DNA of 64,000 bases from NCBI GenBank assembly GCA_022800935.1, contig JAAWRH010000016.1:1-64000 (forward strand), written 5' to 3'. This DNA comes from Oscillospiraceae bacterium (GTDB lineage: Bacteria > Bacillota > Clostridia > Oscillospirales > Ruminococcaceae). Under the pieces are notes generated by a model. That model was not told the origin of the DNA and made no database searches. It was given only the letters and a program-made list of their open reading frames with translations. A program made the position numbers and the translations under genes. Shown here in pieces: positions 1-64,000 of this stretch. Positions within the stretch are counted from its first letter, which is position 1. The number at the start of each line of letters is the position of its first letter.

Positions 1-149
1 GTCTGAATGATATACCCGTCAATGGCAATCTTGCGAAGATACGCCGCCATGTTCCGGGTGGGGACGAGCTTCATTTTCTGTTCAATCAATGCCCTTTCTT
101 CCTCTGTTACATAGAATTTGATTTGTACTTTTCTTTTGCGTCCGTTCAT
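1..149 (-). CDS. mobC: MobC-like relaxosome accessory protein (N-terminal part, cut by window edge)
   Basis: The first 49 codons of a leftward gene are present. The start at 149 has a strong GGAAAGGAG site upstream. The peptide begins MNGRKRKVQIKFYV and continues with TEEERALIEQKM, the ribbon-helix-helix-like N-terminus of MobC proteins of Tn1549-type elements. These bind the origin of transfer beside the relaxase and help to nick it. The C-terminal part and the expected relaxase lie beyond the left edge. Identification rests on this short N-terminus and on its place in the element. Confidence 0.7.
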   Translation of the reverse strand, partial: MNGRKRKVQIKFYVTEEERALIEQKMKLVPTRNMAAYLRKIAIDGYIIQ

Positions 150-392
150 GCAAGCACTCCTTTCCGTTCCGAGGGTTTGGGACACTTCCCAACAAGCAAT
201 TTTCAACCGACGCACCGCAGGACGGGAGGAAGAAAATACGGAAAAGGGTACTCTTTTCCTATGCTTGCTAAGAAAGTTTTTCCTTACTACCTACAATGCC
301 TAAAAGGTCTTTTTTGCCAAAGAATAGCAAAAGAAAAACGCCGCAATCCTGCGACGCTTCAAGAACTCTATGTAGACGAAAACGAGGGAACA

Positions 393-752
393 TTATTCCC
401 CCGTCCTGTCATTGTTGGCTTCTTCTATGCCTTTTGCAGTAGCAGACATGATTTTTAAGTCCGTTTCGCTCATAGTGTCAAGCATGGTATCAAGCTGACG
501 GCGGCGAGTGGACTTCTCCTGTTCCCGTTCCGGAAAAAAGAACTGGTCTACTGATACGTCAAGCAGGGTTACAAGCTCATACAAAATCTGTAAACTTGGG
601 TGCTGCCCGCTGTTCTCAATGGAGGCGATATATCGGGGCGCAATGTTTAGCTTATCCGCTAACTGGTTGCGGGACAATCCCTTTGTTTTCCTTGCTGCTT
701 TTATAGCCTGCCCGAAAGTCTTAAAATCGAATTTTTCTTTACTCTGCTTCAT
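393..752 (-). CDS. XRE-family helix-turn-helix regulator
   Basis: A 119-residue protein with one Cro/CI-type HTH at about residues 13-67 (GQAIKAARKTKGLSRNQLA, then IAPRYIASIE) and a short charged tail. It probably binds DNA as a dimer and controls element or cargo genes. It is transcribed away from the sigma/ABC cassette, with about 250 bp of A+T-rich shared upstream DNA carrying a repeated octamer that could be its operator. Proteins of this size and position are common in Tn1549-type elements. The regulated genes are inferred from position only. Confidence 0.8.
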   Translation of the reverse strand: MKQSKEKFDFKTFGQAIKAARKTKGLSRNQLADKLNIAPRYIASIENSGQHPSLQILYELVTLLDVSVDQFFFPEREQEKSTRRRQLDTMLDTMSETDLKIMSATAKGIEEANNDRTGE

Positions 753-813
753 AATTATTTCACCCAGTTACATTTTACTGTTCCTCTTTTCTTCGGGATA
801 TGATTATACATAT

Positions 814-843
814 CATAGTATGGATTGAAATAGTGCATAGTAT
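814..843. repeat. Direct octamer repeat between divergent regulator and sigma gene
   Basis: CATAGTAT occurs at 814-821 and again at 836-843, a 22-bp period that puts both copies on the same face of the helix. The pair lies upstream of the XRE gene (start 752). This is a plausible operator for that regulator, but no binding is shown. Confidence 0.4.
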
Positions 844-904
844 AAATTGCTATTGTTTGAATATCCGGGTATAATTAGTATGCTTGTAAGTTGAAAAAAT
901 TTTT

Positions 905-933
905 TTGAAAAATTTAAATCCTTTTTATATCCT
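905..933 (+). promoter_or_regulatory. Candidate sigma-A promoter of the sigma/ABC cassette
   Basis: TTGAAA at 905-910 and TATCCT at 928-933 are 17 bp apart, upstream of the ECF sigma gene. The surroundings are extremely A+T-rich, so chance matches are easy. Confidence 0.4.
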
Positions 934-1000
934 TAATTGTTTATACAGTGTAAGACGTTTTACAAAAGAAAGGCGGTGACACAACATCGAAGATTTTATA

Positions 1001-1534
1001 TTGATAAAAAAAATACAAGCGGGCGATACAGAAGCATTTGATATATTAGTCCGTAAATATTACAGTGTAATTTATCAGTTTTGTTATCGGAGATTAAATG
1101 GAGATACTGACACCGCAGCAGATATTACACAAGATGTATTTTTGAAACTGTTAGAGAATATTCATACTGTTCGTATGTTAGGAAAGTTTCAAAATTATCT
1201 ACTAACTATCGCCGCAAATACTTGTAATAACTATTTCAAAAAAGCGAAGCCCACATACACAGACTTAAACGCTTTAGATATTATAGATGACACAAACGAT
1301 ACTTTAGAAAAAGTGATAGAAAATGAAAATAAAATAGAAGTTCGCAGAGCACTTCATTCATTGCCTGATTATCAGAAAGAAGTTATCATTTTACGTTTTT
1401 ATCATAACTTGAAAATACGAGAGATTGCAAAAATTACAAAGTCAAATATCCCCACTGTAAAATCCAGACTAAGACAGGGATTGCAAAAAATAGAACGATA
1501 CCTTAAAGATTTCAAAGGAGGCGATAATGTATGA
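1001..1534 (+). CDS. ECF-type RNA polymerase sigma factor
   Basis: A 177-residue sigma-70 family protein. Region 2 spans about residues 10-80 (EAFDILVRKYYSVIYQFCYR, DITQDVFLKLLENI) and region 4 about 115-170 (LPDYQKEVIILRFYHNLKI, then IREIAKI and VKSRLRQGL). It should direct RNA polymerase to its own regulon, probably including this cassette. The stop overlaps the next gene by 4 bp, so the two are probably translationally coupled. The start is uncertain. TTG at 1001 is the first usual codon, but the good ribosome site (AAAGGCGGTG, 969-978) is 22 bases upstream. It would fit an ATC codon at 986 much better, giving five more residues. Codon use is far more A+T-rich than in the chromosome. Confidence 0.85.
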   Translation: MIKKIQAGDTEAFDILVRKYYSVIYQFCYRRLNGDTDTAADITQDVFLKLLENIHTVRMLGKFQNYLLTIAANTCNNYFKKAKPTYTDLNALDIIDDTNDTLEKVIENENKIEVRRALHSLPDYQKEVIILRFYHNLKIREIAKITKSNIPTVKSRLRQGLQKIERYLKDFKGGDNV

Positions 1535-2301
1535 AAAAAAATAATGACATTCAAGAATGGTTGCGGCTTTATGATACATCTGTCATACCAGAAAACAAAA
1601 TGAATGAACTGATTTCTGCCGGAAAAAAATACATGGATAGTGCTGAATTTAATAAAAATTCTTTACAAAATATTTTGTTAAGTCAATTACAGTATTTACC
1701 TTTTTCTTTTTGGATTATACAAATAGGATTGATTATTATATCTATTTTGGTAGTTTGTTTATTCGGCTACTGGAGTGTTCCTCTCCATTATCCTTTAACA
1801 GTACTTGTAATCATTATTCCGCTAATCGTGTTGGTGGGGGTTCGAGAAGTTTCTAAAAGTAACATTTACGATATGTGGGAAATAGAACAATCCAGTCGTT
1901 GCCAGTTAGTAAAGATTACCGCTTGTCGTATGTTAATCATTGGCTTAGCTGATTTATTTTTAATAACAAGTGTTTTAGTAATAACAAGTTTTTATTATCA
2001 ACAATCCATACTTGAAATAATTTTGTATGGTATGGTTCCATTTAATATTTCTTGTACTTGCTACCTTTTTACAATTATAAAAAATGAAAAGGGGCAAATT
2101 ACTTATCACTTATTTGTATGTATGATTTGTATAGCAGTCATATTTTCAATTATCTTAAAGCAGGAAATTCTATTTGAAACATCAATGTTATGGGGTTGGG
2201 TTGCTTTTTATTTCTTTTCGCTTATCTTATTAGGGAAAACGATATGGAACTACATGAAACATGAAAAAATGATAGGAGAATTGGCATGGAACTTACAATA
2301 A
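1531..2301 (+). CDS. Polytopic membrane protein of the sigma/ABC cassette
   Basis: A 256-residue protein with about 60 hydrophilic N-terminal residues followed by some six hydrophobic segments (near residues 60-82, 86-107, 130-153, 158-180, 192-210 and 217-237). It starts inside the sigma gene stop, with AAAGGAGGCG as ribosome site, and its end overlaps the ABC ATPase. Position directly after an ECF sigma gene and the soluble N-terminus fit a membrane anti-sigma or sensor protein. A second permease subunit of the transporter is equally possible. I do not recognise a named family. Confidence 0.6.
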   Translation: MKKNNDIQEWLRLYDTSVIPENKMNELISAGKKYMDSAEFNKNSLQNILLSQLQYLPFSFWIIQIGLIIISILVVCLFGYWSVPLHYPLTVLVIIIPLIVLVGVREVSKSNIYDMWEIEQSSRCQLVKITACRMLIIGLADLFLITSVLVITSFYYQQSILEIILYGMVPFNISCTCYLFTIIKNEKGQITYHLFVCMICIAVIFSIILKQEILFETSMLWGWVAFYFFSLILLGKTIWNYMKHEKMIGELAWNLQ

Positions 2302-3161
2302 ATAATCTTTCTAAAGAATATGGAAAAAAGAAAGCTGTACGGTGTTTTAATGCAACTTTGACGAATGGCGTATATGGTTTACTAGGCGCAAATGGTGCAG
2401 GTAAAACTACTCTTATGCGTATGATATGTGATGTTCAAACAGAAACCAAAGGGGCTATTATGTTCAATGGGCAAAACATTCACGACTTAGGGGAACAATA
2501 TCGTAATATTTTAGGATATTTGCCACAGCATTTTGGGTATTATCCAAACTTTACAGCATATAAATTTTTGATGTATATTGCGGCAATTAAAGGTCTTCCG
2601 CATAAGAAAGCCCATAATCGTTCTTTAGAATTGTTAGAAAAAGTAGGCTTAACGGAACAAAAAAATGCAAAAATAAAAACTTTTTCTGGCGGTATGAAGC
2701 AAAGGTTGGGGATTGCTCAAGCACTTTTGAATAATCCTAAAATTTTAATTTTAGATGAACCAACAGCAGGGCTTGACCCAAAAGAACGTGTTAGATTTCG
2801 TAATCTTATTAGTACGTTAGCTGAAAATCGTATTGTGATTTTGTCAACACATATTGTTTCCGATGTTGAATATATCGCAAAAGAAATACTGATTATGAAA
2901 AATGGAGAATTATTACGTCAAGGTTCGCCTGAAACAATTTTGAAGTCAATCCATTCTTTTGTGTGGGAATGTGACGTGCCTAGGCAGGAAATCGAACTAT
3001 TAGAGAAAAATTATATTGTAGCAAATCTAAAACATAGTGCAGAAGCTGAGCGTTTAAGAATTATATCAGAAGTATCGCCTTATACAACTGCATGGAATGT
3101 AGAGCCGACATTAGAGGATTTGTATTTATACTATTTTGCGGAGGTGTCTGATAATGAATGA
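2286..3161 (+). CDS. ABC transporter ATP-binding protein
   Basis: A 291-residue ATPase with Walker A GANGAGKTT (34-42), signature FSGGMKQRLG and Walker B ILILDEPTAGLDP, then a D-loop and H-switch (STHIVSD). It is a single nucleotide-binding domain plus about 70 C-terminal residues, as in BcrA/CcmA-type exporters of peptides and antibiotics. It starts inside the preceding gene and overlaps the following permease, so all four cassette genes appear to form one operon. Homologous cassettes in clostridial elements often confer peptide-antibiotic tolerance. Which substrate is used here cannot be read from the sequence. Confidence 0.9.
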   Translation: MELTINNLSKEYGKKKAVRCFNATLTNGVYGLLGANGAGKTTLMRMICDVQTETKGAIMFNGQNIHDLGEQYRNILGYLPQHFGYYPNFTAYKFLMYIAAIKGLPHKKAHNRSLELLEKVGLTEQKNAKIKTFSGGMKQRLGIAQALLNNPKILILDEPTAGLDPKERVRFRNLISTLAENRIVILSTHIVSDVEYIAKEILIMKNGELLRQGSPETILKSIHSFVWECDVPRQEIELLEKNYIVANLKHSAEAERLRIISEVSPYTTAWNVEPTLEDLYLYYFAEVSDNE

Positions 3162-4260
3162 TATGATAAAAGCAGAGAGGGAAAAGATACTTTCAAGGAA
3201 GCAAACTAAAATTCTTTTTATTACAGGAGTTATCCTAATAATAGCCTATTTTTTTCTGTTTCAATTTAATTATAGTTCTGTATTTTATAATTATGATACT
3301 GGGAAAATGGATACAGTAAGCGGATTTGCTGCGATTGAACAAAGAAAAGAAAATGCAGATATATTTGCAGGCGAATTGACCCCGGAAATATTAACACTCA
3401 TGGAGCAAAAAATAGCAGAAGCCAAAACAGCTACCGATACAAAAGACGAAAATTCGGCTTTTTCTGCACTTCATGTTTACAGAGACCAAACAGCTATTTT
3501 GGAATATATGACAGAACCAGACGGAAAGATGCAATCCATTGAAGAAGCTTATCCTAATCATAAGTCTGTTGTTTTGGGATATTGTGATGGGTGGGATAAA
3601 ATGCTATCCAGTATGGGAAGTATTTTAGCGATACTTTTATGTCTGCTTGTCGTAATTACTTTATCCCCGGTTTTTTCAGAAGAATATGCTTGCCATACAG
3701 ATAGTGTGATTTATGCGGCGCGTTATGGAAAAACGAAATTAGTGACAGCGAAAATCATTGCTTCTTTAGAAACTATTACAGCAATGTACGTTATTTTCTT
3801 ATTACTTAATTTTATTCTATATATGGGGATATATGGACTACAAGGGTGGAATGTAAATATTCAATCTTCATTACATTATGCAACCTCTACCTATAATTTG
3901 ACTTTCTTACAAATGTTTTTGATTTCAGTAGTATGCAATATATTGGGAATTGTTGCAATGACAATTATCACACTGTTTATTAGCGCTAAATTGAATACTC
4001 CGGTTACAGCTCTTATTACTTCATGTGTAGTATGTTTTTTACCAGTTTTATTTGACTTTACTGAGAGCGTACCGTTACTCCAAAAATTACAAGAAATTTG
4101 TCCGATTTTTATGCTTCATATGAATGGTGTATTTGCCAAAATGAAAACATATATAGGTATTCAACAACCTATTATCATGTTACTTTTTAATATGATTGTT
4201 GTAGTTCTATTTTCCTTAATGATAAAGAATATAGTAAAAAAACATCAAGTCATGGGATAA
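3154..4260 (+). CDS. ABC transporter permease
   Basis: About 368 residues from ATG 3154, which follows GGAGGTG at good spacing; an in-frame TTG at 3136 lacks this. One N-terminal membrane helix is followed by a roughly 115-residue extracytoplasmic loop. About five further helices follow (near residues 160-180, 205-230, 260-285, 295-310 and 345-365). This is the ABC-2 layout that pairs with the upstream single-domain ATPase. It overlaps that gene by 8 bp and ends the cassette. Low G+C matches the rest of the cassette and differs from the element backbone, so the four genes probably arrived as a unit. Confidence 0.8.
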   Translation: MNDMIKAEREKILSRKQTKILFITGVILIIAYFFLFQFNYSSVFYNYDTGKMDTVSGFAAIEQRKENADIFAGELTPEILTLMEQKIAEAKTATDTKDENSAFSALHVYRDQTAILEYMTEPDGKMQSIEEAYPNHKSVVLGYCDGWDKMLSSMGSILAILLCLLVVITLSPVFSEEYACHTDSVIYAARYGKTKLVTAKIIASLETITAMYVIFLLLNFILYMGIYGLQGWNVNIQSSLHYATSTYNLTFLQMFLISVVCNILGIVAMTIITLFISAKLNTPVTALITSCVVCFLPVLFDFTESVPLLQKLQEICPIFMLHMNGVFAKMKTYIGIQQPIIMLLFNMIVVVLFSLMIKNIVKKHQVMG

Positions 4261-4330
4261 CTAAATATAAGCTGATAAACTTTGAAGAATGACACCATTT
4301 TGGAGTTAATTATTCATTTTACCTGCCGGG

Positions 4331-4356
4331 CGACGGCAAAAGAAAAAAAGCCGTCG
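4331..4356 (+). repeat. Hairpin downstream of the cassette
   Basis: CGACGGC and GCCGTCG form a perfect 7-bp stem around a purine-only loop of 12 bases. No T-run follows. It may assist the stronger terminator just downstream. Confidence 0.45.
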
Positions 4357-4384
4357 TAATGCAGATATATTTTCACGCGCCTTT

Positions 4385-4425
4385 GAAGCGGTGGCTTTGA
4401 TTTTTAGAGCCGCCGCTTCTTTTTG
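4385..4425 (+). terminator. Rho-independent terminator of the sigma/ABC cassette
   Basis: GAAGCGGTGGCT (4385-4396) pairs with AGCCGCCGCTTC (4408-4419), a 12-bp stem with one G-T pair. TTTTT follows directly, about 125 bp after the permease stop. Confidence 0.75.
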
Positions 4426-4494
4426 CATAATTTAAGCAACGACGCCCCTATTTAACCTTGCAATCAGCATGGCGGCATATAGGAGGTTGCCGTT

Positions 4495-4608
4495 ATGTTG
4501 AGTGAAATAGTCTTTACTTATCTGACAAATGGAAGTCTTTTGTCAAAAAAAGTTTATACCTTACAACAGGATATTCCGGGCATTGGTATGAACTGTCAAA
4601 TCAATTAA
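4495..4608 (+). CDS. Small 37-residue protein of the element, function unknown
   Basis: ATG 4495 lies eight bases after AGGAGG, ideal spacing, and the frame ends at TAA 4606-4608. The peptide starts MLSEIVFTYLTNG and has no recognisable motif. It stands between two terminators (4385-4425 and 4638-4668), so it would be a one-gene transcript. The ribosome site and the closing terminator support real expression; no function is proposed. Confidence 0.5.
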   Translation: MLSEIVFTYLTNGSLLSKKVYTLQQDIPGIGMNCQIN

Positions 4609-4637
4609 ATACTGCTGTTATTTCCTATGCGTCTGTC

Positions 4638-4668
4638 TGCGCCTTGCAGGTAGGCGCATTTTCTTTTT
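4638..4668 (+). terminator. Rho-independent terminator after the small ORF
   Basis: TGCGCCT (4638-4644) and AGGCGCA (4652-4658) form a perfect 7-bp stem with a 7-base loop, followed by TTTTCTTTTT. Confidence 0.75.
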
Positions 4669-4786
4669 CCCCCAAAATTTTTTCAAAAAATTTTCAAACT
4701 GATTGGCATAGTTTTGTCGAGTGGAACTGGGGGTTACGAAAGGGGAAGTCATCACCACTTTTGCCAACGCGAAAGGAGGTGAAACC

Positions 4787-5230
4787 ATGAATGAGCCTAT
4801 TCGTACCCAGTGGCAAATCCGTTGTGCTTTTAACGGTTATTGTAAGCGAGCTTTACAGAATGAAATGCTTGCAGCCAAAAGGGATATAAAGCGTCGGCAG
4901 CGACGCGAAGTTACTTTTTCTGACTTAACTTCACAGGAAGAAAAGCAGCTTTTTGTTTGCGACCAGTATTTTGCAGATGATGAAGCTGAAAAATCCTTTG
5001 TTATAGCAGGAAAAGAAATTACTGCAAAGCTGCTTGCCGAAGCTCTGCACTCCCTGCCGGAAGAAAAGCGCGAAGCCGTCCTGCTGTATTATTTCTTTGA
5101 TATGAGTGATGTGGAAATTGCAAAGCTCCACAACATTCCGAGAAGTACCGTACAGTACAGACGGACAAGCTCTTTTGAACTGTTAAAACGCTATTTGGAG
5201 GAACGCGCCTATGACGAAAATGATTGGTAA
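4787..5230 (+). CDS. Sigma-70 family protein of the conjugative element
   Basis: A 147-residue protein with a C-terminal sigma region 4 HTH (about residues 85-145: LHSLPEEKREAVLLYYFF, DVEIAKLHNIPRSTVQYRR). Its N-terminal half is poorly matched to region 2. ATG 4787 follows AAAGGAGGTG. Proteins of this kind sit just upstream of the HTH protein, xis and int in Tn916/Tn1549 elements and are thought to help to control excision or transfer genes. It overlaps the next gene by 20 bp, so translation is probably coupled. It may act as a regulator rather than a true sigma factor. Confidence 0.75.
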   Translation: MNEPIRTQWQIRCAFNGYCKRALQNEMLAAKRDIKRRQRREVTFSDLTSQEEKQLFVCDQYFADDEAEKSFVIAGKEITAKLLAEALHSLPEEKREAVLLYYFFDMSDVEIAKLHNIPRSTVQYRRTSSFELLKRYLEERAYDENDW

Positions 5231-5462
5231 CACCGAACAAGATGAACGCGGCTTGTTACCTTATCCGGTAATCATAGCTGCAATTAAGGGCGACCCGGAA
5301 GCTATGAACATTGTTATACAACATTATGATAGTGAAATAGCTTATCTCTCTATGCGAACTCTCCGCAACGAGCGCGGCAATACTTATTATGGCATAGATG
5401 AAGATATACGCGACCGTTTGCGTTCACACCTTATACGGGCAGTCCTTTCATTCAAAGTTTAA
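5211..5462 (+). CDS. Helix-turn-helix protein of Tn916-like elements
   Basis: An 83-residue protein (LLPYPVIIAAIKGDPEAMN, YGIDEDIRDRLRSHLIRAVL) of the small HTH family found beside the sigma-like gene in Tn916-type elements. It starts inside the preceding gene. The pair probably works together in transcription control of the element. The pattern PEAMNIVIQHYDSEI resembles the start of sigma region 2, so the two neighbouring proteins may represent a split sigma factor: region 2 here, region 4 in the upstream gene. That reading is inference. Confidence 0.75.
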   Translation: MTKMIGNTEQDERGLLPYPVIIAAIKGDPEAMNIVIQHYDSEIAYLSMRTLRNERGNTYYGIDEDIRDRLRSHLIRAVLSFKV

Positions 5463-5874
5463 GATAGTTGCGAGCAGCGTCCCCCTTTCCGCTGCTTACT
5501 TACTTGAACTTTTTTGTTCCTTGACAAAGAAAGCGGCGCAATAGAACGGCAACGCAGCATAAGGCAAATCGGATACGTTCCTTTTGTGTCGAGCCATGCG
5601 GCGGGTACGCCATGACCTTTCTCTTAATAGAAAAGTGAGCGAGAAATACCACACCGTAAAGCAGAGATAGCAGCCTGCGGGCGATAACGCACAGAATACA
5701 TAATGATACTTCCTTACAGCCATAGTCCGAGCGTTAGAAGCGTCGCAGGCAATGGGTAGGGCTTCGGCAGACCGCCGGAGGGGTGCAACTCCCATGAGGT
5801 TACGCTAATAGCCGTCCGATTAAAGCCTATGTTACAGATTAACTTTTGACCCATTAAGAAAGGGGGACGACAAA
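5463..5874. other. Gap of 412 bp before xis with no convincing gene
   Basis: The only long frame (5496-5795, minus) lacks a ribosome site and has an unusual amino-acid mix, so it is not called. The last 120 bp are rich in short G+C self-complementary pieces (for example around 5755-5800) and may form a structured xis/int leader. No terminator or clear promoter was found. Confidence 0.4.
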
Positions 5875-6078
5875 TTGAACAATAACGACGTGCCGATTTG
5901 GGAAAAGTACACGCTTACCATAGAAGAAGCAGCAAAATATTTCCGTATCGGAGAAAGCAAGCTGCGGAAACTGGCAGAAGAAAATCCCGTCCCGGACTGG
6001 GTAATGATGAACGGAAACCGTATTCAGATTAAGCGGAAGCAGTTTGAAAAAATGATTGATACGGTGGACGCAATATGA
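5875..6078 (+). CDS. xis: Excisionase of the conjugative element
   Basis: A 67-residue basic protein starting at TTG 5875, which lies eight bases after AAGGGGGACG. It contains the Tn916 Xis signature [20 protein letters not shown] and ends in [18 protein letters not shown]. Xis is a winged-helix DNA-bending protein that binds next to the element ends and steers the integrase toward excision. It sits 79 bp upstream of int, as in the family. Full length compared with Tn916 Xis (67 residues). Confidence 0.95.
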
Positions 6079-6157
6079 TAGTGAAATCGAGCCTTGAATG
6101 TGGTACAATGTAGTCAAGCATATCAAGGCTCTTTCCATTATGGAAAGGAGCATAACG

Positions 6158-7351
6158 ATGTCGGAAAAAAGACGGGATAATAAAAATCGTATTCTCCGCA
6201 CCGGAGAGAGCCAGAGAAAAGACGGGAGATATGCCTACAAATATATAGATACCTTTGGGAAACCGCAGTTTGTGTATTCTTGGAAGTTAGTGCCTACGGA
6301 CAAAACCCCGGCAGGAAAACGCGACGATATAGCGTTGAGGGAAAAAGAGAAAGAAATCCAAAAAGACCTTGACGACGGTATCGACCATATCGGAAAGAAA
6401 ATGACAGTCTGCCAGCTCTACGCAAAGCAGATACGCCACCGGGCAAATGTGCGGCATGGTACAAAGCAGGGGCGAAAACAGCTTATGCGGATTTTGCAGG
6501 AGGATAAACTTGGAGCCTGCCGGATTGAAAATGTGAAGCTCTCCGACGCAAAGGAATGGGCGTTACGCATGAAAGAAAAAGGTTACGGCTTCAAGACTAT
6601 CAACAACTACAAGCGTTCCTTAAAGGCTGCCTTTTACACAGCCATACAGGACGATTGTATTCGTAAAAATCCGTTTGACTTCCAGTTGAACACAGTCCTT
6701 GAAGATGATACGGAACCAAAGGAACCTCTATCCCCTACGCAGGAAGCGGCTTTTCTGTCCTTTGTGCAGCATGATAAAGTCTATCAGAAATACTACGACG
6801 AGATTATCATACTGTTAGGGACAGGGCTTCGCATTTCGGAACTCTGCGGACTGACGGAAGCTGACATTGACTTAGACAAACAGCTTATCAATGTAGACCG
6901 CCAACTTTTGAAGATTGCAGACGTGGGCTACTATGTGGAAACGCCTAAGACCAAAAGCGGCAACCGGGTTATTCCTATGAGTGAAAAAGTGTTGGAAGCA
7001 TTTCAACGGGTGCTGAACAAACGGAAATATGCACAGCCTGTTATTTTGGAGGGCTACACAAAGTTTCTGTTCCTTAACCGGAACGGCTTGCCAAAAGTGG
7101 CAGTCAACTATGAAAGTATGTTCCGGGGGCTTGTAAGGAAATACAACAAAACGCAAAAGGTAGCATTGCCAAAGGTAATGACACCGCACACCTTACGCCA
7201 CACATTCTGCACCACGTTAGCAAATGCAGGAATGAACCCAAAGGCATTGCAGTACATCATGGGACATTCCAACATCAATATGACGCTGAACTATTACGCG
7301 CATACGACTTCCGAAACGTCGATAACAGAAATGAAGCGGCTGATTGCCTAA
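6158..7351 (+). CDS. int: Tyrosine recombinase (integrase) of the Tn916/Tn1549 family
   Basis: A 397-residue integrase from ATG 6158 (ribosome site GGAAAGGAG). It has an arm-binding N-terminal domain (about 1-70), a core-binding domain (about 80-180) and a catalytic domain. Catalytic residues can be read: R225 in GTGLRISELCG, H344 and R347 in PHTLRHTF, H370 in MGHSN, and the nucleophile Y379 or Y380 in LNYYAH. These positions match Tn916 Int, so the enzyme should be active. It cuts and rejoins the element ends during excision and integration. Repeats that could be its arm sites lie just downstream. Confidence 0.97.
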   Translation: MSEKRRDNKNRILRTGESQRKDGRYAYKYIDTFGKPQFVYSWKLVPTDKTPAGKRDDIALREKEKEIQKDLDDGIDHIGKKMTVCQLYAKQIRHRANVRHGTKQGRKQLMRILQEDKLGACRIENVKLSDAKEWALRMKEKGYGFKTINNYKRSLKAAFYTAIQDDCIRKNPFDFQLNTVLEDDTEPKEPLSPTQEAAFLSFVQHDKVYQKYYDEIIILLGTGLRISELCGLTEADIDLDKQLINVDRQLLKIADVGYYVETPKTKSGNRVIPMSEKVLEAFQRVLNKRKYAQPVILEGYTKFLFLNRNGLPKVAVNYESMFRGLVRKYNKTQKVALPKVMTPHTLRHTFCTTLANAGMNPKALQYIMGHSNINMTLNYYAHTTSETSITEMKRLIA

Positions 7352-7375
7352 GTAGTAAACGGAGAATTTACTACT
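7351..7375. repeat. Inverted repeat directly after int
   Basis: AGTAGTAAA (7351-7359) and TTTACTACT (7367-7375) are a perfect 9-bp inverted repeat with a 7-base loop, starting in the int stop codon. TACTACT recurs at 7381-7387. Candidate protein-binding cluster at the element end. Confidence 0.5.
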
Positions 7376-7410
7376 CCACATACTACTTTTGAACACCAAA
7401 ACATACGGGG

Positions 7411-7502
7411 ATATAAGAAGATTTGAGAATATCTTCCATAACGAAAAATGCCGGAAAAGCCTGTAACAATAGGCTATACCGGCATATAAGAACTTTTGAA
7501 AA
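7411..7502. repeat. Candidate integrase arm-type direct repeats
   Basis: ATATAAGAA followed two bases later by TTTGA and AA occurs at 7411-7429 and 7484-7502, 73 bp apart in the same orientation. Position between int and the element end is that of the arm-binding sites in Tn916-type elements. Spacing and similarity are read directly; the role is inferred. Confidence 0.5.
7449..7484 (+). terminator. Hairpin after int
   Basis: TGCCGG pairs with CCGGCA and, inside it, AGCCT pairs with AGGCT. The 11 base pairs are interrupted by a small internal loop. The T-run is absent, so termination of int transcription is possible but not certain. Confidence 0.4.
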
Positions 7503-7694
7503 GATAGTCAAAAATTACTTTGTGATTTATGAGCAAATTTTTTACGGTTTTTATTTCATTCTGGAGATGGTGCTATGAAGAAAAATTTAGGCAGGCATAT
7601 TTCTGAACCGACGGACAGCACCGCAACTATACGGGCTTTTTGATTAAGCGGTTTTTAGGTGTGGTTTTTTGTGCTTTTAAGCCGGTGCAGGGGT

Positions 7695-7754
7695 GTTTCG
7701 CGCCTGCGGGCGCGACCAGGGGCCTTTTGAGGAAAGGCCCCTGGACCCGAAACC
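7695..7754. repeat. Strong G+C-rich palindromic intergenic element
   Basis: Two nested stems stand side by side: CGCGCC/GGCGCG (7699-7714) and a perfect 12-bp stem, CCAGGGGCCTTT (7716-7727) with AAAGGCCCCTGG (7733-7744). Flanking GTTTCG (7695-7700) and CGAAAC (7748-7753) can close the whole into a three-way structure. Elements of this look are frequent between genes in clostridial genomes. Here it may also end transcription from either side. Confidence 0.6.
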
Positions 7755-7794
7755 TTTTTGATTTGACGTTGGTTAGCGGTTTTCTTGGGTTCTT

Positions 7795-9057
7795 TTAACC
7801 CTCAAACGCTTCCTCACAAACCTGGTCCAGTGAGAAGATATCCCCCTCCCGCTTCTCCCTGTGCATCCATCTGCCCCTGGTGAAATCGGGAACCTCCACC
7901 GGCGCGGAGCCCATGGCAATGGACTGCTCGCTCAGACAGGTGACAGCCATCCAGCTTGCTGCGTCGTATACGTCGATGGGGAAGGGCTTGTTCTCCTGTA
8001 TCGACTGGATAAACGCCCGGAATACCAGGTAATCCATTCCCCCATGGCCGCCGGTAATCCCCGATTCCTGGAATTCCTTCCACAGGGGATGGATAAATTC
8101 CTCCATATACGCCTTGTCCGGTTCAAAGACATGATCGCCCTTCTCGTTGGGCTTGGTCCTGTCTTCCAGGTAGATGCCCCGGTTGTCCTCCTCCCAGAGC
8201 CCTTTTACCCCCTGTAGATAACCGCCCCGCGAATAGGGCCTGGGCAGGGAACAGTCGTGGGTCAGCACAATGGACTCCCCGTTGGCACATTTGATCATGG
8301 TAGTCACCACATCCCCCTGGCGGAACTTGGCCTTAACAAGGGGGGAATCGGGGCGGTTTTTCTTCATCCACTCGTGTTCGCCAAGCGCCTTGGTGGACAT
8401 GGAAACCAGGGTGAGCATCCGGTTGCCGTGGTTCAGGTTCAGGTACTTGGCAATGGGCCCCAGCTCGTGGGTGGGGTACAGCTCCCCGTCGCGGTTGAGG
8501 AAGTTGTCCTGGCGGTAGTGGCGCTTGATATCTCCATTGCCGATTTCCTCCCGCAGGTCGTGCTGGTATCCGCCCCGGCAGTGGACCAGCTCCCCGAACA
8601 TGCCCTTCTTGATCATGTTGAGCAGCGTCATCTCCACCTGGCCATAGCAGCAGTTTTCCAGCAGCATCACCGGGATGCCGGTCTTCTCGCTGGTACGGAC
8701 CAGCTGCCAGCACTCCTCCACCGAGGTGGCCCCACCCACCTCCATGGCCGGGATAATCCCGTGCTCCATGGCGTCCACGGCAATGGTGATGTGGGTGGTC
8801 CAGTCGGTCATGATGACCACCGCCTCAATATCGGCGCGGGAGGTCACTTCCCGGTAATCCAGGCAGGCGTCCGGGGTGTTGCCCTTGGCCTTGGTTACAT
8901 GCTCTTGGGCCTCCTTCACCCGGTCCTCGTACACATCGCAGACCGCCAACACCTCCACGTCCGGCATAGCCAGCAGCAGGTCCAGCTGGGGCAGGCCCCT
9001 ATGCCCTACGCCGATCATTCCCAGGCGCACCGTGCGCCCAACAGCTCCGAGTTTCAT
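7795..9057 (-). CDS. GH109-type NAD-dependent glycosidase (alpha-N-acetylgalactosaminidase-like)
   Basis: About 420 residues from ATG 9057, after AGAAGG at good spacing. A Rossmann NAD-binding start (MIGVGHRG, Gly 16/18/21) is followed by the Gfo/Idh/MocA C-terminal domain. GH109 hallmarks are seen: VGGATSVEECWQL, MLLENCCYGQ, and GGHGGMDYLVF followed by IDVYDAASW. GH109 enzymes hold NAD and cleave the glycosidic bond by transient oxidation at C3 with elimination and addition. Known members act on alpha-GalNAc. No signal peptide is visible, so it would work on imported oligosaccharides. It is the last gene of the leftward sugar locus. Family membership is firm; the exact substrate is not. Confidence 0.8.
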   Translation of the reverse strand: MKLGAVGRTVRLGMIGVGHRGLPQLDLLLAMPDVEVLAVCDVYEDRVKEAQEHVTKAKGNTPDACLDYREVTSRADIEAVVIMTDWTTHITIAVDAMEHGIIPAMEVGGATSVEECWQLVRTSEKTGIPVMLLENCCYGQVEMTLLNMIKKGMFGELVHCRGGYQHDLREEIGNGDIKRHYRQDNFLNRDGELYPTHELGPIAKYLNLNHGNRMLTLVSMSTKALGEHEWMKKNRPDSPLVKAKFRQGDVVTTMIKCANGESIVLTHDCSLPRPYSRGGYLQGVKGLWEEDNRGIYLEDRTKPNEKGDHVFEPDKAYMEEFIHPLWKEFQESGITGGHGGMDYLVFRAFIQSIQENKPFPIDVYDAASWMAVTCLSEQSIAMGSAPVEVPDFTRGRWMHREKREGDIFSLDQVCEEAFEG

Positions 9058-9094
9058 GTAAATACCTTCTTTCTCGCCCGCGCTTCCGGCAGGC

Positions 9095-9976
9095 TTAAAT
9101 TTCAATCAGCACAATGCTGGCAACCGCCATAACCATGCCCACAATCTGGTCCTTCCGGGGCCGCTCGTGGAACAGAATCAGCGAATAGAGGATGGAGAGC
9201 ACCAGCCCGCTGCCGTTGTTGATGGTGTAGAGGATGCTGGACTCCATCTGGGGCAGGATGTACATCAGCAGGTTGACCGCTGCTGTGGCGGATATCCCGC
9301 AGACCAGCAGGGAGAGGGCGGCCCTTTTGCCCATGTGAAAGCCCTCCGCCAGCTTTTTCCCCCGCTTCCGTGCGATTTCCACCGCCGCCGCAGTGACAGC
9401 CGACAGGGCAAACAGGATGGTGAGCATCTCCGCCCGTTCCGCCCCCTTCATCACCTCCGCCTGGAGGGTCATGATAACCCCGTACAGGCCGTTGGCGATA
9501 AACAGCAGGATACACCAGATGTAATAGGCCCCGGTGTTCCCCTTAAAGGAGATTCCCTTTAGGTTCATCACCACCAGGGAGGCCAGCATCAGAATCACGG
9601 CGAATATCTGTAGGCCGGTGAGCTGTTCGTCGAGGAACACGGTCCCCACCAGGGCCGGGCCAAGGATGCCGCCGTACATGCAGAAGATCATCATAAAGGC
9701 ATAGGAGCCCCGGCTGCCCGCCTCTATCATTGAGTTGTTGTAGAGGAACAGAACCGCCGCGTTAAGCAGCCCAAACAGCCAGGTCTGCCAGGAAGGCCGG
9801 AAGGAAAATCCGTTGGCCGCCAGGGAGGTAAAGGCGATAAACAGCCCATAACACACTGAAAAGACCGCCGTGGACTCCGTCTTGTCCGGCCCCGCATAGT
9901 TGGCGGCGTAAATCCGGGTAAAAAGGGACTGGAAGGAATAGAGGAAAGCCATGACGAACAGCAGAAAAATCAGCAT
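9095..9976 (-). CDS. DMT-superfamily (EamA-type) transporter
   Basis: A 293-residue membrane protein with about ten hydrophobic helices in two repeats of five, as in drug/metabolite transporters. The second repeat starts near residue 145. There is no signal peptide or soluble domain. It overlaps the upstream oxidoreductase gene by 7 bp and is followed by the GH109 gene, so it belongs to the sugar locus. It may export a by-product or import a small sugar or acid; the substrate cannot be predicted. Confidence 0.8.
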   Translation of the reverse strand: MLIFLLFVMAFLYSFQSLFTRIYAANYAGPDKTESTAVFSVCYGLFIAFTSLAANGFSFRPSWQTWLFGLLNAAVLFLYNNSMIEAGSRGSYAFMMIFCMYGGILGPALVGTVFLDEQLTGLQIFAVILMLASLVVMNLKGISFKGNTGAYYIWCILLFIANGLYGVIMTLQAEVMKGAERAEMLTILFALSAVTAAAVEIARKRGKKLAEGFHMGKRAALSLLVCGISATAAVNLLMYILPQMESSILYTINNGSGLVLSILYSLILFHERPRKDQIVGMVMAVASIVLIEI

Positions 9977-11109
9977 CTTCCCTCACCCTTATCTAATCCT
10001 GCCGCCTTCCCATCCCATTTGGGGAGCTCCCGGCTTGCCCAGCACCGGAACAGCTCCTTCGCCAATCCTGGGACCCAGCGGAGGCCATCGGTCTCTGTGA
10101 TCCAGCTTTCCGGGAAGGGGGTGGATTCCGGCTGGATTTTGCGCAGCTTCTCCAGGGCATCGATGTGCCAGGAAGCCATTTCCCCGGTACAGAAGATGGG
10201 GGTATCCTCCCGGATGGCGTCCACCATGTTCCACAGGTTTTCGCCATAGTCCTGGTAGACGACGCCGTAGTCCTTCACCTGACCGTCGGTGAACTCCGCA
10301 GTCAGGCTGGTTCCCCTTGTCCCCGCCCCACCGAAGCGGATCACCGCCTTTTCATAGGTGTATTCAAACATTGGGTCCTGCTGCTCCCCCCGGTCCACCG
10401 CATGGGAGACCGCGATAAACAGCTCCGCCCCGTTTTCGGATTTTCCCTTCATCACCGCGGTGTCAAAGGTTTCGATGGGGTTCGCCCGGTAGGTGGCGCA
10501 TTCCAGGGAAGAAACCGGCGCGCCGCACACATAGAGCATATTCATCAGGTAATGGGCGGTGGCGTTGCTCAGCACATTGTCGAAGATGGGCCTGCCCTGG
10601 GCGTCAAATTTCTTCCCGGCCCAGCCGCTCCCCCGATGGTAGTAGGTGCAATCCCTGGGCCACAGCACCATGGCCTTCAGGGAGACCGGTTTGCCGAACA
10701 CCCCGGCGTCCACGTCCGCCTTCATGGCCCGGACCACCGGGTCATAGCAGAGCTGGAACCCCACCGAGAGCTTCTTCCCCGCCCTGTCGCGGGCCTCCAG
10801 CATCCGCCGGACCTCCTCCATGGTGGCGGCGATGGGCTTCTCCGATACCACATGACAGCCGTGTTCAAATGCCTCAATCGCCTGTTCCGCGTGGAACTGT
10901 ATCGGCGTCCCCAGTATCACGATATCCGGTCTGTGCTCCCGGTACAGTTCCTCGGAGCTGCCATACACCGGGCACAAACCGCACTCCTTGACAAAGGGGT
11001 CCACCGCACCCACCAGGCGCAGCTTTTCCCGTTTGGGCTGCTTCATCACGTGGAGATAGTTGGCCGCAAAGCCGCCCACCCCAAAGAGGGCTATCTTGAG
11101 TTCCTCCAT
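9970..11109 (-). CDS. Gfo/Idh/MocA-family oxidoreductase (third of the locus)
   Basis: A 379-residue NAD(P)-dependent sugar oxidoreductase with a Rossmann start (IALFGVGGFAANYL) and the EKP motif (VVSEKPIAAT), whose Lys is usually catalytic. The C-terminal alpha/beta domain follows. It differs clearly from the two duplicated paralogues at 13.9-16.5 kb and from the GH109 protein. Such enzymes oxidise or reduce sugar hydroxyls, often at C3. Its start is 29 bp from the upstream kinase stop, and it overlaps the DMT gene. Substrate unknown. Confidence 0.85.
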   Translation of the reverse strand: MEELKIALFGVGGFAANYLHVMKQPKREKLRLVGAVDPFVKECGLCPVYGSSEELYREHRPDIVILGTPIQFHAEQAIEAFEHGCHVVSEKPIAATMEEVRRMLEARDRAGKKLSVGFQLCYDPVVRAMKADVDAGVFGKPVSLKAMVLWPRDCTYYHRGSGWAGKKFDAQGRPIFDNVLSNATAHYLMNMLYVCGAPVSSLECATYRANPIETFDTAVMKGKSENGAELFIAVSHAVDRGEQQDPMFEYTYEKAVIRFGGAGTRGTSLTAEFTDGQVKDYGVVYQDYGENLWNMVDAIREDTPIFCTGEMASWHIDALEKLRKIQPESTPFPESWITETDGLRWVPGLAKELFRCWASRELPKWDGKAAGLDKGEGRC

Positions 11110-11138
11110 GTCCTATCCATTCCTCCTGCCAATCAAAG

Positions 11139-11699
11139 TCACTTCATCTGCTCCCGGGCCCAGGCTTCCACCACCGAGGCGGGCTTTGAAAAGTCCGAAG
11201 CCCCGCTGAACACAAGGTCTGCCTTTCGCCTGGTGGGGAGAAAATACCGCTCCTCTCCGAACTTGGCGGACTCCAGGTAATAGTCCGCCACCTCCTCCAT
11301 GGGGACGCCCCACATCTTCATGTTGCGCTTGATTCTGCGGTACATCCGCTCGTCCGAGTCCAGGTCGATGAAGATTTTCAGGTCCATCATCTCCACCAGC
11401 TCCGGGAAATACAGGACGCTTAATCCCTCCACAATCACCACCTGGGATTCGTCACCCTCCTGGCGGCTCTGCCGGACGGCCTCTATCACCTTCTCCAAGT
11501 CGATGGACTCCGGGGAGTTCCAGTCCTCGTACTCCCTGCCGGAGGAGGGGGAAATCATTTTGGGGAGGGGCCGCCGGAAAAATCCGTCGGTGGAAATCAT
11601 CACCGTCTTTACCGGGTTCAGCCGCTCCGCCAATATTTTGGCAAAGGTAGATTTTCCGCTGCCGGAGCCTCCGGCAATGCCGATGGTCAAATGGCTCAT
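11139..11699 (-). CDS. Uridine kinase / phosphoribulokinase-like small kinase
   Basis: A 186-residue P-loop kinase from ATG 11699 (GGGGG about 9 bases upstream), with Walker A GGSGSGKS at residues 10-17. MISTDGFFRR follows, as in uridine and pantothenate kinases, then VVIVEGLSVL with D/E metal ligands and a lid with RRIKRNMK. The family phosphorylates nucleosides, ribulose-phosphate, pantothenate or sugars. Placed in a sugar locus between a LarA racemase and an oxidoreductase, it more likely phosphorylates a sugar or sugar-acid intermediate than uridine. That is inference from context. Confidence 0.7.
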   Translation of the reverse strand: MSHLTIGIAGGSGSGKSTFAKILAERLNPVKTVMISTDGFFRRPLPKMISPSSGREYEDWNSPESIDLEKVIEAVRQSRQEGDESQVVIVEGLSVLYFPELVEMMDLKIFIDLDSDERMYRRIKRNMKMWGVPMEEVADYYLESAKFGEERYFLPTRRKADLVFSGASDFSKPASVVEAWAREQMK

Positions 11700-11712
11700 T
11701 CTGTCTTCCCCC

Positions 11713-12996
11713 TTAATCCACAGGTTTTTGGACAATCACGCCCACGCCGTCGGGGATCACCGTGACCGAAGCCGAAGCATTCCTCAGCATAGTATCTGCT
11801 TTCTTTATAGCGGCGTTGACGTCTTCCGCCCAGCCCATGTGCATGGCTTCAATCAGCTCTTTGTTTTCCGGCCCGGTGACAAATATCACCGAAGCCTTTT
11901 CCATCACCCTGGCCAGAATCTGGGCCTGCCACTGGTCCATCAGGGTGTTGTCCGCCGGGATGTTCTCAATGTCGCGGGTGACCTCCTGCGGGTTCTCCCG
12001 GTCGGCGAACCAGTGGAAGAAATCCTTCCCCCCGTGTCCGTCCCCCAGGGCCGCGCAGATGACAATCACCCCGCCCTCCCGGACGCAGACCTCCGCCGCG
12101 GTAAGTCCCTTCACCGACTGGTACACATTCTGGTCCAGGGGATACCCCCCGTTGGAGGTTACGGCGATGTCCGCCCCCACGCCGGGGACCTGGGTCATCT
12201 CCAGACACATCTGGCAGCCCTTTTCATGGGCCTTGACGCTGTCCCCGGCCACGGCGGCCACAATCCGCTTGTCCTCGTCCAGCAGGACGTTTAGGATAAA
12301 GGCCAGCCCCGCCTGTTCGGCGGCAAAGGCCATATCCCGGTGGATGGGGTTGCCCTCCAGGATGCCCTGCCTTGCCAGGGGGTCCTGGATAAACCCGGCG
12401 TTGTGGTTATACAGCACCGTCCTTTTCCCCGCTGCGCCGGGGAGGATGCTCTTTCTCCCGCCGGAAAAGCCCGCGAAGAAGTGGGGCTCGATGAATCCCT
12501 CGGATACCACCAGGTCCGCCTCCTTCACCAGCCGGTTGAGCCAAAGCTCCCCGCCGGAGGGAAGGGTCCCGAACAGCACCATATTTTCATCGTCCTTGGC
12601 GTTGTGGATGACAAACCGCTCCTTCTCCACCGTCTCCGCCCCAAACTTGGCGCGCATCTCCTCCATGGTGGGGGGACGGTGCATCCCGGTGGCGATGAGT
12701 ATGGTGATATCCGCCGCCGGATTCCCCGCCCGGATTTCCGCCAGATACAGCGGCAGGGTGATATGGCTGGGCAGCGGCCTGGTGTGGTCGCTGGTAATCA
12801 CCAGGATTTTTTCCTTATCCTTTGCCAGCTCCCCCAGGCGGAGGCTCCCGATGGGATGTTCTAGGGCGTCCCGGACAATCTGCTCCTGGGTGCGGCTTTC
12901 CGCCTCCGGCTTCCGGGGGGAGATCACCGCCCGGACCCGGTCCTCCGATATTTCCAGGGTTTGCTTTGTTTTGCCGTAGGGAATTTCAATCTTCAA
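11713..12996 (-). CDS. larA: LarA-family nickel-dependent 2-hydroxyacid racemase/epimerase
   Basis: About 427 residues from TTG 12996, nine bases after AGGGGGAC. Every key residue of Lactiplantibacillus LarA can be placed with a constant offset of two: D70 and R73 (SDHTRP), H106 (GMHRPPT), H172 (EPHFFAGFSGG), K182 (GGRKS; carries the nickel-pincer cofactor) and H198 (YNHN). The enzyme should therefore bind nickel pincer nucleotide and interconvert stereoisomers by hydride transfer. Homologues outside lactate racemases act on other 2-hydroxyacids and on sugar acids such as gluconate. The sugar-locus setting favours a sugar acid here. Cofactor genes larB, larC and larE are not in the window. 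Confidence 0.85.
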   Translation of the reverse strand: MKIEIPYGKTKQTLEISEDRVRAVISPRKPEAESRTQEQIVRDALEHPIGSLRLGELAKDKEKILVITSDHTRPLPSHITLPLYLAEIRAGNPAADITILIATGMHRPPTMEEMRAKFGAETVEKERFVIHNAKDDENMVLFGTLPSGGELWLNRLVKEADLVVSEGFIEPHFFAGFSGGRKSILPGAAGKRTVLYNHNAGFIQDPLARQGILEGNPIHRDMAFAAEQAGLAFILNVLLDEDKRIVAAVAGDSVKAHEKGCQMCLEMTQVPGVGADIAVTSNGGYPLDQNVYQSVKGLTAAEVCVREGGVIVICAALGDGHGGKDFFHWFADRENPQEVTRDIENIPADNTLMDQWQAQILARVMEKASVIFVTGPENKELIEAMHMGWAEDVNAAIKKADTMLRNASASVTVIPDGVGVIVQKPVD

Positions 12997-13111
12997 CGTT
13001 TCAGTCCCCCTATCCTTTAAAAGGACGGACCGGTTCCACCACACAAGCGTGTTCATACATATTACCATCAATGAACAGTACCTGCATAGTCAAATCGGTC
13101 CGCCCCTTGGA

Positions 13112-13135
13112 GGAGCGCGCCGCCCGGCGCGCTCC
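13112..13135 (-). repeat. Very stable hairpin in the nagB-larA spacer
   Basis: GGAGCGCGCCG (13112-13122) and CGGCGCGCTCC (13125-13135) are exact complements and lie in the 164-bp gap between two genes of the same operon. A further inverted repeat, TGTTCAT with ATGAACA (13051-13078), is in the same gap. No T-run follows, so a role in mRNA stability or partial polarity is more likely than full termination. Confidence 0.55.
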
Positions 13136-13160
13136 CATATCTTTATTCAGCAATCGGCAA

Positions 13161-13925
13161 TTAGCGGTAATCCTCGCACACGGTTTCGCCCTTGAGGGTG
13201 ACAATCTCCTTGGCGTCGGCGTAGGAATTGGCATCCACAAACAGCTGGAAGCTGTCGTGGGTCTTGAGCATGGTGCCGGGAACCTTATTGGTCAGCTCAT
13301 TCGCCAGGGTCTGGGCGACCGCCCAGGACTTCTCGGCATGGGGAACAGCGGAGATGATATGCTTGCACTGCATAATCTGCCACACGCTCATGCTGACTGC
13401 CTGCTTGGGCACGTCGTCGATGGTGGCGAACCATCCCTCGCCCACCTGCTGGTTGCGGCAGGCGGTGTCCAGGTTGACAATCAGGTAGGAGACCTTGGTC
13501 TCAAAGTCCGCGGGCGGGTCGTTGAAGGCAATATGGGCGTTGCGGCCGATGCCGATCAATCCCACGTCGATGGGGGCCTTCTTAATCTCCTCGGTCAGCT
13601 TGGCGATACCCTCCTGGGTGCCGTCCACAAAGTGGGTCATTTTCACGCCGGTGGGGGCCACAAACCGCTCCTTTAAGTACTTGCGGAAGCTGGCGGGATG
13701 GGTTTCCGGCAGGTCCACATACTCGTCTAGGTGGAACATCTCCACCTTGCTCCAATCGATGTCCTCCTTCACCAGGTGCTCCAGGGTCTCAAACTGGGAA
13801 GCGCCGGTGGAAAGAATGATTCTGGCCACGCCCTTTTCGGCAATGGCGGCCTTGATGATTTCAGCGGAGGCCTTGGCGGCCCTCATGCCCAGCTCGCCGG
13901 CGGTTTTGGAAATGACTATTTTCAT
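13161..13925 (-). CDS. NagB-like glucosamine-6-phosphate deaminase/isomerase homologue
   Basis: A 254-residue member of the NagB/6-phosphogluconolactonase fold. HLDEYVDLPETHPASF matches the NagB D72 region (D67 here) and IGIGRNAHIAFNDPP matches the second active-site loop. In E. coli NagB that loop contains D141, H143 and E148. Here the residues are N129, H131 and D136, so the aspartate that helps to open the ring is replaced. NagB normally converts glucosamine-6-phosphate to fructose-6-phosphate and ammonia. The changed loop suggests another phosphorylated or free amino sugar, or an isomerase. It stands between the duplicated oxidoreductases and larA. Confidence 0.75.
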   Translation of the reverse strand: MKIVISKTAGELGMRAAKASAEIIKAAIAEKGVARIILSTGASQFETLEHLVKEDIDWSKVEMFHLDEYVDLPETHPASFRKYLKERFVAPTGVKMTHFVDGTQEGIAKLTEEIKKAPIDVGLIGIGRNAHIAFNDPPADFETKVSYLIVNLDTACRNQQVGEGWFATIDDVPKQAVSMSVWQIMQCKHIISAVPHAEKSWAVAQTLANELTNKVPGTMLKTHDSFQLFVDANSYADAKEIVTLKGETVCEDYR

Positions 13926-13958
13926 GATAATTTCTCTCCTTTTTATCTAACGGTTTGT

Positions 13959-15194
13959 TTACTTCATCTCAGGGTAGAACTCTCCCAGGAACTCCTTCAG
14001 GTACACTGCCCGGTCCTCGGCCATGGATTTGTTAGCCGCAATGCCTATCCCTATGGACATGGCCCCGGCCCTGGTGTCCGCCATCTGGTGCAGCGGATCG
14101 GAGGTATAACCCCGGAACAGGTGGTCCCGCAGGGCCGGGTCCGCGCCGCCGTGGCCGCCCGCAGTGGGTTTCACATGGCTGCGGTCGTAGTTGACGCACT
14201 CGCCCTCCCGGTTGTAGAACTTGATGGTCTCCACGTTAAAGGCGTTGTCCGCCTCCAGTCGCCCGTTTTTGCCGTTGATGACAATCTTCATGCACTCATA
14301 GGGGGAGTGGGCGGTCAGGGAGTAACTCATCACCGCGCCCTTGGCGTACTTGACGCTCACCGAAACGCTGTCCTCGATGTCAATCACATCGGAGAACAGG
14401 CAGCGGTCCCGCAGATACCCGTCCACGTCCTCGCAGTCCTGGTATAGTTTTTTCAGCGAAATGCCGTTTTCCTCACTGTCAATGTTCATATAGAACTCAC
14501 AGGTTTTCTTATAGGGGCAGGTCAGGCAGCGCTCGCCATGCTCCCTTTTGGCGCCGTCGCCGTAAAACCGGCGGGTACCAAAAGCGTTTACCTTTACGGG
14601 CTCGTCGTCAATCAGCCAGTTTGCCAGGTCAAAGTGGTGGGTAGATTTGTGAATGAGCAGAGAACCGGAGTTCTCCCGGATAGAGTGCCAGCGCCGGAAG
14701 TAATCCGCGCCGTGGGAGGTGTCCAGCAGCCACTCAAAGTGAACGCTGAGAATATCCCCCAGCATTCCGCTGGAAATCAGCTCCTTTAGCTTTACATAGA
14801 AATTCATGAACCGCAGGTTAAAGGTAACGGTTACCTTGTGACCGGTTCTCTTTTCTGCCTCCAGGATATTGGCGCACATTTCAGCGGTGGTGGTCATGGG
14901 CTTCTCGGTGATGACGTCGCAGCCGAACTCCAGCGCCTTGATGATGTACTTTTCATGCATACTGTCCTTGGTGGTTACGATAACCACATCGGGCTTGTGG
15001 TCCTGAAGCATCTGATCAAAATCGGTGTAAGCGGGAATCACCTTACCCACATGCTCCGAAGCGAACCTGGCGCGCTTCAGGTTCAGGTCACAGACCGCGG
15101 CCAGCTCGGCACAATCGCCGTACTCCTTTACCAGCGGCTCAATGTAGGAACCCAAGCCCCGGAAGCCCGTGCCCACCAGCACATACTTTTTCAT
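13959..15194 (-). CDS. Gfo/Idh/MocA-family oxidoreductase, duplicate B
   Basis: A 411-residue oxidoreductase with Rossmann motif VGTGFRG (Gly 8/10/13), EKP motif (VITEKPMTT) and the substrate-side HHFDLANWLI. A Cys cluster, GERCLTCPYKKTCEFY, lies near residues 220-235, with further Cys in DCEDVDGYLRDRC. This could bind zinc or an Fe-S centre and is unusual for the family. It is highly similar over its full length to the gene just upstream (15223-16455), a recent tandem duplication. The family oxidises or reduces sugar hydroxyls with NAD(P). It is followed 33 bp later by the NagB-like gene. Confidence 0.85.
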   Translation of the reverse strand: MKKYVLVGTGFRGLGSYIEPLVKEYGDCAELAAVCDLNLKRARFASEHVGKVIPAYTDFDQMLQDHKPDVVIVTTKDSMHEKYIIKALEFGCDVITEKPMTTTAEMCANILEAEKRTGHKVTVTFNLRFMNFYVKLKELISSGMLGDILSVHFEWLLDTSHGADYFRRWHSIRENSGSLLIHKSTHHFDLANWLIDDEPVKVNAFGTRRFYGDGAKREHGERCLTCPYKKTCEFYMNIDSEENGISLKKLYQDCEDVDGYLRDRCLFSDVIDIEDSVSVSVKYAKGAVMSYSLTAHSPYECMKIVINGKNGRLEADNAFNVETIKFYNREGECVNYDRSHVKPTAGGHGGADPALRDHLFRGYTSDPLHQMADTRAGAMSIGIGIAANKSMAEDRAVYLKEFLGEFYPEMK

Positions 15195-15222
15195 GTCGTT
15201 TCATCCTTTCTGTCCCGGCGGA

Positions 15223-16455
15223 TTAAAACTGATTCATCTCCGGGTAAAAATCCCCCAAAAACTCCTTCAGGTACACCGCCCGGTCCTCTGCCATGGACTT
15301 GTTGGCCGCGATACCTATCCCTATGGACATGGCCCCCGCCCTGGTGTCCGCCATCTGGCCCAGGGGGTCCTCGGTGTAGCCCCGGAACAGATTGTCCCTT
15401 AACGCCGGGTCCGCCCCGCCGTGTCCGCCGGGCAGCGGCTTCACATGGCTCCGGTCATAGACAATGCACTCGCCTTCCCGGTTATACACCTTGACATGCT
15501 CCCCGCCAAAGGCCGTGTCCGCCTCCAGCCGCCCCTTGGTCCCATTGATCACCAGCTTCATGCACTCATACGGGGAATGGGCGGTCAGGGAGTAGCTCAT
15601 CACCGCCCCCTTGGCGTACTTGACGTTGACCGAAACGCTGTCCTCAATGTCAATTTCATCTGAGAACACGCACCGGTCCCGGATGTACCCGTCCTCGCTT
15701 TCGCAGTCCAGGAACATCTTCTTCATCTCGCCACGGTCCTCGGTCTCTATGTTCATGTAGAATTCGCAGGTTTTCTTATAGGGACAGGTTAGGCACCGCT
15801 CGCCCCGCTCCTCCCTGGTGTGGCCGTAGAACCGCCGGGTCCCAAAGGCGTTTACCTTCACCGGTTCGTCCTCAATCAGCCAGTTGAGCAGATCAAAGTG
15901 ATGGGTGGATTTATGTATCAGCAGCGACCCGGAGCAGGCGCGGATGGAGTGCCACCTGCGGAAGTAGGACGCCCCGTGGCTGGTGTCCAGCAGCCATTCG
16001 TAGTGGACGCTGAGCACATCCCCCACAACCCCCTCCCGCATCAGCTCCTTGAGCTTGACGCAGAAGTTCATAAACCGCATGTTGAAGGTGACAGTCACCT
16101 TGTGGCCAGTGCGTTTTTCCGCCTCCAGGATTTCGGCGCACATCTTTTCGTCGGTGGTCATGGGCTTTTCGCTGATGACGTCACAGCCGAACTCCAGCGC
16201 CTTAATCGTATATTCCGCGTGGGCGCAGTCCTTGCAGGTGACAATCACCACATCCGGCTTATGATCCTGGAGCATCTGGTCAAAGTCTGTGTAAGCGGGG
16301 ATATTCCCCAGGCAGCTAGCCGCGTATTTGGCCCGCTTGCCGTTGATGTCGCAGACCGCAACCAATTCCGCGCAGTCCTTGTAGTTTTCCACCAGCGGCC
16401 TGCCGTAGGAGTCCAGCCCCCGGCCCCCGGTGCCGACAATCACATACTTTTTCAA
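15223..16455 (-). CDS. Gfo/Idh/MocA-family oxidoreductase, duplicate A
   Basis: A 410-residue paralogue of the next gene, with the same motifs: VGTGGRG, ISEKPMTT, HHFDLLNWLI, the Cys-rich stretch RCLTCPYKKTC, and the C-terminal GGHGGADPALRDNLFRGY followed by AGAMSIGIGIAANKSM. Differences concentrate in the first 60 residues (nucleotide-binding half) and around 235-255. The two copies may thus differ in cofactor or work as a heteromer. It lies 33 bp from the serine hydrolase gene in the same operon. Confidence 0.85.
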   Translation of the reverse strand: MKKYVIVGTGGRGLDSYGRPLVENYKDCAELVAVCDINGKRAKYAASCLGNIPAYTDFDQMLQDHKPDVVIVTCKDCAHAEYTIKALEFGCDVISEKPMTTDEKMCAEILEAEKRTGHKVTVTFNMRFMNFCVKLKELMREGVVGDVLSVHYEWLLDTSHGASYFRRWHSIRACSGSLLIHKSTHHFDLLNWLIEDEPVKVNAFGTRRFYGHTREERGERCLTCPYKKTCEFYMNIETEDRGEMKKMFLDCESEDGYIRDRCVFSDEIDIEDSVSVNVKYAKGAVMSYSLTAHSPYECMKLVINGTKGRLEADTAFGGEHVKVYNREGECIVYDRSHVKPLPGGHGGADPALRDNLFRGYTEDPLGQMADTRAGAMSIGIGIAANKSMAEDRAVYLKEFLGDFYPEMNQF

Positions 16456-16488
16456 GTCGATCTCTCCTTTCTGGAGAAGTTACGTTTA

Positions 16489-17955
16489 TTACTCTTTAAC
16501 AGCGTGACCCGCCAAATATCCCCGGTAATCGCTAAAGAAGTTTTCGGCGTTCTTGGTCATAAACACGGTCAGAGTGTCGTCCTCAAAGCTGAACTGCATT
16601 TTCAGGGTGCCTACATAGTCATCTACCGAATAGACCAAACCCAGCAGCGTGTTCTCCAGGGGCCAGGCAGCGGCGGAGATACAGCGGTAGTTTTTCTCCA
16701 TGACATTGATCCGCTTTCCGGCGTATTTGTCCGGGAATTCAAAGAAATCGTACCCGCCCCGGAACAGCTTGATCACCTGCTCCCCCTGTCCCTTATCATA
16801 GGTTAGGGTATAGCACTTGTCGGAAACGTCCACCCGCATCCACTTCCATTTGAACAGGTTCTCCTCAAACTCGTACTTCACGCCGGAGATTTTTTCCGCC
16901 ATGGGGCTGTCCGCCTTGCCGTTGGGCAGGGGGATGGACAGAACCCGGCGGCTTTCCAGCTCCGCCTGCTTTTCCGGGTTCTCCGGAAGGGGTTCGTCGG
17001 AAATCTTCTTTAAGAAGCGGTAGTACATCTGCCGCAGGGCGTCGTCGGCGTTGTTGATGCCCTGGTTGTCGGCGGTGGTAATCATGATGGCGTCGTATTT
17101 CGGCATGATAAAGGCAAACTGGCTGCCCATGCCGTTGCAGGAAAAGCCCCCTTCTTTCAGCATCCAGAACTGGTAGCCATAGCCGATGGGGTTGGGATAG
17201 CCGGGGTCGGAAACCGTGGTGTCAATCTGCCAGGAGGTGGCCGCCTGCATATACTCCCGGCTCACCAGCTGCTTTCCGTTCCATTCTCCCTGCTGGAGGC
17301 AGAACTGGGCGAACTTGGCCAAATCCCTGGGAGTTGCCAGAATGCCGCTGCCAGTCCAGGAGCCCCCCTCCGGGGTCTCCACGCACCAGATGTCCTTGGA
17401 AATCCCCAGCTCATCCAGCAGGGGGCGCATGTACTCCAGGATGGGCTTCCCTGCCAGTTTCTCCACGATGCCGCAGAGGGTGGTAGTACCGGCGGTGTCG
17501 TAGTGGAAGACCAGACCCGGCTTGTGCATGGCGTAGGGGGCGTTAAAGAAGCTCTTGACAAAGTTCTCGGTGTCCCAGTCATAGGAGCCGGTTTCGTTAA
17601 AGACCGACATCCGCAGCAGGTCGCTGACGGTGGCCTCCATCATGTAGGGGTTGGGATTTTCCGGCAGGTATTCCGGGAAGATATCCGCAACCTTGGTGTC
17701 CAGAGAGAGCTTGCCCTCGGTAATCATCATGCCGATGGCCACAGAGGTAAAGCTCTTGCTCACCGAGTACATCCGGTGCTTCCGGTCCCGGTCATATACC
17801 GGCTCGCTGTAGGCCTCGGCCGCTATTTTGCCGTGGCGCAGCAGCAGCACGCTGTGCATCACCAGGCGGTGTTCCTTCATTTCGTCCAGCAGGTCTATCA
17901 CGGCCTGGGAGGGAATCCCCAGGGATTCCGGGGTTGCAGAGGTAAATTCAAACAT
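16489..17955 (-). CDS. Serine hydrolase of the beta-lactamase/CubicO family
   Basis: About 488 residues from ATG 17955 (GGAAGGAG seven bases upstream). The N-terminal 330 residues are a class C beta-lactamase-like domain with S64-x-x-K67 (YSVSKSFTS). YHYDTAG stands at the usual YxN site and NGMGSQ at the KTG-like site. A roughly 150-residue beta-rich C-terminal domain follows. No signal peptide, so it is likely cytoplasmic. Members are esterases, amidases or transpeptidase relatives. Here it probably removes an acyl group from imported sugar substrates. It is not expected to confer drug resistance. Confidence 0.75.
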   Translation of the reverse strand: MFEFTSATPESLGIPSQAVIDLLDEMKEHRLVMHSVLLLRHGKIAAEAYSEPVYDRDRKHRMYSVSKSFTSVAIGMMITEGKLSLDTKVADIFPEYLPENPNPYMMEATVSDLLRMSVFNETGSYDWDTENFVKSFFNAPYAMHKPGLVFHYDTAGTTTLCGIVEKLAGKPILEYMRPLLDELGISKDIWCVETPEGGSWTGSGILATPRDLAKFAQFCLQQGEWNGKQLVSREYMQAATSWQIDTTVSDPGYPNPIGYGYQFWMLKEGGFSCNGMGSQFAFIMPKYDAIMITTADNQGINNADDALRQMYYRFLKKISDEPLPENPEKQAELESRRVLSIPLPNGKADSPMAEKISGVKYEFEENLFKWKWMRVDVSDKCYTLTYDKGQGEQVIKLFRGGYDFFEFPDKYAGKRINVMEKNYRCISAAAWPLENTLLGLVYSVDDYVGTLKMQFSFEDDTLTVFMTKNAENFFSDYRGYLAGHAVKE

Positions 17956-18018
17956 TTTTTCCACTCCTTCCAGCGGCTTTTTGTAAAAATAGCATATCTC
18001 CTGTTTGATGACGCAAAA

Positions 18019-18064
18019 GGGGGACGGCTCCGGGCCATAATTTTTATGACAGGAACCGTCCCCC
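18019..18064 (-). terminator. Attenuator-like hairpin between importer genes and catabolic genes
   Basis: GGGGGACGGCTCC (18019-18031) pairs with GGAACCGTCCCCC (18052-18064) with one mismatch. Read leftward, the stem is followed by TTTT. It stands in the 216-bp gap between the solute-binding protein gene and the serine hydrolase gene and could reduce read-through, giving more importer than enzymes. The sequence also resembles a common clostridial intergenic repeat. Confidence 0.6.
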
Positions 18065-18171
18065 AGATACTATCACTGAGGCAACACGAACCTCTGTACT
18101 TCAGTATTTCATATTTCATTCATACGAAATTTAAAACAGTGATTCGTTTCATTATCAGTTAGAAATCGCAA

Positions 18172-19827
18172 TTACTTGTTGGCGGCTCTCCAAGTATCCA
18201 ACTGGCTCTGGGCCTCGTCGATGACCTTTTGAATGCCGGAGGACTCCAGCTTCGCCAGGAACTCGTCCAGCCAAGCGTCAACCTTGGGCTCCACAACCTC
18301 ATAAGCTTCGCCTTCCAGAGCCTTGAAGCCCCAGATAAGATCCGTGGTATACTCGCCAACAACGGAGGAGCAGGCAGAGATCTCATTCTCAACGGCCTTA
18401 GGATCAAAGATAAAGCCCATATTGGTGTTGGTATTGGCGCTCTCGTTGGCAGCTTTCAGACCATCCAACAAGTTAGGATCGGTTCCCGCGGGAACTGCCA
18501 GCAGGTCCATGATGGAGCCAAACTGTGCGCCGTACCAGCAGAAGTAGGCTCTATTGGAAGGATCTTCGTTAGGGGTGCCGGTGAAGTCGGCAATACCCTG
18601 CTCGGTGGAGGACATATTCCAGTGGGTTCCTTCAATGCCGAAGCGGAGAGTGGTGGCCACATAAGGATCGGTGTTGATAATCTCAAGGGCCATCATAGCG
18701 CGTTCAGGATTTTTGGAAACGGTGCTGATGCAGTTGACCGCTTGGTGCAGGTAGTTGGTGGAAGCAATGTTCTGGTCAAAGGGAACAATGGCGGAGTCAA
18801 ACTGATCGGAGGTATTGTTCTTAGCGACAGAAATAACGCCGGAACGAATACCATAGAAGAAGTAATCGCCCCTGTAGTACTCAATGCGGTCCTGGTCATG
18901 ATACCAAACCTGCACGGGAACCAGTCCGTCGGCAACCAGCTTGGCCTGCCTGTGGGCGTAATCACGGTATTCGTCAGTGGCATAAAGGTTGAATACCTTC
19001 TCACCACTGCCCTGGCCCTTGTAGTCCTCAATGCCGGGGATATTTGCAGCCAATAGGTTGGTGCTGATGGTCTCATATCGGGCGAAGTCACCGATACCCA
19101 TCATGTCACGGGTAATAGGCTCGGAAGCCAAATCGGGGTACTTCTCATTGCGCTTCTGGTAAGCGTCGTACATGAACTGATAGACATCCTGACCGTTGTG
19201 GATCTTGTCGGGTATGGTTATACCCAAGTCGTTGGCCATGGTCTCGTTGTACTGCATGGATTGAATCTCGCAGGAATCCTTGTAAGAGGGAATTCCGTAG
19301 ATCTTGCCGTCAATCTTCATGGCGTCCCAGTATCCTTCGGGAATCAAAGCAAGGGTCTTGGGGGCGTACTGAGTCAACAGCTCGTCGATGGGAATAAAGG
19401 CTTCCTTTCTCACATAATCAACATAACCGATAGCAGATCCCTGGGCATTGACAATGTCAGTGGACTGGCCGGACATGATGATAGTGGAAACCTTCTGCTG
19501 ATACTCATCACTAGGTATCAGATGGGTATTCAGTGTGGCGTTGATCTGCTCCTCCATGTATTTGCTCACCTCGCCCAGAACGGTGGAATCATCAGGATGG
19601 GTACCCTCAGATACATACCATTCCAAGGTTACAGGATCCAGAGTAGCTTCTGATGGTGCTTCACTGGACGTGGAGGGAGAGGTGGAGGCGGAGCCGGAAG
19701 GTTGCGCCTGGGATTGGGATTGAGACTGAGACTGAGAGGAGGAGTTGCTTCCGGAGCACCCGGAGGCCATTCCGCACAGCATTGCCGCCGCGAGGACGAC
19801 TGACAGTTTCTTGGACATATTGCTCAT
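18172..19827 (-). CDS. ABC transporter sugar-binding lipoprotein (LplA/YtcQ type)
   Basis: About 551 residues from ATG 19827, five bases after AGGAGGT. A lipoprotein signal ends in GMASGC with Cys24 as lipidation site. A low-complexity Ser/Gln linker (residues 26-60) follows, then a large extracellular solute-binding domain of the type that pairs with LplB/LplC permeases. It captures oligosaccharides at the cell surface. It is encoded directly after the two permease genes and before a strong hairpin. Length is typical of this subgroup (500-560 residues). Substrate unknown; the enzyme set downstream suggests modified or acetylated amino-sugar or uronate glycans. Confidence 0.9.
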   Translation of the reverse strand: MSNMSKKLSVVLAAAMLCGMASGCSGSNSSSQSQSQSQSQAQPSGSASTSPSTSSEAPSEATLDPVTLEWYVSEGTHPDDSTVLGEVSKYMEEQINATLNTHLIPSDEYQQKVSTIIMSGQSTDIVNAQGSAIGYVDYVRKEAFIPIDELLTQYAPKTLALIPEGYWDAMKIDGKIYGIPSYKDSCEIQSMQYNETMANDLGITIPDKIHNGQDVYQFMYDAYQKRNEKYPDLASEPITRDMMGIGDFARYETISTNLLAANIPGIEDYKGQGSGEKVFNLYATDEYRDYAHRQAKLVADGLVPVQVWYHDQDRIEYYRGDYFFYGIRSGVISVAKNNTSDQFDSAIVPFDQNIASTNYLHQAVNCISTVSKNPERAMMALEIINTDPYVATTLRFGIEGTHWNMSSTEQGIADFTGTPNEDPSNRAYFCWYGAQFGSIMDLLAVPAGTDPNLLDGLKAANESANTNTNMGFIFDPKAVENEISACSSVVGEYTTDLIWGFKALEGEAYEVVEPKVDAWLDEFLAKLESSGIQKVIDEAQSQLDTWRAANK

Positions 19828-19925
19828 AAGAAACCTCCTGTTTTTCACTTTATAGGTGTGTATTTTCTTCAAGCTGGGTCGGTAAGCCCAGCGTTGAATT
19901 CGGATGTAAGCTTACCCTTGGAATA

Positions 19926-20864
19926 TCAGCCCTTCACACTGCCCACAGTCAGGCCGTGGATGAAGTACTTCTGGAAAAATGGATAAGCGCAGAGAATGGG
20001 GAAGATGGATATTATCAGGATTGCCATTCTGGTTTGCTCGGTGGGCATGGACTTCAGAAGGGTCATGCCGTCGGGAGTATTGGCGTAGGAGGAGTTGTTC
20101 CGGATAAAGTCGATCTTCTTCTGGATGCGTTCCAGCATGGTCTGCACCGGAATCAGCTTGGGATTCTCAATGTACAGCATAGCGGTGAACCATTCATTCC
20201 ACTTGCCTACAAAAAGGAACAAAGCGATGGTGGCAAGGCCCGCCACACCCAAGGGAAGGACAATGCGGTTAAAGACAGTAAACTCGTTTGCGCCGTCGAT
20301 CTGCGCTGCGTCCATCATCTCCTCCGGAATGGTGCTGTTGATAAAGGTTCTGAGCACCACGATATTAAAGGGGCTGACCAAACTGGTGAGAATTAGAATC
20401 CAAATGGTGTCATACAGGTGCAGGACGTTTACGTTGATTATGTAAGACGGAACCAGGCCACCGGAAAAAAGCATGGTAAAGAAGGGAATAAAGGTATAGA
20501 ATTTTTTGCAGGAAAACCGCTTCTGAGCCAAGACAAAGGCATACATAGCCATCATCATAACGCCCAAGAAGGTGGAGACTACCGCGACGATAACTGTTAT
20601 CTTGTAGGAATCCAGCAGCTGGGAGCCGGTCTTAAACAAACTCTGATAAGAAGTAAAGGAGATCTCCGAGGGGAAAAGCTGGAAGCCGTTGGCGGTCAGA
20701 CTCTCCGGCGTGGTAATGGAAATGGAGAAAACCAATATTACAGGAAGCACCGTCGTCACCGCGAACAGCGTCAGAATGACGATGAACAAGGCGTTTGTAG
20801 CGGGCTTGACCCGGTTGATTTTGGAGAAAGAATCCTCCACAACAGGTTCTTTGTTTCTTGCCAT
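19926..20864 (-). CDS. Carbohydrate ABC transporter permease (LplC type)
   Basis: A 312-residue inner-membrane permease with six helices. The EAA loop (EEMMDAAQIDGANEFTVF) contacts the ATPase, and the C-terminus is PFFQKYFIHGLTVGSVKG. It belongs to the MalG/LplC group of CUT1 importers. It is 19 bp downstream of its LplB-type partner and upstream of the binding protein. No ATPase gene is present in the locus, so it probably uses a shared MsmX-like ATPase encoded elsewhere, as known for related Bacillus importers. Confidence 0.92.
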   Translation of the reverse strand: MARNKEPVVEDSFSKINRVKPATNALFIVILTLFAVTTVLPVILVFSISITTPESLTANGFQLFPSEISFTSYQSLFKTGSQLLDSYKITVIVAVVSTFLGVMMMAMYAFVLAQKRFSCKKFYTFIPFFTMLFSGGLVPSYIINVNVLHLYDTIWILILTSLVSPFNIVVLRTFINSTIPEEMMDAAQIDGANEFTVFNRIVLPLGVAGLATIALFLFVGKWNEWFTAMLYIENPKLIPVQTMLERIQKKIDFIRNNSSYANTPDGMTLLKSMPTEQTRMAILIISIFPILCAYPFFQKYFIHGLTVGSVKG

Positions 20865-20882
20865 ATTTTTCCTTCTCCTTTC

Positions 20883-21839
20883 TTAAAACAACGCCGAATC
20901 TTCATCGACACGCCGGACAATCGCGTTAGCCACTAAAATCAGTATAAACCCGACCACCGATTGATAGACGCCGGCGGCGGCGGACATACCCGTATTATTT
21001 AAGGTAGTCAGCGCGCGGTACACATACGTATCTATAACGTCTGTAACCTCATACAGCGCACCGCTGTCCTGAGTCACCTGGCGGAAGAGGCCGATGTCGC
21101 CGCGGATTATGCCGCCCAGGTTGAGAATGAACATAATGGTGATAATATTACGCATATAGGGTATACTGATATACTTGGTCTGCTGCCATTTGCTTGCACC
21201 GTCCAGCAGCGCCGCCTCAAAATATTCCTGGGGTAATCCCGACAGGGACGCCACATATACAATCGAGCTGAAACCAATATTTTTCCACAGGTAAGTGATT
21301 ATCAAAAGCGGCGGCCAGATTGCTTTGTAGCCATACCAGTTTCTCACCTGCCCGCCGACGGCCTTCATGATTTGGTTGACCACGCCGTTTTGTGTGGCCA
21401 GAAAGCCGTAAACAATAATGGCGACAACCGTCATGGAAAGGAAGTTAGGCATGATAGCTAGGGTTTGTAGAATCTTGGAGGTCCTTTTGTAGTAGATTTC
21501 GTTGAAGATAATTGCCAGGGTAACCGCCAAAACGGTGTTGAGAACAATAAACGCTACATTGTAGCAAATGGTGTTCCGGGTAATTCTCCAAACATCGTTG
21601 TTGCTGAAGAGAAATTCAAAGTTTTTTAGGCCCACCCACTTGCTGTGAAAAAAACCTGTGGAAACCTTGTAATCCTGAAACGCCAATGTGATGCCAAACA
21701 TAGGGAGATAAGAAAAAATAATCATATAGGCAAATGCCGGCAGAGCCAGCACATGCAGTCGCCAATACCGCTTGAAATGGGCTAATATGTTCTTGCCCAA
21801 AGATGTTTTTGGCTTGCTTTGTTCTAAACTCACACTCAT
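20883..21839 (-). CDS. Carbohydrate ABC transporter permease (LplB type)
   Basis: A 318-residue permease with six transmembrane segments, an EAA loop (PQEYFEAALLDGASKWQQ) and the usual N-terminal YWRLHVLALPAFAYMIIFSY start of LplB proteins. ATG 21839 follows AGGAGG at ten bases. It is the first gene of the leftward sugar locus and is preceded by a good promoter at 21903-21931. It forms the membrane channel with the LplC-type protein. Confidence 0.92.
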   Translation of the reverse strand: MSVSLEQSKPKTSLGKNILAHFKRYWRLHVLALPAFAYMIIFSYLPMFGITLAFQDYKVSTGFFHSKWVGLKNFEFLFSNNDVWRITRNTICYNVAFIVLNTVLAVTLAIIFNEIYYKRTSKILQTLAIMPNFLSMTVVAIIVYGFLATQNGVVNQIMKAVGGQVRNWYGYKAIWPPLLIITYLWKNIGFSSIVYVASLSGLPQEYFEAALLDGASKWQQTKYISIPYMRNIITIMFILNLGGIIRGDIGLFRQVTQDSGALYEVTDVIDTYVYRALTTLNNTGMSAAAGVYQSVVGFILILVANAIVRRVDEDSALF

Positions 21840-21902
21840 AAAACAACAATCCTCCTAATTCATTTTTTGCTATGGCAAATTGTAAATTTTCCTTCTGTAC
21901 TC

Positions 21903-21931
21903 AGTGTACATTTTTTATACTCACTTTTCAA
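21903..21931 (-). promoter_or_regulatory. Promoter of the leftward sugar locus
   Basis: Read leftward, TTGAAA (21926-21931) and TACACT (21903-21908) are 17 bp apart, about 64 bp before the LplB start codon. It is the only strong promoter match in front of the locus. Confidence 0.6.
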
Positions 21932-21939
21932 TCGTAAAT

Positions 21940-22700
21940 AATCAAGGTACCCCAACAAATTCATGAAAGCGCCAATTTATCTGTTTGGATAGTTAGTTTT
22001 ATTGTGCAAACTTCCCATGATTTATGGCCAACATAATCATTTTTTCCAAACAAATTAATGGAATTTCCAGTTTAAGGATATTTTTATTTAGTGAATTTCT
22101 ATTCACAAATCAGTAACAATCGCTTTTATTAGGTATATTTTCATAAATTTATTTGCGTTTAATTGTCGAAAACGTAAAAAATCACCTTATTTCATGCCGC
22201 AAGGTGATTTCGTCATATATTGCATTTTTTTACACATCGGGCATCTTGGTTTTTTAGTGTGTGAGATTTAATTTGAACGGGAGCATGGTATCCTCAGATT
22301 TTTCTTATTTACAAAATAAATTTCTTGTTAATTTTTTGTATAATCTTAATATAATCATTAAAGAAACAGGCTATGACTGACATATTCGCTTACATTGAAG
22401 CTTTTTATAATCCGCTCTGCCCCCATTCTTCTATTGGCTGGCGTCCTCCGGACGCCTTTGCTCGCGCCTTGTCCGAGCTACCTGTTGCCTAAGCGAGTAA
22501 CTACAAGATATTCTGCGTTTCTTTCCGTTTTTCGCACTTTTTTACTTGTCCTCTTAACCGAGAATGGCTCAAAAGCTGAAATTGCGCATTATTCGACTGT
22601 CATTTCCCTAAAATTGCGGAGAAAAATTTTTTCATTTCCGGTAAAATTGATTTCATTAAATAGCAAAAGCGGCCGCTGCCGAATTCGGAAAAGGGCGTTA
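21940..22700. other. Long A+T-rich intergenic region between divergent sugar genes
   Basis: About 760 bp without a convincing gene. It contains a perfect 10-bp inverted repeat, AAATCACCTT (22179-22188) with AAGGTGATTT (22201-22210), which has a T-run on the leftward side and looks like a terminator without a gene in front of it. A frame at 22395-22733 lacks a ribosome site. An unseen regulator site or a small RNA could be here; nothing more can be supported. Confidence 0.4.
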
Positions 22701-22705
22701 TCCGG

Positions 22706-22734
22706 TTGCTTTCCTCCCCTATCAATGCTATAAT
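22706..22734 (+). promoter_or_regulatory. Promoter of the esterase pair
   Basis: TTGCTT (22706-22711), a 17-bp spacer and TATAAT (22729-22734) with an extended TG upstream of the -10 box, 34 bp before the first esterase start. Confidence 0.65.
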
Positions 22735-22767
22735 AGAAAAAAATCCAAAACAGAGGAGTGTTCGCGC

Positions 22768-23538
22768 ATGGCTTTGCTGCATATCCAAATGGAGTCCAGG
22801 GCTTTACATATGCCGGTCCCCCTGGATGTCATCCTCCCACAGACGGCCCCCAGCTGCCCCCTCCAAAGGCCGCTGAAGGCCCTTTACCTGCTCCACGGCT
22901 CCAGCGAAAATCAAAGCGCCTGGCTGCTCAAGTCCAATATCTACCGGTATGTTCAGGACCTGCCCCTGGCGGTAATACTGCCCGCGGGCAACAACAGCAT
23001 GTATGTCAACACCTGCGCGGGGCAGGATTACACCGATTTCCTCTCCTGGGAGCTTCCCACCGTCTGCGAGGACTGGTTCCCCATTTCCAGGGATCGGGAG
23101 GACCGGTATATCTGCGGCTCCTCTATGGGGGGATACGGGGCCTTTCACGCCGCTATGACCTACCCGGAGCAGTTTTCCAGGGCGATTTCCCTTTCCGGCG
23201 CGGTGGACGCCTCCTCCATCTACCATGACGACGACGATCTCAGCGGACAGGCGGTCAACCTCCTGGGCCCGGAGGGGGAGCTGCCCGGCGGCCCCAACGA
23301 CCTGATGGCCCTTGCCGATAAGCTGGCGGACCGCCCGCTGGAGGAGATACCCCGGTTCCTTTCCCTGTGCGGGAATCAGGATTATCTGCTGGAGGACAAC
23401 CTCATCTTTAACGAATATATGGAGCGGTGCGGCCTTCCGCTGGAGTTTGAAACCTGGGACGGAAGCCACAGCTGGGACTTCTGGGACGAGGCGATCTGCC
23501 GCGTGCTGGAATGGCTGGACATCCGCGACCGAATATGA
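22768..23538 (+). CDS. Alpha/beta-hydrolase esterase, first of a tandem pair
   Basis: A 256-residue esterase of the acetyl/tributyrin esterase (EstA, esterase D-like) group. The oxyanion loop is YLLHGSSENQ, the nucleophile S119 is in CGSSMGGYGA, and D205 (GNQDYLLEDN) and H234 (GSHSWDFWDE) complete the triad. No signal peptide, so cytoplasmic. GAGGAG lies before ATG 22768. Relatives remove acetyl or short acyl groups from sugars. Its position beside the leftward sugar locus suggests deacetylation of imported oligosaccharides. It shares an operon with the next, related gene. Confidence 0.85.
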   Translation: MALLHIQMESRALHMPVPLDVILPQTAPSCPLQRPLKALYLLHGSSENQSAWLLKSNIYRYVQDLPLAVILPAGNNSMYVNTCAGQDYTDFLSWELPTVCEDWFPISRDREDRYICGSSMGGYGAFHAAMTYPEQFSRAISLSGAVDASSIYHDDDDLSGQAVNLLGPEGELPGGPNDLMALADKLADRPLEEIPRFLSLCGNQDYLLEDNLIFNEYMERCGLPLEFETWDGSHSWDFWDEAICRVLEWLDIRDRI

Positions 23539-23562
23539 TCTGCCCCAAAGGAGTGATTGAAT

Positions 23563-24336
23563 ATGGCTTTTATGGAAATACAGTTTTATTCTGAGGTTCT
23601 CCGAATGGATATGGCGGCCTATGTGCTTATCCCCCAGCCCAAGGACCCGGACGCCTCCGATGAGCCCTATAAGACCCTGTGGCTCTACCACGGCGGAAGC
23701 GGAGACCACACCAGCTGGCTGCGGGCCTCCCGCATTGAGACCTATGCCATAGAACGGAATATTGCGGTTATCATGCCGGGGGTTCACAAGTCCTGTTTTA
23801 TCAACATGAACATGGGGCCGCGGTACGGCGACTTTGTGGGCAGGGAATTGGTTGAGATCATGCGGGGATTTTTCCCCAGGCTGTCCCGCCGTCGGGAGGA
23901 TAACTTTGTCTCCGGCCTTTCCAACGGTGGTTATGGGTGCATCCATGTGGGCCTGTCCAACCCGGATATCTATGGGGCGATAGGCGCCTTTTCCGCCGGG
24001 GACAAGGCGGACGTGGACTTTACCAGCCGTCAGCAGGAGAAGCAGATTCTCTTTGGCGATGTGGATATGCCCAACAGCCCCTACTGCCTGAAATATGTGG
24101 GGAGACAGCTGATAGAAAGCGGTCAAACGCCGCCGGTGGTATACCATGCCTGCGGCACGGAGGACCCCTGGCTGGATATGAACAACCGGATGCGGAACTT
24201 TTTCACCTCCTTCCCTGGGGATCCGTTCCGCTATCACTACGACCTGGTGGAGGGATACGGCCACCAATGGGAGCTGTGGGACATGGAGATTCAGAAGTTC
24301 CTGGATTACCTGGGGGTTATGCCCAGGACGCGCTAA
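23563..24336 (+). CDS. Alpha/beta-hydrolase esterase, second of the pair
   Basis: A 257-residue esterase from ATG 23563 (AAAGGAG nine bases upstream). It is a diverged paralogue of the upstream gene, with nucleophile S120 in SGLSNGGYG, D201 (GTEDPWLD) and H234 (GYGHQWELWD). All three triad residues are intact. The two proteins differ strongly around the substrate pocket, so they probably remove different acyl groups or act on different sugar positions. The gap between the two genes is 24 bp, and a strong terminator follows at 24597. Confidence 0.85.
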   Translation: MAFMEIQFYSEVLRMDMAAYVLIPQPKDPDASDEPYKTLWLYHGGSGDHTSWLRASRIETYAIERNIAVIMPGVHKSCFINMNMGPRYGDFVGRELVEIMRGFFPRLSRRREDNFVSGLSNGGYGCIHVGLSNPDIYGAIGAFSAGDKADVDFTSRQQEKQILFGDVDMPNSPYCLKYVGRQLIESGQTPPVVYHACGTEDPWLDMNNRMRNFFTSFPGDPFRYHYDLVEGYGHQWELWDMEIQKFLDYLGVMPRTR

Positions 24337-24596
24337 GCGCGGAGAGACTCAGGGAACCAATATAATAATTTCCTAGAACGGACTGAGAGGAAGTGTGCGC
24401 TTTTCCCCTTTACTGCTCCAGTAATAAAATAAGGTAATAAGAAAAATCACCATGTGATAGGGCAAAGGCATTTATCCTAAAATGGGCAAAACCTTTTGAT
24501 TTACCAGATAAAATCGCAGTTTTATTTATCCAAAAACAGAAGAACTGAAAAATCCAGTATTGATGCGGATCGAGGATAGTTTTGCAGAACAAAAAC

Positions 24597-24634
24597 CGGC
24601 CTTACATGAGCTCTTTTTAACTCATGTAAGGCCG
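24597..24634. terminator. Bidirectional terminator between the esterases and ppdK
   Basis: CGGCCTTACATGAG and CTCATGTAAGGCCG form a perfect 14-bp stem with a 10-base loop. T-rich tails stand on both sides (ATTTTC rightward, GTTTTTG leftward), between convergent genes. Confidence 0.85.
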
Positions 24635-24710
24635 ATTTTCTCATCTTTCTGGGCTAATTCTTTTTGCCTTTTTCAGCATAAATCTCTTTGCCCTGAAACA
24701 GGTGCATCCC

Positions 24711-27341
24711 TTATCTAGGCTCCTTAATTGCCGCCTGCGCAGCAGAAAGTCTGGCAATGGGTACCCGGAAGGGAGAGCAGGAAACATAGTCCAGCCCGGT
24801 CCTGTGGAAGAACTCCACCGAGGCGGGGTCGCCGCCGTGCTCGCCGCAGACACCCAGCTTCAGGTCAGGCTTAACGGAACGGCCCAGCTTGCAGGCCATG
24901 TCCACCAGCTTGCCCACGCCGGTCTGGTCCAGCTTGGCAAAGGGATCGTTCTCATAAATCTTCTTGTCGTAGTAGGCGCCCAAGAACTTGCCGGCGTCGT
25001 CACGGCTGAAGCCAAAGGTCATCTGGGTCAGGTCGTTGGTGCCAAAGGAGAAGAAGTCCGCTTCCTTGGCGATATCGTCGGCGGTGATGGCGGCCCTCGG
25101 AATCTCGATCATGGTGCCGACCTTGTAGTCCATCTTCATGCCGGATTCAGCGATGATCTTATCGGCGGTGTCCACAACTACCTTCTTGACATAGGCCAGT
25201 TCTTTTTTCTCACCGGTGAGGGGAATCATGATTTCAGGGACCATGGTCCATTCGGGATGGCGCTTCTGGACAGCCAGAGCAGCCTTGATCACAGCGCTGG
25301 TCTGCATAACCGCGATTTCGGGATAGGTGACAGCCAGGCGGCATCCGCGGTGGCCCATCATGGGGTTGAACTCGTGGAGAGAGGCGATGATGGCCTTTAT
25401 CTCCTCAACGCTCTTGCCCATGTCGGAGGCCAGCAGCTCAATGTCCTTTTCCTCGGTGGGAACAAACTCGTGGAGCGGCGGGTCCAGGAACCGGATGGTC
25501 ACAGGACAGCCCTCCATGGCCTCATATATCTTCTCAAAGTCGCCCTGCTGCATGGGTTCCAGCTTGGCAAGGGCCTTCTCTCTCTGCTCCACAGTGTCGG
25601 AGCAGATCATCTCGCGGATGGCGGGAATGCGGTCCGCGTCAAAGAACATGTGCTCGGTACGGCAGAGGCCGATGCCCTCCGCACCCAGGCTGCGGGCTTT
25701 CGCCGCGTCGGCGGGGGTGTCGGCGTTGGTGCGGACCTTCAGCTGGCGGTACTTGTCCGCCCAGCCCATGACTCTGGCGAACTCGCCGCCGATGGAGGCG
25801 TCCACGGTGGGGATGAGCCCGTCATAGACACAGCCGGTGGAGCCGTCGATGGAGATGCAGTCCCCCTCGTGGTAGGTCTTGCCGGCAACGGTGAACTTCT
25901 TGTTTTCCTCGTCCATGTTGATGTCGGAGCAGCCGGAGACACAGCAGGTGCCCATGCCGCGGGCGACAACCGCCGCGTGGGAGGTCATGCCGCCGCGAAC
26001 GGTCAGAATGCCCTGGGCAGCCTTCATGCCCTCAATGTCTTCGGGAGAGGTCTCCAGGCGGACCAGGACGACCTTTTCGCCGCGGGAGGCCCATTCCTTG
26101 GCGTCCTCAGCGGTAAAGACGATCTTGCCGCAGGCCGCGCCGGGAGAAGCCGCCAGGGCCTTGGCAATGGGTTCGGATTTTTTCAGAATTTTCGCGTCAA
26201 ACTGGGGATGGAGCAGGGTGTCCAGGTTGCGGGGGTCGATCATCTCGACGGCTTCCTGTTCGGTCCTCATACCCTCGTCCACCAGGTCGCAGGCGATTTT
26301 CAATGCGGCCTGAGCGGTTCTCTTGCCGTTTCTGGTCTGGAGCATATACAGCTTGCCGTGCTCCACGGTGAATTCCATATCCTGCATATCCCGGTAGTGC
26401 TTCTCCAGAATCTGGCAGACTTCCTTGAACTGCTTGAACGCTTCGGGGAATTTATCTGCCATTTCAGTGATCTTCATAGGAGTGCGGACGCCGGCGACAA
26501 CATCTTCGCCCTGGGCGTTGGTGAGGAATTCACCGAACAGGCCGGTTGCGCCGGTGGCAGGGTCGCGGGTAAAGGCAACGCCGGTGCCGCAGTCGTCGCC
26601 CATGTTGCCGAAGGCCATAGACTGAACGTTGACGGCAGTGCCCCAGGAGTAGGGGATGTCGTTGTCCCGGCGGTAAACATTGGCGCGGGGGTTATCCCAG
26701 GAACGGAACACCGCCTTGATGGCACCCATCAGCTGAACCTTGGGATCGTCCGGGAAGTCCTCGCCCAGCTTTTCCTTGTATTCGGCCTTAAACTGATAGG
26801 CCAGCTTTTTCAGGTCCCCGGCGTCCAGCTCCACATCCTGGGTGACACCCTTTTCCTCCTTCATCTTGTCAATGAGCTGTTCAAAATACTTTTTGCCCAC
26901 TTCCATGACGACGTCGGAATACATCTGGATGAAGCGGCGGTAGCAGTCCCAGGCCCACCGTTCATTGTTGGAGTTCTTGGCGATGACCTCGACGACCTTC
27001 TCATTGAGGCCCAGGTTGAGGATGGTGTCCATCATGCCGGGCATGGAAGCCCTTGCGCCGGAGCGGACAGAAACCAGCAGGGGATTTTCCAGGTCGCCGA
27101 ACTTTTTGCCGGTGATCCCCTCCATCTTGGTGATATACTCCATGATTTCGGCCTGAATTTCGTCGTTGATTTTCCGGCCGTCCTCGTAATACTGGGTGCA
27201 GGCTTCGGTGGTGATGGTGAAGCCCTGGGGAACCGGCAGGCCCAAATTGGTCATTTCCGCCAGATTCGCGCCCTTGCCGCCCAGCAGCTCGCGCATTTTA
27301 CCGTTTCCCTCAGAGAAAAGGTAAACATATTTTTTGCCCAT
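24711..27341 (-). CDS. ppdK: Pyruvate, phosphate dikinase
   Basis: About 876 residues from ATG 27341, eight bases after GGAGG. Full length for the family (Clostridium symbiosum enzyme: 874). The nucleotide-binding N-terminal domain contains KGANLAEMTNLGLPVPQGF. The swivelling phosphohistidine domain contains GGMTSHAAVVARGMG, with the catalytic His near residue 455. The TIM-barrel PEP/pyruvate domain ends in GVCGEHGGDP and FRVPIARL. It interconverts pyruvate, ATP and phosphate with PEP, AMP and pyrophosphate. In anaerobes it serves glycolysis or gluconeogenesis together with PEP carboxykinase (pckA at 59.7 kb). It is a single-gene unit. Confidence 0.98.
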   Translation of the reverse strand: MGKKYVYLFSEGNGKMRELLGGKGANLAEMTNLGLPVPQGFTITTEACTQYYEDGRKINDEIQAEIMEYITKMEGITGKKFGDLENPLLVSVRSGARASMPGMMDTILNLGLNEKVVEVIAKNSNNERWAWDCYRRFIQMYSDVVMEVGKKYFEQLIDKMKEEKGVTQDVELDAGDLKKLAYQFKAEYKEKLGEDFPDDPKVQLMGAIKAVFRSWDNPRANVYRRDNDIPYSWGTAVNVQSMAFGNMGDDCGTGVAFTRDPATGATGLFGEFLTNAQGEDVVAGVRTPMKITEMADKFPEAFKQFKEVCQILEKHYRDMQDMEFTVEHGKLYMLQTRNGKRTAQAALKIACDLVDEGMRTEQEAVEMIDPRNLDTLLHPQFDAKILKKSEPIAKALAASPGAACGKIVFTAEDAKEWASRGEKVVLVRLETSPEDIEGMKAAQGILTVRGGMTSHAAVVARGMGTCCVSGCSDINMDEENKKFTVAGKTYHEGDCISIDGSTGCVYDGLIPTVDASIGGEFARVMGWADKYRQLKVRTNADTPADAAKARSLGAEGIGLCRTEHMFFDADRIPAIREMICSDTVEQREKALAKLEPMQQGDFEKIYEAMEGCPVTIRFLDPPLHEFVPTEEKDIELLASDMGKSVEEIKAIIASLHEFNPMMGHRGCRLAVTYPEIAVMQTSAVIKAALAVQKRHPEWTMVPEIMIPLTGEKKELAYVKKVVVDTADKIIAESGMKMDYKVGTMIEIPRAAITADDIAKEADFFSFGTNDLTQMTFGFSRDDAGKFLGAYYDKKIYENDPFAKLDQTGVGKLVDMACKLGRSVKPDLKLGVCGEHGGDPASVEFFHRTGLDYVSCSPFRVPIARLSAAQAAIKEPR

Positions 27342-27368
27342 TTCTATTACCTCCAAACTTTTTGTGAC

Positions 27369-27462
27369 GAAAAAACATCCAAACGGATAACTTGACTGTC
27401 TGAATTGAAAATTATAATATCAATGGATGTTTTTTCACTTTTTTTGGACTACCTTTATTATA
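27369..27462 (-). promoter_or_regulatory. ppdK upstream region: extended -10 box and long-range inverted repeat
   Basis: Read leftward, TGG-TATAAT (-10 at 27457-27462) could start a leader of roughly 110 bases. The leader holds a perfect 13-bp inverted repeat, GAAAAAACATCCA (27369-27381) and TGGATGTTTTTTC (27424-27436), separated by 42 bases. Its promoter-distal arm can instead follow a short ATCC/GGAT hairpin ending in six T. This layout could allow alternative folds. Confidence 0.4.
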
Positions 27463-27645
27463 CCAATCTTTTCAGAAATTGCTAGTATTTTCATTAAATT
27501 TTTTCGGAATTACCCAAAATAGACATTCTTTTATGTGAATTTTTTCGGGTTTTTCATAGCGCCTGTGGGAATCCACTCCTCCGGCGGCCCTCCACGGGTG
27601 AAATCCTCCTCCCGGACGCGCCAAAAAAGGGCTAGCTGTCCGCCA

Positions 27646-27684
27646 ATCTGCCCCTTGCACGGGGCAGATGGAAAATGGTATAAT
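27646..27684 (+). promoter_or_regulatory. glmU promoter with a palindrome centred on the -35 box
   Basis: The -35 box TTGCAC (27655-27660), an 18-bp spacer and TATAAT (27679-27684) with extended TG. The -35 hexamer is the exact centre of a perfect inverted repeat: ATCTGCCCC (27646-27654) before it and GGGGCAGAT (27661-27669) after it. A protein bound there would block RNA polymerase. Confidence 0.65.
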
Positions 27685-27733
27685 ACCCCATAGCGCATTG
27701 CCGTAACACACTTAAAATATAGGGGGAGTTCAA

Positions 27734-29116
27734 ATGTCAACCGCAATCCTGATTCTGGCCGCCGGGGACGGCAAGCGGATGAAGTGCGCCCATCCCAAGG
27801 CTCTCTGTCAGGTTCTCTTCAAGCCCATGATCTCCTGGGTCCTGGACGCCTGCGCGGAGGCCGGGTATGCACAGGAGCAGATATGCGTCGTCTGCGGGCG
27901 GGGCGGGGAGGAGCTTCAGTCCCTCCTTCCGCCTGAGGTGCATACCGTCTGGCAGGAGCAGCGCCTGGGAACCGGCCACGCCGCCGCCCAGGCGGAGCCC
28001 TTCCTCCGGACCCTACCGGAGGACGCTCAGGTCTTGATTCTGTTTGGGGATGCGCCGTTTATCAGTGCGGAGCTGATCCAAGCGTCCCAGAGGGCGCACC
28101 TGGAGGCGGGCTCTAAGCTGACGGTTATCGCTGCCCCGGTGGATGATCCAACCGGCTACGGCAGGGTTATCCGGGACAGTGCCTTCAATCTTCTGGAAAT
28201 CGTGGAGGAGCGGGACGCCGCGGAGGAGCAGAAAAAAATCCGGGAGATCGCCTCCGGAGCCATGTGGGCGGACGCCGCCTGGCTGCTCTCCGCCTTTCCG
28301 CGCCTGCGAAATAACAATGCTCAAAAGGAGTACTACCTCACCGACTGCGCCAAGCTGGCCGCGGAGGACGGAGTCAAGGCGCTGGTCTATGTGGCCCCGG
28401 ACAGCGACGCAGTGCTGGGGGCCAACAGCCGCGCCGACCTGTTAAAGCTCAACCGTCTGGCGGCCCGGCGGATGCTGGAAAAGCACATGGCCAACGGCGT
28501 GGAGGTCCTCTCAGAGGACGGGGTCCTTATCGGGCCGGAGGTGGTCATCGGGGCGGGAAGCACCGTCTACCCCGGAACCATCCTGAAGGGAAAGACGGTC
28601 ATCGGGGCAGGGTGTACCCTGGGCCCCAACACCGTCATTGAGGACAGCACCGTGGGGGACGGCTGCGTGATCAACGCCTCCCAGATTGAAAACGCCGTTT
28701 TGGAGCAGAATATCTCCATGGGGCCCTTTGCCCATATCCGCCCCAACAGCCATATCGGCAGCGGGGTACACCTGGGGAATTTCACCGAGGTAAAAAATTC
28801 CAGCATCGGGGACCGGACCTCCGTCTCTCATCTCACCTATGTGGGGGACAGCGACGTGGGAGAGGCTGTCAACTTTGGCTGCGGCTGTGTCACCGTCAAC
28901 TACGACGGGATGAACAAGCACCGTACCACTATCGGAAACCACGCCTTTATCGGCTGCAACACCAACCTGGTAGCACCAGTTAAGGTAGGGGACTTTGGCT
29001 TTACCGCTGCAGGCTCCACCATTACGGAGGATGTTCCCGAAAACGCCCTTGCCATTGAGCGGGGAAAACAGTATAATAAGGCTGAGTGGTCCAAGGGAAA
29101 GATCAAAATCAAGTAG
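27734..29116 (+). CDS. glmU: Bifunctional GlmU: GlcN-1-P acetyltransferase / GlcNAc-1-P uridylyltransferase
   Basis: A 460-residue enzyme. The N-terminal uridylyltransferase domain (about 1-230) has the loop LAAGDGKRMK and FGDAPFI, near GTGHAAAQA. The C-terminal left-handed beta-helix acetyltransferase (about 250-455) shows hexapeptide repeats and NYDGMNKHRTTIG. It makes UDP-GlcNAc for peptidoglycan and teichoic acids. In Firmicutes glmU normally heads a glmU-prs-pth-mfd cluster. Here pth and mfd follow but prs is absent. ATG 27734 follows AGGGGGAG. Confidence 0.98.
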   Translation: MSTAILILAAGDGKRMKCAHPKALCQVLFKPMISWVLDACAEAGYAQEQICVVCGRGGEELQSLLPPEVHTVWQEQRLGTGHAAAQAEPFLRTLPEDAQVLILFGDAPFISAELIQASQRAHLEAGSKLTVIAAPVDDPTGYGRVIRDSAFNLLEIVEERDAAEEQKKIREIASGAMWADAAWLLSAFPRLRNNNAQKEYYLTDCAKLAAEDGVKALVYVAPDSDAVLGANSRADLLKLNRLAARRMLEKHMANGVEVLSEDGVLIGPEVVIGAGSTVYPGTILKGKTVIGAGCTLGPNTVIEDSTVGDGCVINASQIENAVLEQNISMGPFAHIRPNSHIGSGVHLGNFTEVKNSSIGDRTSVSHLTYVGDSDVGEAVNFGCGCVTVNYDGMNKHRTTIGNHAFIGCNTNLVAPVKVGDFGFTAAGSTITEDVPENALAIERGKQYNKAEWSKGKIKIK

Positions 29117-29245
29117 AAAAGCAAAGCCGGAAGCTGTATGTAAGGAGCGCGGCGGCTGGGTCCGGGTCGGGGGATTCCCCTGCCATCCGGGCTCAGCCGG
29201 TGCGCCTATGCCCTTTTAACTGGAAATTTATGGAGATGAGAAAAC

Positions 29246-29854
29246 GTGTTTGGACGCAAATCCACCTTTTACACCCCGCCGTCCGGTCCGCTGGAATACC
29301 TGGTCGCCGGTTTGGGAAATCCTGGAAAGGAATATGAAAATACCCGCCACAACGCCGGATTTATGGCGGTGGACTATATGGTGAAGGAATGGGGGTTTTC
29401 GGTTGACCGGCTGAAATTCAAAGCCCTCTGCGGGGACTGCATGGTGGCTGGGAAGCGGGTGCTGTTTATGAAGCCCTCCACCTTTATGAACCTTTCCGGC
29501 CAGGCCGTCACCGAAGCCGCCGCCTTTTACAAAATCCCCTGGGAGAGGGTTATAGTCCTCTCCGACGAAATCGCCCTGGAGCCGGGGAAGCTGCGCATCC
29601 GCCGCAAGGGCTCCGACGGCGGGCACAATGGCCTGAAGAATATCATCTACCTGTCCGGCAGCGACAATTTTCCCCGGATACGCATCGGCGTGGGCCAGAA
29701 GCCCAACCCGGAGTACGACCTTGCCGCCTGGGTCCTCAGCCGCTTTAAACCGGAGGAGCTCCAAGCCCTCCAGCAGGCACTCCCCAACGCCGCTAAGGCG
29801 GTGGAGCTGATTGTGCAGGGGGAGATTGACCAGGCGATGAACCGTTTTAACTGA
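29246..29854 (+). CDS. pth: Peptidyl-tRNA hydrolase
   Basis: A 202-residue enzyme starting at GTG 29246 (GGAGATGAG upstream). It has the family motifs GLGNPGKEYENTRHNAGF (catalytic His in TRHN), MKPSTFMNLSG, the Asp in LSDEI and GHNGLKNI. It frees tRNA from peptidyl-tRNA that drops off the ribosome and is essential. About 12 extra N-terminal residues precede the usual start of the fold. It lies 129 bp after glmU and before mfd, the usual Firmicutes order. Confidence 0.97.
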   Translation: MFGRKSTFYTPPSGPLEYLVAGLGNPGKEYENTRHNAGFMAVDYMVKEWGFSVDRLKFKALCGDCMVAGKRVLFMKPSTFMNLSGQAVTEAAAFYKIPWERVIVLSDEIALEPGKLRIRRKGSDGGHNGLKNIIYLSGSDNFPRIRIGVGQKPNPEYDLAAWVLSRFKPEELQALQQALPNAAKAVELIVQGEIDQAMNRFN

Positions 29855-29930
29855 CAGAGAATAAAAGCTCCTCCTGTAAATCAGGCGGGGCTTCCCGATG
29901 CCGATAGAGTAAGGAGTGAAGCTGAAGAAG

Positions 29931-32900
29931 ATGGAGAATCAACTGGAATTGTTCCGCACGCTGCTGAACGGGCTGGACGGGTATGAAAAGCTGTCCTCGG
30001 CACTGCTGGCGGGCCACTGCCCTGTCCTGGCCACGGGACTCAACGTCATCCACAAGTGCCATATCGCCGCCGCTCTCTGGCAGGACAGCGGCAGGGGGAT
30101 GGTCATTGTCACCAGCGACGAGCCCTCCGCCAACCGCATGGCCGAGGATATCAACAGCTTTACCGGCCGGGAGGCAGCCCTGCTGTACCCCTATCGGGAC
30201 TTTACCTTCCGCCAGGTGGACGGCGTTTCCCGCGAGTACGAGCACGCCCGCCTGAAGGTGCTGGAGGGCATGTCCCAGGGGGGGTGTCCCATCGTAGTGG
30301 CCTCCGCCCAGGCGGCCCTCCAGTATACTATCCCTTTGGAGAAGCTTCAGCGGTCCACCCTGCGCCTGCGGACAGGGGAACAGAGGGATATGAACAGCCT
30401 TCTGGCCTTTCTCTCCTTTTCCGGATACGAGCGCGCCGAACGGGTGGAGGGGGTGTGCCAGTTCTCCCAGCGGGGCGGCATCCTGGACGTGTTCCCGCCT
30501 CAGGCGGAAAATCCGGTGCGCATTGAGTTCTGGGATGAGGATATCGACTCCATCAGCACCTTTCTGGTGGACACCCAGCGGCGGGTGGACACCCTGGAGG
30601 AGGTATGGATCACCCCTGCCAGGGAGGCGCTGTTTGACAGCGAAGCCTCCTTTGTGGAGCTGCTGCGCTCCGCCCGGAAGACCATTCGGGGGAAAAACGC
30701 CGCCAAAATCCGGGAGAACCTGGACCACGACATCCAGCGGATTGAAAGCGGACTCCCCCTGGAGTACATGGACCGGTACCTTCCCCTGCTCTATCCCCAG
30801 CCCGCCACCCTGCTGGACTATCTCCAATGCCCCTATGGAGAAAAGGGAGAATCCCGCTTCCTGGTCATCAACGAAAGCGTCAATATCCGGGAAAACCTCC
30901 GCAACGCCAACTGGCAGCTCCAGGAGGACATCAAGGGGCTGTTTGAGGAGGGAATCCTCTTCCGGGGCTGCGACACCTTCAACCGGGAATTCACTGACCT
31001 GGCCGCCGCCGCGTCCCGCTCCTCCACGGTGATATTGGACACCTTCGGCCGCACCCTAGCGGAAATTCCCCTGCGTGAGCTGATCGAGATACAGTGTCTC
31101 CAGCTTTCCGCCTGGTCCGGGGAACTGGAGCTTTTAAAGGAGGAGGTGGAGGGATACCTCCACCAGGGCTACACCTGCCTGGTGATGGCGGGAACCGCCC
31201 GGTTCGCCGCCTCCATTGCGCGGGACCTTCAGGACCATGGGGTCAGGGCCGACTATGTGGAATCGCTGAAAGCCCCTGTCCCCGGCAGGGTCTACCTGAT
31301 GGAGGGGATACTGGGGGCGGGCCTGGAGTATCCGGAGAATAAAACCGTCGTCTTCAGCTACAGCCGGACGGCCTCCTCCGGGAAAAAGCGCCGGGCCAAA
31401 TATAAGCCTGGGGAGCAGATACGCAGCCTTTCCGACCTGAACTTCGGGGACCCGGTGGTTCACATGTCCCACGGAATCGGCATCTTCCAGGGCATCGTCA
31501 AGCAGGAGATGCAGGGCATTACCAAGGATTATATCCAGATCAAGTACGCCGGCAGCGACACCCTGTTTGTCCCCGTCACCCAGCTGGACCTGATTTCCCG
31601 CTATATCGGGCCCAGGGAAAACGGAAGTCTCCGCCTCAACAAGCTCAACTCCGCCGATTGGGTCAAGACCAAGCAGCGGGTGCGCTCGGCGGTAAAGGAC
31701 ATGGCAAAGGAGCTCATCGCCCTTTACGCCAAGCGGGCCCAGGAGCGGGGCTTCGCCTTTTCCCCGGATACGGAATGGCAGAAGGAATTTGAGGAGCGCT
31801 TTCCCTACGACGAAACCGACGACCAGCTCCGCTGTATCGACGAGATAAAGGCGGATATGGAGCAGGTCCGCCCCATGGAGCGGCTGCTGTGCGGGGATGT
31901 GGGCTTCGGCAAGACGGAGGTGGCCCTGCGGGCGGTGTTCAAGGCAGTGATGGATTCCAAGCAGGTGGCAGTGCTGGTGCCCACCACTATCCTGGCCTGG
32001 CAGCATTACAACACTTTCCGCAGCCGCCTGGAAAACTTCCCGGTCAAGGTGGAGATACTCTCCCGCTACCGCACCGCCAAGCAGCAGAAGCAGATTCTCC
32101 GGGAGCTGGCAAGGGGGGAGATAGAGATTATCATCGGCACCCACCGGCTGCTGCAAAAGGATGTGGAGTTTAAGGACTTAGGGCTGGTGGTGATTGACGA
32201 GGAGCAGCGGTTCGGCGTCGCCCACAAGGAGCGACTCAAGGAGATGAAGCACAACGTGGACGTCCTCACCCTTTCCGCAACCCCCATCCCCCGCACCCTG
32301 AACATGGCCATGTCCGGTGTGCGGGATATGTCGGTGATTGAGGAGGCCCCCGCCAACCGCCACCCGGTGCAGACCTATGTGCTGGAGCACGACTGGGGGA
32401 TACTGGCGGAGGCCATCAAGCGGGAGCTGCGCCGGGGCGGGCAGGCGTTCTACCTGCACAACAACATCGCCACCCTGGACCAGTGCGCTGGACGGATATC
32501 CGCCCTCATCCCGGAGGCGCGGATTGTCATTGCCCACGGGCAGATGGCGGAGGAGCAGCTCTCCAAAACCTGGCAGATGCTGATGGACCACGAGGTGGAT
32601 ATTCTGGTCTGCACCACCATCATCGAGACAGGGGTGGATGTGGCCAACTGCAACACCCTGATTGTGGAAAACGCCGACCACATGGGCCTTTCCCAGCTCT
32701 ACCAGCTTCGGGGCCGGGTGGGACGCTCCAGCCGCAGGGCCTTTGCCTACCTCACCTTCCAGGCTGGGAAGGAGATCACCGAGATTTCCGCCAAGCGTCT
32801 GGCCGCCATACGGGAGTTCACCTCTTTCGGGTCCGGCTTCCGCATCGCTATGCGGGACCTGGAGATACGGGGGGCGGGGAACATCCTGGGGGCGCAGCAG

Positions 32901-33623
32901 CACGGCCATATGGAATCAGTAGGGTATGATATGTACGTCAGGATGCTCTCTGAGGCAGTGCAGGAGCAGAAGGGGGAGAAGCCGCCCACCTCCATGGAGG
33001 AGGAATGCCTCATCGATATCCGGGTGGGGGCCCACATCCCGGAATCCTATATAGACAGCCTTTCCAACCGGATTGACATCTACAAAAAGATTGCGGGCAT
33101 CCGGGGAGAAGAGGACGCCATGGACATCACCGACGAGCTCATCGACCGCTTCGGGGAGCCACCCAAGGCGGTCAAGGGGCTGATTGACGTGGCCCTGGTG
33201 CGCAACCTCGCCATGCACATGGGGATATATGAGATTTCCCAGGGGGAGGATAAGCTGACCTTCTTTACCCACAACCTGGACATGAACCGCATCGGAGCCC
33301 TTTCCGCCAAATTTCCGGGGAGGGTGACGGCGGAGGCGGTGGACAAGAGCTGTATCCACCTGAAGATGGAGCGGGGAGAACAGCCCCTGGAGCTGCTGCG
33401 GGAGGCGCTGCTCTGCATGAAGGAGGCACAGGACCGGATGGAAAAGGCCGCCGCGGAGGGTACAGAGGCGACGGCACCGGCAATCAAGGTCCACCGGTCG
33501 GAGAAAAAGACCACCTCCGCCATGGAGCAGGCATTGGAAATGCAGAAGAAGCTAACGGAACAGAAAAAGGAGTCCGCCAGGCAGGCAGCCGCCCAGAGAC
33601 CGGAAAAATCAAGGAAAAAATAG
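29931..33623 (+). CDS. mfd: Transcription-repair coupling factor Mfd
   Basis: About 1230 residues. The UvrB-like N-terminal module (about 1-350) is followed by the RNA-polymerase interaction domain (VVHMSHGIGIFQGIVKQ) and a RecG-like helicase with Walker A GDVGFGKTEVA, DEEQRFG and LSATPIPRTL. A C-terminal TRCF domain follows. It removes RNA polymerase stalled at lesions and recruits UvrA. The last roughly 45 residues are a Lys/Gln-rich tail (KKTTSAMEQALEMQKKL) beyond the usual end. The start is uncertain: ATG 29931 is 14 bases from AAGGAG, with in-frame GTG 29916 or CTG 29922 as alternatives. Confidence 0.97.
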   Translation: MENQLELFRTLLNGLDGYEKLSSALLAGHCPVLATGLNVIHKCHIAAALWQDSGRGMVIVTSDEPSANRMAEDINSFTGREAALLYPYRDFTFRQVDGVSREYEHARLKVLEGMSQGGCPIVVASAQAALQYTIPLEKLQRSTLRLRTGEQRDMNSLLAFLSFSGYERAERVEGVCQFSQRGGILDVFPPQAENPVRIEFWDEDIDSISTFLVDTQRRVDTLEEVWITPAREALFDSEASFVELLRSARKTIRGKNAAKIRENLDHDIQRIESGLPLEYMDRYLPLLYPQPATLLDYLQCPYGEKGESRFLVINESVNIRENLRNANWQLQEDIKGLFEEGILFRGCDTFNREFTDLAAAASRSSTVILDTFGRTLAEIPLRELIEIQCLQLSAWSGELELLKEEVEGYLHQGYTCLVMAGTARFAASIARDLQDHGVRADYVESLKAPVPGRVYLMEGILGAGLEYPENKTVVFSYSRTASSGKKRRAKYKPGEQIRSLSDLNFGDPVVHMSHGIGIFQGIVKQEMQGITKDYIQIKYAGSDTLFVPVTQLDLISRYIGPRENGSLRLNKLNSADWVKTKQRVRSAVKDMAKELIALYAKRAQERGFAFSPDTEWQKEFEERFPYDETDDQLRCIDEIKADMEQVRPMERLLCGDVGFGKTEVALRAVFKAVMDSKQVAVLVPTTILAWQHYNTFRSRLENFPVKVEILSRYRTAKQQKQILRELARGEIEIIIGTHRLLQKDVEFKDLGLVVIDEEQRFGVAHKERLKEMKHNVDVLTLSATPIPRTLNMAMSGVRDMSVIEEAPANRHPVQTYVLEHDWGILAEAIKRELRRGGQAFYLHNNIATLDQCAGRISALIPEARIVIAHGQMAEEQLSKTWQMLMDHEVDILVCTTIIETGVDVANCNTLIVENADHMGLSQLYQLRGRVGRSSRRAFAYLTFQAGKEITEISAKRLAAIREFTSFGSGFRIAMRDLEIRGAGNILGAQQHGHMESVGYDMYVRMLSEAVQEQKGEKPPTSMEEECLIDIRVGAHIPESYIDSLSNRIDIYKKIAGIRGEEDAMDITDELIDRFGEPPKAVKGLIDVALVRNLAMHMGIYEISQGEDKLTFFTHNLDMNRIGALSAKFPGRVTAEAVDKSCIHLKMERGEQPLELLREALLCMKEAQDRMEKAAAEGTEATAPAIKVHRSEKKTTSAMEQALEMQKKLTEQKKESARQAAAQRPEKSRKK

Positions 33624-33629
33624 GAAAAA

Positions 33630-33671
33630 AGTCCCTGTCTGCCAGCGAACCTTTGCCGGCAGACAGGGACT
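33630..33671. terminator. Bidirectional terminator between mfd and the hexuronate pair
   Basis: AGTCCCTGTCTGCC (33630-33643) and GGCAGACAGGGACT (33658-33671) form a perfect 14-bp stem between convergent genes, with A-rich and T-rich flanks. Confidence 0.85.
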
Positions 33672-33705
33672 CTCTTTTCCATTCAGTGATACGATACCAG
33701 ATCGA

Positions 33706-34506
33706 TTAGGGGCGCAGACCCATGCCGCCCTCCAGCGTCAGCGTTTCGCCGGTCAAATACTTGAAGTCAGGAGAAGCCAGCTGCACGCACACCCGGCCAA
33801 TCTCCAGCTCGGAGTCGCCGTAATGGCCCATGGGGGGCATCTTCACGTTGGCCTTGAAGGCGTCGGGATAGGCCTTCTCAAAGTTTTCCAGCTGGGCGGT
33901 CCAGGCGATGGGGCAGATGATGTTGACGTTGATGCCGTCGGGGCCCCATTCGGTGGCGGCCACTCTGGTCAGGCCGCGGATGCCTTCCTTGGCGGCAGCG
34001 TAGGAGCACTGTCCGAAGTTACCGAACAGCCCCGCGCCGGAGGCAAAGTTGATGACCGTGCCCTTGGTCTCCTTCAGATGAGGATAGCAGGCCTTCATGT
34101 AATAAAACGCCGCGTACAGCCCGGAATACACCGCCAGGTCAAAGTTCTCGGTGGTGTGCTGGGCCAGGGGCACGCCGGAGGCGGAAGCCTGGGCGTTGTT
34201 GATGAGCACGTCGATGCGGCCGAACTCCTTGATGGTCTGATCGATTACGTTCTGGACAACGGCCTCGTTGTCGGAACCGGCGCTGACGTCCGCCTGGACG
34301 GGGAGCACCTTGATGTTATACAGCCTCTCCAGCTCCTCCTTGGCGTCGGTGAGCTTCTTTACGTTGCGCCCTGTAATGACAAGGTTTGCCCCTTCCTTTG
34401 CGTAGGCGGTGGCAATGCCGTAGCCGATGGAACCGCAGCGCCCGTCGCTGAGGGTGGCGCGGCCCGCGCCGGTGATAATGGCAACCTTACCCTGTAAATG
34501 TCCCAT
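33706..34506 (-). CDS. uxuB: SDR oxidoreductase next to uxuA, probable D-mannonate oxidoreductase
   Basis: About 266 residues from ATG 34506 (AGGAGG eight bases upstream). Short-chain dehydrogenase fold with cofactor loop TGAGRATLSDGRCGSIGYG, in which about six extra residues sit inside the usual TGxxxGxG. NNAQAS replaces NNAG, and the catalytic Ser, Tyr and Lys are in NFASGAG and CSYAAAKEG. In several Firmicutes the fructuronate reductase step (fructuronate to mannonate) is catalysed by an SDR encoded beside uxuA. This position makes that role likely here. The symbol is assigned from context, not from sequence alone. Confidence 0.6.
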   Translation of the reverse strand: MGHLQGKVAIITGAGRATLSDGRCGSIGYGIATAYAKEGANLVITGRNVKKLTDAKEELERLYNIKVLPVQADVSAGSDNEAVVQNVIDQTIKEFGRIDVLINNAQASASGVPLAQHTTENFDLAVYSGLYAAFYYMKACYPHLKETKGTVINFASGAGLFGNFGQCSYAAAKEGIRGLTRVAATEWGPDGINVNIICPIAWTAQLENFEKAYPDAFKANVKMPPMGHYGDSELEIGRVCVQLASPDFKYLTGETLTLEGGMGLRP

Positions 34507-34530
34507 TTGAAAGACCTCCTTTATTTTGGA

Positions 34531-34593
34531 GGGAACACAAAGGCTTCCCAAAAAGCCTTTTGTGTTCCCCATAACTTTGTTATAATGATAACA
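34531..34593 (-). promoter_or_regulatory. Intercistronic hairpin and palindrome between uxuA and the SDR gene
   Basis: A 16-bp inverted repeat with one bulged T (arms 34531-34546 and 34553-34569, core AAGCCTTT/AAAGGCTT) lies just before the SDR ribosome site. It is followed by the palindrome TGTTAT-AATG-ATAACA (34578-34593). These may tune SDR expression relative to uxuA by processing or by regulator binding. Confidence 0.45.
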
Positions 34594-34637
34594 CACTCGG
34601 AGAAAAAGGTAAAGGGCTTTTCCGTCAGAAAAAAGGG

Positions 34638-35720
34638 TTATTTTTCCTTATCCATTTTGCCGATGGCCTCCCACAGGCCGTTGAGGTAGCAGGCACCCAG
34701 CGCCCGGTCATACAGCCCGTAGCCGGGGCGGCCGGTCTCCCCCCAGATCATTCTGCCGTGGTCGGGGCGGATATAGGTGTCGGGGCAGGTGTCGTAAACG
34801 GCCTTCATAATCTCAAACAGGTCCAGGTCCCCGGTGGAGGAGAGATGGGCGGCCTCGCGGAATTTGTGGTGTCCCAGATACTTGACGTTGCGCACATGGA
34901 GGCAGCCGATGCGCCCCATCTCGCCGAAGTGGCGGACGATGGCGGGGATATCGTTGTCCGGGTTGGAGCCCAGGGAACCGGTGCAGAGGCAGACGGTGTT
35001 GGCGGGGGAGTCGTGGAGCTTGACAATTTTGTCGAAGTCCTCCTGGGAATGGGCGATGCGGGGCAGGCCGAAGATAGGCCAGGCCGGGTCGTCGGGGTGG
35101 CAGGCCATGACGACCCCGCATTCCTCGCAGGTGGGAATGATGCCGTCCAGGAAGTACTTGTAGTTGGCCCGCAGGTCGTCGGGGGTGATGGACTTGTACC
35201 GCTCCAGGGTGGTCTCCAGCTCCGCCAGGCGGTTAGGTTCCCAGCCGGGCAGGGTAAAGCCGTTGCTGTTCTCTATGGTGTTGCGCACCAGGTCCACGGG
35301 GGTCATGGTCCCCAGCTCCGCCTCGTCAAAGTACAGGCTGTTGGAGCCGTCCTCTGGAATCAGGCGGGCCAGGTCGGTGCGCAGCCAGTCAAAGACGGGC
35401 ATGAAGTTGTAGACAATGACCTTGACGCCGTATTTTGCCAGATTGCGGATGGTAATGCAATAGTTTTCGATGTACTGGTCGCGGGTGGGCAGGCCCATTT
35501 TAATGTCCTCGTGGACGTTGACCGATTCAATGACCTCGCATTCCAGACCCGCGGCATGGACCTCGTCGATATAGGAGCGGATTTCCTCCTCCGTCCAGAT
35601 CTCTCCGGCAGCCTTGTAGTCCAGGAAGCCCATCAGGCCGGTCATGCCGGGAATCTGCTTAATCTGGCTCAGGGTCACGCTGTCACTGTTGGAACCGTAC
35701 CAACGGAACGTCATTTTCAT
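34638..35720 (-). CDS. uxuA: Mannonate dehydratase
   Basis: A 360-residue enzyme with the UxuA signatures [66 protein letters not shown] and [11 protein letters not shown]. It dehydrates D-mannonate to 2-keto-3-deoxygluconate in glucuronate breakdown, using Mn2+ or Fe2+. Full length. The start follows AGGAGG, and a good promoter lies at 35791-35819. The following SDR probably makes its substrate. The downstream enzymes KdgK and KdgA are not in the window. Confidence 0.97.
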
Positions 35721-35765
35721 GTTTCAATCCTCCTAAAATTGCCGGTTTTCCCTGTGGGAAGGGCT

Positions 35766-35819
35766 CCGGACAGGTCCGGCTTTTTGATTTAGTATAACAC
35801 AGCATGGAAAAAGTGTCCA
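35766..35819 (-). promoter_or_regulatory. uxuA promoter with palindrome at the transcription start
   Basis: Read leftward, TGGACA (35814-35819), a 17-bp spacer and TATACT (35791-35796, extended TG). Just downstream of the expected start lies the palindrome CCGGAC-AG-GTCCGG (35766-35779), a likely operator or leader hairpin. Confidence 0.65.
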
Positions 35820-35990
35820 TCCATATACGCACTATTTTATGACGGGGAGATTTGTACAACATTACAGGATTGGGGATAAGCCCATCCATGATTTTGTCAA
35901 GATAGCGTTTCCTTTTTTGGGGAGGATGTGATATACTATTTCCATCAAGCCAAACCAAAAAACGACACAAACGGGAGGAATCGCGTTCAG

Positions 35991-36563
35991 ATGGAAATGA
36001 ATTTTGAAGCGCTGAAAAGCCAGGTCACTGCCTGCACTGCCTGTGAGCTCTGCAAGACAAGGCACAACGTCGTATTCGGCGACGGCGTACCCAATGCGGA
36101 GGTGATGTTCATCGGGGAGGGCCCCGGCGAGCAGGAGGATTTACAGGGCAGGCCCTTTGTGGGCCGCGCCGGGCAGCTGTTGGACAAGATGCTGGCGGTC
36201 ATCGACCTGGACCGGAGCAAAAACATATACATCACCAATATGGTCAAATGCCGCCCGCCCCAGAACCGGGACCCCCTCCCGGCGGAGCAGGAGCAGTGCA
36301 TCGCCTATCTCCGCGGCCAGGTGGCGGCCATCCGCCCGAAGATTATCGTTTGCCTGGGGCGCATCGCGGCCTGCCGCCTGATCTCCAAGGACTTTAAAGT
36401 GACCAAGCAGCACGGCATGTGGTTTGAAAAAAACGGCGTGCTGATGATGGGCACCTTCCACCCCGCCGCCCTCCTGCGCTACCCCGCTCAAAAGCCCGCC
36501 GCCTTTGAGGATTTTACCGCCCTGCGGGACAAAATTCAGGAGATATGCGACCACACCTACTGA
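35991..36563 (+). CDS. Family 4 (4Fe-4S) uracil-DNA glycosylase
   Basis: About 190 residues from ATG 35991 (GGGAGGA upstream). It shows the family-4 features: CTACELCKTRHNVVFGDG with the first two cluster Cys (15 and 18), GEGPGEQEDLQGRPFVGRAG as active site, TNMVKCRPPQNRDP and TFHPAALLR. It removes uracil from DNA, starting base-excision repair. It is 18 bp upstream of the isocitrate dehydrogenase gene and probably cotranscribed. Confidence 0.95.
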   Translation: MEMNFEALKSQVTACTACELCKTRHNVVFGDGVPNAEVMFIGEGPGEQEDLQGRPFVGRAGQLLDKMLAVIDLDRSKNIYITNMVKCRPPQNRDPLPAEQEQCIAYLRGQVAAIRPKIIVCLGRIAACRLISKDFKVTKQHGMWFEKNGVLMMGTFHPAALLRYPAQKPAAFEDFTALRDKIQEICDHTY

Positions 36564-36581
36564 ATGAAATGAGGAATATGG

Positions 36582-37793
36582 ATGAAAAAGATACCTATGA
36601 CCACCCCTCTTGTGGAGATGGACGGGGACGAAATGACCCGCGTCATCTGGAAATGGATTAAGGAAGAGTTGATCTGCCCCTTTGTGGAGCTGAAGACCGA
36701 ATACTATGACCTGGGACTACCCCACCGGGACGAAACCGGCGACCAGGTGACCATCGACGCCGCCAACGCCAACCGGAAGTACGGCGTCTCGGTAAAATGC
36801 GCCACCATCACCCCCAACGGCCAGCGGATGAGCGAGTACAGCCTCCATCAGATGTGGAAGAGCCCCAACGGAACCATTCGTGCCATTCTGGACGGCACCG
36901 TATTCCGCACCCCCATCCAGATTGACCCGGTGAAGCCGGTGGTCAAAAACTGGAAAAAGCCCATCACCATTGCCCGCCACGCCTTTGGGGATATCTACAA
37001 GGCGACGGAATACTGCGTGCCCGGCAAAGGCAGGGCGGAGCTCGTGTTCACCGGGGAAAACGGCGAGAGCTTTCGGGAGACCATCTATGACTTTGAGGGG
37101 CCCGGCGTTATCCAGGGCAGCTTCAACAAGGACAGCTCCATCCGCTCCTTCGCCCATGCCTGCTTCCGCTATGCCCTGAGCCTGAAGCAGGACCTGTGGT
37201 TCTCCGCCAAGGACACCATCTCCAAAAAGTACGACCACACCTTTAAGGATATTTTTCAGGAAATATACGAAAAGGACTACCAGGCGGACTTTGAAAAGGC
37301 GGGGATTACCTACTTTTATACCCTCATCGACGACGCTGTGGCCCGTGTCGTCCGCAGCGAGGGCGGGTTTATCTGGGCCTGCAAAAATTACGACGGCGAC
37401 GTGATGAGCGACATGCTCTCCACCGCCTTCGGTTCCCTGGCGATGATGACCAGCGTCCTGGTGAGCCCGGACGGCAAATACGAGTACGAGGCCGCCCACG
37501 GCACTGTCACCCGCCACTATTACCGCTACCTGAAGGGGGAGAAGACCTCCACCAACCCGGTTGCCACCATCTTCGCCTGGAGCGGGGCCCTGGCCAAACG
37601 GGGAGAGCTGGACGGAAACCGCCCCCTGGCGGACTTTGCCTCCGCCCTGGAAAAGGCCACCCTGGACACCCTCAACGCCGGGATTATGACCGGAGATCTA
37701 TGCGGACTCTGCGAGGGCATCACCCCCACCAAAGTCACCACCGAGGAGTTTATCGCCGCCATTCGGAAAAATTTGGAAAGTGTTCTTGCTTAG
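36582..37793 (+). CDS. icd: NADP-dependent isocitrate dehydrogenase (eukaryote-like dimeric type)
   Basis: A 403-residue enzyme with the class II IDH motifs MTTPLVEMDGDEMTRVIWKW, KSPNGTIRAILDGTVFR, KNYDGDVMSDMLSTAFGSL and AAHGTVTRHYYRYLKGE. It converts isocitrate to 2-oxoglutarate and supplies NADPH and a glutamate precursor, typical of the oxidative half-TCA branch in anaerobes. The sequence is closer to mitochondrial/cytosolic and some Clostridia/Bacteroides enzymes than to E. coli Icd. A terminator follows at 37861. Confidence 0.96.
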   Translation: MKKIPMTTPLVEMDGDEMTRVIWKWIKEELICPFVELKTEYYDLGLPHRDETGDQVTIDAANANRKYGVSVKCATITPNGQRMSEYSLHQMWKSPNGTIRAILDGTVFRTPIQIDPVKPVVKNWKKPITIARHAFGDIYKATEYCVPGKGRAELVFTGENGESFRETIYDFEGPGVIQGSFNKDSSIRSFAHACFRYALSLKQDLWFSAKDTISKKYDHTFKDIFQEIYEKDYQADFEKAGITYFYTLIDDAVARVVRSEGGFIWACKNYDGDVMSDMLSTAFGSLAMMTSVLVSPDGKYEYEAAHGTVTRHYYRYLKGEKTSTNPVATIFAWSGALAKRGELDGNRPLADFASALEKATLDTLNAGIMTGDLCGLCEGITPTKVTTEEFIAAIRKNLESVLA

Positions 37794-37860
37794 TTTTGTC
37801 AAGAGGAACTTTTCGCAGTAGTGCAGACGGTTTTGCCGTTAAAATGGAGCGGACGAAAGC

Positions 37861-37896
37861 GGGGGGCAGGATTGTCAAATCCTGTTCCCCGTTTTT
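37861..37896 (+). terminator. Terminator of the udg-icd operon
   Basis: CAGGATT and AATCCTG, extended by runs of G and C, form a stem with a 4-base loop (37861-37890), followed by GTTTTTGG. Confidence 0.7.
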
Positions 37897-37921
37897 GGCC
37901 GCGAAATGGCAACGGCAAAAA

Positions 37922-37995
37922 TCCAGACAGTCAAGAGGTAAGAGTTGAGATTTTTTGCGAAGCAAAAAATACTACTCGGCCCTTGACGGTCTGGA
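37922..37995. repeat. Nested inverted repeats upstream of the LRR gene
   Basis: Outer arms TCCAGACAGTCAAG (37922-37935) and CTTGACGGTCTGGA (37982-37995) differ at one position. Inside them lies a perfect stem, ATTTTTTGC-gaa-GCAAAAAAT (37950-37970). The 74-bp unit marks the left edge of an A+T-richer island and could be a small mobile-element remnant. Confidence 0.5.
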
Positions 37996-38021
37996 TAGTC
38001 GGAACGGAGATAGAACGGGGA

Positions 38022-38050
38022 TTGTTTTCGGTGGTGAGATGTGCTATACT
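38022..38050 (+). promoter_or_regulatory. Promoter of the LRR-like gene
   Basis: TTGTTT (38022-38027), a 17-bp spacer and TATACT (38045-38050) with extended TG, 57 bp before the start. Confidence 0.6.
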
Positions 38051-38106
38051 TGGGTTAGTAAGAAAACCGACAAATCGGAATTTCTGAAGAGCAGGGGATG
38101 AAAAAC

Positions 38107-39024
38107 ATGATGTTGGAATTTGCTCCGAATACTTATATGTTGGAATATCAGGACGGAGCTTATCTCTGCAACGACACAAAAAGGGTAGAAGCGCCGCTGA
38201 ATTTAGATACCCTTGAGGAAGCTGTCAGGCAATGCCCGAGGCTTCGACAGGTTTATTTGGATGATGCCCCATTTGGTGACCAGTGTTTCCCTGTTTTGGC
38301 ACGAATTCCCAAGCTGAAAGAGCTGTCTCTAATGCGGAGCAAACAGATTACCGGACATGGACTGGAACTGTTGAAAGACGTTCCCCTAAGGAAGCTATTC
38401 TTGCAACGGACGGCTTTGGATGATGATGGGCTGGCTCAAGCCACAAAGATTAAAGGGCTGGAATATATAAATATAGCTGTCTGCCGCCATGTTACCTTTG
38501 GAGGACTGTTGGCAGTTTCCTGGCGAGACAAGCTATATATCAGCGATACAGACAAACATGATGCCGAGGGTATTGCAGGGCTGTTTACAAGGGCGGAACG
38601 CAAGTCATACGAAGATGCCCGTACCTATAAAACCATGAAAAATCGAATTTCATTGGACAATCCCGAACTACAGGCTCCCATCCATGCGCTACAGGAATTC
38701 TTTGACGGCATGAACCGCTGGGAGCGGATAGCAGAACGAAAAGGCCGTGGTAATCAGGCGGAAATTGATGCACTGTTTGCCAAGAGGGTTCGCTTCTCTC
38801 CTCGTCCCGGCTGGCGTCCTGTGAATCTTTCCTGGAGAAGCGGCGGGACTTATACAGATTATCGCTTGATTGCCGGTGAACAGGTGACAAAAAGCAAGTT
38901 TTGGCTTTATGCGGAACAGGATGTTTTCTACTATCGTTATTTGATGCGTCTGGTTGATGATAAGTGGATGATTGACAATGCCCAGTGGTGTGAAAATGGG
39001 CGCTGGTCTTTCTGTGGTTTGTAA
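38107..39024 (+). CDS. Leucine-rich-repeat-like protein of unknown function
   Basis: About 305 residues. Residues 30-135 show four or five LRR-like units (LRQVYLDDAPFGDQ, LKELSLMRSKQITG, LRKLFLQRTALDDDG, LEYINIAVCRHVTF). The C-terminal 150 residues are Trp/Tyr-rich with no known motif. No signal peptide or membrane helix, so probably cytoplasmic. ATG 38107 is preferred over 38098, which sits one base from the GGGG ribosome site. Base composition is lower in G+C than the flanking genes. It stands alone, upstream of a toxin-antitoxin pair. A binding or scaffold role is possible, but no function is proposed. Confidence 0.65.
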   Translation: MMLEFAPNTYMLEYQDGAYLCNDTKRVEAPLNLDTLEEAVRQCPRLRQVYLDDAPFGDQCFPVLARIPKLKELSLMRSKQITGHGLELLKDVPLRKLFLQRTALDDDGLAQATKIKGLEYINIAVCRHVTFGGLLAVSWRDKLYISDTDKHDAEGIAGLFTRAERKSYEDARTYKTMKNRISLDNPELQAPIHALQEFFDGMNRWERIAERKGRGNQAEIDALFAKRVRFSPRPGWRPVNLSWRSGGTYTDYRLIAGEQVTKSKFWLYAEQDVFYYRYLMRLVDDKWMIDNAQWCENGRWSFCGL

Positions 39025-39148
39025 CGGGAAGTGGGCTCTTAAGGAACTTAAGCAAATTCTAATTTATCGGGAGTCAAAAAGCCATCGAAATGCAATAGCA
39101 TACTCGCATAGATTGCACACTGATGATTCATTTGAAAGAAGAAAACTT

Positions 39149-39433
39149 ATGGAACTAAAATTTGAATGGGACGAGGAAAAAGACCGCATCAATCGCCAAA
39201 AACACGGTATATCTTTTGAAACGGCTTCATACGTCTTTCGTGATGAGTATTACATAGAAATGTATGATTTTGAGCATAGTATGGAAGAAGACCGCTATAT
39301 TGCAATCGGTATGGTCGGTGATCTGCTGTTTGTTGTATTTACCGAGCGTGGGGAAAATATCCGGTTAATCTCTGCAAGATTGGCAACGGAGAGTGAGAGG
39401 AGGCTTTATTATGACCAAAACTTTTACAATTAA
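39149..39433 (+). CDS. brnT: BrnT-family toxin
   Basis: A 94-residue protein with the BrnT core FEWDEEKDRINRQKHGISFE and a C-terminal LISARLATESERRLY. BrnT is a RelE-like ribonuclease toxin that stops growth unless it is bound by its antitoxin. The following gene overlaps by 23 bp and has the size and order of brnA. The ribosome site is weak. Intact frame with no disruption. Confidence 0.85.
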   Translation: MELKFEWDEEKDRINRQKHGISFETASYVFRDEYYIEMYDFEHSMEEDRYIAIGMVGDLLFVVFTERGENIRLISARLATESERRLYYDQNFYN

Positions 39434-39593
39434 GGATGGCCAAACTCCTACACAGGAACAGTTGGAGGAAGTCAAGGCGGCGGCAGAACGGGAAATTCAA
39501 TTTGACGAGGATTCCCCGGAACTGTCACCCGCAATGTACAAAGCGTTCAGATGTTCCATAGCGCAACGCAACAGAAAAAAGAAAAATGCGTAG
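39411..39593 (+). CDS. brnA: BrnA-family antitoxin
   Basis: A 60-residue acidic/basic protein from ATG 39411, after GAGAGGAGG inside the toxin gene. FDEDSPELSPAMYKAFR is typical of the small COG3514/BrnA antitoxins of Clostridia. It neutralises BrnT and, with it, probably represses the operon. Short for BrnA (usually 80-100 residues), and the ribbon-helix-helix part is reduced, so DNA binding is less certain than toxin binding. Confidence 0.75.
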   Translation: MTKTFTIKDGQTPTQEQLEEVKAAAEREIQFDEDSPELSPAMYKAFRCSIAQRNRKKKNA

Positions 39594-39715
39594 AAATTGA
39601 AGCAGGGCGGCGGTGACTATCCCGCGCCCCTGTGCCGCCTGCGGCCTGCCTGTTGTTTTCGGGGTGTCCCCGTTCCTTTACGATACACTCCTTTAAAATT
39701 TGTTTTCTATCTGCC

Positions 39716-39749
39716 GTCCGCCTCCGGAGCTTCCGGGGGCGGACTTTTT
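39716..39749 (+). terminator. Terminator after brnA
   Basis: GTCCGCC and GGCGGAC close a G+C-rich hairpin (39716-39744) followed by TTTTT. The T-run also contributes the first bases of the next promoter. Confidence 0.75.
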
Positions 39750-39777
39750 GCATATTCGCTTTGGGGCGCGGTATACT
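39748..39777 (+). promoter_or_regulatory. Promoter of the second sugar ABC importer
   Basis: TTGCAT (39748-39753), an 18-bp spacer and TATACT (39772-39777). It begins inside the T-run of the preceding terminator. Confidence 0.6.
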
Positions 39778-39823
39778 AGGCTTTGTGCTCTATTTTGTTT
39801 TTGAATTTAGGAGGCGATATCCC

Positions 39824-41230
39824 ATGAAAAAAATATTATCCGCTGCCCTTGCGACGGCGTTATCCTTATCCATGACAGGATGTAACACAGCGTCTTCCTC
39901 TTCCGGACAGTCCTCAAACCAATCCTCCGGGACAAGCTCCGCCGGAGGGTCTTCCGTTTCTCAGCCGGCCAATACGGCCAAGGGCGGTAAAATCTATTAC
40001 CTCAACTTCAAGCCGGAAATCGCCGGTATCTATGACGAAATCGCCCAGACCTACCAGGACGAAACCGGCGTGGAGGTGACGGTCGTCACCGCTGCCTCCG
40101 GCGCATACGAGCAGACCCTGAAGTCGGAGATTGCCAAGGCGGAGCCGCCAACCATCTTCCAGATCAACGGCCCCAAGGGTTACGCCGCCTGGAAGGACTA
40201 CTGCGCGGACCTGAAGGACACCCAACTATACCAGCACCTCACCGACAAGAGCCTGGCTATCACAGACGGCGAGGGAGTTTACGGCATTCCCTATGTGGTG
40301 GAGGGATACGGAATCATCTATAACGACGCAATCATGCAGAAATATTTTGCCATGGAGGGGGCAAAGGCAGCCTCCATGGAGGAAATCAACAGCTTTGATA
40401 AGCTGAAAGCCGTGGTGGAGGATATGACGGCCAAAAAGGATGCGCTGGGCATTTCCGGCGTGTTTGCCTCCACCTCCCTCCAGCCCGGCGAGGACTGGAG
40501 ATGGCAGACCCACCTGGCCAACATCCCGCTATACTATGAGTTCCAGGCCAACCAGATTGACCTGACCGGCGATGCCACCGGTGAAATCACCTTCCAGCAC
40601 GGGGAACAGTTCAAAAATATCTTTGACCTGTACCTGAACAACTCCACCACTGACCCCAAGCTGCTGGGGAGCCGCCAGGTGGCGGATTCTATGGCGGAAT
40701 TCGCCCTGGGGCAGTGCGCCATGGTGCAGAACGGCAACTGGGCCTGGAGCCAGATATCCGATGTGGAGGGCAACGTGGTAAAGGAGGAGGATATCCATTT
40801 CCTGCCCGTTTATACCGGCATGGAGGGGGAAGAGAACCAGGGATTGGCCATTGGAACCGAAAACTTCCTTGCCATCAACAAAACCGTTCCGGAGGACCAG
40901 CAGAAGCTGGCGGAGGATTTCCTGTTCTGGCTTTACTCCAGTGACAAGGGCAAGGACTATATCACCAACCGTTTAGGATTTATCGCGCCCTTTGACACCT
41001 TTTCGGAGGAGGAGAAGCCCACCGATCCCCTGGCGCGGGAGGTACTGGACTGGATGGGCCGCGAGGGGGTTCAGACCATCCCCTGGAACTTCACCATCTT
41101 CCCCAGCCAGACCTTTAAGGATGATTTTGGGGCTGCGCTGCTCCAGTACGCTCAAGGGAGCAAGACATGGGAGGATGTTTCCGGCACGGTAATCAGCCGC
41201 TGGAAGGAAGAAAGCGCAATGGCCCAGTGA
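39824..41230 (+). CDS. Sugar ABC transporter substrate-binding lipoprotein
   Basis: About 468 residues from ATG 39824 (TTTAGGAGGCG upstream). The lipoprotein signal ends in SMTGC (Cys20), followed by a Ser/Gly linker and a family-1 solute-binding domain (about 50-450). It has the pattern of binding proteins for oligosaccharides or GlcNAc-type sugars (VYGIPYVVEGYGIIYN, GQCAMVQNGNWAW). It is first in an operon with two permeases and has its own promoter. Substrate not determined. Confidence 0.92.
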   Translation: MKKILSAALATALSLSMTGCNTASSSSGQSSNQSSGTSSAGGSSVSQPANTAKGGKIYYLNFKPEIAGIYDEIAQTYQDETGVEVTVVTAASGAYEQTLKSEIAKAEPPTIFQINGPKGYAAWKDYCADLKDTQLYQHLTDKSLAITDGEGVYGIPYVVEGYGIIYNDAIMQKYFAMEGAKAASMEEINSFDKLKAVVEDMTAKKDALGISGVFASTSLQPGEDWRWQTHLANIPLYYEFQANQIDLTGDATGEITFQHGEQFKNIFDLYLNNSTTDPKLLGSRQVADSMAEFALGQCAMVQNGNWAWSQISDVEGNVVKEEDIHFLPVYTGMEGEENQGLAIGTENFLAINKTVPEDQQKLAEDFLFWLYSSDKGKDYITNRLGFIAPFDTFSEEEKPTDPLAREVLDWMGREGVQTIPWNFTIFPSQTFKDDFGAALLQYAQGSKTWEDVSGTVISRWKEESAMAQ

Positions 41231-41275
41231 CAGAAACAAAGAGAAAGTCCATTATTAACTAACCGGGAGGGCGGC

Positions 41276-42121
41276 ATGAACAAGACCTTAAAAAAATACT
41301 TTCCCCTTTTTGTTATACCAACTTTGGCGGCGTTCCTCATCGCCTTTCTAATCCCGTTCCTGATGGGATTCTATCTGTCCTTCACCGAATTCACCACCGT
41401 TTCCAACGCCAGGTGGGTCGGGTTAGGCAACTACAAAAGGGCGATTACCGCCAACCGGGATTTTGTCAACGCCCTGTGGTTTACGGTCCGCTTTACCGTC
41501 CTCTCGGTTATCACCATCAATGTGCTGGGCTTTTTTCTTGCCCTGCTGTTGACGCGGGATATCCGCGGAACCAATCTGTTCCGGACCGTGTTCTTTATGC
41601 CGAACCTCATCGGCGGCATTGTCCTGGGGTATATCTGGCAGCTCATCATCAACGGCGTGCTGATGCATTTTGGGGTAGACATCACCTTTTCCGCCAAATA
41701 CGGCTTCTGGGGTCTGGTAATATTGATGAACTGGCAGATGGTGGGGTATATGATGATCATCTACATCGCGGGTATTCAGAATATCCCCGGAGAGCTCAAC
41801 GAGGCCGCCGCCATCGACGGGGCCACGCCCTTGCAGACGCTGCGCCATGTCACCATCCCCATGGTGGCCCCCTCCACCACCATCTGCACCTTTCTGACCC
41901 TGACCAACTCCTTCAAGCTGTTTGACCAGAACCTGGCCCTCACCGCCGGTGCGCCGGGGCGGGAAAGCGCCATGCTGGCCCTGGACATCTACAACACCTT
42001 TTACGGGCGGATTGGCTATGAAGGGGTGGGGCAGGCCAAGGCGGTCATCTTTTTCCTGATGGTGGCGCTTATCGCCTTCGCCCAGCTTTATCTGACCAGG
42101 AGCAGGGAGGTGGAGCAGTGA
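41276..42121 (+). CDS. Sugar ABC transporter permease (MalF type)
   Basis: A 281-residue permease with six helices and an EAA loop (ELNEAAAIDGATPLQTLRHV). It lacks the long N-terminal extension of E. coli MalF, as usual for CUT1 permeases of Firmicutes. It overlaps the next permease gene by 4 bp (GTGA) and forms the channel with it. Confidence 0.92.
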   Translation: MNKTLKKYFPLFVIPTLAAFLIAFLIPFLMGFYLSFTEFTTVSNARWVGLGNYKRAITANRDFVNALWFTVRFTVLSVITINVLGFFLALLLTRDIRGTNLFRTVFFMPNLIGGIVLGYIWQLIINGVLMHFGVDITFSAKYGFWGLVILMNWQMVGYMMIIYIAGIQNIPGELNEAAAIDGATPLQTLRHVTIPMVAPSTTICTFLTLTNSFKLFDQNLALTAGAPGRESAMLALDIYNTFYGRIGYEGVGQAKAVIFFLMVALIAFAQLYLTRSREVEQ

Positions 42122-42948
42122 CGCGCCGGAATACGAATTCCCTTTGGTTTTTGCTGCTCTGCGCCCTTTCGATTGTATTTCTGGCCCCCATTGTGATTGT
42201 TCTGTACAACTCCCTTAAGGGGCAGTTCTACATCTCCGGGGCTCCCTTTGCCTTTCCCAATGCCCAGACCTTTTCCGGGCTGAAAAACTATGTGAACGGT
42301 GTGGAGAAGATACGGTTTTTCCAGGCCTTCGGATATTCGCTGTTCATCACAGTGTTTTCGGTGGGGGCGATTGTGCTGTTCACTTCTATGACCGCCTGGT
42401 ATCTGGTGCGGGTCAAGAGCTGGTTTACCAGCGCGCTGTACTACCTCTTTGTCTTCAGTATGATTGTCCCCTTCCAGATGGTGATGTTCACCATGTCCAA
42501 GACCATCAACGTCCTGCGGCTGGACAACCCTGTGGGGCTGGTTGTGGTTTACCTGGGATTCGGGGCCGGGCTGTCGGTGTTTTTGTTCGCGGGATTTATC
42601 CGCGGGGTACCCCTGGAGATTGAGGAGGCGGCGGTCATCGACGGCAGCGGGCCGGTGCAGACCTTTTTCCAGATTGTCTTCCCCATTCTGCGGCCTACCG
42701 CCATCACGGTGGCCATTCTCAACGCCATGTGGATTTGGAACGACTACCTCCTCCCCTATCTTTCCATCGGCAGCAAATACCGGACCATACCGGTGGCGGT
42801 GCAGTATTTGCAGGGGGGCTACGGTTCCAGGGACATGGGGGCGCTGATGGCCATGCTGATACTGGCGATTATCCCCATTATCGTGTTTTACCTTGTCTGC
42901 CAGAAGTATATTATCCGCGGAGTGGTCGCGGGGGCGGTTAAGGGATAG
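42118..42948 (+). CDS. Sugar ABC transporter permease (MalG type)
   Basis: A 276-residue permease starting at GTG 42118, overlapping the upstream stop. Six helices, EAA loop (PLEIEEAAVIDGSGPVQTFF) and the typical end YIIRGVVAGAVKG. No ATPase gene follows. As with the locus at 18-22 kb, energy is probably supplied by a common MsmX/UgpC-type ATPase encoded elsewhere. A strong terminator lies 48 bp downstream. Confidence 0.92.
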   Translation: MTRRNTNSLWFLLLCALSIVFLAPIVIVLYNSLKGQFYISGAPFAFPNAQTFSGLKNYVNGVEKIRFFQAFGYSLFITVFSVGAIVLFTSMTAWYLVRVKSWFTSALYYLFVFSMIVPFQMVMFTMSKTINVLRLDNPVGLVVVYLGFGAGLSVFLFAGFIRGVPLEIEEAAVIDGSGPVQTFFQIVFPILRPTAITVAILNAMWIWNDYLLPYLSIGSKYRTIPVAVQYLQGGYGSRDMGALMAMLILAIIPIIVFYLVCQKYIIRGVVAGAVKG

Positions 42949-42996
42949 ACCAGAACCAGACTTTTCTTTCTGCTGAATGAGTTTATATCATGAAAA

Positions 42997-43032
42997 GGCC
43001 ACTGTCAAAAAGTACACCTTTTGACAGTGGCC
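42997..43032 (+). terminator. Terminator of the second sugar importer
   Basis: GGCCACTGTCAAAA (42997-43010) and TTTTGACAGTGGCC (43019-43032) form a perfect 14-bp stem with an 8-base loop. Most of the sequence recurs in altered form at 43124-43160. Confidence 0.75.
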
Positions 43033-43129
43033 TATGCTCATATATTAGCACGAAAAAATAGAAAAAACAATACCTGATTCCAGAAAAAAATGGAAAAAAT
43101 ATTTATTTTTATACACATCACTTCCACTG

Positions 43130-43174
43130 TCAAAAGGTGTACCTTTTGATATCTGACAAGTGGTAAACTATGGA
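43130..43174 (+). promoter_or_regulatory. Surface-protein promoter with overlapping palindrome
   Basis: The palindrome TCAAAAGG-TGTA-CCTTTTGA (43130-43149) overlaps a possible -35 box TTGATA (43146-43151). TATGGA follows at 43169-43174 after 17 bp. A regulator bound to the palindrome would block this promoter. Confidence 0.45.
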
Positions 43175-43191
43175 TAACAGAGGAGGACAAC

Positions 43192-46100
43192 ATGAGAAAA
43201 TTCAGAGGAACAATCGGGGCTTTGCTGGTAGCCACCATATTAGCCAGCTCATTCGCTGTCCCGGTTATGGCAGCGGAGGAATTGCCTGACCAACCAGGTG
43301 AGGAACCGGTCATAACGGAACAGGTGGACGTAGAGGAGCCCGAAGAAAAAGAAGAGGAATCTGGTGCCATTGAGGATGAAAATGATTCTGCCCAGGAAGA
43401 CGTTGCAGACGATGGCGAAGACGAAATTCAGGAGGAAGTCACGCCGGATGCGGAGGAAATCCAGGAACCCATTGAGACAAACACCGTTACAGTTGATGAA
43501 GCGGCTATCAGCCCTGCCACAGATATATTGGACGATGAAGCGACAATAGAAAGCCAATCCGGACAACTGCGTGGAAAGGTCATTGTTAAATGTGAAGGGG
43601 AAAAAATCTACGGAAATGTTGAAGTAGGAAAGACTTTGACTGCGGATACCAGCCTGATCACTGCCCCGGAGGGCGCGGAGTTGTCATATCAGTGGTGCCG
43701 CGAGAAGGACGGGACGGAAGAGGAAATTGCAGGAGCGAATGAGGCTTCCTACAAAACTACAGAGGATGATTTTGGTTATGATATTTATGTAAAGGTTACC
43801 TCTGATTTAACAGTTAATGAGATAAGTGCTGGCTGGAATACGGTTTCCAGGCTGTGTTCTGTTATTGTTCAACTTAAGAATGTTCACTATAGCGGTGGCG
43901 GTGGTGCTGTTAAGGAAGAAAATTTAGGCGACGGCTGCACTCGATACACAAATTGGGTCGGAGAAACAAGTACAATCCATCTGGAAGTAGAGTCTCTTAA
44001 AGAAAATGAGACATTTGAGGGCTGGTTTGTAGATGGAGGCACAGAACCTGCTTCTACCGAATCATACTTTACCTATACCTATGGTGACATTGAGAAACTT
44101 GTCGCAAAAGTCACAAAAGAAGGAGAGACACCAACCCCCACCCCCACTAAGGGAGTAACCCTTTCCGGATGGCAGGGAGGATCCAACGCAGTAGTTGGTG
44201 AACCGATTACCGTCGTATTGGGGAGTGACGTTCCGGAAGGAACTATAACCTACCAGTGGATAAAAGACAATGCTCCGATTGAGGGGGCAACTTCTGCTTC
44301 GTATACCCCTGTTGCAGAAGATGAAAATTATCCTCTTTCTGTAGAAGTCACCATTACTCCAGCAGAGGGAGACCCGCTGGTACTTAAAAGTTCCAAGTCT
44401 ACTGTCATAAAATTGTGTGAGCTTATTGTAACATATCGTTTTGGTGGCGGTAGTTCTGGTACGAAGTGTATTTCAGAAGAAAGAATATCAGCTGATATAA
44501 CAAAAAGAGTGTTTAAAACCAGGGCAGGACAGGAAGTCACTCTGATTGCAGGCAGCAGAAATGGGTATAAATTTATAGGCTGGTATGAAGGTGAAAAATG
44601 CGTCTCAACGGATGAAAGACTGATCTATATCTTTGGTTCAACTACATATAAAACCCTTGAAACAAGGTTTGAACAGATTGATACTTATGAACTGACGGTC
44701 AGTGACCCAGGTATTTTTACCCGGAAAGAAGGACAGAGTTCCGGAACCTCGCAGAATATTAGATTGCAGAATAATGGGACTGGACATTTAAATCTGAGCA
44801 TCTCCATTGTGCCTGATAATGATGTCTCCCAGGATGCTTTTATACTTTCTGATGATTCTATGAGAGTGGTGGGCCAGTCTACGGAAACATTACGTGTAAC
44901 CGCTTCGACGGAAAAGGCAGTTGGAGAATACTCTGCCAAGCTGGTTATTACAGATACGGAGCATAATATTCGGATTCAAAAACCTCTTAAATTAAAGGTT
45001 CTATCCGCTGATGCTGCGGAACCTGTCATTACAGCCCGGCTGATAGGAGCTCCCTCAAAAATAAAGCTCAGGGAGTCACTGCCTGAAATGTCTGTTGAAT
45101 TGACCTATAATTATGGCAAGGATGCGGATGGACAGGACATTATTGAAACCCAGACCATAAAGGTAGCATCCAACATGATTTGGGATTATGACAGAAATAC
45201 AGTGGGTAAACAGACAGTTACAATTAACCTCAGCAGTTATAATGCTCGTAATCTGACATTTGATGTAGAAGTTGTAAATTATATCCGTAGCATTAGTTAT
45301 AGGGATAATCATCAATATCAGTGGGGAACAGAAACCACACTGAGAAAAGATGGAATGGTTTCGAGAATCATGGCTGACAGTAGTTTTGGTGATAGGATTT
45401 CAGCCACAGATTCAAGAATCACCTTTGGGCAGCCCGACTTTACAAAGCTGGGAACCCAGGAGACTACAATAACCTATACGGATAATTCCAACCCGGATAT
45501 GCCTATCTCTATTACCAGTTATTTCAAAGTCCATGTAAAGAACGAGAACAAAATCACCAATACCCCTGCTGGCGCTCCTTCTGTCAATGTTGGAACAGCA
45601 ACGCTGAAAAAAGAAAATGGCAGCGAGGTTGCCGCTGACGATGTAAAACTGATTGTAAAGGGTATTGAATCCACAGACCAGGCAAAGGTCGATGAAATTA
45701 TTGACAATACCCCCAATGTAACCGAGGAAAACTCCATGCAGGTTGAAATTCGTCTGGAAACAGACGGAGGTGATGAGGTTCAGCCTGACGGGAGAATTAG
45801 TCTGTTCCTTCCCTATCCCAGCGGAACAAATGCAAACTATACCTTTACATTGATTCACGTTTTGGGCAGCAGCACACAGACCGTAGCTGTTACCAAGGAA
45901 GCCAACGGTATCCGTTTCACCGTCAGCAGCCTCAGCCCCTTTGTCCTCACCTGGCAGGAGGGCAGCGGCAGCGACACCCCTGCTCCGGAACCGGACGACA
46001 CCACAAGCAGCAATAGACCCGGTAACTTTTTCTACAGCGACGATTCGGACGACAGCGACAGTTCCGATAACAGCAGCACCTCTTACACCAAGCCCGCCGC

Positions 46101-46650
46101 CCCGACTTACGGCGACGGCACCTCCAAAAACCTCCGCACCAAGGAGGTAAAGGCTTCCGCCATTTCCAAGGCCGTCAAGCAGAAGGCCGCCGGAAAGACA
46201 GCCAAGCTCTATATTGCCGACAACGCCACCATCGGCAAAGCCGTTATGGGCAAAATGACCGAGCCTGTCACCTTTATGGGGCTGAACTACTATGTCACCC
46301 TGGACCCCGCCAAGATAACTGAGAAGCTGGACATCAAGCTCCGCGTCTATCCCTCCGCCCCCAGGGCGCAGCAGACCTTTGAGAAGTACTTCAAAGAACC
46401 CGTTGCGGCCATCTCCTGCGCACAGCGGGGAAGCTATGGCATGAGGGCATATATCGACATCAAGCCGGATAAGCTCTCCAACATCGACACCGGCAAGCCC
46501 ATGTATGTGTTCTCCTGGAATCCGGAAAAGAATTCCTACAAGAGGGTGGGCACCGCGATTCTGCTGAAAAACGGCTGGATCAGATGCTATACCGACCGGG
46601 GGTATGATCTGGTTGTCTCCAATTTCAGCACATTTACCTCAAAAAAGTAA
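43192..46650 (+). CDS. Large secreted surface protein with Ig-like and InlB-type repeats
   Basis: 1152 residues; ATG follows AGAGGAGGACAAC. The signal peptide is about residues 1-28 (cut near VMAAEE), followed by a very acidic stretch (30-105). Two copies of an Ig-like unit plus an InlB-type unit follow (YQWCREKDG then FEGWFVDGG, near 145-300; YQWIKDNAP then FIGWYEGEK, near 320-490). Further beta-sandwich units (500-870) precede an Asp/Ser linker (about 925-970) and a C-terminal domain of about 180 residues. No LPXTG or SLH motif is seen, so anchoring is unclear. Likely an adhesin or matrix protein. Codon use changes from A+T-rich to G+C-rich near 45.9 kb. Confidence 0.8.
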   Translation: MRKFRGTIGALLVATILASSFAVPVMAAEELPDQPGEEPVITEQVDVEEPEEKEEESGAIEDENDSAQEDVADDGEDEIQEEVTPDAEEIQEPIETNTVTVDEAAISPATDILDDEATIESQSGQLRGKVIVKCEGEKIYGNVEVGKTLTADTSLITAPEGAELSYQWCREKDGTEEEIAGANEASYKTTEDDFGYDIYVKVTSDLTVNEISAGWNTVSRLCSVIVQLKNVHYSGGGGAVKEENLGDGCTRYTNWVGETSTIHLEVESLKENETFEGWFVDGGTEPASTESYFTYTYGDIEKLVAKVTKEGETPTPTPTKGVTLSGWQGGSNAVVGEPITVVLGSDVPEGTITYQWIKDNAPIEGATSASYTPVAEDENYPLSVEVTITPAEGDPLVLKSSKSTVIKLCELIVTYRFGGGSSGTKCISEERISADITKRVFKTRAGQEVTLIAGSRNGYKFIGWYEGEKCVSTDERLIYIFGSTTYKTLETRFEQIDTYELTVSDPGIFTRKEGQSSGTSQNIRLQNNGTGHLNLSISIVPDNDVSQDAFILSDDSMRVVGQSTETLRVTASTEKAVGEYSAKLVITDTEHNIRIQKPLKLKVLSADAAEPVITARLIGAPSKIKLRESLPEMSVELTYNYGKDADGQDIIETQTIKVASNMIWDYDRNTVGKQTVTINLSSYNARNLTFDVEVVNYIRSISYRDNHQYQWGTETTLRKDGMVSRIMADSSFGDRISATDSRITFGQPDFTKLGTQETTITYTDNSNPDMPISITSYFKVHVKNENKITNTPAGAPSVNVGTATLKKENGSEVAADDVKLIVKGIESTDQAKVDEIIDNTPNVTEENSMQVEIRLETDGGDEVQPDGRISLFLPYPSGTNANYTFTLIHVLGSSTQTVAVTKEANGIRFTVSSLSPFVLTWQEGSGSDTPAPEPDDTTSSNRPGNFFYSDDSDDSDSSDNSSTSYTKPAAPTYGDGTSKNLRTKEVKASAISKAVKQKAAGKTAKLYIADNATIGKAVMGKMTEPVTFMGLNYYVTLDPAKITEKLDIKLRVYPSAPRAQQTFEKYFKEPVAAISCAQRGSYGMRAYIDIKPDKLSNIDTGKPMYVFSWNPEKNSYKRVGTAILLKNGWIRCYTDRGYDLVVSNFSTFTSKK

Positions 46651-46682
46651 ATACTATTCCATAACCGTATAGACAAATGAGC

Positions 46683-46723
46683 GGACCGCCTCTGCCTTGT
46701 AGCAGGGGCGGTCCTAATTTTTG
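46683..46723 (+). terminator. Terminator of the surface-protein gene
   Basis: GGACCGCC with TCTGC pairs with GCAGG and GGCGGTCC (46683-46714), followed by TAATTTTT, 32 bp after the stop codon. Confidence 0.8.
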
Positions 46724-46812
46724 CCATTGCTTTTTCCATAAGTATAATAAAAATAGGCTAGGGAGTGAAATAAAATGAAGATTATCAGGCCAGTATTCGA
46801 TTACAGGAGCGT

Positions 46813-47433
46813 TCACCTTCCAACCGATTCGGCCGCTCCCCCCTGAAATCCCGGAACCTTATTCAGCGCGGCTCCAATGACCGACGCCAAGGCGCATTTG
46901 ATCAAATCCCCTGGGATAAAGGGTATCACGGTGGCGGACAGCACCTTTACAAGGGCGGACGGCGCGAGTGCCTGCCCCAAAACCGCCAAGGAAAAGCTCT
47001 GGACGGCGCTTACCTGCTGCTGAATGCTGAACATCAACGTCCCGCAGAGGTCGATTACCACCATTCCCAGCAGAACCGCTGAGAGCATATACCTTGCAAT
47101 ATTGACCTTCTTCCCCTTGGTCAGGGAAATCAGCGGCGCGGCGGCCAAAAAGCCCAAAATGAATCCCCCGGTGGGTCCCGCCAGCCTTGCAATCCCCGCG
47201 GTTCCCCCGGAGAACACCGGCAGTCCCACGCATCCCAGCAGGGTGAAAACCAGAACAGAGAAAAAGGAAGACACCGGAGAGAGGATAAGCCCGATCAGGG
47301 TGACAATCAGCGTCTGAGCGGTGATAACGATGGGGGTAAAGGGAATGGGAAAGGACAGATAAGAGGAAACGCAGAGCAGGGCGGTGCATAGAGCCATTTT
47401 GGTGAGTTCACGGGTGTTCATTTTCGGTTTCAT
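46813..47433 (-). CDS. bioY: Biotin transporter BioY (substrate-specific component)
   Basis: A 206-residue membrane protein with six helices. It shows the BioY motifs LTKMALCTALLCVSSYLSFP, FTPIVITAQTL, and GGTAGIARLAGPTGGFILGF, and the end IPFIPGDLIKCALAS. It binds biotin and works alone or with the ECF module EcfA-A'-T. ATG 47433 follows AAGGAGA. Regulation is well marked: a consensus promoter at 47513-47541 lies between two BirA-type operators, so expression should fall when biotin is plentiful. Confidence 0.96.
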   Translation of the reverse strand: MKPKMNTRELTKMALCTALLCVSSYLSFPIPFTPIVITAQTLIVTLIGLILSPVSSFFSVLVFTLLGCVGLPVFSGGTAGIARLAGPTGGFILGFLAAAPLISLTKGKKVNIARYMLSAVLLGMVVIDLCGTLMFSIQQQVSAVQSFSLAVLGQALAPSALVKVLSATVIPFIPGDLIKCALASVIGAALNKVPGFQGGAAESVGR

Positions 47434-47481
47434 ATCAATTCTCCTTGCTGCTCAAAATAGGTGGGTGGTGGGTCAGGCGTA

Positions 47482-47514
47482 TTGTCAACCATTATTTGAA
47501 TTACTGGTTGACAT
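47482..47514. promoter_or_regulatory. BirA-type operator 1 upstream of bioY
   Basis: TTGTCAACC (47482-47490), 15 bases, then GGTTGACAT (47506-47514). This is the arrangement of biotin-repressor operators in Firmicutes and E. coli. It covers the bioY transcription start and touches the -10 box. Confidence 0.75.
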
Positions 47515-47541
47515 TATAATAAATTTCCGGCAAATTGTCAA
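47513..47541 (-). promoter_or_regulatory. Consensus promoter of bioY
   Basis: Read leftward, TTGACA (47536-47541), exactly 17 bp, TATAAT (47513-47518). Both boxes match the sigma-A consensus perfectly. Leader of about 70 bases. Confidence 0.85.
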
Positions 47542-47565
47542 CTATTTTTTAAAAAGAGTTGACAA
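47535..47565. promoter_or_regulatory. BirA-type operator 2 upstream of bioY
   Basis: TTGTCAAC (47535-47542), 15 bases, then GTTGACAA (47558-47565). One arm contains the -35 box of the bioY promoter. The spacer between the GTTGAC-type arms is two bases shorter than in operator 1. Confidence 0.65.
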
Positions 47566-47611
47566 TTTGCCTTTTTTCATATGACGCGAAAAAAATGCAA
47601 GCAGCTAAACG

Positions 47612-47646
47612 ATTGGTTTAAAATATTCTAAACCAATTAAACCAAT
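47612..47646. promoter_or_regulatory. Repeated half-sites upstream of the XRE-TPR gene
   Basis: ATTGGTTTA (47612-47620) is followed by its inverse TAAACCAAT (47629-47637) and a second direct copy, TAAACCAAT (47638-47646). The three half-sites lie just before a weak extended -10 box (CATAAT, 47676-47681), a likely autoregulatory operator for the XRE protein. Confidence 0.55.
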
Positions 47647-47704
47647 CATACCTTCCATATTGCCGGTTTACATGGCATAATAAATAGTAAAGGAGGCGCA
47701 TACC

Positions 47705-48814
47705 ATGAAACTTTCCCTTTCCCAAAATATCAGCAGGCTCCGAAAGGCCAACTCCATGACCCAGGAACAGCTTGCTGAAGCCTTGGGACTCACCTTTGCC
47801 TCTGTCTCCAAGTGGGAGCGGGGCGTCGCTACCCCGGATTTAAACTATATTGCGGAGATGGCCGACCTCTTCGGCGTGTCTATGGATGTGCTGACAGGCT
47901 ATCAGGTGCGGGACAGCTCCTGCCAGGCCCTGGCGGAGCGCATCCACAGGCTGCAAAAGGAAAAACGCTATGACGAGGCCGCCGCTGAAGCGGAAAAGGC
48001 CCTGATCCGCTATCCCAACGACTTCCGTATCGCCTACCGGTGTGGGGAGATGTACTACCTCAGCGGGTTGGAAACAGGCGGTGACAAAAGATTGGAGCGG
48101 GCCATTGAGCTGCTGGAACGGGCGATATTGCTTCTCCCCCAGAATACCGACCCGGAGATTAACGAGCTCACCATCCGTTCTATCATCGCTCAGGGGTATA
48201 CTGCCCTTGGCCAACGGGAACGGGGAATCGAGCTGATGAAAAAGAACAACGCCGGAGGATTTCTCAATTCCTTTATCGGGCTTTCCTATTCTATGTCGGA
48301 AGCCTACAAGCCGGAGGAGGCGGCCCCCTATCTGACAAGGTCGTTTCTGGACTGTGTCTCCGCCATTACGCGGACTATGACCGGATACGCCAATTATTAC
48401 AGCCGTGTGAAGGACTATCCTTCCGCCCTGGAGGTCTGCCGGTGGCTAGTTGGGTTTTTGGAGTCGGTAAAGGAGACGGAGGATTCGGCTGCCGTAATGG
48501 ACAAGGTGCTCTCGGCGTTTTACGCGGAATGCGCCCACTTCAGCGATATTCTAGGCAGAGCGGAGGAGGTGGAGCCCTATCTCCGCAGGGCATATGCCGT
48601 TGCCAGGCGTTTTGATGCCGCTCCGGTGTATAAAATGGACTGTATCCGGTTCTGGATAGACTGCGGCAAGGATGCAATCGTTTATGACGATATCGGGGCA
48701 TCCGCCATAGACGCCATTGAGCAGCAGCAGTTCCACCAGGGGGACTGGAGCGAGAGAATCCACCGCATATGGAAAAAACTGAAAGAGGATGACAGTACTG
48801 ATGAAGAAAAGTGA
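47705..48814 (+). CDS. XRE regulator with TPR-like C-terminal domain
   Basis: A 369-residue protein. The N-terminal Cro/CI HTH (about 5-62: ISRLRKANSMTQEQLAEALG, SVSKWERGVATPDL) is followed by about 300 residues of helical TPR-like repeats (RYDEAAAEAEKALIRYPND, LERAIELLERAILLLPQN). This architecture is common in Firmicutes regulators that respond to a peptide or internal signal. The last 14 bases overlap the start of an ABC exporter gene, so it probably controls that exporter and itself. ATG 47705 follows AAAGGAGGCG. Confidence 0.88.
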   Translation: MKLSLSQNISRLRKANSMTQEQLAEALGLTFASVSKWERGVATPDLNYIAEMADLFGVSMDVLTGYQVRDSSCQALAERIHRLQKEKRYDEAAAEAEKALIRYPNDFRIAYRCGEMYYLSGLETGGDKRLERAIELLERAILLLPQNTDPEINELTIRSIIAQGYTALGQRERGIELMKKNNAGGFLNSFIGLSYSMSEAYKPEEAAPYLTRSFLDCVSAITRTMTGYANYYSRVKDYPSALEVCRWLVGFLESVKETEDSAAVMDKVLSAFYAECAHFSDILGRAEEVEPYLRRAYAVARRFDAAPVYKMDCIRFWIDCGKDAIVYDDIGASAIDAIEQQQFHQGDWSERIHRIWKKLKEDDSTDEEK

Positions 48815-50522
48815 AAAAACAGATATCCGGCCATATACCCGGCAGTTTTACCGGGGAAACGGCTGGCAGTTTGCCCTGGCTATGGTGCAGACGCTGATGC
48901 TGACCGCGGGGAACCTGGGGATATCCTGGATTCTCCAGCAGATTCTGGACCTGGTGGCAGGGGAGGATACCGGCTTTACCCTGGGGCAGCTTACAATGAT
49001 TACAGGCGGTGTAATTGCCCTGGTTGTGGGGGCGTTTGCCTGTTCCTATTACTCTAAGCCCAGATTTATCGCCAGGGGGATCGGACAGTACAAGGATTAT
49101 GTGTTCCAGCGGATATCCCGCAAGAGCATCTCCGCCTTTTCCGGGGAGAACACCAGCCTGTATATTTCCGCCCTGAGCAACGACGCGGCCGCCATTGAGA
49201 ACGGATATCTGTCCAACGTCTTTGCCATCGTCCGCTCGGCGGTGATGTGCGCCGCGGCGCTGGCGATGATGTTCCTGTATACTCCCCTGCTCACTGTTAC
49301 CGCCATCGGCCTTTCCATGCTCCCCATTCTGGCGTCCGTGGCAGCGGGAGGGCGGGTCGCTGCTGCGCAAAAGAAGGTTTCCGACCTGAATGAGGGCTAT
49401 ATGTCCACCCTCCGGGACAGCCTTTCCGGGTTTTCGGTGGTCAAGTCCTTCCAGGCGGAGGCGCGGATGTGCCGCATCTTTGCCGAAAATGTCAGGCAGC
49501 TTTCCGCCGCCAATGAACGGCGCAGGAAGATATCCATCCTTGTGGAGCTGTTTTCCGCGGTTGCCGGGCTCATGGTGCAGCTGGGGGTGTTCCTTGTGGG
49601 GGCGTTCCTGGCCCTGACCGGCAGAGGGGTGACGGTTGGAACAGTTCTGGTGTTTGTCAATCTGCTGAACTTTGTCCTGTCCCCCATCTCGGAGATTCCC
49701 CAGTATCTGGCGGAATACCGGTCCGCCAGAGGGCTGATCCAAAAGCTGGCCGCCGCCCTGGAGGAAAACGTCCGGGAGGAGGGCGGAGCCGCCAAGAATG
49801 TACTTACCGACAGCATCCGGCTTGACAATCTGTCTTATTCCTATGAACCGGAAAAGCCTGTTTTGCAGGATGTTGACTTCACCTTCCAGGCCGGAAAAAG
49901 CTATGCGGTGGTGGGGGCCTCCGGCAGCGGCAAATCCACCCTGCTGAACCTTCTGATGGCCTCCAGCCACGGCTATTCCGGGAGCATCCGCTTTGACGGC
50001 GCGGAGCTGAAGGATATCCGCAGCGAGGACTTGTATGAGATGATCTCGGTGGTACAGCAGAATGTCTTCATCTTCAATGCCTCCATCCGGGACAACATCA
50101 CCATGTTTTCCGATTTTTCCAGGGACGAGGTGGACCGGGCCATCGCCCTTTCCGGCCTGTCGGAGCTGATTGCTCAGCGTGGGGAGGATTACCTCTGCGG
50201 GGAAAACGGCAGCGGCCTTTCCGGCGGGGAAAAGCAGCGCATCTCCATTGCCCGCAGCCTGCTTAAGAAATCCCAGGTGCTGCTGGTGGACGAGGCCACC
50301 GCTGCCCTGGACCCCCAGACCGCCTTCCAGGTGTCCTGCGCTATTCTTGACCTGGAGGGGCTGACCCGGATTGTCGTCACCCACGCGTTGGAGGAGGCGG
50401 TTCTGAGGCGGTACGACTGCATCCTCACCCTGAAAAACGGCGGGATTGTGGAGTCGGGGAGCTTTGGGGAATTGATGGAGAAAAAGGGGTATTTTTACTC
50501 CTTGTATACGGTTTCCCAGTGA
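48801..50522 (+). CDS. ABC exporter, fused membrane and ATPase domains
   Basis: About 573 residues from ATG 48801 (AAAGAGG 12 bases upstream; ATG 48789 is the alternative). A six-helix type-1 exporter domain (about 20-300) is followed by an ATPase with Walker A GASGSGKST near 372, the Q-loop in VVQQNVFIFNASI, signature LSGGEKQR near 473 and Walker B LLVDEATAALD near 495. Half-transporters of this kind dimerise to export peptides, lipids or drugs. No second half-transporter is adjacent, so a homodimer is likely. Translationally coupled to the upstream regulator. Confidence 0.9.
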   Translation: MKKSEKTDIRPYTRQFYRGNGWQFALAMVQTLMLTAGNLGISWILQQILDLVAGEDTGFTLGQLTMITGGVIALVVGAFACSYYSKPRFIARGIGQYKDYVFQRISRKSISAFSGENTSLYISALSNDAAAIENGYLSNVFAIVRSAVMCAAALAMMFLYTPLLTVTAIGLSMLPILASVAAGGRVAAAQKKVSDLNEGYMSTLRDSLSGFSVVKSFQAEARMCRIFAENVRQLSAANERRRKISILVELFSAVAGLMVQLGVFLVGAFLALTGRGVTVGTVLVFVNLLNFVLSPISEIPQYLAEYRSARGLIQKLAAALEENVREEGGAAKNVLTDSIRLDNLSYSYEPEKPVLQDVDFTFQAGKSYAVVGASGSGKSTLLNLLMASSHGYSGSIRFDGAELKDIRSEDLYEMISVVQQNVFIFNASIRDNITMFSDFSRDEVDRAIALSGLSELIAQRGEDYLCGENGSGLSGGEKQRISIARSLLKKSQVLLVDEATAALDPQTAFQVSCAILDLEGLTRIVVTHALEEAVLRRYDCILTLKNGGIVESGSFGELMEKKGYFYSLYTVSQ

Positions 50523-50551
50523 GGCGTCAATGGAATATGATGGAAAGCAGA

Positions 50552-50576
50552 AAGGAGCGGCAAACCACCGCTCCTT
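50552..50576. terminator. Hairpin between convergent exporter and PTS genes
   Basis: AAGGAGCGG (50552-50560) and CCGCTCCTT (50568-50576), a perfect 9-bp stem with a 7-base loop. The T-tails are poor, so this is a modest terminator for either direction. Confidence 0.55.
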
Positions 50577-50605
50577 CTGTCAAACGCCAGCCAATAAATA
50601 AAAGC

Positions 50606-51691
50606 TTACAGGTCCAGCTTCAAATCCCCTTCCTTGATCCATCCCATCCTCCGCAGGGGAATGGCGATGGCCCAGGACAGCACAGCCGGAAGCACAAAGC
50701 AGATTAGCGCCATTCCAATCCAGTCCATAGGGGATATGGCCGCCTTTACCCCGGCGGAGATATCGCTGACCCAGCCGGTATAGACCCCAATCTGGCCCAC
50801 AAGCCCACAGGTCCCCATGCCGGAGGCAACCGCCGCGCCGTTCATCTGCATCTTGAACAAACAGGTGGCAATGGGCCCGGTAATGGCGGAGGCCAGCGTC
50901 GGGGGAATCCAGATTCTGGGGTTTTTTACGATGTTTCCCATCTGGAGCATGGAGGTGCCGATGCCCTGGGCAAACAGCCCGCCCCACTTGTTTTCCCGGA
51001 AGCTCATCACCGCAAAGCCTATCATCTGGGCGCAGCAGCCCGCCACAGCGGCCCCTCCGGCCAGACCGGTAAGGCCCAGGGCAGCGCAGATGGCCGCGCT
51101 GCTGATGGGCAGGGTCAGGGCAACGCCCACCACAACCGAAACCAGGATTCCCATAAAGAAGGGCTGTAAGTTGGTGGCCCACATGATGGCGTTCCCCACC
51201 GAGCTGGCCGCTGCCCCGATGGTGGGGGCGCAGGCCATGGACAGCAGAACCCCCGCCCCGATGGTGACGCTGGGGGTGACGATGATGTCAATTTTGGTCT
51301 GTTTGGAAACCATTTTTCCCAACTCGGCGGCGAGGATGGTGATAATCAGCACTGCCAAAGGTCCTCCCGCTCCGCCAAGAGTGTTGGCGGCAGCGCCCAC
51401 CGCAATCAGGGAAAACAGCACCAGGGGCGGGCATTTCAGCGCATAGCCGATGGCTGCGGCCATGGCGGGGCCGGTAGCGCCCTTGGCGTACCCGCCAATC
51501 TCCACCAGAATTGGCAGGTGGAGCTGTTCCCCCAAGGTCCCGATGATGGTGCCGATGAGCAGCGAGGCAAAAAGCCCCTGGGCCATGGCCCCCAGGGCGT
51601 CGATGCCGTAACGCTTTGCTGAGATTTCAATATCCTTGCGTTTGAGGAATTGCCGAAAGGTTTCTTTTTCTGCTGTCTTTTCAGAACTCAT
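50606..51691 (-). CDS. PTS IIC-like membrane permease
   Basis: A 361-residue, very Gly/Ala-rich membrane protein with about nine or ten helices, of the EIIC-like family without fused IIA or IIB domains. It starts with a cytoplasmic segment, and IDALGAMAQGLFASLLIGTI is the first helix. Members are annotated as PTS sugar transporters, but no partner PTS proteins are present here, so the phosphotransferase link is not shown. Ribosome site GGGAGA. It is downstream of, and in the same direction as, the aminopeptidase gene. Confidence 0.75.
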   Translation of the reverse strand: MSSEKTAEKETFRQFLKRKDIEISAKRYGIDALGAMAQGLFASLLIGTIIGTLGEQLHLPILVEIGGYAKGATGPAMAAAIGYALKCPPLVLFSLIAVGAAANTLGGAGGPLAVLIITILAAELGKMVSKQTKIDIIVTPSVTIGAGVLLSMACAPTIGAAASSVGNAIMWATNLQPFFMGILVSVVVGVALTLPISSAAICAALGLTGLAGGAAVAGCCAQMIGFAVMSFRENKWGGLFAQGIGTSMLQMGNIVKNPRIWIPPTLASAITGPIATCLFKMQMNGAAVASGMGTCGLVGQIGVYTGWVSDISAGVKAAISPMDWIGMALICFVLPAVLSWAIAIPLRRMGWIKEGDLKLDL

Positions 51692-51718
51692 GTTTTCTCC
51701 CTGTCCTTTAAAATGTAA

Positions 51719-53029
51719 TTAATGAAGCTGATAAACCCCGTCTTCCTCCGCCTGTATTGCTGTGCTGTAATACACGGTGAGGGCCTGGATCATATAGTCC
51801 ACGTCCAGGGTTCCGGCGGTTTCGTAGCTGGAGTGCATGGCCAGCTGTGCCAGGCCGATATCCACCGTATTCAGAGAAACCTGGCTGTTGGAGATGTTCC
51901 CCAGGGTGGAGCCCCCTGCCATATCGGAGCGGTTGGCAAAGGTCTGAACCGGGACCCCCGCTTTCCGGCAGATTTCCTTGAAAAGGGCGGCCGAAACCGC
52001 ATCGGTGGTGTACTTCTGGTTGGCGTTGCTTTTGACGACAATGCCCTTGTTCATGTAAACCGGATTGGTGGGGTCGGCGTATTCCGGATGATTGGGATGG
52101 ATCGCATGGGCGTTGTCCGCCGATACCATAAAGCTGGAGGCCAAAGCAGTGTAATACCCTTCCTCCCCTTTTCCCATGGCCAGGCAGATGCGCCGCAGGG
52201 TGTCAAACAGGAAGGTGGAACCCGCCCCCTGTTTGGTGCCGCTGCCCACCTCCTCATTGTCAAACACCGCATAGACCGGAACTGCGGAGGTTTCCCCGGC
52301 CTGGAAATATGCCTCCAAGGAGGTATAGGCGCATTCCAGGTCGTCCAGTCTGGCGGCGGAAAGGTATTCTCCATTGGCCCCCCATACGGTCCCGGCCATC
52401 CGGTTGTAGAGGAACAGGTCGCTGCCCAGAATGTCTTCCTGGTCAGCCCCCGCCGCCTGGGCAATCTCCGCCTGGAACTTTTTGCCTGCCTCCCCGTCGC
52501 CGTAGAGGGGGAGCATATCCACCTGTGGGTCGAACTTATAGCCGTCGTTGATCTGGCGGTTCATGTGGATGGCCACGTTGGGGATCAGAACCATATCCCG
52601 GTCAATGGCGATAAGCCTAGTGGAAATGCCCCCGTCCTTTTCCCGGATCATCACCCGGCCCGCGACGGAAAGGGGGCGGTCCATCCAGCTGGTGAAGATC
52701 ATGCCGCCGTACTTCTCGGTGTTTAACTGGATATAGGCTTTTTTTACCTCTTTATCCGGGTTCTCCTTGATTTTGAAGGTGGGAGAGTCACAGTGGCTGG
52801 CCGCGACCTGGAAACCGGTGAAGTCTTCCTGGGGAATGCGGAAGGAGAGGACGGAGGAACGGTTTCGGGTGACAAAGTATTTTCCGCCGGGGGTGAGCCT
52901 CCAGGGCTTTCCCTCCTCCAGCGGAGTGTATCCCTCCGTCAAAAGCCTTTCCCGGATGGTTTCCACTGCGTGGAAGCAGGTGGGGGATTTTTTTAAGAAT
53001 GCCAATAAACCCTTTACAGATTCTGTCAT
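51719..53029 (-). CDS. apeB: M18 family aminopeptidase
   Basis: A 436-residue zinc aminopeptidase of the M18 family. AASHCDSPTF carries the first metal His and the catalytic Asp, AVFDNEEVGSGTKQGAGS the Glu pair, SADNAHAIHPNHPE the bridging residues, and MHSSYETAG near the end the last His. It releases N-terminal, often acidic, residues from peptides in the cytoplasm. ATG 53029 follows AAAGGACG, and its start overlaps the stop of the upstream membrane-protein gene by 4 bp. Full length (about 430 in the family). Confidence 0.93.
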   Translation of the reverse strand: MTESVKGLLAFLKKSPTCFHAVETIRERLLTEGYTPLEEGKPWRLTPGGKYFVTRNRSSVLSFRIPQEDFTGFQVAASHCDSPTFKIKENPDKEVKKAYIQLNTEKYGGMIFTSWMDRPLSVAGRVMIREKDGGISTRLIAIDRDMVLIPNVAIHMNRQINDGYKFDPQVDMLPLYGDGEAGKKFQAEIAQAAGADQEDILGSDLFLYNRMAGTVWGANGEYLSAARLDDLECAYTSLEAYFQAGETSAVPVYAVFDNEEVGSGTKQGAGSTFLFDTLRRICLAMGKGEEGYYTALASSFMVSADNAHAIHPNHPEYADPTNPVYMNKGIVVKSNANQKYTTDAVSAALFKEICRKAGVPVQTFANRSDMAGGSTLGNISNSQVSLNTVDIGLAQLAMHSSYETAGTLDVDYMIQALTVYYSTAIQAEEDGVYQLH

Positions 53030-53925
53030 ATGGATCGTCCTTTCTGGTTTTCATCTTCTGTTTTCGGCTGTATCTGCTGCCGGAAGAATTCCGGGGCCCT
53101 TGGGTCTCCCCATCCGCCGCTTTCCTGGGCGGAGGACAGAAGGAAGGGGTGCATGGAGGGAAGCTCAAAGCCGTTTTTCCACATGGCCTTAATCAGCCGG
53201 ACGGTGGGCTCCAGAGTGAAGCCCGCTTCCCCGTTTTTCAGATTCTCCACAGCGGCCTCCAGGGAGTCCCGCTGAAGGTAATAGAGGAAAACCTTGTCCT
53301 CCTCCGCCAGCTCCTCTAGGCCGTAGGCGGCGGAAAAATCCTCCAACTGGGCGCGGAAAGTCTCTGCCCGCTCCTCCCACTCGTCAAAGAGGATGGTGGA
53401 GGTAAAGCTCCAGAGAAATTCCAGATACTCCTCCATCCGGGGCGTGCGGGCGGTAAGGGCGTCTGCCGCTTTCTCCAGGCAGGCCGCCCCGTAGGCCACC
53501 CGCCCCCGCACCGAAACGGAGACGAAAAGGTCTTCAATGTGCTCCGAAGCCTCCTCCTCGGCGGCGGACTCCTCCGCCTGTTCCAGGGCGGAGGAAAAGG
53601 GAATGTAATCCTCGCTGGGGGTCCAGAACCGCTCCCCGGTGTTCAGGTAGATGAGGATAAACAGGGCTGTTCCAATCCAGACCGCCAGGCCCGCCGTCAA
53701 AAAGAGATTTTTCCCGGAGACCTTCCCCAGCCACCACAAAAAAGCGCCTAGAGAAAACAGCAGGGAAATGAGGCCGATAAAGCGGCTTATTTTGGAGGGA
53801 TCGTATGTGCCGTTATCCTCCTCCGGAACGGCGTGGAGCCTAAGCAGCAGCGCCGCACCCCTTCCGCGGATAAAATAAAGCCCGGCTAATAAAAACAGAC
53901 AAGCGGCGGCAAAGCCAATCACCAT
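53026..53925 (-). CDS. DUF3784-like membrane protein with soluble C-terminal region
   Basis: About 299 residues if ATG 53925 is the start. The open frame continues upstream, and the nearest ribosome-like AGGAAG is 16 bases away. Residues 1-100 hold three hydrophobic helices with GRGAALLLRLHAVPEEDN, the layout of DUF3784/SdpI-like proteins. Residues 120-299 are soluble, Glu-rich and helical, with no recognised motif. The overlap with apeB suggests coupled translation. Function unknown. Confidence 0.6.
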   Translation of the reverse strand: MVIGFAAACLFLLAGLYFIRGRGAALLLRLHAVPEEDNGTYDPSKISRFIGLISLLFSLGAFLWWLGKVSGKNLFLTAGLAVWIGTALFILIYLNTGERFWTPSEDYIPFSSALEQAEESAAEEEASEHIEDLFVSVSVRGRVAYGAACLEKAADALTARTPRMEEYLEFLWSFTSTILFDEWEERAETFRAQLEDFSAAYGLEELAEEDKVFLYYLQRDSLEAAVENLKNGEAGFTLEPTVRLIKAMWKNGFELPSMHPFLLSSAQESGGWGDPRAPEFFRQQIQPKTEDENQKGRSI

Positions 53926-53976
53926 ATACGGAAAACACCAACTTCCTGTGTGACGCCGCCATATGAATTGACACCA

Positions 53977-54027
53977 GTCAAGACACTTGACAATCCCTAT
54001 TATATAGCGGCAGATGTGTGAAGTCAA
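53977..54027 (-). promoter_or_regulatory. Promoter of the DUF3784-apeB operon with palindrome at the start site
   Basis: Read leftward, TTGACT (54022-54027), 17 bp, TATAAT (53999-54004). The palindrome GTCAAG-ACA-CTTGAC (53977-53991) begins at the expected transcription start, a likely operator. Confidence 0.65.
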
Positions 54028-54145
54028 CAAAATTGACCGTTGTTTTTCAAAATAGTATACTGGGACAAATTATGGAAAAGAATTGAAAATTTTTTATGCG
54101 GATTGAAAAAGCTGTGGATACAGAGATGAAAACACATTGGAGATA

Positions 54146-55150
54146 TCAAACCGGAATATACCCCGCGTCAATGATTGTCTGCTTTCCCGACGGGCTGAGA
54201 ATCCAGTCCCGCAGCAGTCTGGCAGGACTTCCCTCCGGCTCGTCGGCGCGGATGACCACAAAGAAGTCGTTGAGATAGGGGTAACTGCCGTCGGCGATGG
54301 TCTGGTCAGAGGGGAAGACGCCGTCCACCGACATCAGCCGCAGGCCCGGCTGGCTGTACATATAGGAGGCGTAGTAGAACACCGAGTAGCCCAGGGCGTT
54401 TCCCTCGTTGCGGTAGGAGGCCAGGCCGTCGATGAGCATTCCCATCCCGGCGGGCTTCAGCTCGGTGGGGGCCTCCGCCAGGGGGGTATCCTTCATCACC
54501 AGCTTGGCAAAGAGGGACTGGCTGCCGCTGGTTTCGTCCCGCTGGTAGGCGACAATCTCCTGGTCACTGCCCCCCAGCTCCTTCCAGTTGGTGATTTTGC
54601 CGGAGTAGATGTCCACAATCTGCTGTCCGGTCAGGCCGTCCACCGGGTTGCCCTCGTTGTTGATGAACACCAGGGCGTCCCGGCCCACGGGGGTAATCTC
54701 CAGCCGGTCCATATCAATGGCGGATTTTGTAGATTCTGCCGCCTCATATACCAAAAGGATATCCACATCCCCCCGTGCCAGGGCCTCCCAGGCCAGAGGC
54801 GTGGTGGAGCAGCTGGTGAGGATTTCCGCATCCTCCATAGAAACACCGGCGGCCTTGTGGAGCACCTGGGCCATCAGGGGGAGGTTGGCGGTGGAACCGT
54901 CCATTTTGGGGTAATTGTCCAGGGTGAGGAAGGGGGTCCCGTCCCAGTCCTCAAAGCTTTGGATTTCCGGCTTGCTAGCGCTTTGGGGAGCCTGGGAGCT
55001 TTGGACGCTTTGGCTGCTTTCCGTTGTGGAGGAGTTTGTTTCGCCCACCGGCTGAGAGGGTGCCTCTGCCGGAGAGCAGCCCGCCAGGAGGAGAAGGACA
55101 CCACAAAGGCAGGCGGCCCCGCGCCATAGGAGAGATATTCTTTGCTTCAT
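54146..55150 (-). CDS. PstS-like phosphate-type substrate-binding lipoprotein
   Basis: A 334-residue lipoprotein; the signal ends in LLLLAGC (Cys25), then a Ser-rich linker (to about 60). A PBP-like domain follows with the PstS pattern (DGSTANLPL in place of the GSST phosphate loop, GNPVDGLTGQQIVDIYSGKI, RDETSGSQSLF). It may bind phosphate or a related oxyanion. No pstCAB genes are beside it. Instead it is the last gene of an operon of secreted proteins, which suggests a sensing or scavenging role. Confidence 0.8.
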   Translation of the reverse strand: MKQRISLLWRGAACLCGVLLLLAGCSPAEAPSQPVGETNSSTTESSQSVQSSQAPQSASKPEIQSFEDWDGTPFLTLDNYPKMDGSTANLPLMAQVLHKAAGVSMEDAEILTSCSTTPLAWEALARGDVDILLVYEAAESTKSAIDMDRLEITPVGRDALVFINNEGNPVDGLTGQQIVDIYSGKITNWKELGGSDQEIVAYQRDETSGSQSLFAKLVMKDTPLAEAPTELKPAGMGMLIDGLASYRNEGNALGYSVFYYASYMYSQPGLRLMSVDGVFPSDQTIADGSYPYLNDFFVVIRADEPEGSPARLLRDWILSPSGKQTIIDAGYIPV

Positions 55151-55165
55151 TTTTCATACATCCTT

Positions 55166-56380
55166 TCAATCCATCAACGTTTGGAAGATGGAGCGCTTCC
55201 ATATCCAGTTTCCCTCGTAATCCATCAGCCCGGTGGAAAACCCCCTGGTCACATAGGCGCAGTGCTCGCCGCAGGCGTACACGGAGGACGCCTTTGAGAT
55301 TAACACCCTTCCGTCAAAGGAAAGGACGTCAAACAATCCCTTATATAACCCGTCGTAGGGATAAACGCCTATGGGCCGATTGTCTGTGGTAAAGATATAC
55401 TGGTAGCGCTTCTCTTCCTCCAAAAGGTTTTTCCCCTTTTTGTCAGTCATATAGGAGGTTTCGTCGCCGTATATCAAAAAGCAGTTGTCGGAGATATATC
55501 TGATGAGGCATTCTTCCGGAACAGAAAACACCTCTGTGCCCTGGGTATCCAGAAACCGGGTTGCGCCCTGCTCCTGGCAGGAAAGGCCCGCAATTTCATA
55601 TACGCCGTATTGGGGGTTGAGCTCCTTGTTCAGTTGTACACTGATATCCATGAATTTTTTCTGGTTTTGTACCTCGGTTCCTGCAATCCAAAAGAGATAA
55701 TCCCCATCCTTGGCGTGGACAGCGGCAATCTCCCCGTTATAAAACAGCACCCGCTGGTATCCTCCTCCCTCCTGTGCCGGGACTTGCCAGACCATCTTCC
55801 CGGTTTCGGCGTTCCACACCTGGCAGTCCCCGTCGGGGGTTTCGCAGGAGAAAAAGGGGCCATAGATGGCTTCCATGCTCTTAAACTCCGCGGGGAGCAG
55901 GACCTCAAACCCTTCGCCCAGTACGCCGTAAAGCGCGGTTTGGGTGTCCCGGAATATGGGATACACAAGGTTTCCCCCAGTGTTGGACCAGATATCGCCG
56001 CTGAACCAAAGCTGCAAAAAGGGTCCCTCTCCGATCAGGTTTCCCGACTTGTCAACCATTTTCCAGAGGCCATGTTCATTAGAGAACAGATCAGCGCGGT
56101 GGCCCTCCTGTGTCCGGAGATAGATATCCACTGGCACATATTCTTTGGAATAGCAGTATATATCCTCCTTTTGTTCCTCCGTAAAGTCGTCCAGGGAGTA
56201 CTCCCGGCCTGTGCTGTCCACCACGAATCCATCCTGGTACAGCTCGTCGTTCCATATGGCGAAGTATTCCACCGTTTCCTCCGGCAGGGGTGGATTCTGT
56301 TCCGCCGGAGCCCCGGCGGCCCCTGACAGGAGGAGCATCAGCCCGGTCAAGCCCGCCGCCGCTGCAATTTTTCTGTTCAT
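55166..56380 (-). CDS. Secreted protein of unknown function, paralogue 2
   Basis: 404 residues; signal peptide about 1-23 (SGAAGAPA, no lipobox Cys). The mature part alternates short beta-strand units with recurring patterns (RDTQTALYGVLGEGFEVLLP, GLMDYEGNWIWK) that resemble WG-type repeats, so a beta-propeller-like fold is possible. It shares its overall plan and C-terminus (GNWIWKRSIFQTLMD) with the gene at 56798-58081. ATG follows AGAAGGGAG. It is 15 bp from the PstS-like gene in the same operon. Function unknown. Confidence 0.6.
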   Translation of the reverse strand: MNRKIAAAAGLTGLMLLLSGAAGAPAEQNPPLPEETVEYFAIWNDELYQDGFVVDSTGREYSLDDFTEEQKEDIYCYSKEYVPVDIYLRTQEGHRADLFSNEHGLWKMVDKSGNLIGEGPFLQLWFSGDIWSNTGGNLVYPIFRDTQTALYGVLGEGFEVLLPAEFKSMEAIYGPFFSCETPDGDCQVWNAETGKMVWQVPAQEGGGYQRVLFYNGEIAAVHAKDGDYLFWIAGTEVQNQKKFMDISVQLNKELNPQYGVYEIAGLSCQEQGATRFLDTQGTEVFSVPEECLIRYISDNCFLIYGDETSYMTDKKGKNLLEEEKRYQYIFTTDNRPIGVYPYDGLYKGLFDVLSFDGRVLISKASSVYACGEHCAYVTRGFSTGLMDYEGNWIWKRSIFQTLMD

Positions 56381-56404
56381 TGTTCCGCTCCCTTCTGTAA
56401 AGTG

Positions 56405-56785
56405 TCACCGCTTGCCGGCTGAAAAGGCGGCCGCCTCCCGAATCCACCCCATCAGCTCGCCGTCAATCTCCCGGATGTGGGAAACCAGCACGTGGTGGGT
56501 CCAGCGGTTGGGATAGGGCTCCACCGCCCCGTCAATCCTAGGGGAATCCACCCGGTATCCCAGGCCAAAGGTGACGGTGATATAGGTTTCAGGCCGGTCC
56601 TTTGCTTTCCGCGCTGGCAGGAAGGAGACAAAGGCGAAGTTGCACCGGTTGGAAAAGGAAATCTGGGTCTTGCTCACCTTGACAGAGACGTCATCCATTT
56701 CGGAGAGAATTTTTTCCTCCAGGGCGGTGTAGAGGGGGATGGCCTCCGGGTTTTGGTTGAAGAAAAACAGTACTTCCGGTGTCAT
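56405..56785 (-). CDS. DUF5655-like small protein
   Basis: 126 residues, cytoplasmic, with the pattern of DUF5655 proteins (FSNRCNFAFVSFLPARKAK, YITVTFGLGYR, and RWTHHVLVSH followed by DGELMGWI). This domain resembles nuclease-associated or transport-associated folds of unknown role. TAGGAGG stands before ATG 56785. It lies between two paralogous secreted-protein genes, 12 and 24 bp from its neighbours, so it is clearly part of the operon. Confidence 0.65.
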   Translation of the reverse strand: MTPEVLFFFNQNPEAIPLYTALEEKILSEMDDVSVKVSKTQISFSNRCNFAFVSFLPARKAKDRPETYITVTFGLGYRVDSPRIDGAVEPYPNRWTHHVLVSHIREIDGELMGWIREAAAFSAGKR

Positions 56786-56797
56786 TTATGTTACCTC

Positions 56798-58081
56798 CTA
56801 ATCCATCAGTTTCCGAAAGGCGGAGCGTTTCCAAATCCAGTTTCCGTGATAGTCCATCAGCCCGGCGGAGTACCCCGTTCTGACATAGAGGCAGGTTTCC
56901 CCATAGGCGTATATCTGGGCCAAGCCCTCAATCAGGACCTCGCCGTCCAAAGATAAAATCGTGTGAAGCGGTCCTTTGAAATTTTCCAACCGGTAGCATT
57001 CATGCAGCATATTACCAAATGGAATAGGGTAGATGTCGTGGTAAGCGTACTTTTCACTCTCTTTTTCCAGGACAACGTTTCCCTTGCCGTCTACCATGTA
57101 ATCCTTTCCGTGGTTATGGACAATAAAGCGGTCGTCGCTGACGCATTCAAGGCTGAAGGTGCTGTTGTTGGGCACGGAAAACCGCTCTCTACCCTCTCCG
57201 TCCAACAGATAGACCCTGCCGTTGCCAAAGCAGGTCAAGCCCGCAAAATCGATTCCAAAACTCTGGTGTGTTTTTTGAATATCGTAAAAGTATTCCGTCT
57301 GTTTTTCCGGGCTGCTTTCCGTCAGCCGGAACAGGTAGGCATCTGTGCGGGAATAGCTGACAGCGGCAATGCTCCCGTTATAAAAGAGAATACTTTTCCA
57401 ATCCGCTGTTTTCGCCATTTTCACCGGCATTTCAGGGAGCTGCCACTCCGTTTCGCCGGTTTCGGCGTTCCAGACATAGCCGTCCGTTTCGGTATAGCAG
57501 GAAAAATAAGGTCCGCCCAGGGCGTGGACCCTGGCAAATGTTGCAGGCAGCAAAACCTGGAGCTTCTCATCCAGCACGCCGTAAAGCCCTGTTTGCGCAT
57601 CCCGGAAGATGGGGAGGCGCTCATTGTTCGAATCAAAGCGGCAGTCCGACATACCGTCCGCCTCCGCTATCAGGTTCCCCTCCTTATCGGTCAGCGTCCA
57701 GTGGTTGTCCTCCCCGCGGATGATATTGGTTTCTTCCCCATAGGACCACACTTTCCTGTCAGTGGGCGGGGAGGTATACGTCCAGTAATTGTGGATATCT
57801 CCCCTCTGCTCCTCGTCAAACTGGTCCAGCGAGTATTCCTGGCCCTTGTTGTCCACCACAATAACGTTTTCGTACAGCTCCAGCGCTCTTTTTTCCGCCT
57901 CCGGCAGTTCGTAGGGATAGTATTCCTTGCCTGTGCTGTCGGTAAAGACCATGTCCTGTAAGCTTTCATCATCCCAAACAGCAAAGTACTCCAAAGGTTC
58001 CTCCGGCTCCCCGGCCCCCGTCAGCAGCAGGGCCAGCAAGCCGAGACATAAGATGGCCGCCCTCCGTTTTCGCTTTTTCAT
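56798..58081 (-). CDS. Secreted protein of unknown function, paralogue 1
   Basis: 427 residues; signal peptide about 1-24 (LALLLTGAGEPEEP, no Cys). It is a paralogue of the 55166-56380 product: it shares GKEYSLD-type N-terminal units, RDAQTGLYGVLDEKLQVLLP, VWNAETGETEWQLP and the C-terminal GLMDYHGNWIWKRSAFRKLMD. First gene of a four-gene leftward operon with an extended -10 promoter. Likely extracellular, with repeated beta units. Function unknown; the pairing with a PstS-like binding protein hints at an envelope complex. Confidence 0.6.
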   Translation of the reverse strand: MKKRKRRAAILCLGLLALLLTGAGEPEEPLEYFAVWDDESLQDMVFTDSTGKEYYPYELPEAEKRALELYENVIVVDNKGQEYSLDQFDEEQRGDIHNYWTYTSPPTDRKVWSYGEETNIIRGEDNHWTLTDKEGNLIAEADGMSDCRFDSNNERLPIFRDAQTGLYGVLDEKLQVLLPATFARVHALGGPYFSCYTETDGYVWNAETGETEWQLPEMPVKMAKTADWKSILFYNGSIAAVSYSRTDAYLFRLTESSPEKQTEYFYDIQKTHQSFGIDFAGLTCFGNGRVYLLDGEGRERFSVPNNSTFSLECVSDDRFIVHNHGKDYMVDGKGNVVLEKESEKYAYHDIYPIPFGNMLHECYRLENFKGPLHTILSLDGEVLIEGLAQIYAYGETCLYVRTGYSAGLMDYHGNWIWKRSAFRKLMD

Positions 58082-58115
58082 GGCTTCTTCACCGTCCTTT
58101 CCCGTTGTTATATTG

Positions 58116-58121
58116 ATTATA
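58116..58121 (-). promoter_or_regulatory. -10 box of the secreted-protein operon
   Basis: Read leftward, TGG-TATAAT (extended -10), 35 bp before the start codon. The -35 region is poor, so this would be an extended -10 type promoter. Confidence 0.5.
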
Positions 58122-58213
58122 CCACTTTTTCATTGCGAAAACATTTACTTATTCCCGCTTTTTCATCTTTTTTGAGAAAATCTTGTAATAAAAAATTGTC
58201 TTTGGCTTTTTCA

Positions 58214-58242
58214 TTGCACCGGTTGAGGGGGTGTGCTATACT
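58214..58242 (+). promoter_or_regulatory. Promoter of the MATE gene
   Basis: TTGCAC (58214-58219), 17 bp, TATACT (58237-58242) with extended TG, about 48 bp before the start codon. Confidence 0.7.
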
Positions 58243-58290
58243 AAATAACATCTATTATAATCTATAATGCTGTCTGCAAAAGGAGCTTTT

Positions 58291-59649
58291 ATGAAACGTG
58301 TTCAGGATATGACCTCCGGCAGCCCCGCAAAGCTCATCTTCTTTTTCGCCCTGCCCCTGATGCTGGGCAACGTCTTCCAGCAGATGTACACCATGGTGGA
58401 TACCATCATCGTCGGCCAGGTGGTGGGGGTGGAGGCCCTCGCCGCACTGGGGGTCTGCGAATGGATCATCTGGCTGATTCAGGGGGTGTCCTCCGGCTTC
58501 TCCCAGGGCTTCTCTATCTTGATCTCCCAACGCTTCGGCGCTGAGGACAACGACGGCCTCCGTAAGTCCGTCACCATGTCCGCCCTTCTGGGGGGAATCA
58601 TCGGAGTTTCCATGACCATTATCAGCTTTTTCTCCATCAACCCCATTCTCCGCCTCCTCAATACCCCCGAAAATATCATGTCCCAAGCCTCCCGTTATCT
58701 CTACATCCTTCTGGGTGGTCTTTTGATTTACACCGCGTATAACGTCATGGCCGCTGTACTTCGGGCAATGGGCGATGGCCGCACCCCCCTCTATGCCATG
58801 ATCGCCGCCTCCCTGGTGAACATCTCCCTGGACCTGCTGTTTGTGGTGGGGTTCGGCTGGGGCGTCGCCGGGGCGGCAGCCGCCACGGTGATTGCCCAGT
58901 TCACCGCCGGGCTCTGCTGTATCGCCGCCCTGCGGAGGATTCCCCAGCTCCAGATGGACCCCTCCGACTGGAGGCCGGAGACAAAGGTAATGGGAAAGCT
59001 CCTCTCCCTGGGCTTTCCCATCTGTTTCCAGAATATTATCATTTCCATCGGCGGTCTGGTGGTGCAGACGGTGGTCAACGGCTTCGGCATGATCTTTGTG
59101 GCCGGATTCACCGCCACCAACAAGCTCTACGGCATCCTGGAGGTTGCCGCCACCTCCTTCGGCTTCTCCATGGCCACCTACACCGGCCAGAACCTGGGGG
59201 CAGGGCAGTACCGGAGAATCAAACAGGGCGGGAAGTCCGCCGTCATCATGGCAATCGGCACGGCCCTGGTCATCTCCGGGGCGATGGTGGTGTTCGGCAA
59301 AAATATCCTGATGCTGTTCATCTCCGCCGAGCCGGAGGTCGCCGCCCAGGTGCTGGACGTTGCCTTTACCTATCTGATGTTCATGTCCTCCATGCTGTTT
59401 GTGCTGTACCTGCTGTATGTGTACCGCTCCGGCCTACAGGGCATGGGGGACACCATCATCCCCCTGGTCTCCGGCATCGCCGAGCTGGTGATGCGCATCG
59501 GGGCGGCGTTGCTGCTCCCCAGGCTGATTGGCCAGGGGGGAATCTACTTTGCGGAGATTCTGGCGTGGCTTGCGGCGGAGCTGCTGCTGATGGGCTTCTT
59601 CTATTACAGGCTGCATAAGCTTTTGAAAAGGGATGTGGCAGGTGCCTAA
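58291..59649 (+). CDS. MATE-family efflux transporter
   Basis: About 452 residues from ATG 58291 (AAAGGAGC at ideal spacing). Twelve hydrophobic helices in two halves, starting LIFFFALPLMLGNVFQQMYT and MVDTIIVGQVVG, with the second-half signature QNIIISIGGLVVQTVVNGFG. MATE pumps exchange Na+ or H+ for cationic drugs or metabolites across the membrane. It is a single gene with its own promoter and terminator. The subgroup (DinF/NorM-like, clostridial) and substrate are not determined. Confidence 0.92.
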   Translation: MKRVQDMTSGSPAKLIFFFALPLMLGNVFQQMYTMVDTIIVGQVVGVEALAALGVCEWIIWLIQGVSSGFSQGFSILISQRFGAEDNDGLRKSVTMSALLGGIIGVSMTIISFFSINPILRLLNTPENIMSQASRYLYILLGGLLIYTAYNVMAAVLRAMGDGRTPLYAMIAASLVNISLDLLFVVGFGWGVAGAAAATVIAQFTAGLCCIAALRRIPQLQMDPSDWRPETKVMGKLLSLGFPICFQNIIISIGGLVVQTVVNGFGMIFVAGFTATNKLYGILEVAATSFGFSMATYTGQNLGAGQYRRIKQGGKSAVIMAIGTALVISGAMVVFGKNILMLFISAEPEVAAQVLDVAFTYLMFMSSMLFVLYLLYVYRSGLQGMGDTIIPLVSGIAELVMRIGAALLLPRLIGQGGIYFAEILAWLAAELLLMGFFYYRLHKLLKRDVAGA

Positions 59650-59672
59650 TCTGCTTTCATAATTTTACAAAA

Positions 59673-59707
59673 AAGCCGCCGCACAGAAAAATTTCGTGCG
59701 GCGGCTT
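59673..59707. terminator. Bidirectional terminator between the MATE gene and pckA
   Basis: AAGCCGCCGCAC (59673-59684) and GTGCGGCGGCTT (59696-59707), a perfect 12-bp stem with A-rich and T-rich flanks between convergent genes. Confidence 0.88.
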
Positions 59708-59742
59708 CTTTATGCCTTTAAGAGATTCGTTACGCTGTCAAA

Positions 59743-61347
59743 TTACAGCTGAGGACCGGCGGGAACCAGAGCCTTACCGGCGGGGTTGCCCTCGTACTTG
59801 ACAAAGTTCTTGATAAACCGCTGTGCCAGGTCCTTGGCCTTCTCATCCCACTGGGCGGCGTCGGCGTAGGTGTCACGGGGGTCCAGAATGGCGGGATCAA
59901 CGCCGGGCAGAGAGGTGGGAACCTCAAAGTTAAAGTAAGGAATCTTCTTGGTGGGGGCGTCCAGAATGGCCCCGGAGAGGATAGCGTCGATGATGCCGCG
60001 GGTATCCTTGATGGAGATGCGCTTGCCGGTTCCGTTCCAGCCGGTGTTTACCAGGTAAGCCTTTGCTCCGCTCTTCTCCATTCTCTTGACCAGCTCCTCG
60101 GCGTACTTGGTGGGATGCAGCTCCAGGAAGGCCTGGCCGAAGCAGGCGGAGAAGGTGGGGGTGGGCTCGGTGATGCCTCTCTCGGTACCGGCCAGCTTGG
60201 CGGTAAAGCCGGAGAGGAAGTAGTACTGGGTCTGCTCAGGGGTCAGGATGGAAACGGGGGGCAGAACGCCGAAAGCATCGGCGGAAAGGAAGATGACGTT
60301 CTTCGCGGCAGGCGCGGCGGAAACAGGGCGAACGATCTTCTCAATGTGGTCGATGGGGTAGGAAACGCGGGTGTTCTCAGTAACGCTCTTGTCCGCAAAG
60401 TCAATCTTGCCGTTCTCGTCCAGGGTGACGTTCTCCAGCAGGGCGTCGCGACGGATGGCGTTGTAGATGTCGGGCTCGGATTCCTTATCCAGGTTGATGA
60501 CCTTGGCATAGCAGCCGCCCTCGAAGTTGAAGACGCCGTTGTCGTCCCAGCCGTGCTCGTCGTCGCCGATGAGCAGGCGCTTGGGATCGGTGGAAAGGGT
60601 GGTCTTGCCGGTGCCGGACAGGCCGAAGAAGATGGCGGTATTCTCGCCGTTCATATCGGTGTTGGCGGAGCAGTGCATGGAGGCAATGCCTCTCAGGGGC
60701 AGGTAGTAGTTCATCATGGAGAACATGCCCTTCTTCATCTCGCCGCCGTACCAGGTGTTGAGGATAACCTGCTCACGGCTGGTGATGTTGAAAGCAGCGG
60801 CGGTCTCGGAGTTGAGGCCCAGCTCCTTGTAGTTCTCAACCTTGGCCTTGGAGGCGTTGTAGACCACGAAATCGGGTTCAAATTTCTCCAGCTCCTCCTC
60901 GGTGGGGCGGATGAACATGTTCTTGACAAAGTGTGCCTGCCACGCCACTTCCATAATAAAGCGGATAGCCATGCGGGTGTCGGCGTTGGTGCCGCAGAAA
61001 GCGTCAACGACAAACAGGCGCTTGTTGGAAAGCTCCTGGATGGCAAGCTTCTTCAGCTCTTTCCAAGCCTCCTCGGAGGCGGGGTGGTTGTCGTTGGGAT
61101 ATTCGGGGGTGGTCCACCAAACGGTGTTCTTGGAGTTCTCATCCATAACAATGAACTTATCCTTGGGGGAACGACCGGTGTAGATGCCGGTCATCACGTT
61201 GACAGCCCCCAGCTCGCTGACCTGTCCCCGCTCGTAGCCGGTGAGTTCAGGTTTGATTTCCTCCTGATAAAGCTCATCAAAGGAGGGATTGTACACAATT
61301 TCAGTGGTACCGGTAATGCCATACTTGGTCAGATCAATCTTTTTCAT
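59743..61347 (-). CDS. pckA: ATP-dependent phosphoenolpyruvate carboxykinase
   Basis: About 534 residues from ATG 61347 (AAAGAGG upstream); the longer frame to 61479 has no ribosome site. Motifs: [31 protein letters not shown]-loop [22 protein letters not shown] and [10 protein letters not shown]. It converts oxaloacetate and ATP to PEP and CO2, or runs in reverse to fix CO2 during fermentation. With ppdK it controls the PEP-pyruvate-oxaloacetate node. Single-gene unit with its own promoter and a terminator at 59673-59707. Confidence 0.98.
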
Positions 61348-61467
61348 GTGATTCAACCTCTTTCCTGTTCTTTCGGATTTTGCCGGGAGGGTCCGCGGCA
61401 ATGAATACCTGAGGGCTTGCTTTTCGCTTTCCGGGGAGGCACAGCACAACAGGACTATACATACCCT

Positions 61468-61473
61468 ATTATA
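61468..61473 (-). promoter_or_regulatory. -10 box of pckA
   Basis: Read leftward, TATAAT in a TGTAT context, about 120 bp before the start codon. The -35 match (TAGCTT) is weak. It leaves an untranslated leader of about 110 bases. Confidence 0.45.
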
Positions 61474-61585
61474 ATACATTTTCCTCCGGAAAGCTATGGA
61501 TATTTTGTTAAAACATTTACGATTTTACAGTATTTTGTTTCAATCTTTTTTCAACTCAAAATATGATGGGACTATGACAAGCCCC

Positions 61586-61614
61586 TTGAAAAAACATTGC
61601 CTCCGTGCTATCAT
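61586..61614 (+). promoter_or_regulatory. Promoter of the aspartyl-tRNA synthetase gene
   Basis: TTGAAA (61586-61591), 17 bp, TATCAT (61609-61614) with extended TG, 27 bp before the start codon. Confidence 0.6.
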
Positions 61615-61641
61615 TATGAAAAAAACAGGAGGGCAAAAATA

Positions 61642-62976
61642 ATGGAACGTACCTACGCCGCAGAGGTAAAAAATAAACTGGGCGAGCGAATAAAAGTTCA
61701 GGGCTTTGTGGAAAATTTCCGCAACAGCAAGACAATGGCCTTTATTGTACTGAAGGATATTACAGGGAGACTACAAATCACCATTGAAAAGGAAAGCCGT
61801 CCCCAGCTTTGCCAGGGGCTGGAGGAACTGACCGGCGACTCGGTCATTACGGTGATTGGCAGGGCGGCGGAGAACGAATACGTCAGGCTGGGCGGCATTG
61901 AGCTGATTCCGGACGAGCTGATTCTGGAGAGCGCCGCGGACGCCCTGCCCATTGTGCGCAAAGAGATTCCCGCTACTAAAAAGAAGAAAGCACTGGAGCG
62001 CTCCGGCATAGATCAGCGGATTGACTACCGCTGGATTGACCTGCGCACCGATGAAAACCAGCTGATTTTCAAGGCCCAGTCCTGTATGGTAAACGCCATG
62101 CGCCGGTTCCTGCTGGAGCGGGAGTTCATCGAGATACACACCCCCAAGCTCATCGGGGCGGCCAGCGAAAGCGGAGCCGATGTTTTCGAGGTGAAGTATT
62201 TTGACCGCAAGGCATATCTTGCCCAAAGTCCCCAGTTTTATAAGCAGATGGCAATGGCCAGCGGCTTTGAGCGAATTTTTGAAGTGGGACCGGTATTCCG
62301 GGCGGAAAAATCCTACACCAGCAAGCACACCACCGAGTTTACCGGCTTTGACCTGGAATTCAGCTATATTGAGTCCTACCGGGATGTGATGAAGTTGGAG
62401 GAGGAGCTTTTGAAAGCCGCCCTGACGGCAGTCAGGGAAAAATACGGGCCGCAGATTCAGGAACTGTTCGGAACAGAGGTCGTTGTTCCGGAGACACCCT
62501 TCCCGGTGGTCACACTCCGGGAGCTGTACGAGGGGTTGGAGAAGGACTTCGGATACACGGTGGAGGAATCCGAAAAGGGGGACCTGACCACCGACGCGGA
62601 GCGGCTGAGCTATGAGTGGGTGAAGAAGCATTACAACCATGAGTTTTTGTTTGTCACCGATTACGGACCCGAAAAGCGGGCCTTTTACCACATGCGGGAT
62701 GAAAACGGCGTTCCCCAGGGGTACGACCTAATCTGGCGCGGGGTGGAGATCACTACCGGAGCGCAGCGGGAGCACCGTTACGACAGGCTGAAGGCCCAGG
62801 CGGATGAGAAGGGATTGGCGGAGGACGTCAAGTTTTACCTGGAGTTCTTCCAGTACGGATGCCCGCCCCATGGGGGCTTTGGGCTGGGGGTGGACCGGCT
62901 GACCATGCTGCTGCTGGGGCTGCACATCAAGGAGTCCATGTTTATTTTCCGGGGCCCAAACCGGCTGAACCCATAG
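61642..62976 (+). CDS. aspS2: Archaeal-type aspartyl-tRNA synthetase (probably non-discriminating)
   Basis: About 444 residues from ATG 61642 (CAGGAGG upstream). The N-terminal OB-fold anticodon domain is about 1-105. The class II catalytic domain follows: motif 1 near EFIEIHTPKLI, motif 2 in GPVFRAEKSYTSKHTTEF, motif 3 in GGFGLGVDRLTMLLLG. It lacks the GAD insertion of bacterial AspS and is close to archaeal and clostridial AspRS2 enzymes. These charge both tRNA-Asp and tRNA-Asn, the latter then amidated by GatCAB. It is probably a second AspRS besides a bacterial-type one elsewhere. Confidence 0.88.
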   Translation: MERTYAAEVKNKLGERIKVQGFVENFRNSKTMAFIVLKDITGRLQITIEKESRPQLCQGLEELTGDSVITVIGRAAENEYVRLGGIELIPDELILESAADALPIVRKEIPATKKKKALERSGIDQRIDYRWIDLRTDENQLIFKAQSCMVNAMRRFLLEREFIEIHTPKLIGAASESGADVFEVKYFDRKAYLAQSPQFYKQMAMASGFERIFEVGPVFRAEKSYTSKHTTEFTGFDLEFSYIESYRDVMKLEEELLKAALTAVREKYGPQIQELFGTEVVVPETPFPVVTLRELYEGLEKDFGYTVEESEKGDLTTDAERLSYEWVKKHYNHEFLFVTDYGPEKRAFYHMRDENGVPQGYDLIWRGVEITTGAQREHRYDRLKAQADEKGLAEDVKFYLEFFQYGCPPHGGFGLGVDRLTMLLLGLHIKESMFIFRGPNRLNP

Positions 62977-63002
62977 AGAAAAACACGTTGTGCCGCAAAA
63001 GA

Positions 63003-63038
63003 AACACGTCTTGACACAGTATCAAGGCGTGTTTTTTT
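63003..63038 (+). terminator. Terminator of the aspartyl-tRNA synthetase gene
   Basis: AACACG and TCTTGA pair with TCAAG and CGTGTT (63003-63032), followed by TTTTTTT. It abuts the sirtuin remnant on the other strand. Confidence 0.85.
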
Positions 63039-63336
63039 ACCTCTGTTCAGCCCACATCTGTTTTACAGTTTCCTCGTTGTCATAGGTGCGTCTGTGGCAC
63101 GGCCGGGAGCATTGCCACAGGCCATAGTCCCCCTGGGTGTAGAACAGCCGCTTTTTATCAAAGCCCGCAAGCTGGAATTGGTGGTCCACATTGGTGGTGA
63201 GGACAAAATAGTCCTTAACGCCTTCTGCCAGTTTCCGCAGATTGTCATAGACCGGTTTCGGGGCCCGTTGGTAACGGTTTATCATGTCTCTGTCTGTATT
63301 ATAGCAGAGCTTTTGGGGGCTGTGAAGTACGCACAA
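63037..63336 (-). pseudogene. Internal fragment of a sirtuin (Sir2-like deacylase)
   Basis: About 85 residues of a sirtuin remain in one open frame: APKPVYDNLRKL, FVLTTNVDHQFQ (the NAD-site TxNxD motif), FYTQGDYGLWQCSRPCH (first zinc Cys pair) and ending at MWAEQR. The Rossmann N-terminus with the GAGxS loop and everything after the first Cys pair are missing, so it cannot work. The wording resembles the sirtuins of Firmicutes linked to macrodomain proteins (SirTM), but that is tentative. The true homology starts near codon 18; the upstream part of the frame looks random. No ribosome site. Confidence 0.75.
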
Positions 63337-63374
63337 TATTGTGGTATAGTCACCTGGAAGTAACGATTGGACAG

Positions 63375-63467
63375 TTACCGGGGGGACAATTGGATAATTC
63401 CCATCTCCTGCAATACCGGCTCCGGTAAAATCGAAGGGCCTGCGGAAAAATTGTAGATTTGCCGCAT
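63375..63467 (-). pseudogene. serC: 5' fragment of serC (phosphoserine aminotransferase)
   Basis: A 30-codon frame with a perfect ribosome site (AAGGAGG before ATG 63467) starts MRQIYNFSAGPSILPEPVLQ, the conserved beginning of SerC. Homology stops after about 21 residues, and TAA follows at 63375-63377. The remaining 340 or so residues are absent. With the adjacent sirtuin fragment it marks a deletion scar. The start signals are still intact, so a short peptide could be made. A second, complete serC may exist elsewhere. Confidence 0.75.
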
Positions 63468-63492
63468 TAGAAAACCTCCTTGTTTTCCGTAA

Positions 63493-64000
63493 TCAAATGG
63501 TCAGGCTGGAAAAAGCCTGTTCCAAATCAGAAATAATATCCTCCACACTCTCAAGGCCAACGGATAGTCTGACCATGCCGCTGTCAATTCCCGCCGCTGC
63601 CAACTGCTCGTCGTTAAGCTGGCGATGCGTTTCACTGGCCGGATGCAAAACGTAGGTGCGAATATCCGCAACATGAACCTCATTTGAGGCCAAGTGCAAA
63701 GTGTTCATAAACCACATGGCGTTTTCTTTCCCGCCTTTGATGATGAAAGAGATAACGCCGCTGCATCCTTTCAGATATTTTTTTGCGAGCGCATAGTTTT
63801 CATCACTTTCCAGGCCAGGATAATTCACTTTTTCCACATATGGGGACTGTTCCAAATACCGAGCCACCATCATGGTATTCTCACAATACTGTTTCATTCT
63901 GACGGCCAGCGTTTCCAGTCCAAGGTTCAGCAGAAAAGCAGAATGTGCCGCCGGGTAAACACCGAAATCCCGCATGAGCTGCATCCTGGCTTTAACGATA
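63493..64000 (-). CDS. O-acetylhomoserine sulfhydrylase, C-terminal part (cut by window edge)
   Basis: The frame runs off the right edge and gives the last 168 residues of a Cys/Met-metabolism PLP enzyme: LRDFGV-like RMQLMRDFGVYPAAHSAF, GLETLAVRMKQYCENT, VNYPGLESDENY, and VADIRTYVLHPASETHRQL near the end. Such enzymes make homocysteine (or Cys/Met) from O-acetylhomoserine and sulfide. The PLP lysine lies beyond the window. The stop is 26 bp upstream of the serC remnant, in the same direction. Confidence 0.88.
   Translation of the reverse strand, partial: IVKARMQLMRDFGVYPAAHSAFLLNLGLETLAVRMKQYCENTMMVARYLEQSPYVEKVNYPGLESDENYALAKKYLKGCSGVISFIIKGGKENAMWFMNTLHLASNEVHVADIRTYVLHPASETHRQLNDEQLAAAGIDSGMVRLSVGLESVEDIISDLEQAFSSLTI

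Follow-up and report, generated by a model that had tools for sequence, protein, structure and literature searches.

A LarA homologue of the lactate-racemase branch in a sugar operon of a clostridial genome in which larB, larC and larE were not found

The closest described relatives of the protein studied here are the LarA proteins of Thermoanaerobacterium thermosaccharolyticum (2yjg) and L. plantarum (LpLarA; 5huq and 6c1w), K184 being the lysine that tethers the NPN cofactor in LpLarA (PMC11770544). LarAH43 of Enterocloster asparagiformis, which belongs to the lactate-racemase group and carries Q at position 359, racemises both glycerate and lactate, with a slight preference for glycerate (PMC11770544). 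According to the same work, the pocket residues are F, F, W and E/Q in lactate racemases, E, V, A and H in gluconate epimerases, and H/Q and K in malate racemases. At the genome level, NPN biology has been described as LarA with LarB, LarC and LarE, or as LarB/C/E alone, and this cofactor factory occurs without LarA in about 15% of genomes (PMC11796402).

The window analyzed here, the whole stretch of 64,000 nucleotides, comes from a gut-type bacterium of the Clostridia and contains a larA homologue on the minus strand at 11713–12996, where the preliminary description had placed it, with a TTG start at 12996, the stop at 11713 and a product of 427 amino acids. The protein is a full-length LarA homologue, as had been stated: it passes the LarA model NF033504 (591.4 bits, cut-off 460), contains both the Lar_N (6e-68) and the LarA_C (3e-60) domains and matches the sequences of 2yjg (6.7e-149) and 5huq (1.1e-128), so that the family assignment is not due to chance. 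Its AlphaFold2 model (pLDDT 92.6) superposed with TM scores of 0.96 to 2yjg, 0.95 to 5huq and 0.67 to 4nar. With the first two it shares the fold and the catalytic and cofactor residues, at 54% identity to the T. thermosaccharolyticum LarA and 47% to LpLarA, but at the site of LpLarA T359 it carries Q in place of T/E, its gene lies in a sugar operon instead of among lactate genes, and its genome is without larB/C/E. The gluconate 2-epimerase GntE of Thermotoga maritima (4nar) shares the LarA superfamily and the two catalytic histidines, while it differs in fold similarity, pocket and NCBIfam model, and is only 20% identical. The window LarA adds one more protein to an established family, and ordinary chemistry is expected.

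Residues D70, R73, H106, H172, K182 and H198 align with D72, R75, H108, H174, K184 and H200 of LpLarA, and for this reason the constant offset of two given in the preliminary description is correct. Y292, Q293, K296 and W356 likewise match LpLarA Y294, Q295, K298 and W358. The codon of K182, located from the numbering and the alignment, is at 12451–12453. Judged from the alignment, the catalytic and NPN residues are all there, and the claim of a complete nickel-pincer active site is correct. In the proposed mechanism, His106 and His172 would take and give the hydroxyl proton, as in the known reaction, and the C2 hydride would shuttle between the substrate and the NPN ring, which Lys182 tethers, while His198 would be a nickel ligand.

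The gene is the eighth of twelve minus-strand genes that lie close behind one another between 21839 and 7795. Upstream of it are two ABC sugar transporter permeases (20883–21839 and 19926–20864, both PF00528), the solute-binding lipoprotein of an ABC sugar transporter (18172–19872, SBP_bac_8 and DUF3502), a beta-lactamase-fold serine hydrolase (16489–17964, PF00144), two Gfo/Idh/MocA-family oxidoreductases (15223–16455 and 13959–15194, both PF01408 and PF02894) that are paralogues with 754 bits to each other, and a NagB-like protein of the glucosamine-6-phosphate isomerase/deaminase family (13161–13925, PF01182; 2ri0, 3.1e-27). Downstream, a P-loop kinase of the uridine-kinase/phosphoribulokinase family (11139–11699, PF00485; 186 amino acids from an ATG at 11699) is followed by another Gfo/Idh/MocA-family oxidoreductase (9970–11109, PF01408), an EamA/DMT-family transporter (9095–9976, PF00892) and a GH109-like NAD-dependent glycosidase/oxidoreductase (7795–9105, PF21252, 5.9e-62), all on the minus strand. 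Ten of the twelve genes, larA included, are arranged alike in another congeneric species (genome G001, locus L124), whose LarA is 84% identical to that of the window; the two ABC permeases were not seen in this comparison. The association of larA with the operon is therefore conserved, and the sugar operon reported earlier is real. Among about 100 LarA loci compared, this operon was found at no other.

The NagB-like protein scores far under the NagB equivalog cut-offs and has GIGRNAHIAFNDP in place of the GVGNDGHIAFNEP of E. coli NagB. Because of this replacement, a role as a standard glucosamine-6-phosphate deaminase may be doubted. The longest open reading frame of the kinase reaches 11735 and overlaps larA; the protein matches a Thermus uridine kinase at 2.5e-20, has an 81% identical counterpart in the same place at L124, and gave a structure model whose pLDDT of 63 is too low for further use. 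It might serve a sugar, glycerate or a pyridine riboside, between which the sequence does not decide. Just past the operon end, a Tn916-type integrase (6098–7351) and a sigma-region-4 protein (4721–5230) were found, and the region 3136–7351 is likely to form one of the two ends of an integrative element. On the other side, a tandem pair of putative esterases (PF00756, 22768–24336) is divergent from the operon and possibly deacylates the imported glycan.

The preliminary description had proposed to look for larB, larC and larE elsewhere in the genome, and all three are absent from the host genome, which is 99.81% complete. Searches with two LarC models gave no match, the best LarE match reached 34.8 bits against a cut-off of 150, and the sole LarB match, below the cut-off at 37.6 bits, covered the PurE-like half. 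A complete Lar system, LarA with LarB, LarC and LarE, was thus not found in the host. Since the control genomes of T. maritima and C. glutamicum gave the expected matches for LarC and LarB, these searches work. The absence is not taken as proof of an inactive LarA, because the LarAs of genomes without the pathway keep all cofactor residues.

Such pathway-less LarAs recur. In a survey of Clostridia-class genomes, 392 in number and each with a completeness of 95% or more, scored by model cut-offs and counted by hand, LarA was above the cut-off in 50 genomes, 36 with LarC and 14 without LarC above the cut-off. All 14 were also without LarB and LarE above the cut-off; one of them (G189) has a weak LarC fragment. 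They include a genome assembled in one contig (G391), a 100% complete genome with three LarA-model matches (G167), one of whose LarAs has an identical counterpart in a Clostridium thermobutyricum genome, and a genome with four such matches (G432). A second sample consisted of the 50 genomes with the LarAs nearest to that of the window. Here 22 genomes were without LarC, exactly the same 22 without LarB and 21 of them without LarE. Cultured Alkaliphilus peptidifermentans DSM 18978 (L015) is among the 22. The window LarA belongs to a supported clade of 18 pathway-less LarAs and one pathway-bearing LarA, and along well-supported branches of the tree the pathway label switches 11 times or more; therefore the pathway was lost, or LarA was gained alone, many times, although incomplete metagenome bins among the 22 genomes may account for part of this count. 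An assembly gap behind the missing genes was rejected in view of the recurrence in 14 of 50 genomes, the single-contig genome and the matching absence of LarB and LarC.

The residues corresponding to D72, R75, H108, H174, K184 and H200 are kept in 52 of 52 pathway-less LarAs, and those corresponding to Y294, Q295 and K298 in every one with that part of the protein present. Among the 18 pathway-less LarAs grouped around that of the window, identity falls to about 47% with the cofactor residues fixed. Pathway-less LarAs are under purifying selection, with dN/dS values of 0.12 (window/L124) and 0.04 (L022/L036) in two orthologue pairs. Residues with no known task other than holding NPN are thus selected where the known NPN route is absent. 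The operon partners (EtfAB, lactate dehydrogenase and lactate permease) are alike for pathway-less and pathway-bearing LarAs. Intact and selected LarA without LarB/C/E seems to be common in Clostridia.

Other groups in the samples showed their own patterns. A malic enzyme gene adjoins all eight pathway-less E-type LarAs (E at the position of LpLarA T359) of one supported clade (L011, L019, L020, L022, L026, L035, L036 and L043), and nearly all also adjoin an Ldh_2-family (malate/L-lactate) dehydrogenase gene; such neighbors were found beside none of the pathway-bearing LarAs in the sample. Altronate/galactarate dehydratase genes adjoin 8 of 11 LarAs with C at the T359 position (C-type loci L131, L135, L142–L146, L148 and L149), and this distinct context suggests a different substrate. 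Four genomes (G002, G045, G066 and G075) have LarC above the cut-off and no LarB or LarE above it, with LarA in three of the four. They might obtain a nickel-free NPN precursor and only insert nickel at home.

In a tree of 93 LarA proteins, the window LarA shares a branch with the L. plantarum and T. thermosaccharolyticum LarAs in a supported six-member clade. The phylogeny proposed as a check thus placed it inside the lactate-racemase clade. This placement and the absence of larB/C/E are the two outcomes that the preliminary description had named as refuting its reading, and both were observed. Its specificity residues, F173, F174, W356 and Q357, fit the F, F, W, E/Q rule of lactate racemases. 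With the malate racemase models NF052593/NF052595 it gave 367 bits against a cut-off of 500 and 289 against 462, and the malate-type H/Q and K at positions 358/359 are absent, W and Q being found there.

The identity of the residue at position 359 goes with gene context. EtfAB, FAD-linked lactate dehydrogenase or lactate permease genes neighbor 31 of 53 E-type LarAs and 0 of 19 Q-type LarAs (Fisher p 4e-6, kinship ignored). When the tree is considered, the informative pairs all agree but are too few (sign test p about 0.1), so the link is strong by simple count, with few independent changes behind it. To this extent the Q of the window LarA lends some support to the earlier view that the context points away from lactate. 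A glycerate kinase gene adjoins four Q-type LarAs. The nearest relatives outside the genus (L002–L004, about 65% identity) are, like the window LarA, from genomes without larB/C/E, but they are of E type and lie in lactate-oxidation operons with EtfAB and FAD-lactate dehydrogenase; therefore, the E/Q difference in this lineage accompanies the change of operon. LarAH43, compared through its published description, has Q at 359 as in the window LarA; a Q-type LarA of uncultured Enterocloster origin (L033) belongs to a different clade, and LarC and LarB are both present in the genome that encodes it. On the grounds of the F, F, W, Q pocket, the preference of LarAH43, the contexts of Q-type LarAs and the joint E/Q and operon change, our best guess from sequence is that the substrate would be glycerate or a similar small polar 2-hydroxyacid, with lactate second.

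The preliminary description had instead read the enzyme as a sugar-acid 2-epimerase. A hexonate (gluconate/mannonate-type) or amino-sugar-acid 2-epimerase for glycan breakdown would suit an operon with NagB-like and GH109-like proteins, three Gfo/Idh dehydrogenases and an ABC sugar importer. However, the pocket lacks the E, V, A, H set that marks gluconate epimerases (PMC11770544), the GntE/hexonate epimerase model NF052594 gave 38.5 bits against a cut-off of 500, and the protein lies on the lactate-racemase branch. The claim was not borne out; a hexonate is unlikely as substrate, and the epimerase as a whole appears quite improbable. An ordinary lactate racemase, acting for example on D-lactate from amino-sugar material in a genome that lost larB/C/E to an assembly gap, would agree with the branch and the NF033504 match, and Q-type LarAH43 racemises lactate well too (PMC11770544). 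Against the gap stand the completeness of the genome, the lack of the three genes in the congener and the five nearest relatives as well, the finding that precisely the same 22 genomes lack LarB and LarC, and the single-contig genome without larB/C/E, which make this explanation hardly credible.

We rather propose that the window LarA works as an NPN-dependent racemase of 2-hydroxyacids, that it comes from the lactate-racemase branch and was recruited to a sugar-utilization operon, and that the host would load it with NPN or a late precursor from neighboring bacteria. An outside source is proposed because the host cannot make NPN via the known LarB–LarE–LarC route. We give about even weight to this combination of a working NPN racemase, a glycerate-like substrate and a cofactor or late precursor from outside. 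We know of no transporter for NPN or an NPN precursor, and of nothing that shows release of NPN by producers. A conserved-neighbor search over the LarA loci found only known metabolic partners and no gene that accompanies pathway-less LarAs in general. The overlapping kinase was rejected as an NPN-riboside salvage kinase, given its weak likeness to nicotinamide riboside kinase (E 0.001) and its absence beside other pathway-less LarAs; since it is found only in the window and the congener, a link to NPN salvage beyond the genus is unsupported. The EamA transporter, near two other pathway-less loci (L141 and L047) and no pathway-bearing one, was also rejected as an NPN importer, as the cases are too few and the family too common.

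Two readings are the simplest: the cells take up or salvage NPN or one of its precursors, or they have a second synthesis route. A second, unrelated NPN route, with another carboxylase, sulfur-inserting and nickel-inserting enzyme, would be invisible to the LarB/C/E models. It would explain the fully kept cofactor site and the pathway-less genomes of cultured species such as A. peptidifermentans, and recruitable PP-loop and PurE-like proteins are present in nearly all genomes. Three joint replacements would be required, nickel insertion among them, and no new gene recurs beside pathway-less LarAs, so that we consider this route rather unlikely, if still conceivable. An NPN-free function of pathway-less LarAs, with another cofactor or as an apo-protein in a binding or regulatory role, would account for the absence of all NPN synthesis genes, but it fits the residues worst: Lys184, His200 and Arg75, known to hold NPN, are as invariant in the 52 pathway-less proteins as in the pathway-bearing ones, also down to the lowest identities within the window clade, and the operon partners of both groups are the same. 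It is judged improbable.

The unusual point is less the protein than the widespread occurrence of intact LarA without the cofactor pathway. In the open literature searched, the scope of which ended short of the first genome survey (Desguin 2014 in Nat Commun, where genome counts were reportedly first given), there was no mention of NPN scavenging or of LarA without LarB/C/E. We incline, with moderate confidence, to the view that NPN is a shared, vitamin-like cofactor for which about a quarter of the Clostridia with lactate-racemase-type LarA are auxotrophs with salvage, or else that an undescribed second NPN pathway exists. As some pathway-less species are cultured, the question is directly testable. 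If true, an NPN transporter, a salvage kinase or an alternative synthesis awaits discovery, and the conversion of D- and L-hydroxyacids in gut communities may hinge on cofactor exchange.
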